A stretch of 37,788 nucleotides of DNA from assembly GCA_944382885.1 (NCBI GenBank), contig CALWNT010000058.1:1-37788 (forward strand). The letters run 5' to 3'. This stretch comes from an uncultured Clostridia bacterium. GTDB taxonomy: Bacteria; Bacillota; Clostridia; Oscillospirales; Ruminococcaceae. The notes under the pieces are model-generated. The model was not told where the DNA came from. It worked only from the letters and a program-made list of their open reading frames with translations, and searched no databases. How positions within the stretch are numbered: position 1 is the first letter of the stretch; each line of letters begins with the position of its first letter. This document shows positions 1 through 37,788 of this stretch, piece by piece. A program made the translations under genes and the position numbers.

Positions 1-1489
1 CAGGAGGCGCGCGGTAGCGGTACGGAGGGGAAATACATCCGCGGAAGGGCCAGATAAAGCGGTAATCAATGCTTCCAGAACCAGTGGACCGAGCCAAGCG
101 GGAGCTGCTGCCCCGATATGGGCTTACATTGCTTACCGGCTCGGCAGTGCCTTTTACCACCTCTTCGGTAACCGGCTCTTTGATTACCTTGGTGGTAATA
201 ATTTCCCGGCTGACCTCTACATTATTTACATAGGTGACGTTAGCGGTAATGCTGTTTTCTCCGTTTTCTCCTTCTTTTACTACGGTAGTAGTACCTTTCG
301 CATATTTAGCGGATTCTGTTGTATTGGTGCTGTAAGCAACAGATTCAGTGTAAGTAATCGTTCGCTTTACCTGCACTGGCAGGAAAGGCTCGGAGTTAGT
401 TAAAAGCACCTGGTCGCCCGGACGGAATTTAGACGGATTCTCAATATCCGGATTCAGGGCCTTTAAATCAGCGTATGCAATATCATTAGCGGAAGCTACT
501 CCAGTGGGAGTATCCCCTTCTTTAATAGTATAGTAAACTTCTGACTGTTTTTCCCCAGAGAGCAGGTCTACCGCGGCCTCCTCTGTGATGATATTATCTT
601 TCACATAAAGTCCGGAAATCACTTCGATATTATTGACGAAAGAGACCTCTTCTCCCTCTGCTCCGGTTTTATATTCGTTTAAAATATTGTCCAGCGTTGT
701 TTTTATAGTACCGGCATTCTCTACAGCTCCGTAGAACTTATCATCAATATAAATGCCTTCCGCCTGGACCATTTCATCATCAGAGAGGCTGATAATGGCA
801 TCGGCCAGTTGATATTCTGTCAAAACATCGTCCTTATCCATAATTTCAACGGAAAAGGTCGGCTCAATATTCAATCGTTCGGAATCATCCAGATAAACCA
901 TTCGTCCCTGCACGATTTCAGTAGCGCTGTTTACCACAGACTCATCCTTGACATATCCGAGGTTTTCTCCATTGTAGGAAACAGAGACCGCAAAAGTCAG
1001 GGATCCGGCAAAATTCACAACATATAAGAATAGCCCAATCCCCAATACCGGAAGGGTATAGTTGAGGATGGTAGCGCCAATTTTGCGGTTGCTGCGGAAG
1101 CCTGTCCAAATCGTTTTGAAAAAGCAGGAAATCTTTTCCTGAAAACTGCTTTCCTTAACCGATTCCATCGACTGGCGCAATACGTCAACAGCATGTCCCA
1201 TTCTGACAAAGGGACGGATGACGACCGCTTTTAGATTCAGCGCAAATACTTTCAGCTTGCGATACCATTTTTTGAAGTAAAAACGTACCCGCTGTTCCGG
1301 GCGCTTTCCAAAACGATGATAATTGTGCCGAAAGAAACTGGCGAGTTTTTTGCTGTTATGAACGGTATGTTCTCCCAGTTTTGTAAAAAAGACAGCGGCG
1401 CTTTGTGCGCTGGCCTTTATTTTTCCTGAAATTTCTGCTCCTTTATTACGGGATTCATTTGCTTCTTTCCCGTTTTTATTCTGAGCCAT
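1..1489 (-). CDS. LysM-G5-M23 cell-wall peptidase (C-terminus cut by window edge)
   Basis: Probable membrane-anchored peptidoglycan hydrolase; about 496 residues are visible and the frame stays open at the left edge. In order: a basic N-terminal cytoplasmic part (1-135), one membrane segment (about 139-162), an extracellular part, a LysM domain (about 318-364, YYTIKEGDTP and RPGDQVLL), a G5 domain (about 372-447, ending TEEVVKG), then the start of an M23/LytM domain (FIWPFRG, about 478). The zinc-binding motifs lie outside the window. The ATG is fixed by an AGGAGG site just upstream. The usual SxYGYR at the M23 start reads PPYRYR, a divergence or an edge effect. LysM and G5 bind wall glycans and M23 cuts peptide cross-bridges; domain order is as in other clostridial wall hydrolases. 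A sigma-A promoter and WalR-like boxes lie upstream. Confidence 0.85.
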   Translation of the reverse strand, partial: MAQNKNGKEANESRNKGAEISGKIKASAQSAAVFFTKLGEHTVHNSKKLASFFRHNYHRFGKRPEQRVRFYFKKWYRKLKVFALNLKAVVIRPFVRMGHAVDVLRQSMESVKESSFQEKISCFFKTIWTGFRSNRKIGATILNYTLPVLGIGLFLYVVNFAGSLTFAVSVSYNGENLGYVKDESVVNSATEIVQGRMVYLDDSERLNIEPTFSVEIMDKDDVLTEYQLADAIISLSDDEMVQAEGIYIDDKFYGAVENAGTIKTTLDNILNEYKTGAEGEEVSFVNNIEVISGLYVKDNIITEEAAVDLLSGEKQSEVYYTIKEGDTPTGVASANDIAYADLKALNPDIENPSKFRPGDQVLLTNSEPFLPVQVKRTITYTESVAYSTNTTESAKYAKGTTTVVKEGENGENSITANVTYVNNVEVSREIITTKVIKEPVTEEVVKGTAEPVSNVSPYRGSSSRLARSTGSGSIDYRFIWPFRGCISPPYRYRAPP

Positions 1490-1533
1490 AATAAACCTCC
1501 TAAGGTGATCCATTTAAAAAATGGCGAAAATAT

Positions 1534-1550
1534 ATTACAAATTAGTAACA
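1534..1550 (-). promoter_or_regulatory. WalR-like box in the leader of the wall-hydrolase gene
   Basis: The minus strand reads TGTTAC-TAATT-TGTAAT. This fits the published WalR (YycF) consensus TGTWAH-N5-TGTWAH in both halves. It sits just downstream of the -10, where a bound regulator would hinder transcription. WalRK controls wall hydrolases in Bacillota, which suits the gene behind it. Function is inferred. Confidence 0.5.
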
Positions 1551-1561
1551 AGCATGTTTTT

Positions 1562-1589
1562 ATTATAACGCGCTTGAAATAATTTGCAA
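1562..1589 (-). promoter_or_regulatory. sigma-A-type promoter of the M23 wall-hydrolase gene
   Basis: On the minus strand a TTGCAA -35 is separated by 16 bases from a perfect TATAAT -10. It lies about 73 nt upstream of the peptidase ATG and reads toward it. Confidence 0.65.
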
Positions 1590-1601
1590 CCATTTTGTAA
1601 C
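1585..1601 (+). promoter_or_regulatory. second WalR-like box overlapping the -35 of the wall-hydrolase promoter
   Basis: TGCAAC-CATTT-TGTAAC matches the WalR direct-repeat consensus with one mismatch (TGC for TGT). It lies on the opposite strand to the box in the leader and overlaps the -35 element. Confidence 0.4.
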
Positions 1602-1666
1602 CATTTCAATCGAGATTTGTTATTTCTGTATAAAATTTTAAGCTTATAAATATATAAAACGCACAA

Positions 1667-2125
1667 TCAATCTGGATATTTCAGGCGATCTGGCGTATAA
1701 TTTTGTATGACGCGGAAAAATTCGGCGGTATCTTTTTTGGCGGCTTCCAAATCATGATCCAGATAATTTCCGCATTCTTCTTTTCTGCTTCCTGGAATTT
1801 CTCCTTCAAAATTCTGAATAAAGGCAAAGGTTTCCTGCACCAGCCGAATTACCGTTTCATGGGACAGATCTTTGGTCAGCAGATAACATCCGGTTCGGCA
1901 TCCCATGGGGCCGGCATATATGATATGGCCCTTCTCCGGAGTATTGCGCAAATAGGTCGCCATCAGGTGTTCGACTGTATGAATCGACCCAGTAGAGAGA
2001 TAATAGCCCTGGTTCGGTTTCACCATTCTTAAATCATAAGTGACGATATCTTCATCAATTCGTGATACATAGAGACCAACTTCCAATGTATCGTGATTGA
2101 TGGTAAAGCTAGCGATTTTTTCCAT
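1667..2125 (-). CDS. luxS: S-ribosylhomocysteine lyase LuxS
   Basis: Cleaves S-ribosylhomocysteine to homocysteine and DPD, the autoinducer-2 precursor, in the activated methyl cycle; cytosolic Fe/Zn enzyme. The 152 residues are close to the usual length (about 155). The metal-binding HxxEH is seen as HTVEH (H49, H53) with C118 in ECGNYLDHDL, and the catalytic Cys is C76 in MGCRTG. The start is supported by an AAGGAG site. It appears monocistronic: the wall-hydrolase gene lies downstream behind its own promoter, and the promoter at 2317-2345 leaves a leader of roughly 185 nt that contains an unusual folded segment. No recognised SAM or SAH riboswitch motif is visible in that leader. Confidence 0.97.
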   Translation of the reverse strand: MEKIASFTINHDTLEVGLYVSRIDEDIVTYDLRMVKPNQGYYLSTGSIHTVEHLMATYLRNTPEKGHIIYAGPMGCRTGCYLLTKDLSHETVIRLVQETFAFIQNFEGEIPGSRKEECGNYLDHDLEAAKKDTAEFFRVIQNYTPDRLKYPD

Positions 2126-2193
2126 GCTGGGTACTCCTTACAGATTCTTTCCTTTAATATTTTTCAATTTTTGACGATATAAAATTATTATAT

Positions 2194-2310
2194 GATGACG
2201 GTAAGGGCGCAAGCCCGCTCTGGCGGCAGCCGGAGGAAAACCGCAAGGTTTTCTTGTCATAAGATACAATGTTCTCGTGATGGTTGAAATCTTCGATTTC
2301 GGATACCATA
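2194..2310. ncRNA. structured RNA element in the luxS leader, flanked by 13-bp direct repeats
   Basis: About 117 bases hold several strong hairpins. On the plus strand these are GGGC-GCAA-GCCC, a GGC-GGCA-GCC hairpin and AAAACC-GCAA-GGTTTT, all enclosed by an outer pairing of ATGAC/AAG with CTT/GTCAT. A separate hairpin has GAAATC-TTC-GATTTC inside ATGGT/ACCAT. Two loops are GNRA (GCAA) only if the plus strand is the RNA; as part of the luxS mRNA they would read UUGC. The segment is bounded by AAAATTATTATAT at 2181-2193 and 2311-2323, as if inserted with a target duplication. It matches no riboswitch I know. Orientation and function are open. Confidence 0.45.
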
Positions 2311-2316
2311 AAAATT

Positions 2317-2345
2317 ATTATATCACAATAGCCTTTATTTGTAAA
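2317..2345 (-). promoter_or_regulatory. promoter of luxS
   Basis: The minus strand reads TTTACA-17 nt-TATAAT. The -10 lies in the right-hand copy of a 13-bp repeat (AAAATTATTATAT on the plus strand). The left-hand copy, nearer luxS, also contains TATAAT but has no -35 at a proper distance, so this is the preferred promoter. Confidence 0.6.
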
Positions 2346-2395
2346 ATACGGGCATATGGTTCAACGGTGCTTCCACACAAAATTCTAAAAAATGA

Positions 2396-2424
2396 TTGAC
2401 AAACAGCAATTATCGTGGTATTAT
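2396..2424 (+). promoter_or_regulatory. promoter of tRNA-Arg
   Basis: TTGACA-17 nt-TATTAT, with the -10 ending about 25 nt before the tRNA 5' end. Confidence 0.75.
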
Positions 2425-2448
2425 ATTTAAGCATTCAAAAATGTGGAT

Positions 2449-2525
2449 GCGCCAGTAGCTCAGTTGGATAGAGTGTTTGGCTACGAACCAAAAGGTCGGG
2501 GGTTCGAATCCCTTCTGGCGTACCA
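2449..2525 (+). tRNA. tRNA-Arg (anticodon ACG)
   Basis: A full cloverleaf of 77 nt with encoded CCA. The acceptor GCGCCAG pairs with CTGGCGT, the anticodon stem TTTGG/CCAAA carries loop CTACGAA (anticodon ACG), and the T arm has GGTTCGAATCC. It has its own promoter upstream and a terminator that starts at its last base. ACG is read as ICG in bacteria and decodes CGU, CGC and CGA. Confidence 0.96.
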
Positions 2526-2564
2526 AGCGTCGCAAGCTATATATTGCTTGCGACGCTTTTGTTT
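2525..2564 (+). terminator. Rho-independent terminator of tRNA-Arg
   Basis: Perfect 13-bp stem AAGCGTCGCAAGC / GCTTGCGACGCTT with an 8-nt AT loop, followed by TTTGTTT. Confidence 0.9.
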
Positions 2565-2916
2565 ATTGATTACTTTTGTATTTGCAGCTGTAAAAAGAGC
2601 TATATGAGGACATCTGGCTTTAAGCGGCTTTATGGGATTTGCAAGGTGTTCCTAGGATTCCTATTTTTATTGCTTCTCTCCATCCTTTCCTTTTTATTCG
2701 AATACTTCTAGAAAGCTAATCTCTAAAGTGCTGTGTTTGGCAGAATTATGGCAGATCATGCAATCCTCCGCGACTTTAGACCAAATTGAAAATTTTTGAC
2801 TGAAATTCTGGGTTGTCCTGCGTCTTTCCCGGCTGTAAATAAACTTTTATTACGGAAAATTTGCACAGATAGATAAAAATGAAAAAGTGTTTTTTTATTG
2901 AGGGAGGGGGAAGTTT
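2565..2916. other. intergenic stretch without a recognisable gene
   Basis: About 350 bases between the tRNA terminator and the first ABC gene. I see no gene of credible length. A weak promoter-like pair, TTGTCC-17 nt-TAAATA at 2813-2841 (plus), could serve the ABC operon. A strong purine-rich ribosome site (GAGGGAGGGGG) ends the stretch. Confidence 0.5.
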
Positions 2917-4509
2917 GTGTATCATAAAATTTCCAAAAAAATATTTAAAAAAATCACGGTGATTCAAAGCGTTTATCTAATTCTTTCCATGCTGTTCTCT
3001 ATCGCTCTGGCGGATTCTCTTGCCAACGTGTGGACCTGTTTTAGCCAGGGAAATTCGTCAGAGGCAATCGAGTATTTGGCGCTGTTTCTAGGAATATCGG
3101 TATTGCAGATGATTCTTACCTATCTCTTATCTGTATATTCGGATAATCAGAGAACCAAAAATACACAGCGATTACTTGAAACAGCTTATCATAATTTTTT
3201 GAATTTAGACAACAATAACAGGCTTCAAACCGGGGATTATCTTACCCTGTTTCAAAAGGATGTCGATCAGATCGCGGGATATTACAGCAGCAATCTGCCG
3301 CTTATCATTCAGTCTATTGTCGGGCTGATTTGTTACAGTATATATTTTATCTGCTTTATGAAAAATTGGGTCGTATTATGTGTGATCTTGTTAATCGGCC
3401 TGTTGCAGTTTTTACCTCCCTACATTATGCGCAAATATTTGGTGAAAAATTATATTGCCGCGGGAGAGTCGGAAGCCGAATTAACACAATGGGTTGTTTC
3501 GGGGGTATCCGGCTACTTCACGATAAAGATGTATAACCTCCATAAATGGTTTATGAAAAAATACGAGGACAAACAAAATCGCTTTCGGGCAGTTGGGATG
3601 GCCGCTTCTGCAACCTCAGCGATTCAAACATCGATGGAATATATGTTGAATTATATTCAGCAAATTGGGTTGGCCATTCTGTTGGGTGTATTTTTAATAT
3701 ATGAATTCATTTCTTTTGAGGTTGCAGTACAGTCTCTCTCTTTGTCGTCTAATTTTTACTCCTATGTAAAAACAATATTTTCTATCTATACTCATCGGTC
3801 GCTTTACAAACAGGCGGTAAAGCGGCTTAATGACGGGATTCCCTTTCCTTCTGATGATGATTCTGATTTAACAACTGGCGAGACCGTCAATAGCCCAGTC
3901 AGAATTCGTTCCTTAACCTACCATACACAGAATAAGCCGATTTTCGATCATCTCAATTTGGAAATAAAGGATTGCTGTATTACTGTCTTTCAGGGACCGA
4001 ATGGGATCGGAAAAAGTACCTTGTTCCAGTTATTATTAGGGGAACTTCGCCCGCAAGAAGGCAGTATTTATTATGGGGATCATATCGTGACGCGCTATAA
4101 TAGTTACCGCTATTTTTCCTATTGTCCCCAGACGCCAATTATGATGAATCTCTCCGCCAATATGCTGATCGATATGTTTGCGCAGCGAAACGAGGAAGTA
4201 ATAGCCATATTAAAAGACTTTCATGTAACAGAGTCTATTTTAGACCGCCCGTTAAACACTTTGTCTGGTGGGGAACGCAAGAAGATAATGCTTGCGCTTT
4301 GCCTTTCTTCCCCGGCTCCTGTCCTCCTTTTGGATGAACCGGAAACTTCTCTTGACCAGGACGCGGTCGGAAAATTGGGGGAATACTTAGAAAAACTGTG
4401 TGAGCGAAAAACGATTCTTGTCATTTCGCATGAAAAAGAGCTGGCCCAGTTGGCGAAAGAAGTTATCTCTATCACTGAAGATGGATGCGTTCGAGAAAAG
4501 GAGAGATAA
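2917..4509 (+). CDS. ABC half-exporter (membrane domain fused to ATPase), first of a pair
   Basis: Probable subunit of a heterodimeric export ABC transporter in the cytoplasmic membrane; 530 residues. Residues about 15-300 hold several hydrophobic segments (ABC type-1 exporter domain). The ATPase domain (about 330-530) has Walker A GPNGIGKST, Q-loop CPQTP, signature LSGGE, Walker B VLLLDEP and the H-loop His in ISHEKE, so all catalytic elements are present. The start is GTG at a GAGGGAGGGGG site. The next gene begins one base after its stop, so the two are co-transcribed and probably form one transporter. The substrate is unknown: no precursor peptide, peptidase domain or immunity gene is visible. 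A drug, lipid or peptide exporter is possible. Confidence 0.85.
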   Translation: MYHKISKKIFKKITVIQSVYLILSMLFSIALADSLANVWTCFSQGNSSEAIEYLALFLGISVLQMILTYLLSVYSDNQRTKNTQRLLETAYHNFLNLDNNNRLQTGDYLTLFQKDVDQIAGYYSSNLPLIIQSIVGLICYSIYFICFMKNWVVLCVILLIGLLQFLPPYIMRKYLVKNYIAAGESEAELTQWVVSGVSGYFTIKMYNLHKWFMKKYEDKQNRFRAVGMAASATSAIQTSMEYMLNYIQQIGLAILLGVFLIYEFISFEVAVQSLSLSSNFYSYVKTIFSIYTHRSLYKQAVKRLNDGIPFPSDDDSDLTTGETVNSPVRIRSLTYHTQNKPIFDHLNLEIKDCCITVFQGPNGIGKSTLFQLLLGELRPQEGSIYYGDHIVTRYNSYRYFSYCPQTPIMMNLSANMLIDMFAQRNEEVIAILKDFHVTESILDRPLNTLSGGERKKIMLALCLSSPAPVLLLDEPETSLDQDAVGKLGEYLEKLCERKTILVISHEKELAQLAKEVISITEDGCVREKER

Positions 4510-4510
4510 A

Positions 4511-6091
4511 ATGAAACAGGAGCAATTAAAAAAAGTTTGGAAATTGATGTGGCCGGTAGCGTGTTTGTTATATATCAGTTATTTTCTGTTTTCTGCTTTT
4601 TCTATTTATACGGCAGGAGTAATTGGACAGTTTACAGACCGGATTTTAGCAAATGATTTAAAAGGGGCCAAATTGTTTTTATTCCAGCTATTGATCGCCT
4701 TTGTGATCAGTGTGGTTATTATGCCTTTGCTGGATTTGGCGGCCAATCTCTTTGCATTTCGAAAAGGGCTGACTCATGATAAAATGACGTTAAGTGATTT
4801 TATGAAAAAAGATTTTGATGCTATGAGGAAATTTTCAACCGGAACAGCATCACAACGGCTGGCATCCGATCCGATTACTTTTCGTACCAGTACGGTTATG
4901 GTTCCGACGCGATGTATCGCCTATATGACGACAGTAATCATTACAGCAGTATTGATGCTGATGATAAATTTTTATCAGTCGTTATTTTTATTTTTGCTTT
5001 TACTCTTATCACTAGCAGGAACCTTTCTATTCTCTAAACGAATTGCTCAATACGCCGAAAAGAAAAAACAATATGACGAAGATATCCGTTCTGATCAACT
5101 GGATTTGATTCAGTATCGATCCTTTTTCCACAGCAACCATATTGGAAAGAAAGAGATTGCCTATTTGTCCGGTAAGTTTCAAACTGCCTTTTCCAATATT
5201 TTTCAAAGAGAAATCATCCTTACCCACAGCATCAAATTGATGAGAGAATTTTTTATGATGGCTGGACTGATTGGAATTTTTGTTTGGAATATTGTGTATT
5301 CGGGCGGACTTTCTGTTGGACAAATGATTACGATGTACTCTTATTTTGTTACGTTAAGAACCTTAATCAATCAAATAGGAGGCTTCTTAAAGGAATTTGC
5401 GCAGATTCCGAAATCGGTAGACCGCATCAATGAATTGACATCCGAAAAAGAGATAGATATTGAACGGCCCTTGCCGACGACATGGAGGAATCTTGCAGTC
5501 AAACAAGGCTCGTTTGGTTATGGCGGTACGGAGATGGTATTAAAGAATCTGGATGTTACGATTAAAAGAGGAGAATTGACACATCTCAAAGGACAAAATG
5601 GGGCAGGCAAAAGTACGCTTATCAGTATTCTGTGTTTGTTGAATCGCCTGCAATCTGGGGATATTGATCTCGATGAGGTGCCGTTAGGAGAATATAGTCA
5701 CATTGACTGGCGCAGTAAAATTGGTGTTATGAATCAATTTCCGGATTTATTTCCCGGAACGATTTATGAGAATATCCGTATTGCTGATTTGACAGCAAGT
5801 GAGGAACAGATCGCAGTTGTATTGCGTCAGGCGGGTATCTGGGAAATAAAAGACAGACAATTAACCGGCAACAAAGATGAAGTATCCGGAGGAGAGCAGA
5901 AAAAAATAGCGCTGGCCAGATTGTTATTGAAAAACGCGGAAATAATCATTTTAGATGAACCCTTTACCTTTTTAGATGAAAAAGGACGGAGTATTGTCCA
6001 TCAGCTTCTTTCCGATCAGGAAAAAACCAGAATACTGGTTTCTCATCCTGCCTATGACTACGGTCATATTGATCATATCGTTGCTATTTAG
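4511..6091 (+). CDS. ABC half-exporter (membrane domain fused to ATPase), second of a pair
   Basis: Second half of the probable heterodimeric exporter; 526 residues from the ATG at 4511. That start sits one base after the previous stop behind AAAGGAGAG. The frame is open further upstream inside the previous gene, but no ribosome site supports those starts. Five or six hydrophobic segments fill about 10-300. The ATPase domain has Walker A GQNGAGKST, Q-loop NQFPD, signature VSGGEQ, Walker B IIILDEP and H-loop SHPAYD. Both partners keep the Walker B glutamate, so neither looks like a degenerate nucleotide site. Substrate unknown. Confidence 0.85.
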   Translation: MKQEQLKKVWKLMWPVACLLYISYFLFSAFSIYTAGVIGQFTDRILANDLKGAKLFLFQLLIAFVISVVIMPLLDLAANLFAFRKGLTHDKMTLSDFMKKDFDAMRKFSTGTASQRLASDPITFRTSTVMVPTRCIAYMTTVIITAVLMLMINFYQSLFLFLLLLLSLAGTFLFSKRIAQYAEKKKQYDEDIRSDQLDLIQYRSFFHSNHIGKKEIAYLSGKFQTAFSNIFQREIILTHSIKLMREFFMMAGLIGIFVWNIVYSGGLSVGQMITMYSYFVTLRTLINQIGGFLKEFAQIPKSVDRINELTSEKEIDIERPLPTTWRNLAVKQGSFGYGGTEMVLKNLDVTIKRGELTHLKGQNGAGKSTLISILCLLNRLQSGDIDLDEVPLGEYSHIDWRSKIGVMNQFPDLFPGTIYENIRIADLTASEEQIAVVLRQAGIWEIKDRQLTGNKDEVSGGEQKKIALARLLLKNAEIIILDEPFTFLDEKGRSIVHQLLSDQEKTRILVSHPAYDYGHIDHIVAI

Positions 6092-6237
6092 TATTCCACA
6101 TATCCGATCTGCTTGGATCACAGGTTGAAACGACAGGTCATATTGAAAAGCGAAAGAATAAATTGATAAGCACCGTGGTTTATGATTCTTGTAAATACCA
6201 GTACGAGCCGAATATGATGCGGCGAAGAGTTAGATAA
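6091..6237 (+). pseudogene. possible 3' remnant of an unidentified gene
   Basis: Directly after the ABC stop a different frame stays open for 48 codons, reads protein-like (for example VVYDSCKYQYEPNMMRRRVR), ends with TAA and is followed at once by a terminator. It has no start codon or ribosome site of its own. This arrangement would fit the tail of a gene whose 5' part was deleted. I do not recognise the family, and chance is not excluded. Confidence 0.25.
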
Positions 6238-6240
6238 GTA

Positions 6241-6277
6241 AAAAAGTCCTTCACCATAGACGTGAAGGACTTTTTTG
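6241..6277 (+). terminator. Rho-independent terminator after the ABC operon
   Basis: AAAAAGTCCTTCAC pairs with GTGAAGGACTTTTT around a 7-nt loop and the T run continues. The long A/T arms make it usable in both directions, but the convergent galU ends about 300 nt further on. Confidence 0.85.
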
Positions 6278-6583
6278 ATGGACTATAGAACAAATACTTT
6301 TACTTATGAGGTCCTGCTTTTACTTGTAAAATCCTGCAGACAGATAACACATCTACAGTACAACGGGACTTTTCTGGAAGTTCCTTTTTCTGCTTTTGTG
6401 CTGATGACAACAACACCTTTGCTTTGAAAATTTGGAAATCCTTATATTGATGGTCAATAACGAATCAATATACGTTTTGGCCAGTCTCGCTTTTCCAAAA
6501 AATTACTAGCAAAAACAGAATTCATAGTTCTAATCCAATCCAAGTAATATGAAGGGGAATTGATCTTAAAAAGCGCTACCAAT
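6278..6583. other. intergenic stretch without a recognisable gene
   Basis: About 300 AT-rich bases between the convergent ABC operon and galU. I see no credible gene, RNA or clear galU terminator here. Confidence 0.4.
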
Positions 6584-7456
6584 TTATAATTCTTTTGCAA
6601 GCACCTTTAAATAAGCGCGAAACTCTTTTCCTATTTCAGGATGTTTAAGTCCTGTCTCTATCGTCGCCTGTAAAATTCCCAGCTTATTGCCCATGTCATA
6701 TCGGGTTCCGATAAAGTCTACGCCGATCATCCCTTTTTTCTGAGCCAGAATTTTCATTGCATCTGTCAGCTGATACTCACCTCCGGCTCCTTTCGGCAAA
6801 ACTTCTAAGATTTGAAAAATTTCAGGGGGAAGGACACAACGTCCCAAAACAGAATAATTAGAAAAAGCCAATTCCTGTGTAGCGGGTTTTTCTACCATGT
6901 CGGATACCCGATACACATTATTTTCTAACCAGTCTACTTTTAAGGAAGAGTACCGCGTTACCTGTTCGAAAGGGACTTCCTTCATGCATACACAGCCTAA
7001 CTCATACTTTTCATACTGTTCCAGAAGCTGCTGACACACAGGATAGTCTCCCATAATAACATCATCGCCATATAACACGGCGAAAGGTTCCTCTCCTACA
7101 AAAGAGCGGGCACACATGACAGCGTGCCCTAATCCCTTTGCTTCCGGTTGACGGACATAGGTGATATTGGCAAGATTCGAAATTTCCACAACTTGCTCAT
7201 ATGATTTCATTTTCTTGCCCGCCAGCAGCCGAGTCTCTAACTCCGGTGCTCGGTCAAAATGATCCTCCACAAGCCCTTTTCCGCGGCTTAAAATGATACA
7301 GATATCTTCAATACCGCTTTTGACTGCTTCTTCTACAATGTATTGAATCGCGGGCTTATCCACAATAGGAAGCATTTCTTTTGGCATTGCCTTTGTGGCG
7401 GGCAATACGCGGGTGCCTAATCCCGCTGCAGGGATTACTGCTTTTCTGACTTTCAT
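6584..7456 (-). CDS. galU: UTP-glucose-1-phosphate uridylyltransferase GalU
   Basis: Makes UDP-glucose from UTP and glucose 1-phosphate, supplying UDP-Glc (and UDP-Gal by epimerisation) for surface glycans; cytosolic. The 290 residues match the bacterial family. The N-terminal nucleotidyltransferase signature is AAGLGTRVLPATKAMPKEML, followed by VDKPAIQYIVEEA; later GLGHAVMCA and GDDVIMGD are typical. It is last in the minus-strand polysaccharide locus, 214 nt behind the phosphatase gene, so it may have its own promoter, though I see no convincing one. It plausibly feeds the Glf branch of the locus through UDP-galactose. No UDP-glucose 4-epimerase gene is present in the window. Confidence 0.95.
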   Translation of the reverse strand: MKVRKAVIPAAGLGTRVLPATKAMPKEMLPIVDKPAIQYIVEEAVKSGIEDICIILSRGKGLVEDHFDRAPELETRLLAGKKMKSYEQVVEISNLANITYVRQPEAKGLGHAVMCARSFVGEEPFAVLYGDDVIMGDYPVCQQLLEQYEKYELGCVCMKEVPFEQVTRYSSLKVDWLENNVYRVSDMVEKPATQELAFSNYSVLGRCVLPPEIFQILEVLPKGAGGEYQLTDAMKILAQKKGMIGVDFIGTRYDMGNKLGILQATIETGLKHPEIGKEFRAYLKVLAKEL

Positions 7457-7670
7457 TTTAGGGAGCCCCTTTCTTTTGAGTTCTTAGAAACTTTATCTGC
7501 TATGTGTATTTACTGGGCTTTTAACATATTGATATAGGAATCTAGTAGCTTCCGCATTCCAGAATTCAGTGATGGATTTATCTGTGGCGATTGTTTTTAT
7601 GTACCTTTTTTCTGTTCAAGAAGCTTTGCAAGCAAAAACAACCGACAATAGTCTGAAACAGTTTAGATAA

Positions 7671-8162
7671 CTATTTTTGTGTTTTGACCAGCCATTCGAT
7701 AAATTCACGAACCGCACCATCGCCACCATTTTTAGAAGAAATAAACTCGCACACAGCTTTTATTTCATCAGCGGCATCTTTCGGGCAGCCGCGAAATCCA
7801 CAAATTTCCATACAGCAAAGATCGGGAATATCATCTCCTATGTAAGCCACTTCTCGCAGAGTACCATCCTGATCGGCAAATACCCCATATTTTTGAGCAA
7901 TTTCCAACATTTTTGATTTTTTATCTTTACAGCCTTGATGAATTTCTGCTAAATCAAGCTCTTTGGCCCGGTTTTCTACAATAGCGGATTTTCTCGCCGT
8001 TAAAATTACCGGGACAACTCCGTTTTTCTTGAGGATTCCGTTAATGCCATGCCCATCCTTTACAGAAAAACTTTTGAATAATTCCCCATTTTGTCCGATG
8101 TGAATTTTGCCGTCCGTTAATGTCCCGTCAACATCCATAACAAATAATTTGACTGATTTCAT
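7671..8162 (-). CDS. KdsC-like HAD phosphatase
   Basis: Probable phosphatase of a sugar-acid phosphate, of the KDO-8-phosphate / N-acylneuraminate-9-phosphate phosphatase type (small HAD without large cap); cytosolic. The 163 residues are the usual size. HAD motifs: MDVDGTLTDG (nucleophile and acid Asp), ILTARKS, the lysine region CKDKKSKM, and GDDIPDL. It follows the first SGNH/LbH gene by 13 nt and is co-directional with the cytidylyltransferase and aldolase upstream, so its likely job is to dephosphorylate the aldolase product before CMP activation. True KDO is rare in Bacillota, so I do not call it kdsC. The start is the ATG at 8162; the ribosome site is weak. Confidence 0.8.
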   Translation of the reverse strand: MKSVKLFVMDVDGTLTDGKIHIGQNGELFKSFSVKDGHGINGILKKNGVVPVILTARKSAIVENRAKELDLAEIHQGCKDKKSKMLEIAQKYGVFADQDGTLREVAYIGDDIPDLCCMEICGFRGCPKDAADEIKAVCEFISSKNGGDGAVREFIEWLVKTQK

Positions 8163-8175
8163 ATTCTCATCGCCT

Positions 8176-9894
8176 TTATTTTTCTATTTTTTTGCCATCC
8201 AGAGACCCCGACCATGTGATTCCCTGCCGAATCACCCTGTCTTTGGGATAGCTCCCGACAACGATTGAATGCTCTGGAAACGTGTTTTTTAACCGGCTTC
8301 TTGCCCCAACCATACTGTCGTTTCCGATCTTTGCGCCTGAAAATACGTTCACTCTCAGCCCCAGCCATACATGGTCTCCGATGGTAATGCCGCTTCGGGG
8401 GAAACGGTGTCGGGGACGCAGCCAGGCCAGGCGTTCGCATTCGGTATTTTTAATCACCACTTGTGTGGAAATCAAACTTTTTTCCCCTATGGAGATATCC
8501 GAAAAATCTCCGCTGTCTATGGTTAAGTCTACCCCCAAAACCCCTTCTTTTCCAATGGTTACAGTAGAGTTGTCCCCGCACAAAATTTGGAGCCCTTCTG
8601 TTCCCACTGCCAGCGTTCGGTTATCCTCGTCTATAAAAATCGTATTTGAATTCCAAACTTTAATACTTATTTTGCTGGAATACAATATACGGTGTAGGGT
8701 TATTTGGTTGTTCGCACCATGAATACAGATATTAATCGGGTCCTCGGATGCGGTCTTATTTCCAAAACAATCCTGATAAGTTCCGCAAAATTCCTTTAAT
8801 TCGACTGGTTCAAGTACAGGGCATAAATAGTCTTTTTGGGGAACAAACCCAAAACTCCATAAAAAATCCAGCAAATTCGTTTCCACCCGATCGAAGGGAA
8901 GAAACCAAAAATATTGAGTCCTATCCAGATAAGGACTATCCCCCTTTTCTTTGCTGCCCAGTATAATGGAAAGCTCCTCTTTTTCCAGCGGAATGATTTT
9001 CGGGAATCCTAAAGCTGTTAACTGTTCGGCCGTTAACACTTCAGATTTTGGCATGACAACTGTTCTGCCTTCACACTCTTCTAAAATTTTTCGCCGGGTT
9101 TGATTCAGCCATAAACCTTGTATTTCGAAAAACATTTCTTGCTTCTGCTTTTTGAGCCATGCCTCCGGTTGAAACTGATGATTGCAGACACCCTGTAAAG
9201 CGTCGGAAATATAGTGGTAACAGGAACTTGGATAACTCCAGATCGTTTGATAATCGACTGCGATCATTCCCGACGGGAAAGGGACAAACACACCGGAAAG
9301 GTATTTGCGGGCCAGCCGGTAACAACGGGTATAAAACTTATTTTGCTTTTGCAGGTTTTCATAATTCGGGACTAATTTTAATCGGTTGTCTTTAGAAACG
9401 TATTGCAGGACATGCTCGTTTTCCAAGACAATGATTTTTTTACCCGGAAAACTTTCGGTTAATGCCAAAGCGAAGGATTTTATTTCCGTTTCCAGTTCTT
9501 CTTCGCTCCAAAGGCACGGATCGACTATTTTAGAGGATAATACTCCACCCGCATTTTTTAAGATTTCTTCCCGATGTGGCTGAGTAAAATTAGAAACCGT
9601 TAAACGGAATTTTTCACCATTTGATAACTCGAATTCTTCAAAATGCATCCTCGCATCTATAAAATCAAGGAGAATATATTCCGCTTCCTTACATCCGGCT
9701 GCGTTTCCAAGCTCGAACGCGACCATACTGTCCGCGTATTCGCCTGCATCCGGTTCAAATAAGGTTAAGCTTTTATTCCAGTTTCCCCCATAAGAAAAGG
9801 GAGAAATATTAGTGATTCTCAGCTCATTTTTTACTCCTTTCTGAAACTTAATTGCGTCGTCCAATACTTTCGCGCCAAAGGTCATACACTTCAT
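8176..9894 (-). CDS. SGNH-like / Rossmann-like / left-handed beta-helix protein, paralogue 1 (O-acyltransferase-like)
   Basis: 572 residues in three parts. The N-terminal part (about 1-290) resembles DUF6270/SGNH-like modules of capsule loci (TFGAKVLDD near the start, LLDFIDAR). A middle alpha/beta part (about 290-370) follows, then a left-handed beta-helix of hexapeptide repeats (ITIGDHVWLG, KIGNDSMVGARS, IVVGSYPKD). It is a paralogue of the next two upstream genes and probably modifies the glycan, for example by O-acetylation. Unlike them it lacks the DGH(N/A)I motif that carries the usual acetyltransferase His; the corresponding stretch reads NTECERLAW. It may be inactive, use another residue (HRF follows), or bind only. 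Start 3 nt after the previous stop, behind GGAGAGGG. Confidence 0.65.
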   Translation of the reverse strand: MKCMTFGAKVLDDAIKFQKGVKNELRITNISPFSYGGNWNKSLTLFEPDAGEYADSMVAFELGNAAGCKEAEYILLDFIDARMHFEEFELSNGEKFRLTVSNFTQPHREEILKNAGGVLSSKIVDPCLWSEEELETEIKSFALALTESFPGKKIIVLENEHVLQYVSKDNRLKLVPNYENLQKQNKFYTRCYRLARKYLSGVFVPFPSGMIAVDYQTIWSYPSSCYHYISDALQGVCNHQFQPEAWLKKQKQEMFFEIQGLWLNQTRRKILEECEGRTVVMPKSEVLTAEQLTALGFPKIIPLEKEELSIILGSKEKGDSPYLDRTQYFWFLPFDRVETNLLDFLWSFGFVPQKDYLCPVLEPVELKEFCGTYQDCFGNKTASEDPINICIHGANNQITLHRILYSSKISIKVWNSNTIFIDEDNRTLAVGTEGLQILCGDNSTVTIGKEGVLGVDLTIDSGDFSDISIGEKSLISTQVVIKNTECERLAWLRPRHRFPRSGITIGDHVWLGLRVNVFSGAKIGNDSMVGARSRLKNTFPEHSIVVGSYPKDRVIRQGITWSGSLDGKKIEK

Positions 9895-9897
9895 TTT

Positions 9898-11718
9898 CTA
9901 TCCCTCTCCTTCCTTTGTTTTTTGTAAAAATTCCCGGTCTATGTTTGCTTCTTCTGAAAAAAGGTCTGTTACGAATGGATTGCGTGTCCAAGCAACGTCT
10001 TTTTTCACGGTTTTCGCAGGAGAGCCGACGATAATTGCATTATTTGGATGTTTTTCCTTTACCATTGATCGCGCTCCTATAATAGAGCCCGCGCCGATAT
10101 CCGTACCTGCCAGCAGCACCGTCTCATAACCGACCCATACATGTCCCGCTAAATGAATCGTAGTTTTCGGAGTGTCTATTACCTCTTTGGTAAAATTTAT
10201 GCATCTTCCGGTCTGTAAATCTTGAATATTGTGCCCATCTCCGCTTTGAATATAAATTTTATTGGAAAACATACAGTCCCTGTCAATAATGATAGTTGAC
10301 AAATAGGTTGCTCTAATTGTATTATTATCAGCAAATGTTGTATCCTGTCCAATAAATAGTTCAGATCCCGGATTTAATCCAATACTCAATCGAGCAGGCC
10401 GTACATTGTTTTCTATAACAAGCTTTGTTTGTTCATAAATACCTGCTGATATTTGATATGGCTGAAGAGTTCCTCCACCTATCGAAACAAAACAGGCATT
10501 TCCTTGTAAATGCAGTACGATTCCTCGTTTTACCGTGACAACATTATGATACACATCGCTGTAACTGCCGGTAAACTGAGATAGATTTATTGTTTCATGC
10601 TTTGGCGTAAGGATATCGGCGGGATAAGTATATCCATGCTGAAACATTCTTTTCAGCATATTGTCCTGGGCAAACAGATGGGGGAAAACAAGGACATATT
10701 CCTCGCTTTTATCCTGTATTTTTTCTATTAGACTGTCATTCCACGGCATTTGATAGGAGTAAGGAACCACTGCGTAAACATACCTTGCGAATTCAGGAAA
10801 ATCTTCTAATACCTCTGAACTGCCGAACAAAATGACAGATCGGCCTTTACCTGTTTTTTGATATTGCTCGATTAAATTGGGGAAGACGAGACGGTCTATC
10901 TTTATCTGCATTTGGTGCATATAAGCCCTGCGCAGTTCTTCTGCCTTTTGAGAGTCAAATTTTGTTTCTATATTCGCCAGGAGATAAGAATAATATTCTT
11001 CAATATAATTTTGCGGTTCTTGATTCGAGCTGTTCTGTCCCCCTACAAAAATATCCACCTTCGGGATCAGGGAACAGTTTGGGCTTCTTTTTTTGAGCAG
11101 AGCAATACATTTTTCCGCAAGAGTATTTTTGAGGCCGGTTTCTCTCAGATTCGCGGAAAAAACAATCTGGTTTTTTTCGATTCTCTGATATGGCAGATAG
11201 GCCTCTGACACCAATAGTTGTCCTGATTTTTCCGTAGAAACGGAATCGAGCCAATCCATAAATTGGTTCATTTCAACTTCCAACTGTGTTTCGTTCCAGT
11301 TTAATGGTTCAATTAGATTTTTGCTGGTAAGTTTACCGTGAAGTTCTTCCAGTTTGGAAACAATACCTGGTTCATATTCTTCTAAAATTTCACTCTGGGT
11401 AATGCGTACTTTCGTATGGTCCGAAAAACAAAATTCAGAGATGGGACGCCACACGTCTAAAAAATCCAAACAGAAAAAATCGATTTTTAAATGTCTTAAT
11501 TTTTCAGACAAACTGTCTCCGAAATGATAACAAAGCATGTCGGATAGATAAGAAGATTTTTCTTTAATCATATCAAAATCCAGAATATCTCCTTGAGATT
11601 GGCTGTTACACCACAAAACAAAAGGGGATACTCTGGTGATTCTCAATTCATTTTGATGTTTACCTGACGCAACAATCGCTTTATCTATCACACTTGTCCC
11701 AAATGTAACAAATTTCAT
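9898..11718 (-). CDS. SGNH-like / Rossmann-like / left-handed beta-helix protein, paralogue 2 (O-acyltransferase-like)
   Basis: 606 residues from the ATG at 11718, chosen because GGAG sits 4 nt upstream and MKFVTFGTSV aligns with the start of paralogue 1. Three parts: an N-terminal DUF6270/SGNH-like module (FGTSVIDKA; CLDFLDVWR), a middle alpha/beta module (about 300-375, beginning RSVILFGSSE), and a left-handed beta-helix C-terminus. The last has an intact acetyltransferase pattern: SGDGHNIQD with the likely catalytic His, then HVWVGYETVLL, IIGARSMV and VGSPAKTVKKDVAW. This suggests an acetyl-CoA-dependent O-acetyltransferase on the glycan or its precursor. It starts one base after the stop of paralogue 3, so expression is coupled. 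Confidence 0.7.
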   Translation of the reverse strand: MKFVTFGTSVIDKAIVASGKHQNELRITRVSPFVLWCNSQSQGDILDFDMIKEKSSYLSDMLCYHFGDSLSEKLRHLKIDFFCLDFLDVWRPISEFCFSDHTKVRITQSEILEEYEPGIVSKLEELHGKLTSKNLIEPLNWNETQLEVEMNQFMDWLDSVSTEKSGQLLVSEAYLPYQRIEKNQIVFSANLRETGLKNTLAEKCIALLKKRSPNCSLIPKVDIFVGGQNSSNQEPQNYIEEYYSYLLANIETKFDSQKAEELRRAYMHQMQIKIDRLVFPNLIEQYQKTGKGRSVILFGSSEVLEDFPEFARYVYAVVPYSYQMPWNDSLIEKIQDKSEEYVLVFPHLFAQDNMLKRMFQHGYTYPADILTPKHETINLSQFTGSYSDVYHNVVTVKRGIVLHLQGNACFVSIGGGTLQPYQISAGIYEQTKLVIENNVRPARLSIGLNPGSELFIGQDTTFADNNTIRATYLSTIIIDRDCMFSNKIYIQSGDGHNIQDLQTGRCINFTKEVIDTPKTTIHLAGHVWVGYETVLLAGTDIGAGSIIGARSMVKEKHPNNAIIVGSPAKTVKKDVAWTRNPFVTDLFSEEANIDREFLQKTKEGEG

Positions 11719-11719
11719 A

Positions 11720-13486
11720 TTACTCCTCAACTTCCACTGCCGGGAAACCGGCCAAGAAACTTTTTTCATGCTGAAACACCTTGTTTACAAAAGATTCCGC
11801 CTCAACCATACACCCTGACGGAATTTGGCTGCCGGACAAGACAAAAGCGTGTTTTCCGATACGAACCCGGTCGCCCAAAAGGATTTTGTGTTTTTGAGGG
11901 TTTGTATTGGTCAGATTATAGTTGATATTCTGATTGGTATTCAAATCAAAAATGGCATGTCCGTCGCCGTTAAACAGTAAGGAGTTATCCTCCAACACAC
12001 AATTCTTCCCCATTTGCATTTGAAAGAAAAACGAGTTTCTTAAATGGAAATTACTTCCTAAATAGGTGTTTTCACCAAAATACGCAGAAGAACCGTCATA
12101 ACAGGTGGAGTGAAAACGTTTTTCTCCCGTTTGTATTCCATCTTCCATTTTTATATCAGTTTCATGCATCAGCAGAAAAAAACTGTTTGGTGAAATTTTT
12201 CCGCTGCCAATAGAAACTCTGGTACCGCAGCCGGCAAGTTTAATGGTAATAGGTGTTTTGACATCCAGTTGATTGCCGTAAAAATCTTCATAATTTCCAT
12301 AAAAATCTTTTAGTTCAATAAGTGGGTGATTGATGCAGTAATAACCGGTATTAAAACCATATCCCATTTCCCACAAGGTTCTTAAAATATGATTTTGAGC
12401 ATATAGGCGGGTGACTACAACCATATACTTTTCGTTCTGCCAGGCATAGGGAGAAAGTTGTTCCTTTACTGATTCAACCGTCGTCATTTCATCGAAATAG
12501 ATGCTTTGAAATACTTCTAAACCATATTTTTTCTTCAGCAGATAAGAAAAAGTCTCGACCTCTCCTACAACGATGATTTTTCTGTTCCTGTATCTGGAAT
12601 AGGTCAAGTCCACAATAGACTTTAACAAAAGCTCTTTTAATTCGATTTCATTTTTTAGATTATGTCTGTTTAAAATATTAGCCGCCTGTTCCGAAGAATA
12701 TTCATTTTTATAAATAGCTGTCAAACACTGATTGATGTAGTCATAGTAAGAAAAATTATAATGGAACATATTGGCGGGCTTTGTCTTTTCGTTTCCGTAC
12801 AGAGCCTTCGTTTTAGAAATCGTAACACAGTTGCAGTATCGCTTGAAGTATGTTACACATAAATCATAAAAATGATTATATTGATTTACCAGTGCTACTT
12901 GGGATAACACACCGAATCGCTCAAGTTTGTCAAAATATTGATAAATATTCTGTCCCTCCAGCAAAACTACTTGTTTTCCGGAAAATTCCCTTTTCAGTTT
13001 TTCGCAGTAACGTTTGATTTCGTTTTCCAATTTTTCTTCAGGCCATGTCAATGGGTTACTTCTGGTTTCACTTATGATTTTTGCTGAGAATACTTTTTCC
13101 AGATACTGCTTTATGGCAGTTTCCTGTTTTTGTATTTCAGAATCCCAGGTAAGGCGATAGACGGTGCCATTATCAAATTCCAGTTCATAGATAAAATTTC
13201 TCATACACAGCATGTCCAACACAATCATATCGCTGTTGAACTGTTTGACATAGGAATAAACTTGTTTACAAAAATCCAAATAGAAAATTTTGTCTTTATA
13301 TTTGTTCCCCAGCGTAATTTCGGGTAATGCCATACTTTGACACAGTTGTTCCTGAGTTTCGTCACAGGTATAAGCGAAAGGAGATTTTTCTACAACACGA
13401 GCATCAAGAACAAAATCCTTTTTTCTATATTCTATTGCGTCTGAAGCAATTTGGGTGCCTAATACAGAGATATGAATTTGTCTCAT
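11720..13486 (-). CDS. SGNH-like / Rossmann-like / left-handed beta-helix protein, paralogue 3 (O-acyltransferase-like)
   Basis: 588 residues. The N-terminal module is the most divergent of the three (VLGTQIASDA; IVLDMLCMRN), followed by the alpha/beta module (RNRKIIVVGEVETF, about 310) and a beta-helix with NGDGHAIFD (probable catalytic His), LLGDRVRIGKH and FLAGFPAVEVE. The conserved linker FYGNYEDFYGN has counterparts in the other two paralogues (TGSYSDVYHN, CGTYQDCFGN). The start codon directly follows the aldolase stop (TAAATG), so translation is coupled. Role inferred as O-acetylation or related modification; whether the SGNH-like part has esterase or transferase activity cannot be told. 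Confidence 0.68.
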   Translation of the reverse strand: MRQIHISVLGTQIASDAIEYRKKDFVLDARVVEKSPFAYTCDETQEQLCQSMALPEITLGNKYKDKIFYLDFCKQVYSYVKQFNSDMIVLDMLCMRNFIYELEFDNGTVYRLTWDSEIQKQETAIKQYLEKVFSAKIISETRSNPLTWPEEKLENEIKRYCEKLKREFSGKQVVLLEGQNIYQYFDKLERFGVLSQVALVNQYNHFYDLCVTYFKRYCNCVTISKTKALYGNEKTKPANMFHYNFSYYDYINQCLTAIYKNEYSSEQAANILNRHNLKNEIELKELLLKSIVDLTYSRYRNRKIIVVGEVETFSYLLKKKYGLEVFQSIYFDEMTTVESVKEQLSPYAWQNEKYMVVVTRLYAQNHILRTLWEMGYGFNTGYYCINHPLIELKDFYGNYEDFYGNQLDVKTPITIKLAGCGTRVSIGSGKISPNSFFLLMHETDIKMEDGIQTGEKRFHSTCYDGSSAYFGENTYLGSNFHLRNSFFFQMQMGKNCVLEDNSLLFNGDGHAIFDLNTNQNINYNLTNTNPQKHKILLGDRVRIGKHAFVLSGSQIPSGCMVEAESFVNKVFQHEKSFLAGFPAVEVEE

Positions 13487-15109
13487 TTATTGGTTTTTCG
13501 CCTCTTTTCTGGATTTGTGATACATGCTTTCCGTTAAGAACGAAACGCGACATTTATATTTCAGTGAATGAATATATTCTTCCAACATTTGCGAAATTTC
13601 TCTATTGATAGCGTCAAATTCGTTAATATGTCTGTCATTTTGGAAAAAATCATTGATATAGTTGTTGTCAAGCTCTTTATTGAATCCGTCAAAGCCGGCA
13701 AGACAAATCTCTTCTACACCAATGCGCCTTAATAAATACAGCAGCATCATAGTAGAATTTTCAAAATACTGATATTGTGTATTGATTAAATCGTAATAAT
13801 TAACAACGTAATCATTCTCGTTATCAGGAGATATATTGGAAACAACAATACAAGGTTTGTTGGCTCTCTCTGCAGCAAAATTAAAGTATCTTTTCTTATT
13901 TCCATAAAAAGTAATATCAGCTCTGGGATCAACAAAATTTACACTAATTGTGTAAACATCATTTTCTTGAGCATATACATCTATTTTTTCCTTGTTATTT
14001 TTGATACTATTCCCAGGAACGATGACAAGCACTTTTTTATTTCCAATCAAATTTTTTAAAGTTTTGATGGTTTCCATGTCGTCAATTTTTGTGGCGGTAT
14101 ATTCTACATAAAGTTTTTCGATATTATCATAATCATAGCGTTGTCTCAACTGTGGATCGATCATAGAAATAAGGTTTTTAATATCTCTAGATTGTAAACG
14201 GAATTTTGAAGTTAAATAAATGATATTATTAGGATGACTTTGATAAATACCTGCCATTAAGGATGGAATGGAATATCCCCATTGATAACTTTCCTTGTAG
14301 GGGTAAATATAATCGTCAATTAAATCGCAGATCAAATTAAATTCATAATCCATTCCTTGTTTTCTTACCAGATAATCAATCAGTAACTCAGTATTTAAAT
14401 TTCCCGCTACTTTTCCCATACCGTTTAAGGTCGCGTCAATGATAATATCTCTTTTTCCGTATGCGATAGAAATCATTTCCTGTGCCAGAGAGAAAGACAA
14501 TTGATAATTGTTATGGGAGTGAAAATCGATGCAAATGTCTTTTAGCAGATTGTTATTTATAAGATTAAAAATGTTGGATAAATCATCTGCATACATTGCA
14601 CCGTAAGTATCCACAATGCCAAATCCGAATGGTTCTACTTCGTTTACCATTTCAATAACTTCCAGCATTTCCTTATCGGTATAGGATAAAGAGTTAACTC
14701 CTTGGATAAATAACTTGTATCCTCTGTCCTTGACAATATGTAAACACCGTATAATTTCATTTTTTTCATTTAAGAAATTTTTTTTAGTAAATCCGACACG
14801 AATTCCCTCTATAGAACGCCCATCATGTGGTTTTAGGGTATCAAAATCGAACATACCGAAATCTACAAAAGCAACATACATTGCATCGCTGGATTTATCC
14901 ACAAATGGAATAATCTGTTCAACATCTGTAAAAAAGGTGCTGTTGCCCTGGTAGTTTACATTTCTCCAATCTCTCAAGAAACCTATTTCAATAATGTCAA
15001 TTTTGGCTGCTGCCAACTTATAAGACATTTCTTTGATATAGGAATCTTCAAATGCACAATCGATAATTCTGCCACCGTCTCTTAGTGTACAGTCCAATAC
15101 CCGTACCAT
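13487..15109 (-). CDS. DRE-TIM (HMGL/DmpG-like) aldolase fused to an unassigned C-terminal domain
   Basis: 540 residues, two domains. Residues 1 to about 310 are a DRE-TIM metallolyase barrel like HMG-CoA lyase and 4-hydroxy-2-oxovalerate aldolase: LDCTLRDGG with R10 and metal-binding D11, HSHNN with metal ligands H197 and H199, and DATLNGMGKVAGN (225-237). Such enzymes make or break bonds next to pyruvate-type enolates. Residues about 355-540 form a separate domain starting KKVLVIVPGNSI and including CLAGFDGFN; this resembles the GPS motif region of MptE/DUF115- and GT42-like proteins. It lies between a CMP-sugar-acid synthetase and the SGNH/LbH genes, so it probably makes the carbon skeleton of an ulosonic acid in place of NeuB or KdsA. 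Substrate unknown. Confidence 0.75.
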   Translation of the reverse strand: MVRVLDCTLRDGGRIIDCAFEDSYIKEMSYKLAAAKIDIIEIGFLRDWRNVNYQGNSTFFTDVEQIIPFVDKSSDAMYVAFVDFGMFDFDTLKPHDGRSIEGIRVGFTKKNFLNEKNEIIRCLHIVKDRGYKLFIQGVNSLSYTDKEMLEVIEMVNEVEPFGFGIVDTYGAMYADDLSNIFNLINNNLLKDICIDFHSHNNYQLSFSLAQEMISIAYGKRDIIIDATLNGMGKVAGNLNTELLIDYLVRKQGMDYEFNLICDLIDDYIYPYKESYQWGYSIPSLMAGIYQSHPNNIIYLTSKFRLQSRDIKNLISMIDPQLRQRYDYDNIEKLYVEYTATKIDDMETIKTLKNLIGNKKVLVIVPGNSIKNNKEKIDVYAQENDVYTISVNFVDPRADITFYGNKKRYFNFAAERANKPCIVVSNISPDNENDYVVNYYDLINTQYQYFENSTMMLLYLLRRIGVEEICLAGFDGFNKELDNNYINDFFQNDRHINEFDAINREISQMLEEYIHSLKYKCRVSFLTESMYHKSRKEAKNQ

Positions 15110-15125
15110 GTTAGAATCCCTCCCC

Positions 15126-15782
15126 TTACGATTTACGCTTTTTTAAATATGCCGCTACTGCCTGAGCAAATTCAAAATCCTCTCGAGTGTCAATATCCAC
15201 AGCCTCAAACTGGTCAATTTCATAAATATAAGGCTTGTCACCGATCCTTTGGTGAAGTTTTTGAAATACCTCTTTTGTGAAAATAAAGAACGCCCCTGTT
15301 TCCATATAAATTGGTTCCAAGTCTTGTGTACGCACAATGTTTTTCATATCATAATTAAATGGTTTTCCTTGATACCACATATAATCTTGTAATACCACCG
15401 CACTGAAAGCGGAGTCGTATTCTCCGCTGGTTACTTTAGCCAGTGCGTTTTTAATTGATTCCGCTTTGGTGAACGGCTGTGTAACATGTGTAATGATATA
15501 AATATCAGCATCTACATCATTTACAAAGGCTTCGATAATATCCAAACCTTTTACCATAAATCCATCTAAGCGGGCATCTCTTTTCAAAAATTTTATCCCC
15601 TGGGGAATATATGGGATAATTGCTTCGTCGCTGCAATAAACATATTTTTCATCAATTTCGTCTATTTTGCTGACGGTTTCAAATAAATATTCACAAACTG
15701 GTTTTCCGTCCAGATCCATCAGGTTTTTTCCAGGAAGTCTTTGATTATTTAATTTGATTGGTATAAACAATGCTACTTTCAT
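15126..15782 (-). CDS. acylneuraminate/KDO-type cytidylyltransferase (CMP-sugar-acid synthetase)
   Basis: Probably activates a 3-deoxy-ulosonic or nonulosonic acid with CTP to give the CMP-sugar; cytosolic. The 218 residues fit the NeuA/NeuA-like family. The nucleotide-binding start is FIPIKLNNQRLPGKNL (family pattern IPA-x-SKRIPGKN), followed by YCSDEAIIPY, ITHVTQPF and a C-terminal VDIDTREDFEFA. The lysine/arginine-rich signature is slightly unusual (KLNNQR rather than RGGSKR). The previous gene's stop abuts its ATG and the aldolase follows 16 nt later. No sialic acid synthase is present, so the substrate is likely not ordinary Neu5Ac. Confidence 0.85.
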   Translation of the reverse strand: MKVALFIPIKLNNQRLPGKNLMDLDGKPVCEYLFETVSKIDEIDEKYVYCSDEAIIPYIPQGIKFLKRDARLDGFMVKGLDIIEAFVNDVDADIYIITHVTQPFTKAESIKNALAKVTSGEYDSAFSAVVLQDYMWYQGKPFNYDMKNIVRTQDLEPIYMETGAFFIFTKEVFQKLHQRIGDKPYIYEIDQFEAVDIDTREDFEFAQAVAAYLKKRKS

Positions 15783-17678
15783 TTATTTTCCTCTTTTCTC
15801 TGCTAATACTCTTTCTAAATTGTCCCTGTAAAATACTTCTAATTTCCCGCCTCTTGTGACATTGTAAATTTCGCAACGCTTTTTGTAAGCAAATGGCCTG
15901 ATAGCTTTATATCCTTCTATTGCTAAAGCAGAGGCCTGAGGCAACCAACCTTCTTTGATTTTTTGTTGGTCTCCCGGCGCTTCGATAAAATGAATTTTAG
16001 GTTGTGAGTAGTCGCAATCAGCACCGATAATATAAATTTCTTTGAATCCCATATATAAAGCAATTTGAATTGCCATATTGGTAACGGTAAAGCCTTCGTA
16101 AACGCATACTGACATATCTTTACTGTACTTAATTTTTCCTTTTTCTAACCAAGAGGGTTGATGATTTTTATAGTTAATTAATAAGTAGGTTTCTCTGCCA
16201 TTTTTTGTTTTAGGATCGCACCGATAATGAAAAAAGCTTTCTCTTTTCGCAAATGTGCCGCCATATACAGGATGATCGTGTAGTTCTTTTCCGAAACTTC
16301 TGAAATCGATCAACGCATAATAAGTCGGTCTCCATTTGGTATGCTCATATGCCTTTGTAATACTGTTTACCCCAATTGTGTATTCATTTTCCAATAATTC
16401 TAAATCTTTAATGGTTAAGGATGGACCTGGACAGGTGATAAACACACGTTCGCCTTTATGGATATTTTTAAATCTTTTAATCCAACGCATATCTTTATTT
16501 AACCAAGATAAATGCAAAAAGCTTAATATTCTTCTATTTCTGATTTTGCGATGCATTGGTAGATCAGACTCTACACTCCATGTCTTTTTAGTCGTGTCAG
16601 GCATGTCTTTTGTTTGGTACCAGTGCACGATCTTACGAATTGTTTTACTTGTTAAAAAAGGATATAGTAGCCCCTTCGACTTAAATAATAAATCTATTCT
16701 GCGAGAACGGGTTTCTTCGTATAGAGTAGGATCGATTTCTTTTACGGAATTGGCAAACGAAATAATTTCTTTTTTGATTTCACGACTTCTTTTACAAATG
16801 CCATAATAAATGTCGTACTGACGAATGACACGATATCTATTTTCTTCTTTTATATGTTCATAAATATTAGGAGAAAATTCATCTTTATGTTCCGCGCAAA
16901 AACGAAGTGTTCGCTCTACCACAACACGGCGGTCTTTATGTTTTCTTGCGAATACACTGGCATCGACACTTTGGCCTTCTCTTCCCAAACGATATTGATA
17001 GAGGTATCTGTCAATTGGCAATACGGTTTTGACATATGCCATCGGCATCGTGTCGTATTCAATATCATCATAGGAAACTCGCTCAGAGAAGCGAATGTCA
17101 TGTTCCCTTAATAAAGCAGTTCTGTATGTAATGTGATGGAATAGATATTGGTTAGAAAAATCAAATAATTCTGTTTCGAAATCGTATACCTGCCCATAGA
17201 TTAAAACTTTTCTGCCTGGTTTTGGATTTGCTTTTTTTTCATCAATTTCTTTACGGTTCCAAACATTTTTTATTCTGATTTTAATTTGTTTGTCAGAATT
17301 TTCAAATACCTTTACAAAATTGGTCAGCACCATATCCGCATCATGGGTTTTTAAATCTTTTATCATAGCTTTTAACGACTCGGTGTCAAACCAATCATCA
17401 GCATCCAAGGGCCTATAATATTTACCACTTGCAAGTTCGATTCCTTTGTTCAGTGCTGATCCATGACCACCATTTTCCTTACAAATAACTTTAAAGGTAT
17501 TTGGGTATTGTTCTTCATATTTTCTGGCTACTTTTGCAGTATCATCTTTAGAACCGTCGTCAATAATTAACACTTCTAGATCGTTCATATACTCGTCACA
17601 AATCAAAGAGTCTAAGGTTTGAGCAATATAGTCCTGCATATTATATGCGGGGATGACTACACTTAATATTTTTTCCAT
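15783..17678 (-). CDS. GT2 glycosyltransferase with MptE/GT42-like C-terminal domain
   Basis: 631 residues from the ATG at 17678, which has GGAGAAC upstream; the frame is open 14 codons further but lacks support. The N-terminal GT-A domain (about 1-230) is family 2: SVVIPAYNMQDY, IIDDGSKDD, and the metal motif LDADDWFD. The C-terminal domain (about 400-631) begins ERVFITCPGPSL and continues with IGVNSITKAY and IYIIGADCDYS. This pattern is shared by DUF115/MptE-like proteins, Maf flagellin glycosylation factors and, more loosely, GT42 sialyltransferases. The cytidylyltransferase is next in the operon, so this domain is a reasonable candidate to transfer the CMP-activated acid, with the GT2 half adding the acceptor sugar. 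That is inference. Confidence 0.75.
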   Translation of the reverse strand: MEKILSVVIPAYNMQDYIAQTLDSLICDEYMNDLEVLIIDDGSKDDTAKVARKYEEQYPNTFKVICKENGGHGSALNKGIELASGKYYRPLDADDWFDTESLKAMIKDLKTHDADMVLTNFVKVFENSDKQIKIRIKNVWNRKEIDEKKANPKPGRKVLIYGQVYDFETELFDFSNQYLFHHITYRTALLREHDIRFSERVSYDDIEYDTMPMAYVKTVLPIDRYLYQYRLGREGQSVDASVFARKHKDRRVVVERTLRFCAEHKDEFSPNIYEHIKEENRYRVIRQYDIYYGICKRSREIKKEIISFANSVKEIDPTLYEETRSRRIDLLFKSKGLLYPFLTSKTIRKIVHWYQTKDMPDTTKKTWSVESDLPMHRKIRNRRILSFLHLSWLNKDMRWIKRFKNIHKGERVFITCPGPSLTIKDLELLENEYTIGVNSITKAYEHTKWRPTYYALIDFRSFGKELHDHPVYGGTFAKRESFFHYRCDPKTKNGRETYLLINYKNHQPSWLEKGKIKYSKDMSVCVYEGFTVTNMAIQIALYMGFKEIYIIGADCDYSQPKIHFIEAPGDQQKIKEGWLPQASALAIEGYKAIRPFAYKKRCEIYNVTRGGKLEVFYRDNLERVLAEKRGK

Positions 17679-17680
17679 TT

Positions 17681-19447
17681 TTACTGTTCTCCTTGTCCCA
17701 AATCTAAATATTGTTCCCAAAACTTTATATTTGTAATTTCATGAATGCGTTCTTTCCATTCGATACTAACGTCATACATTTTGTTTTTAATAAGTTTTTT
17801 TGCTTTTCTGCATTCGAGTTTGCATGCAATCATTTTTTTAAAACTTTTTCTATAAATGCATTTTTTCCCGGTTATGCGGTTAATTAAAGTAACCTGTTTT
17901 GCGCGATAAGGAAAAGCCTCAGATATATTACAATTCACAACGATCTCTTCTTTTTTTGCCGGTAGCAAGTAATTTTTCAATAATCCTTTTTTGGATAAAT
18001 AGGAGACAGATTGTGTATTGTCTATTCTGCTTCTTAATTCCTCATCAGCTTCCTCCCAAGGCTTATTATATTTACTTAAAGTTTGATTAAGAGAAACTGG
18101 ATCAATTTGCATAAAGGCATCTATTCCTTTGCAAAAATCCTTGATTGCCTGACATGCCGCCATCGTTCTTTCATAATCGTAGTTAAAGATGGAGCGATGA
18201 AAAATATTCAGCCACTCCAATGCATATTCATCAATCAGTCTTCCGCCTAGTTCTGACATTACAATCAACTTGTTTCTCACATCATAGTACACAATAGAGG
18301 CTCCTCTTTGATTAGTAAAAAACGGATGCCATACGCCGATTCCGTTGATCGTAATTACTTCAAAATTATTTCTTGCGCCATATTCCACGTCATCCATATG
18401 AATAAATAGTGGTAATGGCAGATTGTCCCAGTTAATCTTGCTCAACGGCATACAACAATAGCACCACGCGTTGTAGTTTCTGTCAAACAATCTCTCGTTT
18501 TGGATTACATTCCTGAAAGTGCGCAAATCAATATTGTTATTTTTAAAAATTAGTTTACCTTTTCGGTATAATGCTGCATTCTCGAATTGTTGATATGGTT
18601 TGTCTAAAATTAGCATGCTTCCGCCAATCATCGCATCTTTATATTCTTTTTTGAGGAAGCGAAGAAACATATAGGTTCGTTCTAAGACATTCGGATCTAA
18701 CAAAATATCATCATCCATTAAGATAATATGAGAAAAATTTTTTTCTTCCTGCTGCTTTTTTGCTTCGATGATACAACGCGTAAAACCGCCGCTGCCACCA
18801 ACATTTTTATTGTGGAAAATATAGAGACTTTCTTCTGTTTTTTCAGATAAAGTTTGACCGTTATCCGAAACAAACACATACAGGTTATCGTATAAAACAG
18901 AAGCAGGATTATGAATAATGGTATCCTTTAACAACTTTAAATTTTTTTCAACGAATTCTTCTCTTCGAAAGGTACAAATACCGACTGCAATTTTCACAGA
19001 ATTTAATTCTAAGTTTTTACAATCCGTTTGATAATTAGCTCGATACAAAATGGTAGTATCGGAATAAGAAAAAATTCTAAAATAAGCAATCACACCATTA
19101 GGACATGCAGGATACTGTAAAATTAGAGTTTCTCTATCGGTTTTTCCTTTCTGATAAACAACTTTATTATCTCCTTGTAATCGAATGATATTTTTACTGT
19201 CAATCCATGCGTAACAAAGACAAATATCGCAAATGCCTTCTATATCTAGCTCCAGTTTTAGTTGTTGCAAGTGGGTATATTTTTTCCACTTCATAATGGA
19301 AAAGGAGTTAAAGTAAGTGTTTGTTTCTAGCAAGCCATCTTTTTTGATATGAGCTTCTGTGCTTATTTCTATATTTTTTCCGTTGAAATACAAATTTTTT
19401 TCTCGACAAACAGATTCATTCGGAAAAAGTAATTGTTGTAAGATCAT
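17681..19447 (-). CDS. GlfT2-like galactofuranosyltransferase (second copy)
   Basis: 588 residues from the ATG at 19447, preferred because GGAGGGG sits 9 nt upstream and MILQQLLFPNESVCRE aligns with the start of the paralogue upstream; an in-frame ATG six codons earlier would put that site inside the gene. Layout as in GlfT2: N-terminal beta-rich domain (about 1-165), GT-A domain from VGICTFRREEFV, metal motif ILMDDDI, the acceptor-site region YNAWCYCCMP, metal His in VWHPFF, and a helical C-terminus. GlfT2 uses UDP-galactofuranose to extend galactan, which fits the glf gene of this operon. It is clearly homologous to the neighbouring 19470-21203 gene but well diverged. Confidence 0.8.
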   Translation of the reverse strand: MILQQLLFPNESVCREKNLYFNGKNIEISTEAHIKKDGLLETNTYFNSFSIMKWKKYTHLQQLKLELDIEGICDICLCYAWIDSKNIIRLQGDNKVVYQKGKTDRETLILQYPACPNGVIAYFRIFSYSDTTILYRANYQTDCKNLELNSVKIAVGICTFRREEFVEKNLKLLKDTIIHNPASVLYDNLYVFVSDNGQTLSEKTEESLYIFHNKNVGGSGGFTRCIIEAKKQQEEKNFSHIILMDDDILLDPNVLERTYMFLRFLKKEYKDAMIGGSMLILDKPYQQFENAALYRKGKLIFKNNNIDLRTFRNVIQNERLFDRNYNAWCYCCMPLSKINWDNLPLPLFIHMDDVEYGARNNFEVITINGIGVWHPFFTNQRGASIVYYDVRNKLIVMSELGGRLIDEYALEWLNIFHRSIFNYDYERTMAACQAIKDFCKGIDAFMQIDPVSLNQTLSKYNKPWEEADEELRSRIDNTQSVSYLSKKGLLKNYLLPAKKEEIVVNCNISEAFPYRAKQVTLINRITGKKCIYRKSFKKMIACKLECRKAKKLIKNKMYDVSIEWKERIHEITNIKFWEQYLDLGQGEQ

Positions 19448-19469
19448 GAGTAATATCCCCTCCAATTTT

Positions 19470-21203
19470 CTATCTATTCCGATAGTTTTTTGCTCCTATA
19501 AGCAGATAGTGTGCAGAAAGTTTCATCAATCGACATAGGCTATTCCAAAAAGTCTTTTTAGAAATTTGGCTGACATAGCCCTTTTGATTAAAAAAGTTAT
19601 AATGTAGTACCTTGTCTGCGCCGAAATACATCTGGTCTGAATCGTAAATGGCATCGGTAATTCGATACCCATCCTCCTCTTTTGGGTATAGAAATTTCGG
19701 CGCCAAATAGCCATTTAACGTTAATTTTTGCTTAATAGACCAGTGTTCTTCAGAACGGCCAGAACGGAAACGTTCCGGTCGAAAAGCTACTTGATACTGC
19801 TCATACAGTTCTCTTTCCGTCAGAAATCTTTCCGAGCACCTGAGCAATTCCTGATGTAAACTCTCCGGATCAATTTTTTGTAAATAGTCCATCCCCTTTA
19901 TAGCGTCCTCGTAACCTCTGAGAATCATTTGAGCGGCATTATACTGATGATGATACAGCTTTTGCAGAACATCCTGCTTCATCTTTTGTACAAAGTCCCT
20001 TTTGGCATACTTCGTTCCTAAGAGTGTATGCATCAGCCAGAAATTGCGAGTGTTGTAGTATTCTATTACTGTGCTGTATTTTTTTTCAAACAGCTCATGC
20101 CAGACGCAAAATCCATTCAGGGTAATGATTTTGAGCTTACACCGCAGGCAGAACTCCACGTCGTCATATTTGAGAAAAAACGGACGGGGCAGGTTATTCC
20201 CGGTTGCCTTTACTGGCATACACATCAGCCACCATCCGTTATAATCGATTCTGCGAAGTTTTTCGTTTGCTAATACCTGCTGTTTTTCCCTCAGATCGAC
20301 AAAATGGCCATTCCCTATTTGTGTGAGTCCATCCATGATGCCTCCTGCCTCAAACTGGCGGTAAGGCTCGTCCATATAGAGCATACTCCCGCCGACACAG
20401 AGATCTTGGTACTCCGTCTTTACTACTGACAAAAAGGCATGCAATCGTTCAAAGCATCTGATATCCGTTAGGATGTCATCGTCCATCAGTATCATGTGGG
20501 TGTATTTTCCGGCGTTCCTGACTTCTTCCATCCCCCTGGAATAGCCGCCGCTCCCTCCCAAATTTTGTTGATAGATTAGGTGAAGCCGAGAATCGTTAAA
20601 TACTTCTCCCGACAAAGTCCGCCCATTATCGACGACCCAAAAATCCAAATATCCATCTAAATTTGTATTGGAGATTCCTTTCAAAAAATGTTCCAGATTT
20701 TTTAGAACATATTGCTCGCGATGATAAGTACAGATAATTCCCGCAAGGTTTACCGTTTTCTTAATGAGCTTTGAGGGTTCACAATGATAGGCAAGGGACC
20801 AGATTTTTAACTCTGATTCTGACGCTAATGTAGGATAAAACAGCACACAGTTATCTGCTATTCCGTCTGAGGGAACAGGAATCGACAATTCCATTCGGCC
20901 GCCTGCGTTTAACTGGCAGGACAGCAGCGTCTTCCCCTCTGCCTCTAGACTGCGGATACAGAATGTACCTTGGCCCTGAAAACAGACAGCTATGGAGAAT
21001 TGGCAGGCATTGGTATAACGGCGGTATTTTTCGATGGGAAATGAGTTAAAATAGGTGTCAAAAGAAACCTCTCCCCCATTGTGTAATGTGAGGAGTTTTT
21101 CGTTCTCAGACCAAGTCACCTTTTGCGGATCATTTGCCCGATAGTATAGTTCTGTTTCCCGGCAAATCTGACTGTCCGGAAATAGTATTTCATATAGTTT
21201 CAT
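19470..21203 (-). CDS. GlfT2-like galactofuranosyltransferase (first copy)
   Basis: 577 residues. N-terminal beta-rich domain (MKLYEILFPDSQICRE), GT-A domain from GIICTYHREQYV, QNLGGSGGYSRG, metal motif ILMDDDI, the GlfT2-type YNGWWLMCMP and metal-binding VWHELF, then a helical C-terminal part. It probably adds galactofuranose from UDP-Galf to a lipid-linked or growing glycan at the inner membrane face. Two such enzymes suggest either alternating linkages or initiation plus elongation, by analogy with GlfT1/GlfT2. The 148-nt gap after glf is AT-rich with no clear promoter. A GAGGG about 13 nt upstream of the ATG is a weak ribosome site. Confidence 0.82.
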   Translation of the reverse strand: MKLYEILFPDSQICRETELYYRANDPQKVTWSENEKLLTLHNGGEVSFDTYFNSFPIEKYRRYTNACQFSIAVCFQGQGTFCIRSLEAEGKTLLSCQLNAGGRMELSIPVPSDGIADNCVLFYPTLASESELKIWSLAYHCEPSKLIKKTVNLAGIICTYHREQYVLKNLEHFLKGISNTNLDGYLDFWVVDNGRTLSGEVFNDSRLHLIYQQNLGGSGGYSRGMEEVRNAGKYTHMILMDDDILTDIRCFERLHAFLSVVKTEYQDLCVGGSMLYMDEPYRQFEAGGIMDGLTQIGNGHFVDLREKQQVLANEKLRRIDYNGWWLMCMPVKATGNNLPRPFFLKYDDVEFCLRCKLKIITLNGFCVWHELFEKKYSTVIEYYNTRNFWLMHTLLGTKYAKRDFVQKMKQDVLQKLYHHQYNAAQMILRGYEDAIKGMDYLQKIDPESLHQELLRCSERFLTERELYEQYQVAFRPERFRSGRSEEHWSIKQKLTLNGYLAPKFLYPKEEDGYRITDAIYDSDQMYFGADKVLHYNFFNQKGYVSQISKKTFWNSLCRLMKLSAHYLLIGAKNYRNR

Positions 21204-21351
21204 GAACTTTCAATTACCCTCATATTATTTTCGCAAAAGGCCAATTTTCACTTCTTTGTTTTATAGTAAAAACGTTTATTTTCATTGCTTTGTATGAATA
21301 TACCTTATCTTTTTTGATTTTAGCAAAGCATTTTTGTCCCTACTAGAAAAA

Positions 21352-22458
21352 TTATTTTACTTTTAATTCTTTTTTCGCCGTGTTCAAGGCATCTTCGATT
21401 ACCTTGTCCATATCATAATATTTGTATTCACCTAAACGGCCGCCAAATATCACATCTTTTCTTTCATCTGCCAGAGCTTTGTATTTTAAATACAGTCCGT
21501 TATTTTTTTCATTGTTGATGGGGTAGTATGGTTCTGATTGTTGGGAAATCCACTCAGCAGAATATTCCCGGCTAATGACAGTTTTCGGCTGTTCTCCAAA
21601 TTCGAAATGTTTATGTTCGATCACACGGGTATAAGGAACGTCATGAGAAGTATAATTTACCACTGCATTTCCCTGATAGTTATCGCAATCTAAGACTTCT
21701 GTTTCAAACCGGACGGAACGATATTCCAGCGTACCGTATTGGTAATCAAAAAATTCGTCAATAGGGCCGGTATAGATAGTTTTTTTAGCGATGTTGGGAT
21801 GATCTTTAATGAAATCAAAGTAATCACAGTTTAATTTGATCGTGGCGCCGTTAAGCATCTTTTCGATAATTTGAGTATAACCGCCGATGGGAATTCCCTG
21901 ATACCGGTCATTGAAATAGTTGTTGTCGAATCGAAACCGCAGCGGCAGCCTCTTGATAATAAACGAAGGCAGTTCGCTACATGGCCGGCCCCATTGCTTT
22001 TCGGTATATTCTTTTACCAGTTTTTGATAAACATCTTTTCCTACTAATTTTAGTGCCTGTTCTTCTAAATTTTTAGGTTCCCCGATGTTTAAATCAGCAA
22101 TTTGTTCGGCGATCTTCTGTTTTGCTTCTTGTGGAGTCTTTACTCCCCACATTTGAGCAAAGGTATTCATATTAAAGGGAAGATTATAAAGTTCATCATG
22201 ATAGATTGCAACTGGAGAATTGATATAATGATTGAATTCTGCGAATTGATTGATATAGTTCCATATAGCTTGATTGGAGGTATGAAAAATGTGTGCACCG
22301 TACTTATGAACTTCAATTCCTTCTACAGAGTGGGTGTAAATATTTCCCCCGATATGGTCTCGTTTTTCTAATACCAGACAGGTTTTTCCCGCCTTAATAG
22401 CCTGTTGGGTAAAAACAGCGCCAAATAAACCAGATCCCACCACTAAATAGTCATACAT
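21352..22458 (-). CDS. glf: UDP-galactopyranose mutase
   Basis: Flavoenzyme that converts UDP-galactopyranose to UDP-galactofuranose; cytosolic. The 368 residues are the typical bacterial length from the ATG at 22458, which has GAGGAGG at good spacing; the frame is open 18 codons further without support. Seen: the FAD dinucleotide motif VVGSGLFGA, EKRDHIGGN, YGAHIFHTS, KQWGRPCSELP, and the C-terminal GGRLGEYKYYDMD characteristic of Glf. It is the first gene of the minus-strand operon and fits the two GlfT2-like transferases behind it. Confidence 0.97.
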   Translation of the reverse strand: MYDYLVVGSGLFGAVFTQQAIKAGKTCLVLEKRDHIGGNIYTHSVEGIEVHKYGAHIFHTSNQAIWNYINQFAEFNHYINSPVAIYHDELYNLPFNMNTFAQMWGVKTPQEAKQKIAEQIADLNIGEPKNLEEQALKLVGKDVYQKLVKEYTEKQWGRPCSELPSFIIKRLPLRFRFDNNYFNDRYQGIPIGGYTQIIEKMLNGATIKLNCDYFDFIKDHPNIAKKTIYTGPIDEFFDYQYGTLEYRSVRFETEVLDCDNYQGNAVVNYTSHDVPYTRVIEHKHFEFGEQPKTVISREYSAEWISQQSEPYYPINNEKNNGLYLKYKALADERKDVIFGGRLGEYKYYDMDKVIEDALNTAKKELKVK

Positions 22459-22511
22459 ATGTGCTCCTCCTCGATCATTCCAAAAGCAAATACATTTGAG
22501 TCGATTTTCCA

Positions 22512-22540
22512 TTTGGATTTTTATTTAGGAAAAATCCAAA
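22512..22540 (-). other. hairpin in the glf operon leader
   Basis: A perfect 11-bp inverted repeat, TTTGGATTTTT / AAAAATCCAAA with a 7-nt loop, lies about 54 nt upstream of the glf start, inside the expected leader. No T run follows on the minus strand, so it is not a plain terminator. It could stabilise the leader or act in control. Confidence 0.4.
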
Positions 22541-22614
22541 GCTCAAAATCCAGTTCCCCCACTGCTGAAAACAAACACACTAATTATGAGATATTTAATC
22601 GGTGAGTGAAAATT

Positions 22615-22636
22615 GATTTACCACTGATTTACCACT
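22615..22636 (-). repeat. tandem 11-bp repeat resembling Tn916 Int arm (DR2) sites
   Basis: Two perfect tandem copies of GATTTACCACT (plus), that is AGTGGTAAATC on the minus strand. The sequence resembles the DR2 arm site of Tn916 integrase (AGTAGTAAAT-like, from memory). It lies between the operon promoter and glf, and faces a similar pair at 23439-23461 in inverted orientation. Confidence 0.5.
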
Positions 22637-22661
22637 TTTGATTTTGGATCAAGCGAGATTT

Positions 22662-22689
22662 ACTATAAAATTTGTAAAATCCTACTCAA
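22662..22689 (-). promoter_or_regulatory. candidate promoter of the polysaccharide operon
   Basis: The minus strand reads TTGAGT-16 nt-TATAGT, pointing toward glf and giving a leader of about 200 nt that contains the arm-like repeats and the hairpin at 22512-22540. It is the best match in the stretch, but weaker than consensus. Confidence 0.4.
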
Positions 22690-22739
22690 AAACTTTTTAG
22701 CTTTAGTGGAAAGATATTGAAAAAAGCCCGCATAATTAT

Positions 22740-23326
22740 TGAACAGCACCCCATTTGTTAGATAGTATTATCATCCTGTCTAACAAATGGGGTGCTGTAT
22801 TATGCCAAAAGGAATATCAAACAAATGATATACGCCGGAATTCAAGCGAATGGTAGTAGGGACAATGTGAGAAGAACACCTGAGTATACCCGAAGTGATG
22901 CTTGAAATCAATGACCATGGTATCATTGAACGCTGGGAGCGAATCTATCTTGAAGAAGGGTCGGAAGGCTTGGCGGTAGAACGGCGCGGGCAAAAAATCA
23001 GCAGCCGGCCAAGTTGTCTAAGGCGGTTGAAAAAGACCTTATTGCAGAGAACCAGCGGCTACGCGCGGAGATCGATTACCTAAAAATTTGCAAGCCTTGG
23101 TTTTGGAAGAAGAGCGACGCCAGTACAGAAAACGCAGGTAGTCCAAAGCTTAAGGCCGAAATATCCTTTATTCCTTCTGCTTGAAATCGTTCAACCGCCT
23201 CGTGCCTCCTTAGAATCAAGGCAAAGTTAAAGGGCTTGCCGCCTGCCATTCACAGACAACAAGCCTTTCCGGTTGCTTGAACTATCTTTTTTCTAAAATA
23301 TTGTCTAACTTTTTGGGGTCACTTCA
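22740..23326 (+). mobile_element. degenerate IS3-family (IS150-like) element
   Basis: The ends TGAACAGCACCCCA and (reverse complement) TGAAGTGACCCCA are imperfect inverted repeats of the IS3/IS150 kind, and both contain the GTTAGA stretch. Just inside the left end, CAGCACCCCATTTGTTAGA is repeated as an inverted copy. The inside carries a broken orfA and only a trace of orfB, so about 0.6 kb remains of an element normally about 1.4 kb. I see no clear target duplication. Its transposase is not functional. Confidence 0.8.
22802..23270 (+). pseudogene. IS3-family transposase remnant (orfA with trace of orfB)
   Basis: The frame starts MPKGISNK then meets TGA. It continues YTPEFKRMVVGTM, hits another TGA, then runs through a recognisable helix-turn-helix part ending ERWERIYLEEGSEGLAVERR. 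After a frameshift AENQRLRAEIDYLK (orfA leucine-zipper region) and ALVLEEERRQYRKR follow. Past this, shifted traces of orfB (KGLPPAIHRQQAFPVA) are visible. Several stops and frameshifts and a missing catalytic domain make it dead. Confidence 0.8.
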
Positions 23327-23438
23327 TCATATGTGCGGGCTTTTACAGTTTTTGACAAAGAAAAAATAAAAGAATTTCATCCGAAAAAGAGGATCCAGCA
23401 AGAAATTAGGTCAGGATCACGCTGTATTATTAAGATGA

Positions 23439-23461
23439 AAGTGGTAAAAAAGTGGTAATCA
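23439..23461 (+). repeat. second pair of Int arm-like (DR2-like) repeats
   Basis: AAGTGGTAAA and AAGTGGTAATCA lie in tandem directly downstream of the integrase stop, where Tn916 has its DR2 arm sites. Orientation is inverted relative to the pair at 22615-22636. Confidence 0.5.
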
Positions 23462-23463
23462 AG

Positions 23464-24654
23464 TTATATTACCAGATTTTTTATTTCTTCTTTTATAGTC
23501 TCGATAGAGGCATGAGCATATAGGTTTAAGGTGATATTGATATTGGAATGTCCCATAATATACTGTAAACTTTTGGGATTGATATTTCTGCTTGCGAGTC
23601 TGGTACAGAAAGTATGACGTAAAAGATGCGGTGAAATTGGCGGTAACTTAGGTTCATGATTTTTATTATACTTTTTGACGATTTTTTTCATGACGGAATC
23701 ATAAAGGGCGCCTGTCATTGGATAACCTTTTTGATTGAGGAATACAAAATCACGATATTGGCCGATGACAATCGGGCGGGCATTTTTACGTACAGACACA
23801 GCATGTGAGGAAACTAAAAATGCCTCCTCGCTCATTGGTACTTTTCTTTTTCCACTTTTTGTTTTTGGCACATCGATGTAATAGCCATCTTCCTTATTTC
23901 TCAGCAGTTGATGATTCACGTCGATCAAACGATTCCTAAAATCGATATCCGACACCGTTAACCCGCAAAGCTCAGAAACGCGAATTCCTGTTCTCAACAA
24001 CAGTACAATTGCGTCATAGTACTTGTCATATACCTTGTCATTTTTTATAAATGTCAGCAGCATTTCCTCCTGTTTCTCTGTTAAAGGCTCTTTTGCCCTT
24101 CTGTCATTTTCCAAGATATCACCTATTTTAAAGTCAAATGGATTTTTTCGCACATAATCATCTTGTATGGCAATATGAAACGCTGCTGATAAAGCGCGTT
24201 TATAATTACTGATGGTCTGATAGGCATAACCATTCTTTTTCATGCGCAAGATCCATTCCTTTACGTCTGAGGTTTTAATTCCATCAATACTTCTCGCCCC
24301 AAGTTTATCGTTTTTCAGTATTTTCATAAGGTTGTTGCGGTTTTTTACTGTACCTTTTTTTACATTGCTTCTACAGGCATTTTGCTTTTCATAAAGTTGA
24401 CATAACGTCATTTTGGCACCCTTTTGGTCAATTCCGTCCATGATATCTTTTTGTATCTGTACTTCTTTTTCCCGAAGCGATAAACAGGGACGTTTTCCCT
24501 TAGGGAGTTTATCTGTAGAAACTAGTTTCCAGGAATAGACGGATTGTTCTTTTCCAAAAAGATCAATATATTTGTAACGATAACGTCCATCTTTTCTTTG
24601 TGTTTCTCCAGTTTTTAAAATACGGCCTTTCTTGTCTCGTCTTTTTTCAAACAT
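23464..24654 (-). CDS. int: Tn916-type tyrosine recombinase (integrase)
   Basis: Site-specific DNA integrase/excisionase partner; 396 residues, close to Tn916 Int (405). N-terminal arm-binding domain (about 1-60, RRDKKGRILKTGETQRKDGR), core-binding domain (about 85-180) and catalytic domain with all expected residues: Arg in RTGIRVSELCGL, Lys in TKSGKRKVP, HLLRHTFCTR, the second His in MGHSNINITL, and the Tyr nucleophile in NLYAHAS. The start has AAGGAG. No xis or transfer genes of a Tn916-type element flank it, so it is orphaned or belongs to a reduced element. Arm-like repeats follow its stop. Its transcripts would run toward the polysaccharide operon. Confidence 0.93.
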   Translation of the reverse strand: MFEKRRDKKGRILKTGETQRKDGRYRYKYIDLFGKEQSVYSWKLVSTDKLPKGKRPCLSLREKEVQIQKDIMDGIDQKGAKMTLCQLYEKQNACRSNVKKGTVKNRNNLMKILKNDKLGARSIDGIKTSDVKEWILRMKKNGYAYQTISNYKRALSAAFHIAIQDDYVRKNPFDFKIGDILENDRRAKEPLTEKQEEMLLTFIKNDKVYDKYYDAIVLLLRTGIRVSELCGLTVSDIDFRNRLIDVNHQLLRNKEDGYYIDVPKTKSGKRKVPMSEEAFLVSSHAVSVRKNARPIVIGQYRDFVFLNQKGYPMTGALYDSVMKKIVKKYNKNHEPKLPPISPHLLRHTFCTRLASRNINPKSLQYIMGHSNINITLNLYAHASIETIKEEIKNLVI

Positions 24655-24764
24655 GATTGATTACTCCTTTGCTGATAAAAGTCGTTTCTTTTGGAGTTAT
24701 CATAACATGTCTAAAAAGTTTATTTGCTCTCTCTGTTAACTTTATAGTTTGAGATAGTAAAACA

Positions 24765-24800
24765 GCTACATAATATTTCTATATTGTGTAGCCGCTGACT
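24765..24800 (-). terminator. weak terminator behind the degenerate recombinase gene
   Basis: GCTACATAATAT pairs with ATATTGTGTAGC (one wobble) around a 4-nt loop; on the minus strand a TGTTTTA tract follows. Confidence 0.5.
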
Positions 24801-24804
24801 ATAA

Positions 24805-25722
24805 TTATTTATAAATTGACTTTGAAAAAGTAATATGGTAATATAAATAAAGTCGATATTTGTATAAGATTGTAATTTTTCCTAAATCTAAAGTGGAGAC
24901 CCCCAAAAATTTGCATAAACTAAAAAGATCTAATCCTTGTTCAAGACTTTTTTGGATAAAGATTTTTCTGAGAGCAGAAAAACTAATACGGGGCAAGTTA
25001 GAATCTGTTAGTATTTTTTGTAATCGATACTGCATATTTCTAGGTTCGACAGGGCAAGAACCCCCAGATAGAAAGTAACTTTCTTTTTCTCCTTGCAGCG
25101 GTGTTAAGACCTCTTTTAATTGTTGTGGTATCGGAATAGATCTGCTATAGCTGCATGGAAAACGAATCAATTTAGTAGTAGCATCCAGTTTAACTCTTTG
25201 CAGTGTGTATGAAATGTTAATACAGAAATGATCGCAATCAACGTCTTTCCACTTTAATGCGCAGAGTTCCCCAATTTTTATACCGGTGTTTATTACAAGG
25301 AGAACGCCGGCCTTTGTTATATCGGTGTCATGCCACAGAATATTCTGTAATTCCTGGATTGGATAGTGAGATAACGTTTCGGTTTCTGTCCCTTCCTGTT
25401 TCTCTTGAGGAAGCAGCGATAACGAGATAGCTGGATTGGCATAGTGATAGGTTGTGCAGATAAACTCAAGCAACACTTTAAAACAGCTTAAAATATTTGA
25501 AATATATTTTGCGGTTAATCCTGTTTGAAGTAAGTCAGATTTAAAATTATCAATCATTTCCGGCGTAATTTGGGGAAAAAGCAAATCTTTGAAGTAGGGT
25601 AAAATGTATTTTTGAACTTTAGATCGATAATTTGCAACAGTAGATAATTTTTGCGTTTGCTCTATGCTGGACAACCATTGGGCTGTCAGCTGATCAAATT
25701 TCATATCGACTCCGTTTGACAT
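24805..25722 (-). CDS. tyrosine-recombinase-like protein lacking catalytic residues
   Basis: 305 residues with the fold signature of phage-type integrases: a SAM-like core-binding part (about 8-95, QLTAQWLSSIEQTQKLSTVANY) and a catalytic-like part from about 125. The family's TGLRxGEL reads TGIKIGEL, HxLRHTF reads FSALRKIF, and the GHSS...Y segment reads LGVSTLDLGKITILYKY. So the first Arg and both His are gone and the Tyr is doubtful. It keeps an intact reading frame, an AGGAGGAAGAA ribosome site and a promoter, so it may be kept as a DNA-binding accessory or regulatory protein instead of a recombinase. A recent decay stage is the alternative. Confidence 0.75.
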   Translation of the reverse strand: MSNGVDMKFDQLTAQWLSSIEQTQKLSTVANYRSKVQKYILPYFKDLLFPQITPEMIDNFKSDLLQTGLTAKYISNILSCFKVLLEFICTTYHYANPAISLSLLPQEKQEGTETETLSHYPIQELQNILWHDTDITKAGVLLVINTGIKIGELCALKWKDVDCDHFCINISYTLQRVKLDATTKLIRFPCSYSRSIPIPQQLKEVLTPLQGEKESYFLSGGSCPVEPRNMQYRLQKILTDSNLPRISFSALRKIFIQKSLEQGLDLFSLCKFLGVSTLDLGKITILYKYRLYLYYHITFSKSIYK

Positions 25723-25765
25723 TTCTTCCTCCTATAAAAGCTGGGCAACCAAACTAATTGGTCTG

Positions 25766-25786
25766 TATCTAATAGTTTATTAGATA
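25766..25786. promoter_or_regulatory. 21-bp palindrome, candidate operator
   Basis: TATCTAATA and TATTAGATA form a perfect inverted repeat around GTT. It sits at the expected transcription start of the recombinase-like gene, typical for a repressor site. Stability as RNA is low, so DNA binding is more likely than termination. Confidence 0.5.
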
Positions 25787-25814
25787 TGGTATCACGGGTG
25801 CAATAAAAAGTCAA
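25786..25814 (-). promoter_or_regulatory. candidate promoter of the degenerate recombinase gene
   Basis: The minus strand reads TTGACT-17 nt-TACCAT, about 64 nt upstream of the ATG. It directly abuts a 21-bp palindrome. Confidence 0.4.
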
Positions 25815-25941
25815 TTTATGTAAAAATAGAAGAGATTATTTTTTAAAATACTGGGTGAAGTTGTCGTTTGACAGACTTTTTATGGTGACAGCACCGATAT
25901 GGATGACAGCAAAGATTAAGAAAAAAAGAGTTATTCTGACA

Positions 25942-25960
25942 TTCTGGAAGATTTCCAGAA
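25942..25960. promoter_or_regulatory. 19-bp palindrome upstream of the ktrB promoter
   Basis: TTCTGGAA-GAT-TTCCAGAA is a perfect inverted repeat centred about 38 nt before the -35 box. It looks like a binding site for a dimeric regulator; I do not know which. Confidence 0.5.
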
Positions 25961-25988
25961 AATAAATTGTAAAATTCTTGAAAACTAC

Positions 25989-26017
25989 TTGACTTGTCTT
26001 CGTAACTTAATTATACT
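25989..26017 (+). promoter_or_regulatory. promoter of ktrBA
   Basis: TTGACT-17 nt-TATACT, close to sigma-A consensus. The message would start near 26024 and run through a terminator before ktrB. Confidence 0.7.
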
Positions 26018-26041
26018 AGGGAATACTGGAATAAGTGGTGG

Positions 26042-26154
26042 AGTCTGTCATAGAGCGCAATAGTGTCTCTATTTATTCTCAGTATTGCTGATAGGTCGTT
26101 TTTTTACCCCGCTATACAAAGGACAGAACTTCTGCTGGAAGTCTGTCCTTTTTT
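26042..26154 (+). promoter_or_regulatory. attenuator-like leader of ktrB with terminator and possible antiterminator
   Basis: A strong terminator, AAAGGACAGA(A)CTT / AAGTCTGTCCTTT plus T run (26118-26154), lies between the promoter and ktrB. Its 3' arm AGTCTGTC is repeated upstream at 26042-26049, where it could pair with the 5' arm GACAGA(A)CT and block the hairpin. A further stem GCAATA/TATTGC (26057-26088) lies between. This is the layout of a riboswitch or attenuator, but I see no match to the c-di-AMP (ydaO) motif that often controls Ktr genes. A short terminated RNA is the alternative. Confidence 0.5.
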
Positions 26155-26263
26155 ATTTGAGAACCTCTGAAAGATACCATTGCTGTTCCGGAAAAGAATT
26201 CCTATTAAGGAAAAGAAAGGTTGGAGAAACGGCAGATCATCACAGCTTTCATGCCGCGTTAAA

Positions 26264-27568
26264 ATGGAACACTTTATTTTTTCGGTCAAAAAACAGCCTC
26301 CAGGCAGGCTAATTGTACTCGGGTTTGCGTTGGTTATTCTTTTTGGGACATTTCTGCTTCTATTGCCTATTTCTGTGAGGGATGGAGTAACAGTCAGTTT
26401 TATTGACGCTTTGTTTACCTCTACCAGTGCGGTTTGTGTGACCGGGTTGATCGCCATTGACGTTGCGGATCATTTTACGGCCTTTGGACAGGCTGTAGTG
26501 GCGGCTTTAATCCAGATCGGAGGGCTCGGAGTTACCTCAATCGGCGTGGGACTGATCCTTGCCGCCCGAAAACGGGTTGGAATCAAAGGCCGCGTCTTGG
26601 TAAAAGAGGCGTTTAACGTGGATGGCTTTAAGGGAATGGTACGGCTGGTAAAATCTGTACTGATTATGACCCTGTGTTTTGAACTGGTTGGAATGGCTTT
26701 GAGTTTTATCGTCTTTTCACAGGATTATCCCCTGTTGCGGGCACTTGGAATCAGTGCTTTTCACTCCATTGCCGCTTTTAATAACTCTGGTTTTGATATA
26801 TTGGGCGGGTTGAGAAACTTGATTCCGTATCAGTCAAATGTATTGCTGAATCTGACCACCTGTGGATTGATTATCTTTGGCGGGTTAGGTTTTCTGGTGA
26901 TCTTGGACATTTTAAAGAAACGTTCTTTTAAAAAGCTGAGCTTTCATTCTAAGGTGGTGCTGACCACTACAGCAATTTTACTGTTAGTTGGTACCTTGCT
27001 TCTGAAAGCCACGGAGGACGTCTCTTGGCTCGGCGCCTTTTTTCAAAGCGTGTCCGCCAGAACCGCTGGGTTTTCCACCTATCCCATTGGGGAATTCACC
27101 AATGCGGGGTTGTTTACGCTGATTATCCTGATGTTTATCGGTGCTTCGCCTGGCTCTACCGGCGGCGGTATTAAGACCAGTACCTTTTTTGTGCTGATGC
27201 AGGAGGTACGGAGTCTGTTTACCAAAAAACATATTGGTGCTTTTCGAAGAAGTATTTCAGTGGATGCGCTGTCAAAAGCGTCTATTATCTTTTTGCTGTC
27301 TCTTTTATTGGTTTGTATCGGTACCTTTTTGCTGTGTATTTTAGAGCCGGAATACAGTTTTGTCCAAATTTTATTTGAGGAAGTTTCCGCTTTTGGTACA
27401 GTAGGACTTTCGACCGGGATTACCCCAGATTTATGCGAGGGAAGCAAGTTTATTTTAATTATTACCATGTTTGCCGGACGGGTAGGGATGTTTACCCTTC
27501 TTTCTATTTGGATTGATCGTCCTGCTCCGAGCGCGCGGTATACAGAAGAGTCCATTACAATTGGATAA
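26264..27568 (+). CDS. ktrB: potassium uptake channel subunit KtrB (TrkH family)
   Basis: Membrane subunit of the Ktr Na+-dependent K+ uptake system. From the ATG at 26264 it has 434 residues. The four selectivity-filter loops are visible: SAVCVTGL, AAFNNSGFD, SARTAGFST and FGTVGLSTG, each between hydrophobic helix pairs. SPGSTGGGIKTSTF is another family hallmark. Start choice is uncertain: the ATG lacks a good ribosome site, while the frame is open from a TTG at 26180; MEHFIFSVKKQPPGRLIVLGFA is the usual kind of N-terminus, hence my choice. ktrA follows 16 nt later. Confidence 0.9.
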   Translation: MEHFIFSVKKQPPGRLIVLGFALVILFGTFLLLLPISVRDGVTVSFIDALFTSTSAVCVTGLIAIDVADHFTAFGQAVVAALIQIGGLGVTSIGVGLILAARKRVGIKGRVLVKEAFNVDGFKGMVRLVKSVLIMTLCFELVGMALSFIVFSQDYPLLRALGISAFHSIAAFNNSGFDILGGLRNLIPYQSNVLLNLTTCGLIIFGGLGFLVILDILKKRSFKKLSFHSKVVLTTTAILLLVGTLLLKATEDVSWLGAFFQSVSARTAGFSTYPIGEFTNAGLFTLIILMFIGASPGSTGGGIKTSTFFVLMQEVRSLFTKKHIGAFRRSISVDALSKASIIFLLSLLLVCIGTFLLCILEPEYSFVQILFEEVSAFGTVGLSTGITPDLCEGSKFILIITMFAGRVGMFTLLSIWIDRPAPSARYTEESITIG

Positions 27569-27584
27569 ACTGAGGGAGGATATT

Positions 27585-28265
27585 ATGCAAAGGAAAAAGA
27601 AACTGCAGGAGAATTCCGCCAGCTTTGGCGTCATTGGTTTGGGCCGGTTCGGTTCCGCTTTAGTAGAGTGTCTGTCAAAGGCAGAAAAAGAGGTAATCGC
27701 AATTGATAAGGATGAGACCAGAGTGAAAGGCGCCCGGCGCTTTACCGATTTTGCGATGGTGGTGGAATCATTGGATCAGGAAGCGCTGGAGGAAACTGGC
27801 ATCCAGAATTGCGACACTGTTATCATCTGTATTGGAGAGCAAATGGACATCAGCATTCTGACCACGATGACGGTGCTGAATATGGATGTCCCTCATGTGG
27901 TGTCAAAAGCGAACAGCTATATGCATGGAGAAGTATTAAAACGGCTGGGCGCTCAGGTGGTTTATCCGGAAAGGGATATGGCGATCCGCCTTGGTAAGGG
28001 ACTGATTTATCATAGCTTTTTGGATTCGGTCGCGCTGGAAGGAAATGTGGAGGTCAGAAGGATTCAGGTAACGGATTCCTTGATTGGGGTAAGTGTCCGG
28101 GAAGCGGATACCCGTGGGAAATATGGCCTGAATATTGTCGCGATCGAACATCACCAGCGCACGGATGTAGAATTTCCCTCTGATTATCGCTTCCAGGAGG
28201 GGGATATCATCTGTGTAATCGGACAGACAGGAAATATGGAGCGGTTTGAACAGGACATGCAATAG
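27585..28265 (+). CDS. ktrA: potassium uptake regulatory subunit KtrA (RCK domain)
   Basis: Cytosolic ring-forming gating subunit of Ktr; 226 residues, typical length. The N-terminal RCK/TrkA-N Rossmann part has FGVIGLGRFGSALVE (nucleotide loop) and VIAIDKDE with the acidic residue that binds the ribose; the C-terminal TrkA-C part is about 140-220. ATP/ADP binding to the N-domain and, in known Bacillota homologues, c-di-AMP binding to the C-domain control the channel. The ATG is set by GAGGGAGG. It forms an operon with ktrB and is followed by a terminator. Confidence 0.93.
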   Translation: MQRKKKLQENSASFGVIGLGRFGSALVECLSKAEKEVIAIDKDETRVKGARRFTDFAMVVESLDQEALEETGIQNCDTVIICIGEQMDISILTTMTVLNMDVPHVVSKANSYMHGEVLKRLGAQVVYPERDMAIRLGKGLIYHSFLDSVALEGNVEVRRIQVTDSLIGVSVREADTRGKYGLNIVAIEHHQRTDVEFPSDYRFQEGDIICVIGQTGNMERFEQDMQ

Positions 28266-28298
28266 TGGTGTTCCCTGTTTCTGTTCGAGCAATTATAA

Positions 28299-28331
28299 AG
28301 GAGGCAGCGAAAGCTGCCTCCTCTCGTTTTC
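28299..28331 (+). terminator. terminator of ktrBA
   Basis: GGAGGCAGC-GAAA-GCTGCCTCC with a GNRA loop, followed by TCTCGTTTTC. Confidence 0.8.
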
Positions 28332-28350
28332 TATTCATCCGCAAGTGTAC

Positions 28351-28383
28351 CAAAACGCCCTGCAATCTTTTGACTGCAGGGCG
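28351..28383 (-). terminator. terminator of the 28400-29254 gene
   Basis: CGCCCTGCA / TGCAGGGCG around a 10-nt loop; on the minus strand the stem is followed by TTTTG. Confidence 0.75.
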
Positions 28384-28399
28384 GAAAAGACGAATACTT

Positions 28400-29254
28400 T
28401 TACCCACAACTGTCGAAACGGAAAGAAAGCCGTTGGGAAAGGTTCTGTCGAGAGGAATTCAGGATTTCCTGACAGCGTTCCTTTTTCTGCTGTGTTTTGA
28501 ACTGTTGGAGTTCGGCTTCTAATTCCTTGGAATCTTCAATTTCTGCGAGATAGGCAAAAGGTTTGGCATACTCCTTTAGTTTCTCCTCATCCCAGTGGAT
28601 CCAGCCTTCCTCATCCACGCTGTAGGCGTCGGTGTAAAGGAAGTTATAATATTGATGAGGGGAATAATCTGGATCAGAAAATTTCTCCAGCTGCTTCTGC
28701 TTGACGATTTCGGGGATGCGAGCCCGGTCTTCCGGCGTCAAATGCCGTTGAAATCTGGGCTGCGCCAGTATCAGTTCAAAGCAGCCGAAAGCTTCTTGAT
28801 TTCCATAAATTCCTTCCGTGGACATCTCCTCATAATAGTGCAGCAAAATGACAGCGGAATTATTCCGCTTGAGCAGTATATCCACATATTCGGTAAAAGG
28901 GCCTGGGCTATGAAAGGGACGATAATCTTCGGGCTGATACAATCCGGAAAAACTCATTGGCATATTATAAATTCCCTGTGAGATCGCGGTTGGAGTACAT
29001 GCAAGAAAATCCTTTATCACATTTTCCGTTGTCATCCCAGCGATGCCTTTTCTCCATTCCTCATTCGGATCGGGCATTCCGTATACGGCAATTTCACCAG
29101 TATCAAGAAAATCAATGGAAGAAGAGTCAAACATCTCCCCTGTTTTGCCAAAATCGTCCAATAGGCCGTACCACCATAATGTAAACCCCAGAAACAGTAT
29201 CAGCAGTATCATGGAAAAGAGCAAGCATAATTTTTTTGAAAAAACCTTTTTCAT
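28400..29254 (-). CDS. membrane-anchored protein of unknown function
   Basis: 284 residues from the ATG at 29254, chosen because AGGAGGG lies 7 nt before it; an in-frame ATG six codons upstream has no such site. A basic N-terminus precedes one hydrophobic segment (about 6-27, LCLLFSMILLILFLGFTLWW), so it is a signal anchor with the rest outside. The outer part is rich in aromatic, Pro and acidic residues; a charged, Gln/Lys-rich probable coiled coil lies near the C-terminus (about 235-270). I recognise no family. It stands alone between ktrBA and the phosphonate region and has its own terminator. Confidence 0.7.
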   Translation of the reverse strand: MKKVFSKKLCLLFSMILLILFLGFTLWWYGLLDDFGKTGEMFDSSSIDFLDTGEIAVYGMPDPNEEWRKGIAGMTTENVIKDFLACTPTAISQGIYNMPMSFSGLYQPEDYRPFHSPGPFTEYVDILLKRNNSAVILLHYYEEMSTEGIYGNQEAFGCFELILAQPRFQRHLTPEDRARIPEIVKQKQLEKFSDPDYSPHQYYNFLYTDAYSVDEEGWIHWDEEKLKEYAKPFAYLAEIEDSKELEAELQQFKTQQKKERCQEILNSSRQNLSQRLSFRFDSCG

Positions 29255-29423
29255 CGCCGTCCCTCCTGTCATGACCTGAAGCTGGCTGCGATTGGATTTT
29301 CGACCGATGTTCTAAGTTCAGGATATCATGAATGCGGTGAAAAAGCAAGCGAGATGAGTTGGCGGCGGTTTTTCCATTTTATGAAATAGAGGAAAGGAAC
29401 GGTGATTTTTTACCGGATGTTGC

Positions 29424-29451
29424 TTGACAAACGATACACTACCGGTATAAT
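29424..29451 (+). promoter_or_regulatory. promoter of the DeoR-family regulator gene
   Basis: TTGACA-16 nt-TATAAT. An interrupted repeat AATC-AGACC-GATT at 29459-29471 lies at the expected transcription start and could be an autoregulatory operator. Confidence 0.7.
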
Positions 29452-29508
29452 GAATACCAATCAGACCGATTGAGATTGAAAAATTCAAAACAGACAGGAA
29501 GAGAAAGT

Positions 29509-30270
29509 ATGATGCTTTATGCGGAACGCGCGGAGCGGATTATGCAGCAGCTGCAGCTGCAGTCGACGGTGAAAGTAGGAGAATTAAGCCGGTTTCTCCA
29601 TGTTTCAGTGGATACGGTCCGGCGGGATTTGAAGGCGATGGAGCAGGAAGGGCTTATCAAATATGTGCATGGCGGCGCCTGCCTGCCGGACTCCATGATT
29701 TCCTTTCAAAACTTTACCGGCAGAGAGATTGTCAACAGCGATTTAAAGCGGGAGGCGTCCCGCAAAGCGCTGGCATATATTAAGGAAGGGGACGTCATCG
29801 CCCTAAATTCCGGCACCACGAATACGGTGTTGTCCCAGGAACTGATTACTCTGGACAAAAAAATGACAGTGGTGACCAATAACTATGCGGCGATCAATGT
29901 TCTGATGCAAAGCAGCTATATTCATCTGATTGCTGTGGGCGGAGAGATGGATCCCCTAGAACGATCCACTTATGGGACCACCTGTGAACAGGAATTCAGC
30001 CAGTATTTTCCGGATATCGCCTTTTTGTCCATAAACGCCGTCAATTATGAGGATGGATTTACCGATTTCCGTTTTCATGAAATCGGCGTTATTCAGCTGC
30101 TGGCCAAAACCGCCAAGCGTTCCATCGCGGTTATGGATTCCAGTAAGCTGGGAAAATGCTCCAAAAGAAAGGTATTATCCCGCACGCAGGTGGATACTGT
30201 GGTGATGGATGACCATGTTTCCGATGAAATACGGGAAAAATATCGAAAACGAGGTATTCTTCTGCGGTAA
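29509..30270 (+). CDS. DeoR-family transcriptional regulator
   Basis: 253 residues, normal for DeoR/GlpR repressors. N-terminal winged helix-turn-helix (about 5-60: AERAERIMQQL, VKVGELSRFLHVSVDTVRRD, IKYVHGG). The C-terminal sensor domain (about 75-250) has the phosphosugar-binding pattern ALNSGTTNTVLSQEL and ends VDTVVMDDHVSDEI, as in the family. The start at 29509 follows GGAAGAG. It precedes the phosphonate operon but has its own promoter and terminators, so it is likely the local regulator of phnX onward. The ligand may be a phosphorylated or phosphonate compound; that is inference. Confidence 0.9.
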   Translation: MMLYAERAERIMQQLQLQSTVKVGELSRFLHVSVDTVRRDLKAMEQEGLIKYVHGGACLPDSMISFQNFTGREIVNSDLKREASRKALAYIKEGDVIALNSGTTNTVLSQELITLDKKMTVVTNNYAAINVLMQSSYIHLIAVGGEMDPLERSTYGTTCEQEFSQYFPDIAFLSINAVNYEDGFTDFRFHEIGVIQLLAKTAKRSIAVMDSSKLGKCSKRKVLSRTQVDTVVMDDHVSDEIREKYRKRGILLR

Positions 30271-30285
30271 AAGATCGATTGGAAG

Positions 30286-30420
30286 AGTCACTTTTCCCTT
30301 TTCGGCGCTTTGTTTCCAAATGGAAAGATGACTTTTTGCCGCCAATTTTGTGATATGAAGATTACCCAGAAAATCTCTTTTCTACAGATCGAGGCCCAGG
30401 CATTTGCCTGGGCCTTTCTT
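30286..30420 (+). terminator. tandem terminators after the DeoR gene
   Basis: First an imperfect hairpin, AGTCA/TTTCC pairing with GGAAA/TGACT and ending in TTTTT (30286-30337). Then a strong one, AGGCCCAGGCA / TGCCTGGGCCT with TTTCTT (30392-30420). Confidence 0.75.
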
Positions 30421-30454
30421 ACATGCAATTTACATATATTTTATCTTCTTTAGA

Positions 30455-30483
30455 TTGTTGTGCGGTTTTATGCTTTGTATAAT
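30455..30483 (+). promoter_or_regulatory. promoter of the phosphonate operon
   Basis: TTGTTG-17 nt-TATAAT, about 50 nt upstream of phnX. Confidence 0.65.
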
Positions 30484-30498
30484 TTGCTTGTAAGCAAA
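30483..30498. promoter_or_regulatory. palindromic candidate operator of the phosphonate operon
   Basis: TTTGCTT-GT-AAGCAAA is a perfect palindrome that begins at the last -10 base and covers the expected transcription start. It is followed by two copies of AAACAGCAA. A repressor such as the adjacent DeoR protein could bind here. Confidence 0.5.
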
Positions 30499-30533
30499 AA
30501 ACAGCAATAAACAGCAAAACAAGGAGTATGACT

Positions 30534-31358
30534 ATGAACTCGAATGAGAACTATCAAATTCAGATGGTTGTGTTTGACTGGGCGGGAACAACAGTAGACT
30601 ACGCCTCCAGCGCCCCGAGCACCGTATTTGACCGCGTATTTACCACAGAAGGGATTCACCTGACGAAAGAAGAAATCAACCGGCCGATGGGCATGGAAAA
30701 GAAAGCGCATATCCGTGAACTGCTTTCCTGCGAATCCGGGAACAGACAATGGCTTCAGGTGTATGGAAGACCTTGGACAGATGAAGATGTAGAAAATTTA
30801 TATCAGAAATTTGAGAAAACCTTATTTCAGGTGGTAGCAGAGTACAGCTCCCCGATTTCCGGAGTAGTGGAAACTGTAGCGGAATTGAGAAAACGGGGCT
30901 TGAAGATCGGTTCCACCACCGGTTACACCTCCCAGATGATGGAGCAGGTAATTCCTCGGGCCAAAGAGCAGGGTTATGAGGCAGACTGTGTGGTAACCCC
31001 GGATGTAACCGGCGCCAGCCGGCCGACTCCCTTTATGTTATTTGAATGTATGCGCCAGATGAAGGTTTATCCTCCCTGCACAGTTGTGAAAGTAGGAGAT
31101 ACTGTGGTGGACATGCAGGAGGGAAAAAACGCCGGCGCATGGAGCATCGGGATTCTGACCGGCTCCAATCTGTTGGGACTGTCTCAGGAGGAATATGAGA
31201 CAATGGATCCGGAAAAGCTCCAGAAGAGAAAAAGTGAAACAGCCGAAATTTACCGCAAAGCGGGAGCAGATATGGTGATCGATTCTATTTCCGACCTCCC
31301 TGCCGCCATTGACGAACTGAACCGCCGGTTGGAAACACGGGAGGAAAGCAAAAGATGA
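30534..31358 (+). CDS. phnX: phosphonoacetaldehyde hydrolase (phosphonatase)
   Basis: Splits phosphonoacetaldehyde into acetaldehyde and phosphate; HAD-superfamily, cytosolic. 274 residues, usual length. The nucleophile motif is VVFDWAGTTVDY and the Schiff-base Lys lies in PMGMEKKAHIREL (family MGLxKxDHI); GDTVVDMQEG is the acidic C-terminal motif. Two ATGs lie two codons apart; AAGGAG is 7 nt from the second (30534) but only one base from the first (30528), so I prefer the second. It overlaps the Fe-ADH gene by ATGA. No phnW (aminoethylphosphonate transaminase) is present to supply its substrate. Confidence 0.95.
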   Translation: MNSNENYQIQMVVFDWAGTTVDYASSAPSTVFDRVFTTEGIHLTKEEINRPMGMEKKAHIRELLSCESGNRQWLQVYGRPWTDEDVENLYQKFEKTLFQVVAEYSSPISGVVETVAELRKRGLKIGSTTGYTSQMMEQVIPRAKEQGYEADCVVTPDVTGASRPTPFMLFECMRQMKVYPPCTVVKVGDTVVDMQEGKNAGAWSIGILTGSNLLGLSQEEYETMDPEKLQKRKSETAEIYRKAGADMVIDSISDLPAAIDELNRRLETREESKR

Positions 31359-32488
31359 ATCAATACTATAACCCGGTCAAAACCATCCAGGGAGCGGGCT
31401 GTTTCAACCGATTGCCGGAATTGCTTCAGGAAATGGAGTTAAAAAACAGACGGGTGCTTGTTTTAGCCTGGAGCGAAACGGCATTAGAGCATACCGTATT
31501 TTCAGAGCTTCAGAAGATCCAACAGCCCTTTTCGATCCAGACGGTAGTCTTTGAAGCGTCGAATCCTACCGTGGAACAGCTCTTTGCGGTTTATCAGCAA
31601 ACCAAGGATTTTGCTCCTGACGCAGTAGTCGCTATCGGGGGCGGAAGCATTCTGGATGTGGGGAAATCCCTGTGCTGTCTGTATGGAAAAGAAGTGGGCA
31701 GCGAGGATGAACTGCGGGAACTGATCCAGAACAAGGGCTACGGGCATCCGAATGCACGCTGGATCGGCGTCCCCACAACAGCAGGGACAGGCAGTGAAGT
31801 GACCTGTTGGGCGACCATTTGGGATCCGAGCAAAGACGCGAAACGCTCTGTGGAAAGTCAGGAAAACTACGCTTATGCGGCCTTGGTAGATCCGCAGCTC
31901 ACCGAGGGAATGCCGTTGAAACTTGCCGTATCGTCCGCATTGGACGCGGTAGCTCATGCAGTGGAAAGCTACTGGGCCAACGGGACCAATTGTGTGTCAC
32001 GTGCGCTGGCGCTTCAGGCGATTCGCTTTATTATGGGGCATTTGGAAGATTTGCTTTCCGAAAAGCCCGGCGCCCATGATGCGATGGCTCAGGGCAGCAT
32101 GCTGGCAGGGCTTGCGTTCAGCAACACCAAGACCACGGCATGTCACTCGATCTCCTACCCTTTGACGATGCACTACCACATTCCCCACGGCGCCGCGGTA
32201 AGTATGCTGCTGGCTCCGGTGCTTGAAATGAATGCGTCCAGCGTGGAAGGACTGCCGGAATTATTAAAGGCATTGGGCGTAACAGACGCCGGGATGCTGA
32301 AGGAACGCATCAGCGACTTTTTGATCCGTTCCGGTCAGTCGGCTACGCTTCAGGAGTGGGGCGTGAAACAGGAAGAGCTTTCTCATTTGGCGGAATTGGG
32401 TATGACCAAAGGTCGTGCTGACAACAATCCGGTAGAACTTACGGCGCAGAAAATAAAAGGCATATTGAATTCTATCTATTCGAAATAA
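31355..32488 (+). CDS. iron-containing alcohol dehydrogenase, probably acting on phosphonoacetaldehyde/2-hydroxyethylphosphonate
   Basis: 377 residues, group III (Fe-dependent) ADH. N-terminal nucleotide domain with AIGGGSILDVGKSL and GVPTTAGTGSEVT, then the metal-binding helical domain with Asp/His ligands in SALDAVAHAVESYW, TTACHSISYPL and HIPHGAAV. The sequence resembles phosphonoacetaldehyde reductases. Translation is coupled to phnX by the ATGA overlap. In a catabolic operon the sensible direction is oxidation of 2-hydroxyethylphosphonate to phosphonoacetaldehyde for PhnX. Alternatively it reduces the released acetaldehyde to ethanol. Substrate is inference. Confidence 0.85.
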   Translation: MNQYYNPVKTIQGAGCFNRLPELLQEMELKNRRVLVLAWSETALEHTVFSELQKIQQPFSIQTVVFEASNPTVEQLFAVYQQTKDFAPDAVVAIGGGSILDVGKSLCCLYGKEVGSEDELRELIQNKGYGHPNARWIGVPTTAGTGSEVTCWATIWDPSKDAKRSVESQENYAYAALVDPQLTEGMPLKLAVSSALDAVAHAVESYWANGTNCVSRALALQAIRFIMGHLEDLLSEKPGAHDAMAQGSMLAGLAFSNTKTTACHSISYPLTMHYHIPHGAAVSMLLAPVLEMNASSVEGLPELLKALGVTDAGMLKERISDFLIRSGQSATLQEWGVKQEELSHLAELGMTKGRADNNPVELTAQKIKGILNSIYSK

Positions 32489-32529
32489 TCTAAGAGTAAA
32501 CGTGTAATTGAAAGGAACCGTGAATCGTG

Positions 32530-33468
32530 ATGAAGCACAGGAAAAAATTATTGGGAATTACTTTAACAGCTTTGATGACTCTTTCCCTGTTTGGCGGCTG
32601 CGGCGCTGGAGAAAAATCAGCAGATGCCAACGGCCCCGGCGGCGAGGACGGCGTATTCACCATCGCTTATGCCCCCAACGAATCCACCACGGAAAGCGCC
32701 GACGCCCGCAACGGTCTGGCAAAGGATTTGAGCGAAGTGCTGGGCTGTGAAGTAGAAGAAATTCAGGCAAGCGACTACAATGCAATTATCGAAGCCCTTC
32801 GTACCGGAAAAGCAGATATGGCGTACATGGGTTCTCAGGCGTTGGCTTTGGGCGTAGAACGCACTGATTTGGAACCGATTGTAATGAAGGCAGAGGACGG
32901 AGATCCGGAGAAAGCCGTTTATCACTCCGTGCTGATTGCAAGCAGCGACAACGACGCAATCAACTCTATCGAAGACATCAAAGGCAAGACAATGGCCTTT
33001 GTGGACCCGGATTCCACCTCCGGCAACCTGGTGCCCACCGCGGAAATTATCCAGGCATTTCCAGATGAGGAGCTCAATTCGGACATCCTGCACACCAACG
33101 GAGACTTTTTTGAGGCAGTCAGCTTTTCCGGCTCACATCAGGCAGGGCTGCAGGCAGTCATTAAGGGAGATATTGATGTCGTTCCCATTTCCGACCAGAT
33201 TCTCGCCTCTGAGATTGCCCATGGAAATGCATCTGAAGGAGATGTAAAAATCATTCACGAGTCAGGCGCAATTCCAGCAGAGGCTATGGTAGTAGGAGAA
33301 CACGTCAACCAGGAAACACGGGATAAACTGACCGAGTTTTTGACTTCCTACGACAATGAAGACTATTTCACCGACGTCATTAAGGTGCCCGGGGCTCGCT
33401 TTATTGCATGTGACATGAGCGATTATGAAGACATTATTGAGCTGAATAAGATTATCAACGAATTCTAA
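32530..33468 (+). CDS. phnD: phosphonate ABC transporter substrate-binding lipoprotein PhnD
   Basis: 312 residues. A lipoprotein signal peptide with lipobox LFGGC anchors it outside the membrane. The mature part is a PhnD/TauT-like periplasmic-binding fold: FTIAYAPNES, YNAIIEALRTGKADMAYMGS, DPDSTSGNLVPTAEI (the Ser/Thr phosphonate pocket region) and HQAGLQAVIKGDIDV. It hands the phosphonate to PhnE. Start at the ATG 32530 or the GTG just before; AAAGGA is rather far, so initiation may be modest. It follows the ADH by 41 nt in the same operon. Confidence 0.92.
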   Translation: MKHRKKLLGITLTALMTLSLFGGCGAGEKSADANGPGGEDGVFTIAYAPNESTTESADARNGLAKDLSEVLGCEVEEIQASDYNAIIEALRTGKADMAYMGSQALALGVERTDLEPIVMKAEDGDPEKAVYHSVLIASSDNDAINSIEDIKGKTMAFVDPDSTSGNLVPTAEIIQAFPDEELNSDILHTNGDFFEAVSFSGSHQAGLQAVIKGDIDVVPISDQILASEIAHGNASEGDVKIIHESGAIPAEAMVVGEHVNQETRDKLTEFLTSYDNEDYFTDVIKVPGARFIACDMSDYEDIIELNKIINEF

Positions 33469-33494
33469 GGAAAGAGGAAGATAGGAGAATAAAG

Positions 33495-34301
33495 ATGGAA
33501 CCGATTTTAAAATTTGACCGGGTATCCAAACACTATCCCAACGGTGTACACGCACTCAAGGAGGTTTCTCTGGAAGTGACAGAAGGGGAATTCATTTCCG
33601 TGATCGGCCCTTCCGGCTCCGGAAAATCCACGCTGCTGCGGGCAATTAACCGCTTGATCCCCATTAGCGGCGGTACGGTGTGGCTGGATGGCCAGACCGT
33701 CTCCAATCAGCATGGAAAAGGACTGCGGGAGCAGCGCAGAAAAGTCGGCATGATTTTTCAGAACTATAATCTGGTCTACAGCCTGTCGGTATTGCAGAAT
33801 GTGCTGCACGGACGTTTGGGATATATGAATGGCTTTCAGGGCGTATTTGGGCTGTATCGGGAAAAGGACAAGCGGGAAGCGCTGGATTTGTTAAAGGAAT
33901 TAGGCTTGGAACAATTCAGCTATAACAGGGCTTCCGATTTGTCCGGCGGACAGAAACAAAGAGTCGGAATTGCCCGGGCAATTATGCAGAATCCAAAACT
34001 GCTGCTGTGCGACGAACCCATCGCTTCTTTGGACCCCTCCAGTGCCAAAACGATTATGGAATTACTGCGGGACATGACCCAAAAAAGGAATATTGCCTGT
34101 ATTGTCAATCTTCATCAGCTGGATGTAGCTTTAAAATATTCTACCCGTATCATTGGCTTATCCAAGGGAGAAATTGTTTTTGACGGGACTCCGGCGCAGC
34201 TGAATGACGAGATGATCGAAAAAATCTACGGGACTTCCCGGGAAAACTTAATGATAGGAGGCAATGACGATGACAAAGCGGATACCGCTGATTGCGCGTG
34301 A
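33495..34301 (+). CDS. phnC: phosphonate ABC transporter ATP-binding protein PhnC
   Basis: 268 residues; ATPase of the phosphonate importer on the inner membrane face. Walker A GPSGSGKST, Q-loop IFQNYNLV, signature LSGGQKQR, Walker B LLLCDEP, H-loop VNLHQLD. VFGLYREKDKREAL is typical of PhnC. An AGGAG site lies about 10 nt upstream. The next gene starts inside its 3' end. Confidence 0.95.
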   Translation: MEPILKFDRVSKHYPNGVHALKEVSLEVTEGEFISVIGPSGSGKSTLLRAINRLIPISGGTVWLDGQTVSNQHGKGLREQRRKVGMIFQNYNLVYSLSVLQNVLHGRLGYMNGFQGVFGLYREKDKREALDLLKELGLEQFSYNRASDLSGGQKQRVGIARAIMQNPKLLLCDEPIASLDPSSAKTIMELLRDMTQKRNIACIVNLHQLDVALKYSTRIIGLSKGEIVFDGTPAQLNDEMIEKIYGTSRENLMIGGNDDDKADTADCA

Positions 34302-35070
34302 TTTAAAACAGCTTTATACTGTTTTTTTAATCGTTGCGATCGTCTTGTTCGCCGTATGCAGTTATCTCACGAATTTCAACGTGATGACTTTGATTGCGAA
34401 CGGAGACGCTTTTTGGGAATTTATCACCGAAGATTTTCTCCCCCCTGCTCTGCCGAAATCCAGCAGAATTCCCGGCATTTTATCCAGTGTTCTGGTAACG
34501 CTGGCTCTGGCGATGTCCGCCACGACAATCGCCGCTATCCTGGCCTTTTTTGTATCGTTGTTTGGCAGTGAGAAGGTTTCCCCTTTTCCAAAAGCTGCAA
34601 AATTTGTCCGCGGGTTCGCCACCTTTCTCCGGAATATCCCGGCTCTGGTCTGGGCGTTTATCCTGTTCTCCTCTTTGGGGATTGGCACAGGGGTAGGCTT
34701 CGTGGCTTTGTGTATTACCAGCTTTGCCTTTATGGTGCGGGCCTTTGTAGAGACGATGGAAGACGTCTCCCAGGATTGTGTGGAAAGCTTGCAGGCCGTA
34801 GGGGCGACCTTCCCCCAACGGGTATCTCAGGCGATTCTCCCCTCCTGCCTGAGCGGCTTTTTATCCTGGTTTTTATATTGTGTGGAAATCAATATCCGTG
34901 CGTCCACCATCGTCGGCATGGTCGGAGGCGGCGGGGTAGGCTTAACCTTATTTTCCTATATCAAAGGCTTTCAGTATGACATTGCGCTGAGTATCATTTT
35001 GTTAATTGCGGTGATGGTGATCGTAGTAGATCAGGTGACCGGTAAGCTGCGAAAGGAGATCTTGAAATGA
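34270..35070 (+). CDS. phnE: phosphonate ABC transporter permease PhnE (first)
   Basis: 266 residues from the ATG at 34270, chosen over 34264 because AGGAGG lies 8 nt before it. About six hydrophobic segments; the EAA-type coupling loop is seen as SLQAVGATFPQRVSQAILP, and ASTIVGMVGGGGVG follows as in PhnE. It overlaps phnC by about 30 nt. With the next gene it forms the membrane pore of the importer. Confidence 0.93.
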   Translation: MTKRIPLIARDLKQLYTVFLIVAIVLFAVCSYLTNFNVMTLIANGDAFWEFITEDFLPPALPKSSRIPGILSSVLVTLALAMSATTIAAILAFFVSLFGSEKVSPFPKAAKFVRGFATFLRNIPALVWAFILFSSLGIGTGVGFVALCITSFAFMVRAFVETMEDVSQDCVESLQAVGATFPQRVSQAILPSCLSGFLSWFLYCVEINIRASTIVGMVGGGGVGLTLFSYIKGFQYDIALSIILLIAVMVIVVDQVTGKLRKEILK

Positions 35071-35912
35071 ATTTGAATTCCAATGAAACTGCTTTCGAGA
35101 TCAATTTAAAACCGGCCGTAGCCAAACGCACGGCGCGTATCCCGGTAAAATGCAAACAGAAGAACCGGTTTATTCCCGTTTTTCTCGGCACAGTTGCCGT
35201 TTTGACCATTTTGAGTTTATGGTATCTGGAAATCGACTGGGGCAAAATGGCCTCCCGTATTCCGGATGTGGGAGAGGTATTCTGGGATCTGGCCCACCTG
35301 GATTTTGCCAATATGGATTTGGTGTTCTCTTCGTTGGTCGAGACCATTTCTATTGCGGTGCTATCCCTGTTATACAGTTTGATTTTGGGAATTATCTTCG
35401 GAATGCTGGCCGCAAAAAATGTATTTCGGATACCAGTCCTTTCGGTGGTCACACAGTCGTTTTTCACTTTTTTACGGGCTGTGCCTACCCCGGTGTGGGT
35501 GCTTTTGATGCTGGTATGCCTCGGGATGGGTCCTGAAGCCGGTGTAGCCGGTCTCTGCGTCCATACCACAGCATTCTTTACCAAGTCCTTTGCCCAGAGC
35601 TTTGAGAATATCCCCGATGAAACCATCGAGGCGTTGGAAGCGACAGGGGCAAATCGCCTGAGCATTTTTACCAATGCCATTCTGCCGGCGGCGTTGCCCC
35701 AGATTGTGGCTTGGGCCGGCATGCGGTTGGAAACCAACTTTTCAGAATGCGCAATTCTCGGTATGGTAGGAGCCGGAGGAATCGGCTATGTCATTTCAAA
35801 CAGCCTGCAGGGATATGATTACGGGACTGCCGGCGTTGCGATTTTGCTGGTTTTTCTAGTTGCATACTGTATCGAACGAATCTTTGTCAGAATCAAGAAA
35901 AAATTCTCTTAA
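35067..35912 (+). CDS. phnE: phosphonate ABC transporter permease PhnE (second)
   Basis: 281 residues, coupled to the first permease by an ATGA overlap. A hydrophilic N-terminus (about 1-35), then about six membrane segments. The coupling loop is ALEATGANRLSIFTNAILPAALP and the later part has ECAILGMVGAGGIG. Two different PhnE-type permeases next to PhnC and PhnD indicate a heterodimeric pore. A strong terminator follows 15 nt after the stop. Confidence 0.93.
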   Translation: MNLNSNETAFEINLKPAVAKRTARIPVKCKQKNRFIPVFLGTVAVLTILSLWYLEIDWGKMASRIPDVGEVFWDLAHLDFANMDLVFSSLVETISIAVLSLLYSLILGIIFGMLAAKNVFRIPVLSVVTQSFFTFLRAVPTPVWVLLMLVCLGMGPEAGVAGLCVHTTAFFTKSFAQSFENIPDETIEALEATGANRLSIFTNAILPAALPQIVAWAGMRLETNFSECAILGMVGAGGIGYVISNSLQGYDYGTAGVAILLVFLVAYCIERIFVRIKKKFS

Positions 35913-35926
35913 TTTTCCTTTCTTTT

Positions 35927-35962
35927 AAAAAGGGGGAACGGCACTGCCGTTCCCCCTTTTTC
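35927..35962. terminator. bidirectional terminator between the phosphonate operon and the kinase-like gene
   Basis: AAAAAGGGGGAACGGC / GCCGTTCCCCCTTTTT around a 3-nt loop. The A and T runs allow function for the plus-strand operon and the convergent minus-strand gene. Confidence 0.9.
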
Positions 35963-35978
35963 ATTTAAAGCCGCACCT

Positions 35979-36599
35979 CTATTCCGGCTTGGAATTTCTG
36001 AACCAGGCTGAGGAATAGTCTGCGAGAATCGGGACAATGGATTTGATATTCACTCCTGTCGTATTGACACAGAGATGATACTGATTTTTATCTCCCCAAT
36101 CCGTATTTAAAAACATCCGGTGATACTGGAAACGTCTGGAGTCCACTTTCCTGATCATTTTTTTCATCTCCCGGGGACTTAGGTTTTCTTCTTCCTTGGC
36201 GTATTTCTGACAGCGTTTTATTTTATGTTCCATGTCGGCGTAGATAAACATTTTGAAGGGATGGAACTCGGATAAAATCACATCCGCCGCTCTCCCAACA
36301 ATCACGCAGTGGGAGGCTGAAGCGATTTCTTTCAGAAAGCGTTGTTTTTCCACGAGAATATCCACCTGCTGTTTCATCGCGTAGGAATCCCCAAAGGTCC
36401 TTCCGAAATGGAGGGGAATGTTCATCAGCATTTCCTGATCCATTGCATGTGCCACATAGTCTACATCCATGTTCATTCGTTCGGCAATACTGATCTCGAT
36501 TTCCCTGTCGTAGTAGGTGTAGCCCAGGATGTCTGCCAGACGCCGTCCGATTTCCCGTCCTCCGCTGCCGAATTCTCGGCTGATTGTAATAATATTCAT
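35979..36599 (-). CDS. cytidylate-kinase-like family protein
   Basis: 206 residues, P-loop kinase fold of the Cytidylate_kin2 (AAA_26) family common in clostridia. The phosphate loop is ISREFGSGGREIG, then YYDREI, CVIVGRAADVIL, the lid region RMFLNTDWGD and the C-terminal YHLCVNTT. It is not the essential Cmk; its true substrate is not known. The ATG follows GGGGAGG. It shares the terminator with the phosphonate operon and is otherwise single. Confidence 0.85.
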   Translation of the reverse strand: MNIITISREFGSGGREIGRRLADILGYTYYDREIEISIAERMNMDVDYVAHAMDQEMLMNIPLHFGRTFGDSYAMKQQVDILVEKQRFLKEIASASHCVIVGRAADVILSEFHPFKMFIYADMEHKIKRCQKYAKEEENLSPREMKKMIRKVDSRRFQYHRMFLNTDWGDKNQYHLCVNTTGVNIKSIVPILADYSSAWFRNSKPE

Positions 36600-36655
36600 C
36601 TGAAACCTCCCCTTACTTGTTGTATTTTATAATTATGCCGCCGTATCCGGTTGAT

Positions 36656-36915
36656 TCAGTTCACGGCGCATTTTTTGAGAATAATTAACGATAAAATGCC
36701 GGCGAGAATAGAAGTACCCGCAAAATTCAGCCAGATTCCGGTGAGGCCAAACGGCCAAAACACGCCGATTAAAATAACCGGGAAAATAAGTGCTGTGGAA
36801 ACAGAAATAAGAGATGCCGCCAAAGGCTTTTCAATCGCCAGCATATAGCTTTGAGTGGCAAAGGAAAACCACCGTGTAACATAAGCTCCCGTTACGGCGT
36901 GGATACCAAAGGCTT
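36656..36915 (-). pseudogene. 3' remnant of a MATE-family efflux transporter
   Basis: The last 85 or so codons read like the C-terminus of a MATE (NorM/DinF-type) transporter: VTRWFSFATQSYMLAIEKPL followed by hydrophobic helices LIFPVILIGVFWPFGLTGIW and ILAGILSLIILKK. Beyond about 36915 the minus frame turns into the reverse of conjugative-element genes, so the first four fifths are missing. The right-hand limit is approximate. Confidence 0.65.
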
Positions 36916-37075
36916 TGATTTTTCCAGACTGCCCAGAGAGTATGACGGAATGGATACGCAGGTATTTAAGGGAGAGCTTGGTACAATGCGTGATGTTCTG
37001 GGTGAAATCCAGAACGATATGTATAAGAGTATGGAGAAAAACAAGTCTGCAAGGAACAAAGAACAGGAACGCTAA
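36905..37075 (+). pseudogene. 5'-truncated gene of a conjugative element
   Basis: About 55 codons from KGFDFSRLPREYDG to the stop (KNKSARNKEQER). The sequence is polar and helical with a basic tail and reads as the C-terminus of a longer protein that precedes VirD4-type genes in clostridial integrative elements; I cannot name it with certainty (relaxase-like proteins often lie here). Upstream the frame runs into the MATE remnant, so the front is lost. The next gene follows at once. Confidence 0.5.
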
Positions 37076-37090
37076 TCGGAGGTGCAGCTT

Positions 37091-37288
37091 ATGAAAGAAG
37101 AACGATACCATATCGCACTTGATAAGTACGATAAAAATATCGTTATCAATGCGCTCAACAACCTGAGAAATCGGCAGATACAGGAGGAACGCCCCACCGA
37201 GCCTGTTGATGAGCTGATTGACAAGGTAGCGAACGCACCGACCAGAAAGGTCAAGGTTGTTCCGTGCAGGTGCAATGAGGAACGATGA
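37091..37288 (+). CDS. small conserved protein upstream of the coupling protein
   Basis: 65 residues: MKEERYHIALDKYDKNIVI, then a basic, charged helix and EPVDELIDKVANAP. No domain recognised. The ATG at 37091 has GGAGG 8 nt before it. It overlaps the coupling-protein start by 14 nt, so both are translated together; small genes of this kind commonly precede VirD4-like genes in clostridial conjugative elements. Confidence 0.6.
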   Translation: MKEERYHIALDKYDKNIVINALNNLRNRQIQEERPTEPVDELIDKVANAPTRKVKVVPCRCNEER

Positions 37289-37788
37289 CAAAAAAACGGG
37301 CTTAATCATTTCTGTCTGCGGTATTGTTCCTGTTATATGGCTTGCCTTGATGACAGCACCCTATGTGGGTGGAGGTTTAGTTGAAATAATCCGAGGTCTG
37401 CCCGTGGCAATGGGCAATCCGTTTCAAATAACGGTGTGTGAGGACAGCGTAAAGACTGTCCTTGTTTTTTTGCTTGCCTACGCTATGGGTATCGGCATTT
37501 ATTTCTCTACACGCAGGAACTACCGCAGGCGTGTGGAACACGGCTCGGCTAAATGGGGCGATGCGGGGACTTTGAACAAGAAATACCGTGATAAAGACCC
37601 GTCCGCAAATAAGCTGCTCACCCAGAATGTCCGCATAGGCTTAGACGGGAAAAAGCACCGCCGCAATCTGAATATTTTGGTCTGCGGCGGCTCTGGTGCG
37701 GGAAAAACAAGGTTTTTCTGTAAGCCGAACGCAATGCAATGCAATACCTCAATGGTAATTTTAGACCCGAAAGGCGAAATTGTCCGTG
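37275..37788 (+). CDS. VirD4/TraG-type conjugative coupling protein (cut by window edge)
   Basis: 171 residues visible. Two N-terminal membrane segments (about 9-30 and 55-75), then the start of the motor domain with HGSAKWGDAGTLNKK, LTQNVRIGLDGK, Walker A CGGSGAGKT and ILDPKGEI. This is the usual N-terminal half of type IV coupling proteins, which feed DNA-relaxase complexes to the conjugation pore. The ATG at 37275 has AGGTG close by. It continues past the window. Confidence 0.88.
   Translation, partial: MRNDDKKTGLIISVCGIVPVIWLALMTAPYVGGGLVEIIRGLPVAMGNPFQITVCEDSVKTVLVFLLAYAMGIGIYFSTRRNYRRRVEHGSAKWGDAGTLNKKYRDKDPSANKLLTQNVRIGLDGKKHRRNLNILVCGGSGAGKTRFFCKPNAMQCNTSMVILDPKGEIVR

Follow-up and report, generated by a model that had tools for sequence, protein, structure and literature searches.

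A DRE-TIM aldolase beside a cytidylyltransferase: a putative route to CMP-ulosonic acids without a PEP-dependent synthase

The capacity of a genome for nonulosonic acid or KDO synthesis is usually inferred from the PEP-dependent synthases NeuB and KdsA. The locus described here raises the question of whether an aldolase of another family can take their place. It lies in a 37,788-nucleotide stretch of DNA from an uncultured Clostridia bacterium (Ruminococcaceae; GCA_944382885.1, contig CALWNT010000058.1, positions 1–37,788), hereafter called the window. A preliminary description had proposed an aldolase-based CMP-ulosonic acid pathway at this site. That proposal is largely supported by (i) the pairing of the aldolase with a cytidylyltransferase, (ii) the failure to find NeuB or KdsA in the loci and in the window's own genome, and (iii) the co-occurrence of the aldolase with, and its fusion to, the phosphatase KdsC; the substrates we infer. 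Our reading, to which we give a probability of roughly 0.7, is that the locus encodes a surface glycan in which a CMP-activated ulosonic acid, made by a DRE-TIM aldolase without a PEP-dependent synthase, accompanies galactofuranose.

The gene set in the window

The gene set is tight, lies on the minus strand, and runs from 21203 to 7671. It starts with two paralogous GlfT2-like galactofuranosyltransferase candidates (19470–21203, PF17994; 17681–19465, PF17994 and PF00535), upstream of which lies a minus-strand UDP-galactopyranose mutase gene (glf, 21352–22512; PF03275, 277.8 bits). Next comes a glycosyltransferase (15783–17720, with the ATG at 17678 as its likely start) that combines a GT2 domain (PF00535, 114.2 bits) with an MptE-like domain (PF01973, 51.3 bits against a cut-off of 34.6), and that is a candidate CMP-sugar transferase. 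It is followed by a PseF/NeuA-like cytidylyltransferase of the CTP_transf_3 family (15126–15782), a putative CMP-ulosonate synthetase, which lies 16 bases upstream of a DRE-TIM (HMGL-like) aldolase of 540 aa (13487–15109; PF00682, 68 bits against a cut-off of 29). The last gene encodes a KdsC/YrbI-type HAD phosphatase (7671–8162), putatively acting in ulosonate-phosphate dephosphorylation. Three DUF6270/hexapeptide-type proteins (8176–13486) separate it from the aldolase, so that in the window the two do not adjoin but stand three genes apart. These three proteins are paralogous to one another (11720–13486, 588 aa; 9898–11769, 623 aa; 8176–9894, 572 aa); the last resembles a DUF6270 protein joined to a hexapeptide acyltransferase, with PF19786 at its cut-off (27.5 bits) and PF00132 below cut-off. 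A minus-strand GalU UTP-glucose-1-phosphate uridylyltransferase gene occupies 6584–7456 (TIGR01099, 331.5 bits, cut-off 326.8), and a phosphonate-type uptake operon lies elsewhere in the window.

The phosphatase, aldolase, cytidylyltransferase and MptE-domain glycosyltransferase named in the preliminary description were all recovered as minus-strand open reading frames with family scores above the cut-offs. The co-directional set that they were said to form is real but longer than described, with the two GlfT2-like transferases and the three DUF6270/hexapeptide-type proteins included.

The cytidylyltransferase matches PF02348 (59.7 bits, cut-off 22.6); its best NCBIfam model, PseF (TIGR03584), scores 61.5 bits, under the cut-off of 205.7, and its nearest solved relative is PpNeuA (9t4z, 2.7e-13). 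The phosphatase exceeds the cut-off of TIGR01670 (137.8 against 106.95 bits), falls under that of the KDO-8-P equivalog (PRK09484, 130.6 against 208 bits), and matches the KdsC structure 4um5 (4.6e-32).

The aldolase and the reaction it may catalyze

The aldolase consists of a barrel (residues ~1–310), a linker, and a further domain of some 190 aa at the C-terminus (~350–540), which the preliminary description does not mention. Its best solved relatives of known function are DmpG, BphI and MhpE, with which it shares the TIM barrel, an Arg, and Asp/His/His metal ligands. Residues R10, D11, H197 and H199 are invariant across 75 aligned sequences and can be aligned to 1nvm, which bears out the earlier statement that the metal ligands are intact; by the DmpG/BphI positions, we take R10 to be the Arg in question and D11, H197 and H199 to be the ligands. 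Unlike DmpG, BphI and MhpE, the window aldolase carries the extra C-terminal domain, is found in glycan loci, and has no aldehyde dehydrogenase visible among the genes of its set. Its score against the DmpG/BphI model TIGR03217 (63.5 bits) is far under the cut-off of 286. The His that follows the TLRDG motif in DmpG, presumably the base, is replaced by R14 in the window aldolase and mostly by Tyr in its relatives, and the chemistry could therefore differ from that of DmpG.

The closest solved structure is BVU_2661 from Bacteroides vulgatus (3dxi, a putative aldolase of which only the N-terminal domain is solved), which has the TLRDGG motif in common with the window aldolase (profile 4.5e-45). 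With an AlphaFold model (pLDDT 93.2) as query, Foldseek likewise ranked 3dxi best (2e-17), with 4-hydroxy-2-oxovalerate aldolases next. By sequence and fold, the nearest relatives of known function are thus pyruvate aldolases; isopropylmalate (IPMS), citramalate and homocitrate synthases belong to the same superfamily but score behind them. BphI, of the 4-hydroxy-2-oxovalerate aldolase family, joins pyruvate to aldehydes, according to PMC3962088. We propose that the window aldolase is a putative pyruvate aldolase yielding a 2-oxo-3-deoxy acid or its phosphate.

The C-terminal domain may adopt an MptE/sialyltransferase-like fold (PF01973; GT29 ST8SiaIII). Foldseek returned MptE (8sd5, 2.8e-4), SteA and ST8SiaIII (5bo9, 8.2e-4) from the PDB, all with weak E-values spanning 2.8e-4 to 8.7e-4, and phage MptE-like models at 2.5e-6. 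The match by sequence is weak: the Pfam MptE-like model hit 3 of 62 family members, at E up to 0.1, and there was no convincing match among PDB sequences.

The 2-oxo-3-deoxy acid that is dephosphorylated and CMP-activated probably comes from the aldolase. This enzyme would hold a pyruvate enolate on a divalent metal (D11, H197, H199) and add it to an aldose phosphate, giving a 2-oxo-3-deoxy-aldonate phosphate. The KdsC-type phosphatase would then take off the phosphate, the PseF/KdsB-type enzyme would couple the free ulosonate with CTP to give CMP-ulosonate, and an MptE/sialyltransferase-fold enzyme would transfer the ulosonate from it. The scheme builds on observed gene order, family membership, conserved metal ligands, co-occurrence, the KdsC fusion and the failure to find NeuB or KdsA; in it we infer the pyruvate donor, the phosphorylated acceptor, the direction of reaction, the identity of the sugar and the transfer step.

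Partners of the aldolase in 121 loci

The aldolase was followed through 121 loci. One set of these comprises the 80 best among at least 557 confirmed relatives, and therefore leans towards full-length members close to the window's aldolase; 12 of the 121 loci are under 9 kb each, which makes absences in those 12 weak. A CTP_transf_3 gene lies directly upstream of the aldolase in 74 loci (73 distinct pairs, as L034 and L097 are one contig), and in 55 of 94 groups when loci are grouped at 70% identity. All 74 upstream partners match PF02348; 42 are PseF-like and 32 KdsB-like. The one KdsB-like partner scanned, that of L042, scores as a CMP-KDO synthetase above the NCBI thresholds (266.2 against 255; TIGR00466, 161.4 against 155.2). 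Relatives of NeuB or DAHP/KdsA were found in none of the 121 loci.

On the aldolase tree, five partner labels require 26 changes, while merging PseF and KdsB, with 14 unpaired rows omitted, leaves 4. The subtype of cytidylyltransferase has therefore often been exchanged while the pairing was kept. The tree is a quick one with SH-aLRT support only, and covers 119 of the 121 loci (omitting L097 and L060, whose gene is split over two frames).

Other members of the family have other partners, a point not made in the preliminary description. An acetolactate-synthase-like ThDP enzyme is encoded within 6 kb of the aldolase in 30 of the 121 loci (17 within 60 bases), among them the Spirochaetes locus L115; these 30 loci lack both an adjacent cytidylyltransferase and KdsC. 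Three pair loci also carry a ThDP gene. Three further aldolases (L062–L064) are fused to an IspD-like domain; the first cytidylyltransferase profile also picked up such domains, and the fusions were excluded from the pair count by separate profiles and Pfam. Given the ThDP-type loci and IspD-like fusions, CMP activation need not be the fate of the aldolase product in every case. All three kinds of partner could plausibly share a 2-oxo acid as substrate: in the ThDP branch, carboligases in loci with CDP-dideoxysugar-type genes could make branched sugars, and in the other, IspD-like/2-hydroxyacid-dehydrogenase systems could make CDP-activated reduced acids. It is an even bet that one aldolase family supplies 2-oxo acids to ThDP carboligases, to IspD-like systems, and to the CMP-ulosonate route as a portable three- to four-gene cassette independent of PEP synthases.

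The ThDP and IspD-like partners, together with the missing DmpG His and the kinship to IPMS, citramalate and homocitrate synthases, also lend something to the idea that the enzyme forms a different C–C bond—with another 2-oxo acid, or by an acyl-CoA Claisen reaction like that of IPMS or homocitrate synthase—and that a non-ulosonate acid is activated. We consider this unlikely: aldolases are the best matches in both sequence and fold, the partners are PseF- and KdsB-like (one of them above the CMP-KDO synthetase cut-offs), and KdsC-type enzymes have ulosonate phosphates as their substrates.

KdsC occurs in 33 of the 74 pair loci, in none of the 30 ThDP-type loci, and in 4 of 14 other loci. A tabulation of 72 of the 74 pairs shows 29 with neither KdsC nor a second HAD cluster (18 of 40 PseF-type, 11 of 32 KdsB-type). 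In L034 the aldolase is fused to KdsC, and the KdsC part exceeds the TIGR01670 cut-off. In four loci (L035, L098, L099, L100), an MptE-domain gene, cytidylyltransferase, aldolase and KdsC form a unit between opposite-strand genes, with the MptE domains of L098 and L100 confirmed. Elsewhere, too, the pair is often preceded by an MptE-domain gene. One polysialyltransferase-like cluster occurs in 19 cytidylyltransferase-type loci and a weaker one in 11, and neither occurs in a ThDP-type locus. No dedicated precursor genes were seen in these stand-alone four-gene cassettes, and for this reason the acceptor is probably an aldose phosphate of central metabolism.

Class II pyruvate aldolases are reversible. 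Might the enzyme instead work in the direction of cleavage, recycling or degrading an ulosonic acid in a NanA-like lyase role, with the CMP sugar derived from salvaged or external ulosonate? The lack of precursor genes in the cassettes would fit, yet the cassettes carry a glycosyltransferase-type gene and a phosphatase, and no uptake or catabolic genes. The partnership with KdsC and the aldolase–KdsC fusion imply a phosphorylated product, and the window's own genome yielded no other source of ulosonate (NeuB, KdsA, or a second DHDPS/NAL-family gene). Cleavage is accordingly quite improbable.

Records that carry the cassette of the proposed synthetic route bear the names Lachnospiraceae, Prevotella, Paenibacillus, Bacillus, Fretibacterium and Helicobacter; some of these are MAGs, several in all. 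A phage collection gave no aldolase match, and a plasmid collection three distant ones. The copy on a Desulfobaculum plasmid lies with rfbH and transketolase-annotated genes; that on a Priestia plasmid has neighbours with ring-cleavage dioxygenase and tautomerase annotations.

The pair in whole genomes, and its meaning

The window's own genome encodes three full-length aldolases of this family. PF02348 matches at four places, of which three are directly upstream of these aldolases and the fourth is GlmU. Neither NeuB (PF03102/TIGR03569) nor KdsA (TIGR01362) was found in this 94%-complete draft, in keeping with the earlier remark that no PEP-dependent synthase is visible; the sole match to the NeuB/KdsA models is a DAHP synthase (499 bits, above its cut-off) beside AroB. 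The genome has a single DHDPS/NAL-family gene, and a second pyruvate aldolase of that family was rejected on this count.

The class sample comprised 391 genomes. Counts took in 122 CTP_transf_3 rows with E of at most 1e-12, 90 NeuB rows with E no higher than about 1e-33 (those weaker were dropped), and 48 of 68 aldolase rows (the 20 weakest excluded). Of the 122 CTP_transf_3 genes, 72 have NeuB no more than 6 kb away, 19 have the aldolase no more than 1.5 kb away, and none has both nearby. As 31 have neither partner nearby, absence of NeuB alone is no proof of replacement. Among the 88 genomes with a CTP_transf_3 gene, the pair is found in 13 of 24 without NeuB and in 3 of 64 with it (Fisher p 7e-7). 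The genomic comparison that the preliminary description called for thus favours its proposal; NeuB is present elsewhere in 3 of the 16 pair-bearing genomes, and in one genome outside these 16 (G313, locus L059) NeuB lies ~20 kb from the pair on the same contig. KdsA scored above cut-off in none of the 16, 15 of which are at least 90% complete. The arabinose-5-phosphate isomerase KpsF of the classic CMP-KDO pathway did so in none of the 14 examined, with one 113-bit match under cut-off (G104). On these grounds we rejected the conventional KDO pathway with one of its genes gone missing.

The pairing is more than chance, with three copies in one genome and 74 in 121 loci. That the genes merely share a glycan island, NeuB or KdsA having fallen into gaps of a draft in 202 contigs, is most improbable given also the swapping of partner subtype with the pairing kept, the KdsC fusion, and the lack of any above-cut-off KdsA in the 16 pair-bearing genomes. 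Least credible is phosphonate tailoring, in which the cytidylyltransferase would activate a phosphonate and the HMGL-like enzyme would resemble phosphonomethylmalate synthase: phosphonates are commonly CTP-activated according to the available part of PMC6697681, PF12804, named there, also matches 48 of the 74 partners (more weakly than PF02348), a PEP mutase gene lies ~3 kb from the aldolase in G370, and the window has its uptake operon, but PEP mutase is above cut-off in 3 of the 16 pair-bearing genomes and was not found in the other 13 or in the window's own genome, and all 74 partners match PF02348, which that part of the source does not name.

The CMP-ulosonate route proposed here resembles the NeuB/KdsA–KdsC–NeuA/KdsB pathways in its clustering of KdsC, CTP_transf_3 and MptE-domain or polysialyltransferase-like transferases; it differs in that an HMGL/DRE-TIM aldolase stands by the cytidylyltransferase and no PEP-dependent synthase was found. 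An aldolase of another family seems to replace the sialic-acid/KDO synthase in many gut bacteria. Among the matches listed from the open-access PMC literature, none describes such an aldolase route. If the reading is correct, CMP-activated ulosonic acids could be made by a further route that needs no PEP synthase, with a PEP-free enzyme for ulosonate synthesis carried in a short cassette. An enzyme likened by family searches to 4-hydroxy-2-oxovalerate aldolase would gain a role in glycan loci, and surveys based on NeuB and KdsA would overlook, in many gut Clostridia, acidic sugars that resemble sialic acid.

The gene set and its aldolase

The genes named in the preliminary description were found as open reading frames of one co-directional set, all on the minus strand of the window: a GT2+MptE glycosyltransferase (15783–17720), a CTP_transf_3 cytidylyltransferase (15126–15782), an HMGL-like aldolase 16 bases from it (13487–15109), and a KdsC phosphatase (7671–8162). 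Between the aldolase and KdsC lie three paralogues in tandem (8176–13486), each DUF6270-like in its N-terminal part and hexapeptide acyltransferase-like in its C-terminal part; two GlfT2-like transferases are also members. GalU is encoded downstream of the set, and UDP-galactopyranose mutase upstream. At the upstream edge, two tyrosine integrase genes (23464–25722; one Tn916-type) point to a mobile element. Positions 30528–35070 carry a phosphonate-uptake-type operon (HAD hydrolase, iron alcohol dehydrogenase, phosphonate-binding protein and permease genes).

The proposed metal ligands of the aldolase (D11, H197 and H199) are intact, and are invariant among 75 sequences. H292, W277 and Y279 are equally invariant, and may take part in aldolase function. 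The barrel (model pLDDT 93.2) best matches the putative aldolase 3dxi along with 4-hydroxy-2-oxovalerate aldolases; IPMS and homocitrate synthases rank behind these. Membership of the DmpG family was rejected: the score falls far under the cut-off, and the His that follows the TLRDG motif in DmpG is replaced by Arg in the window (mostly Tyr in relatives).

The C-terminal domain of ~190 aa (13487–14062 and homologues; model pLDDT 94.5) has no dedicated Pfam family. The predicted structure matches MptE (2.8e-4), SteA and human ST8SiaIII carrying a CMP-sialic acid analogue (8.2e-4), as well as MptE-like proteins of phages (2.5e-6), suggesting a fold similar to that of MptE and sialyltransferases. 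The domain is missing from two short aldolases (L058 and L059) that are still paired with a cytidylyltransferase, and is present in aldolases of ThDP-type loci; the aldol step thus does not depend on it, nor does it have to act as a CMP-sugar transferase.

Separation of the pair from NeuB and KdsA

The preliminary description saw none of the usual PEP-dependent synthases, and the source genome (a 2.56-Mb draft of 202 contigs, 94% complete) bears this out. The NeuB Pfam model has a single match, in the gene of a DAHP synthase (499 bits against 335 required) adjoining aroB (373.5 bits, cut-off 305). The KdsA model matches the same gene (112 bits, cut-off 314), and the best result of a NeuB equivalog search is only 4.4e-4. 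There is one DHDPS/NAL-family gene. PF02348 occurs in four places: three directly upstream of the three full-length aldolases (contigs C58, C79 and C199), and the fourth in GlmU (574 bits, cut-off 450). Hence, every ulosonate-type cytidylyltransferase seen in this genome has an aldolase partner.

A similar separation from NeuB is seen in the class sample. Aldolase, NeuB and CTP_transf_3 searches were compared in one draw of 391 class genomes, 88 of which contain 122 CTP_transf_3 genes. NeuB lies no more than 6 kb away from 72 of these, and the aldolase no more than 1.5 kb away from 19; none is near both, and the 31 near neither are a real remainder (among them five in genome G360, and two each in G016 and G239). 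Within the 88 genomes, the pair was present in 13 of 24 NeuB-less versus 3 of 64 NeuB-bearing ones (Fisher p 7e-7, which is optimistic because the genomes are related). One additional pair, with a cytidylyltransferase outside the 122, has NeuB ~20 kb away (L059, genome G313). KdsA was above its cut-off in 0/16 pair-bearing genomes, and the arabinose-5-phosphate isomerase KpsF in 0/14 (a match in G104 reached 113 bits versus 203.7).

Neighbourhoods of 121 aldolase loci

We compared 121 aldolase loci, of which 40 belong to the class sample and 80 are the best of a named-genome scan, the last being the window (one contig appears twice, as L034 and L097). A pair—a CTP_transf_3 gene directly upstream, on the same strand and less than 300 bases away—occurs in 74 loci (18/40, 55/80 and the window, respectively), with 42 PseF-like and 32 KdsB-like partners, all 74 matching PF02348. 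At 70% identity the loci form 94 groups: 33 PseF-type, 21 KdsB-type, one mixed PseF/none, 27 ThDP, 11 without a partner, and one IspD fusion. A NeuB or KdsA homologue in the same locus had been named as evidence against the route; NeuB or DAHP/KdsA-family genes occur in 0/121 loci (12 of which hold less than 9 kb), and the NeuB profile recovered 10/10 left-out NeuB sequences.

The expected phosphatase is present in part: KdsC was found in 33/74 pair loci, in 27 of these directly downstream of the aldolase or fused to it. It occurs in 0/30 ThDP-type loci and 4/14 others, and in three of these four, a cytidylyltransferase-like gene lies 2.4 to 4.5 kb upstream. Aldolase and KdsC domain form a single fusion protein in L034, with the KdsC domain scoring above its cut-off. 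Four loci (L035, L098, L099 and L100) contain a unit of MptE-domain gene, cytidylyltransferase, aldolase and KdsC; opposite-strand genes lie on both sides, so the unit itself is without precursor genes. In L100, the first gene (7030–9150) encodes a fusion in which a CDP-glycerol glycerophosphotransferase-type domain (335 bits) precedes the MptE-like one.

Two polysialyltransferase-like clusters occur in 19 and 11 cytidylyltransferase-type loci, respectively, versus no ThDP-type loci; one member of each was scanned, the first above the PF07388 cut-off and the second under its cut-off. The cluster of a protein of ~705 aa (L043, 9789–11906) is found in 17 cytidylyltransferase-type versus 0 ThDP-type loci, with no Pfam match in the one member scanned. 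In G370, a PEP mutase gene (C9, 61758–62609) lies ~3 kb from a pair; here, phosphonate and CMP-sugar genes share one glycan locus.

When the five partner labels (PseF-like, KdsB-like, ThDP, IspD-like fusion, none) are mapped on a quick tree of 119 barrels, 26 changes are needed; with PseF and KdsB treated as one label and the unpaired rows omitted, the number is 4. Branches with good support require at least 13 changes of the PseF label and at least 10 of KdsB, counts that include switches to ThDP or to having no partner. The subtype of the cytidylyltransferase has thus been swapped often while pairing with the aldolase is retained, which argues for a functional tie between the two.

A proposed route through a 2-oxo acid

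The most likely order of steps, read from gene content, is (i) the aldolase would join pyruvate to an aldose phosphate, giving a 2-oxo-3-deoxy acid phosphate, (ii) KdsC would remove the phosphate, (iii) the PseF/KdsB-like cytidylyltransferase would activate the acid with CMP, and (iv) an MptE-domain or polysialyltransferase-like enzyme would transfer it. BphI, a relative, is described in PMC3962088 as joining pyruvate to aldehydes. In open-access literature, no account of such an aldolase-based route was among the matches listed.

The remaining partners could appear to contradict this order. An acetolactate-synthase-like ThDP enzyme lies within 6 kb of the aldolase in 30/121 loci (among them L037, L044, L048, L054, L056 and L057), and within 60 bases in 17. 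These loci often carry DegT-family, dehydratase, sugar nucleotidyltransferase and CDP-dideoxysugar-type genes, and their product may be a branched-chain sugar for which the aldolase supplies the acyl donor. In three further loci, an IspD-like (ribitol-5-phosphate cytidylyltransferase-like) domain is fused in front of the aldolase (L062, 9413–11152, scanned as a fusion; L063, 8866–10605, and L064, 1519–3249, both by profile), and all three have a D-2-hydroxyacid dehydrogenase gene. We infer that each of the three partner types (CMP-ulosonate synthetase, ThDP carboligase and 2-hydroxyacid dehydrogenase) would be served by a 2-oxo acid as aldolase product. If the aldolase product is indeed a 2-oxo acid, the ThDP and IspD contexts turn from an apparent counter-example into a prediction.
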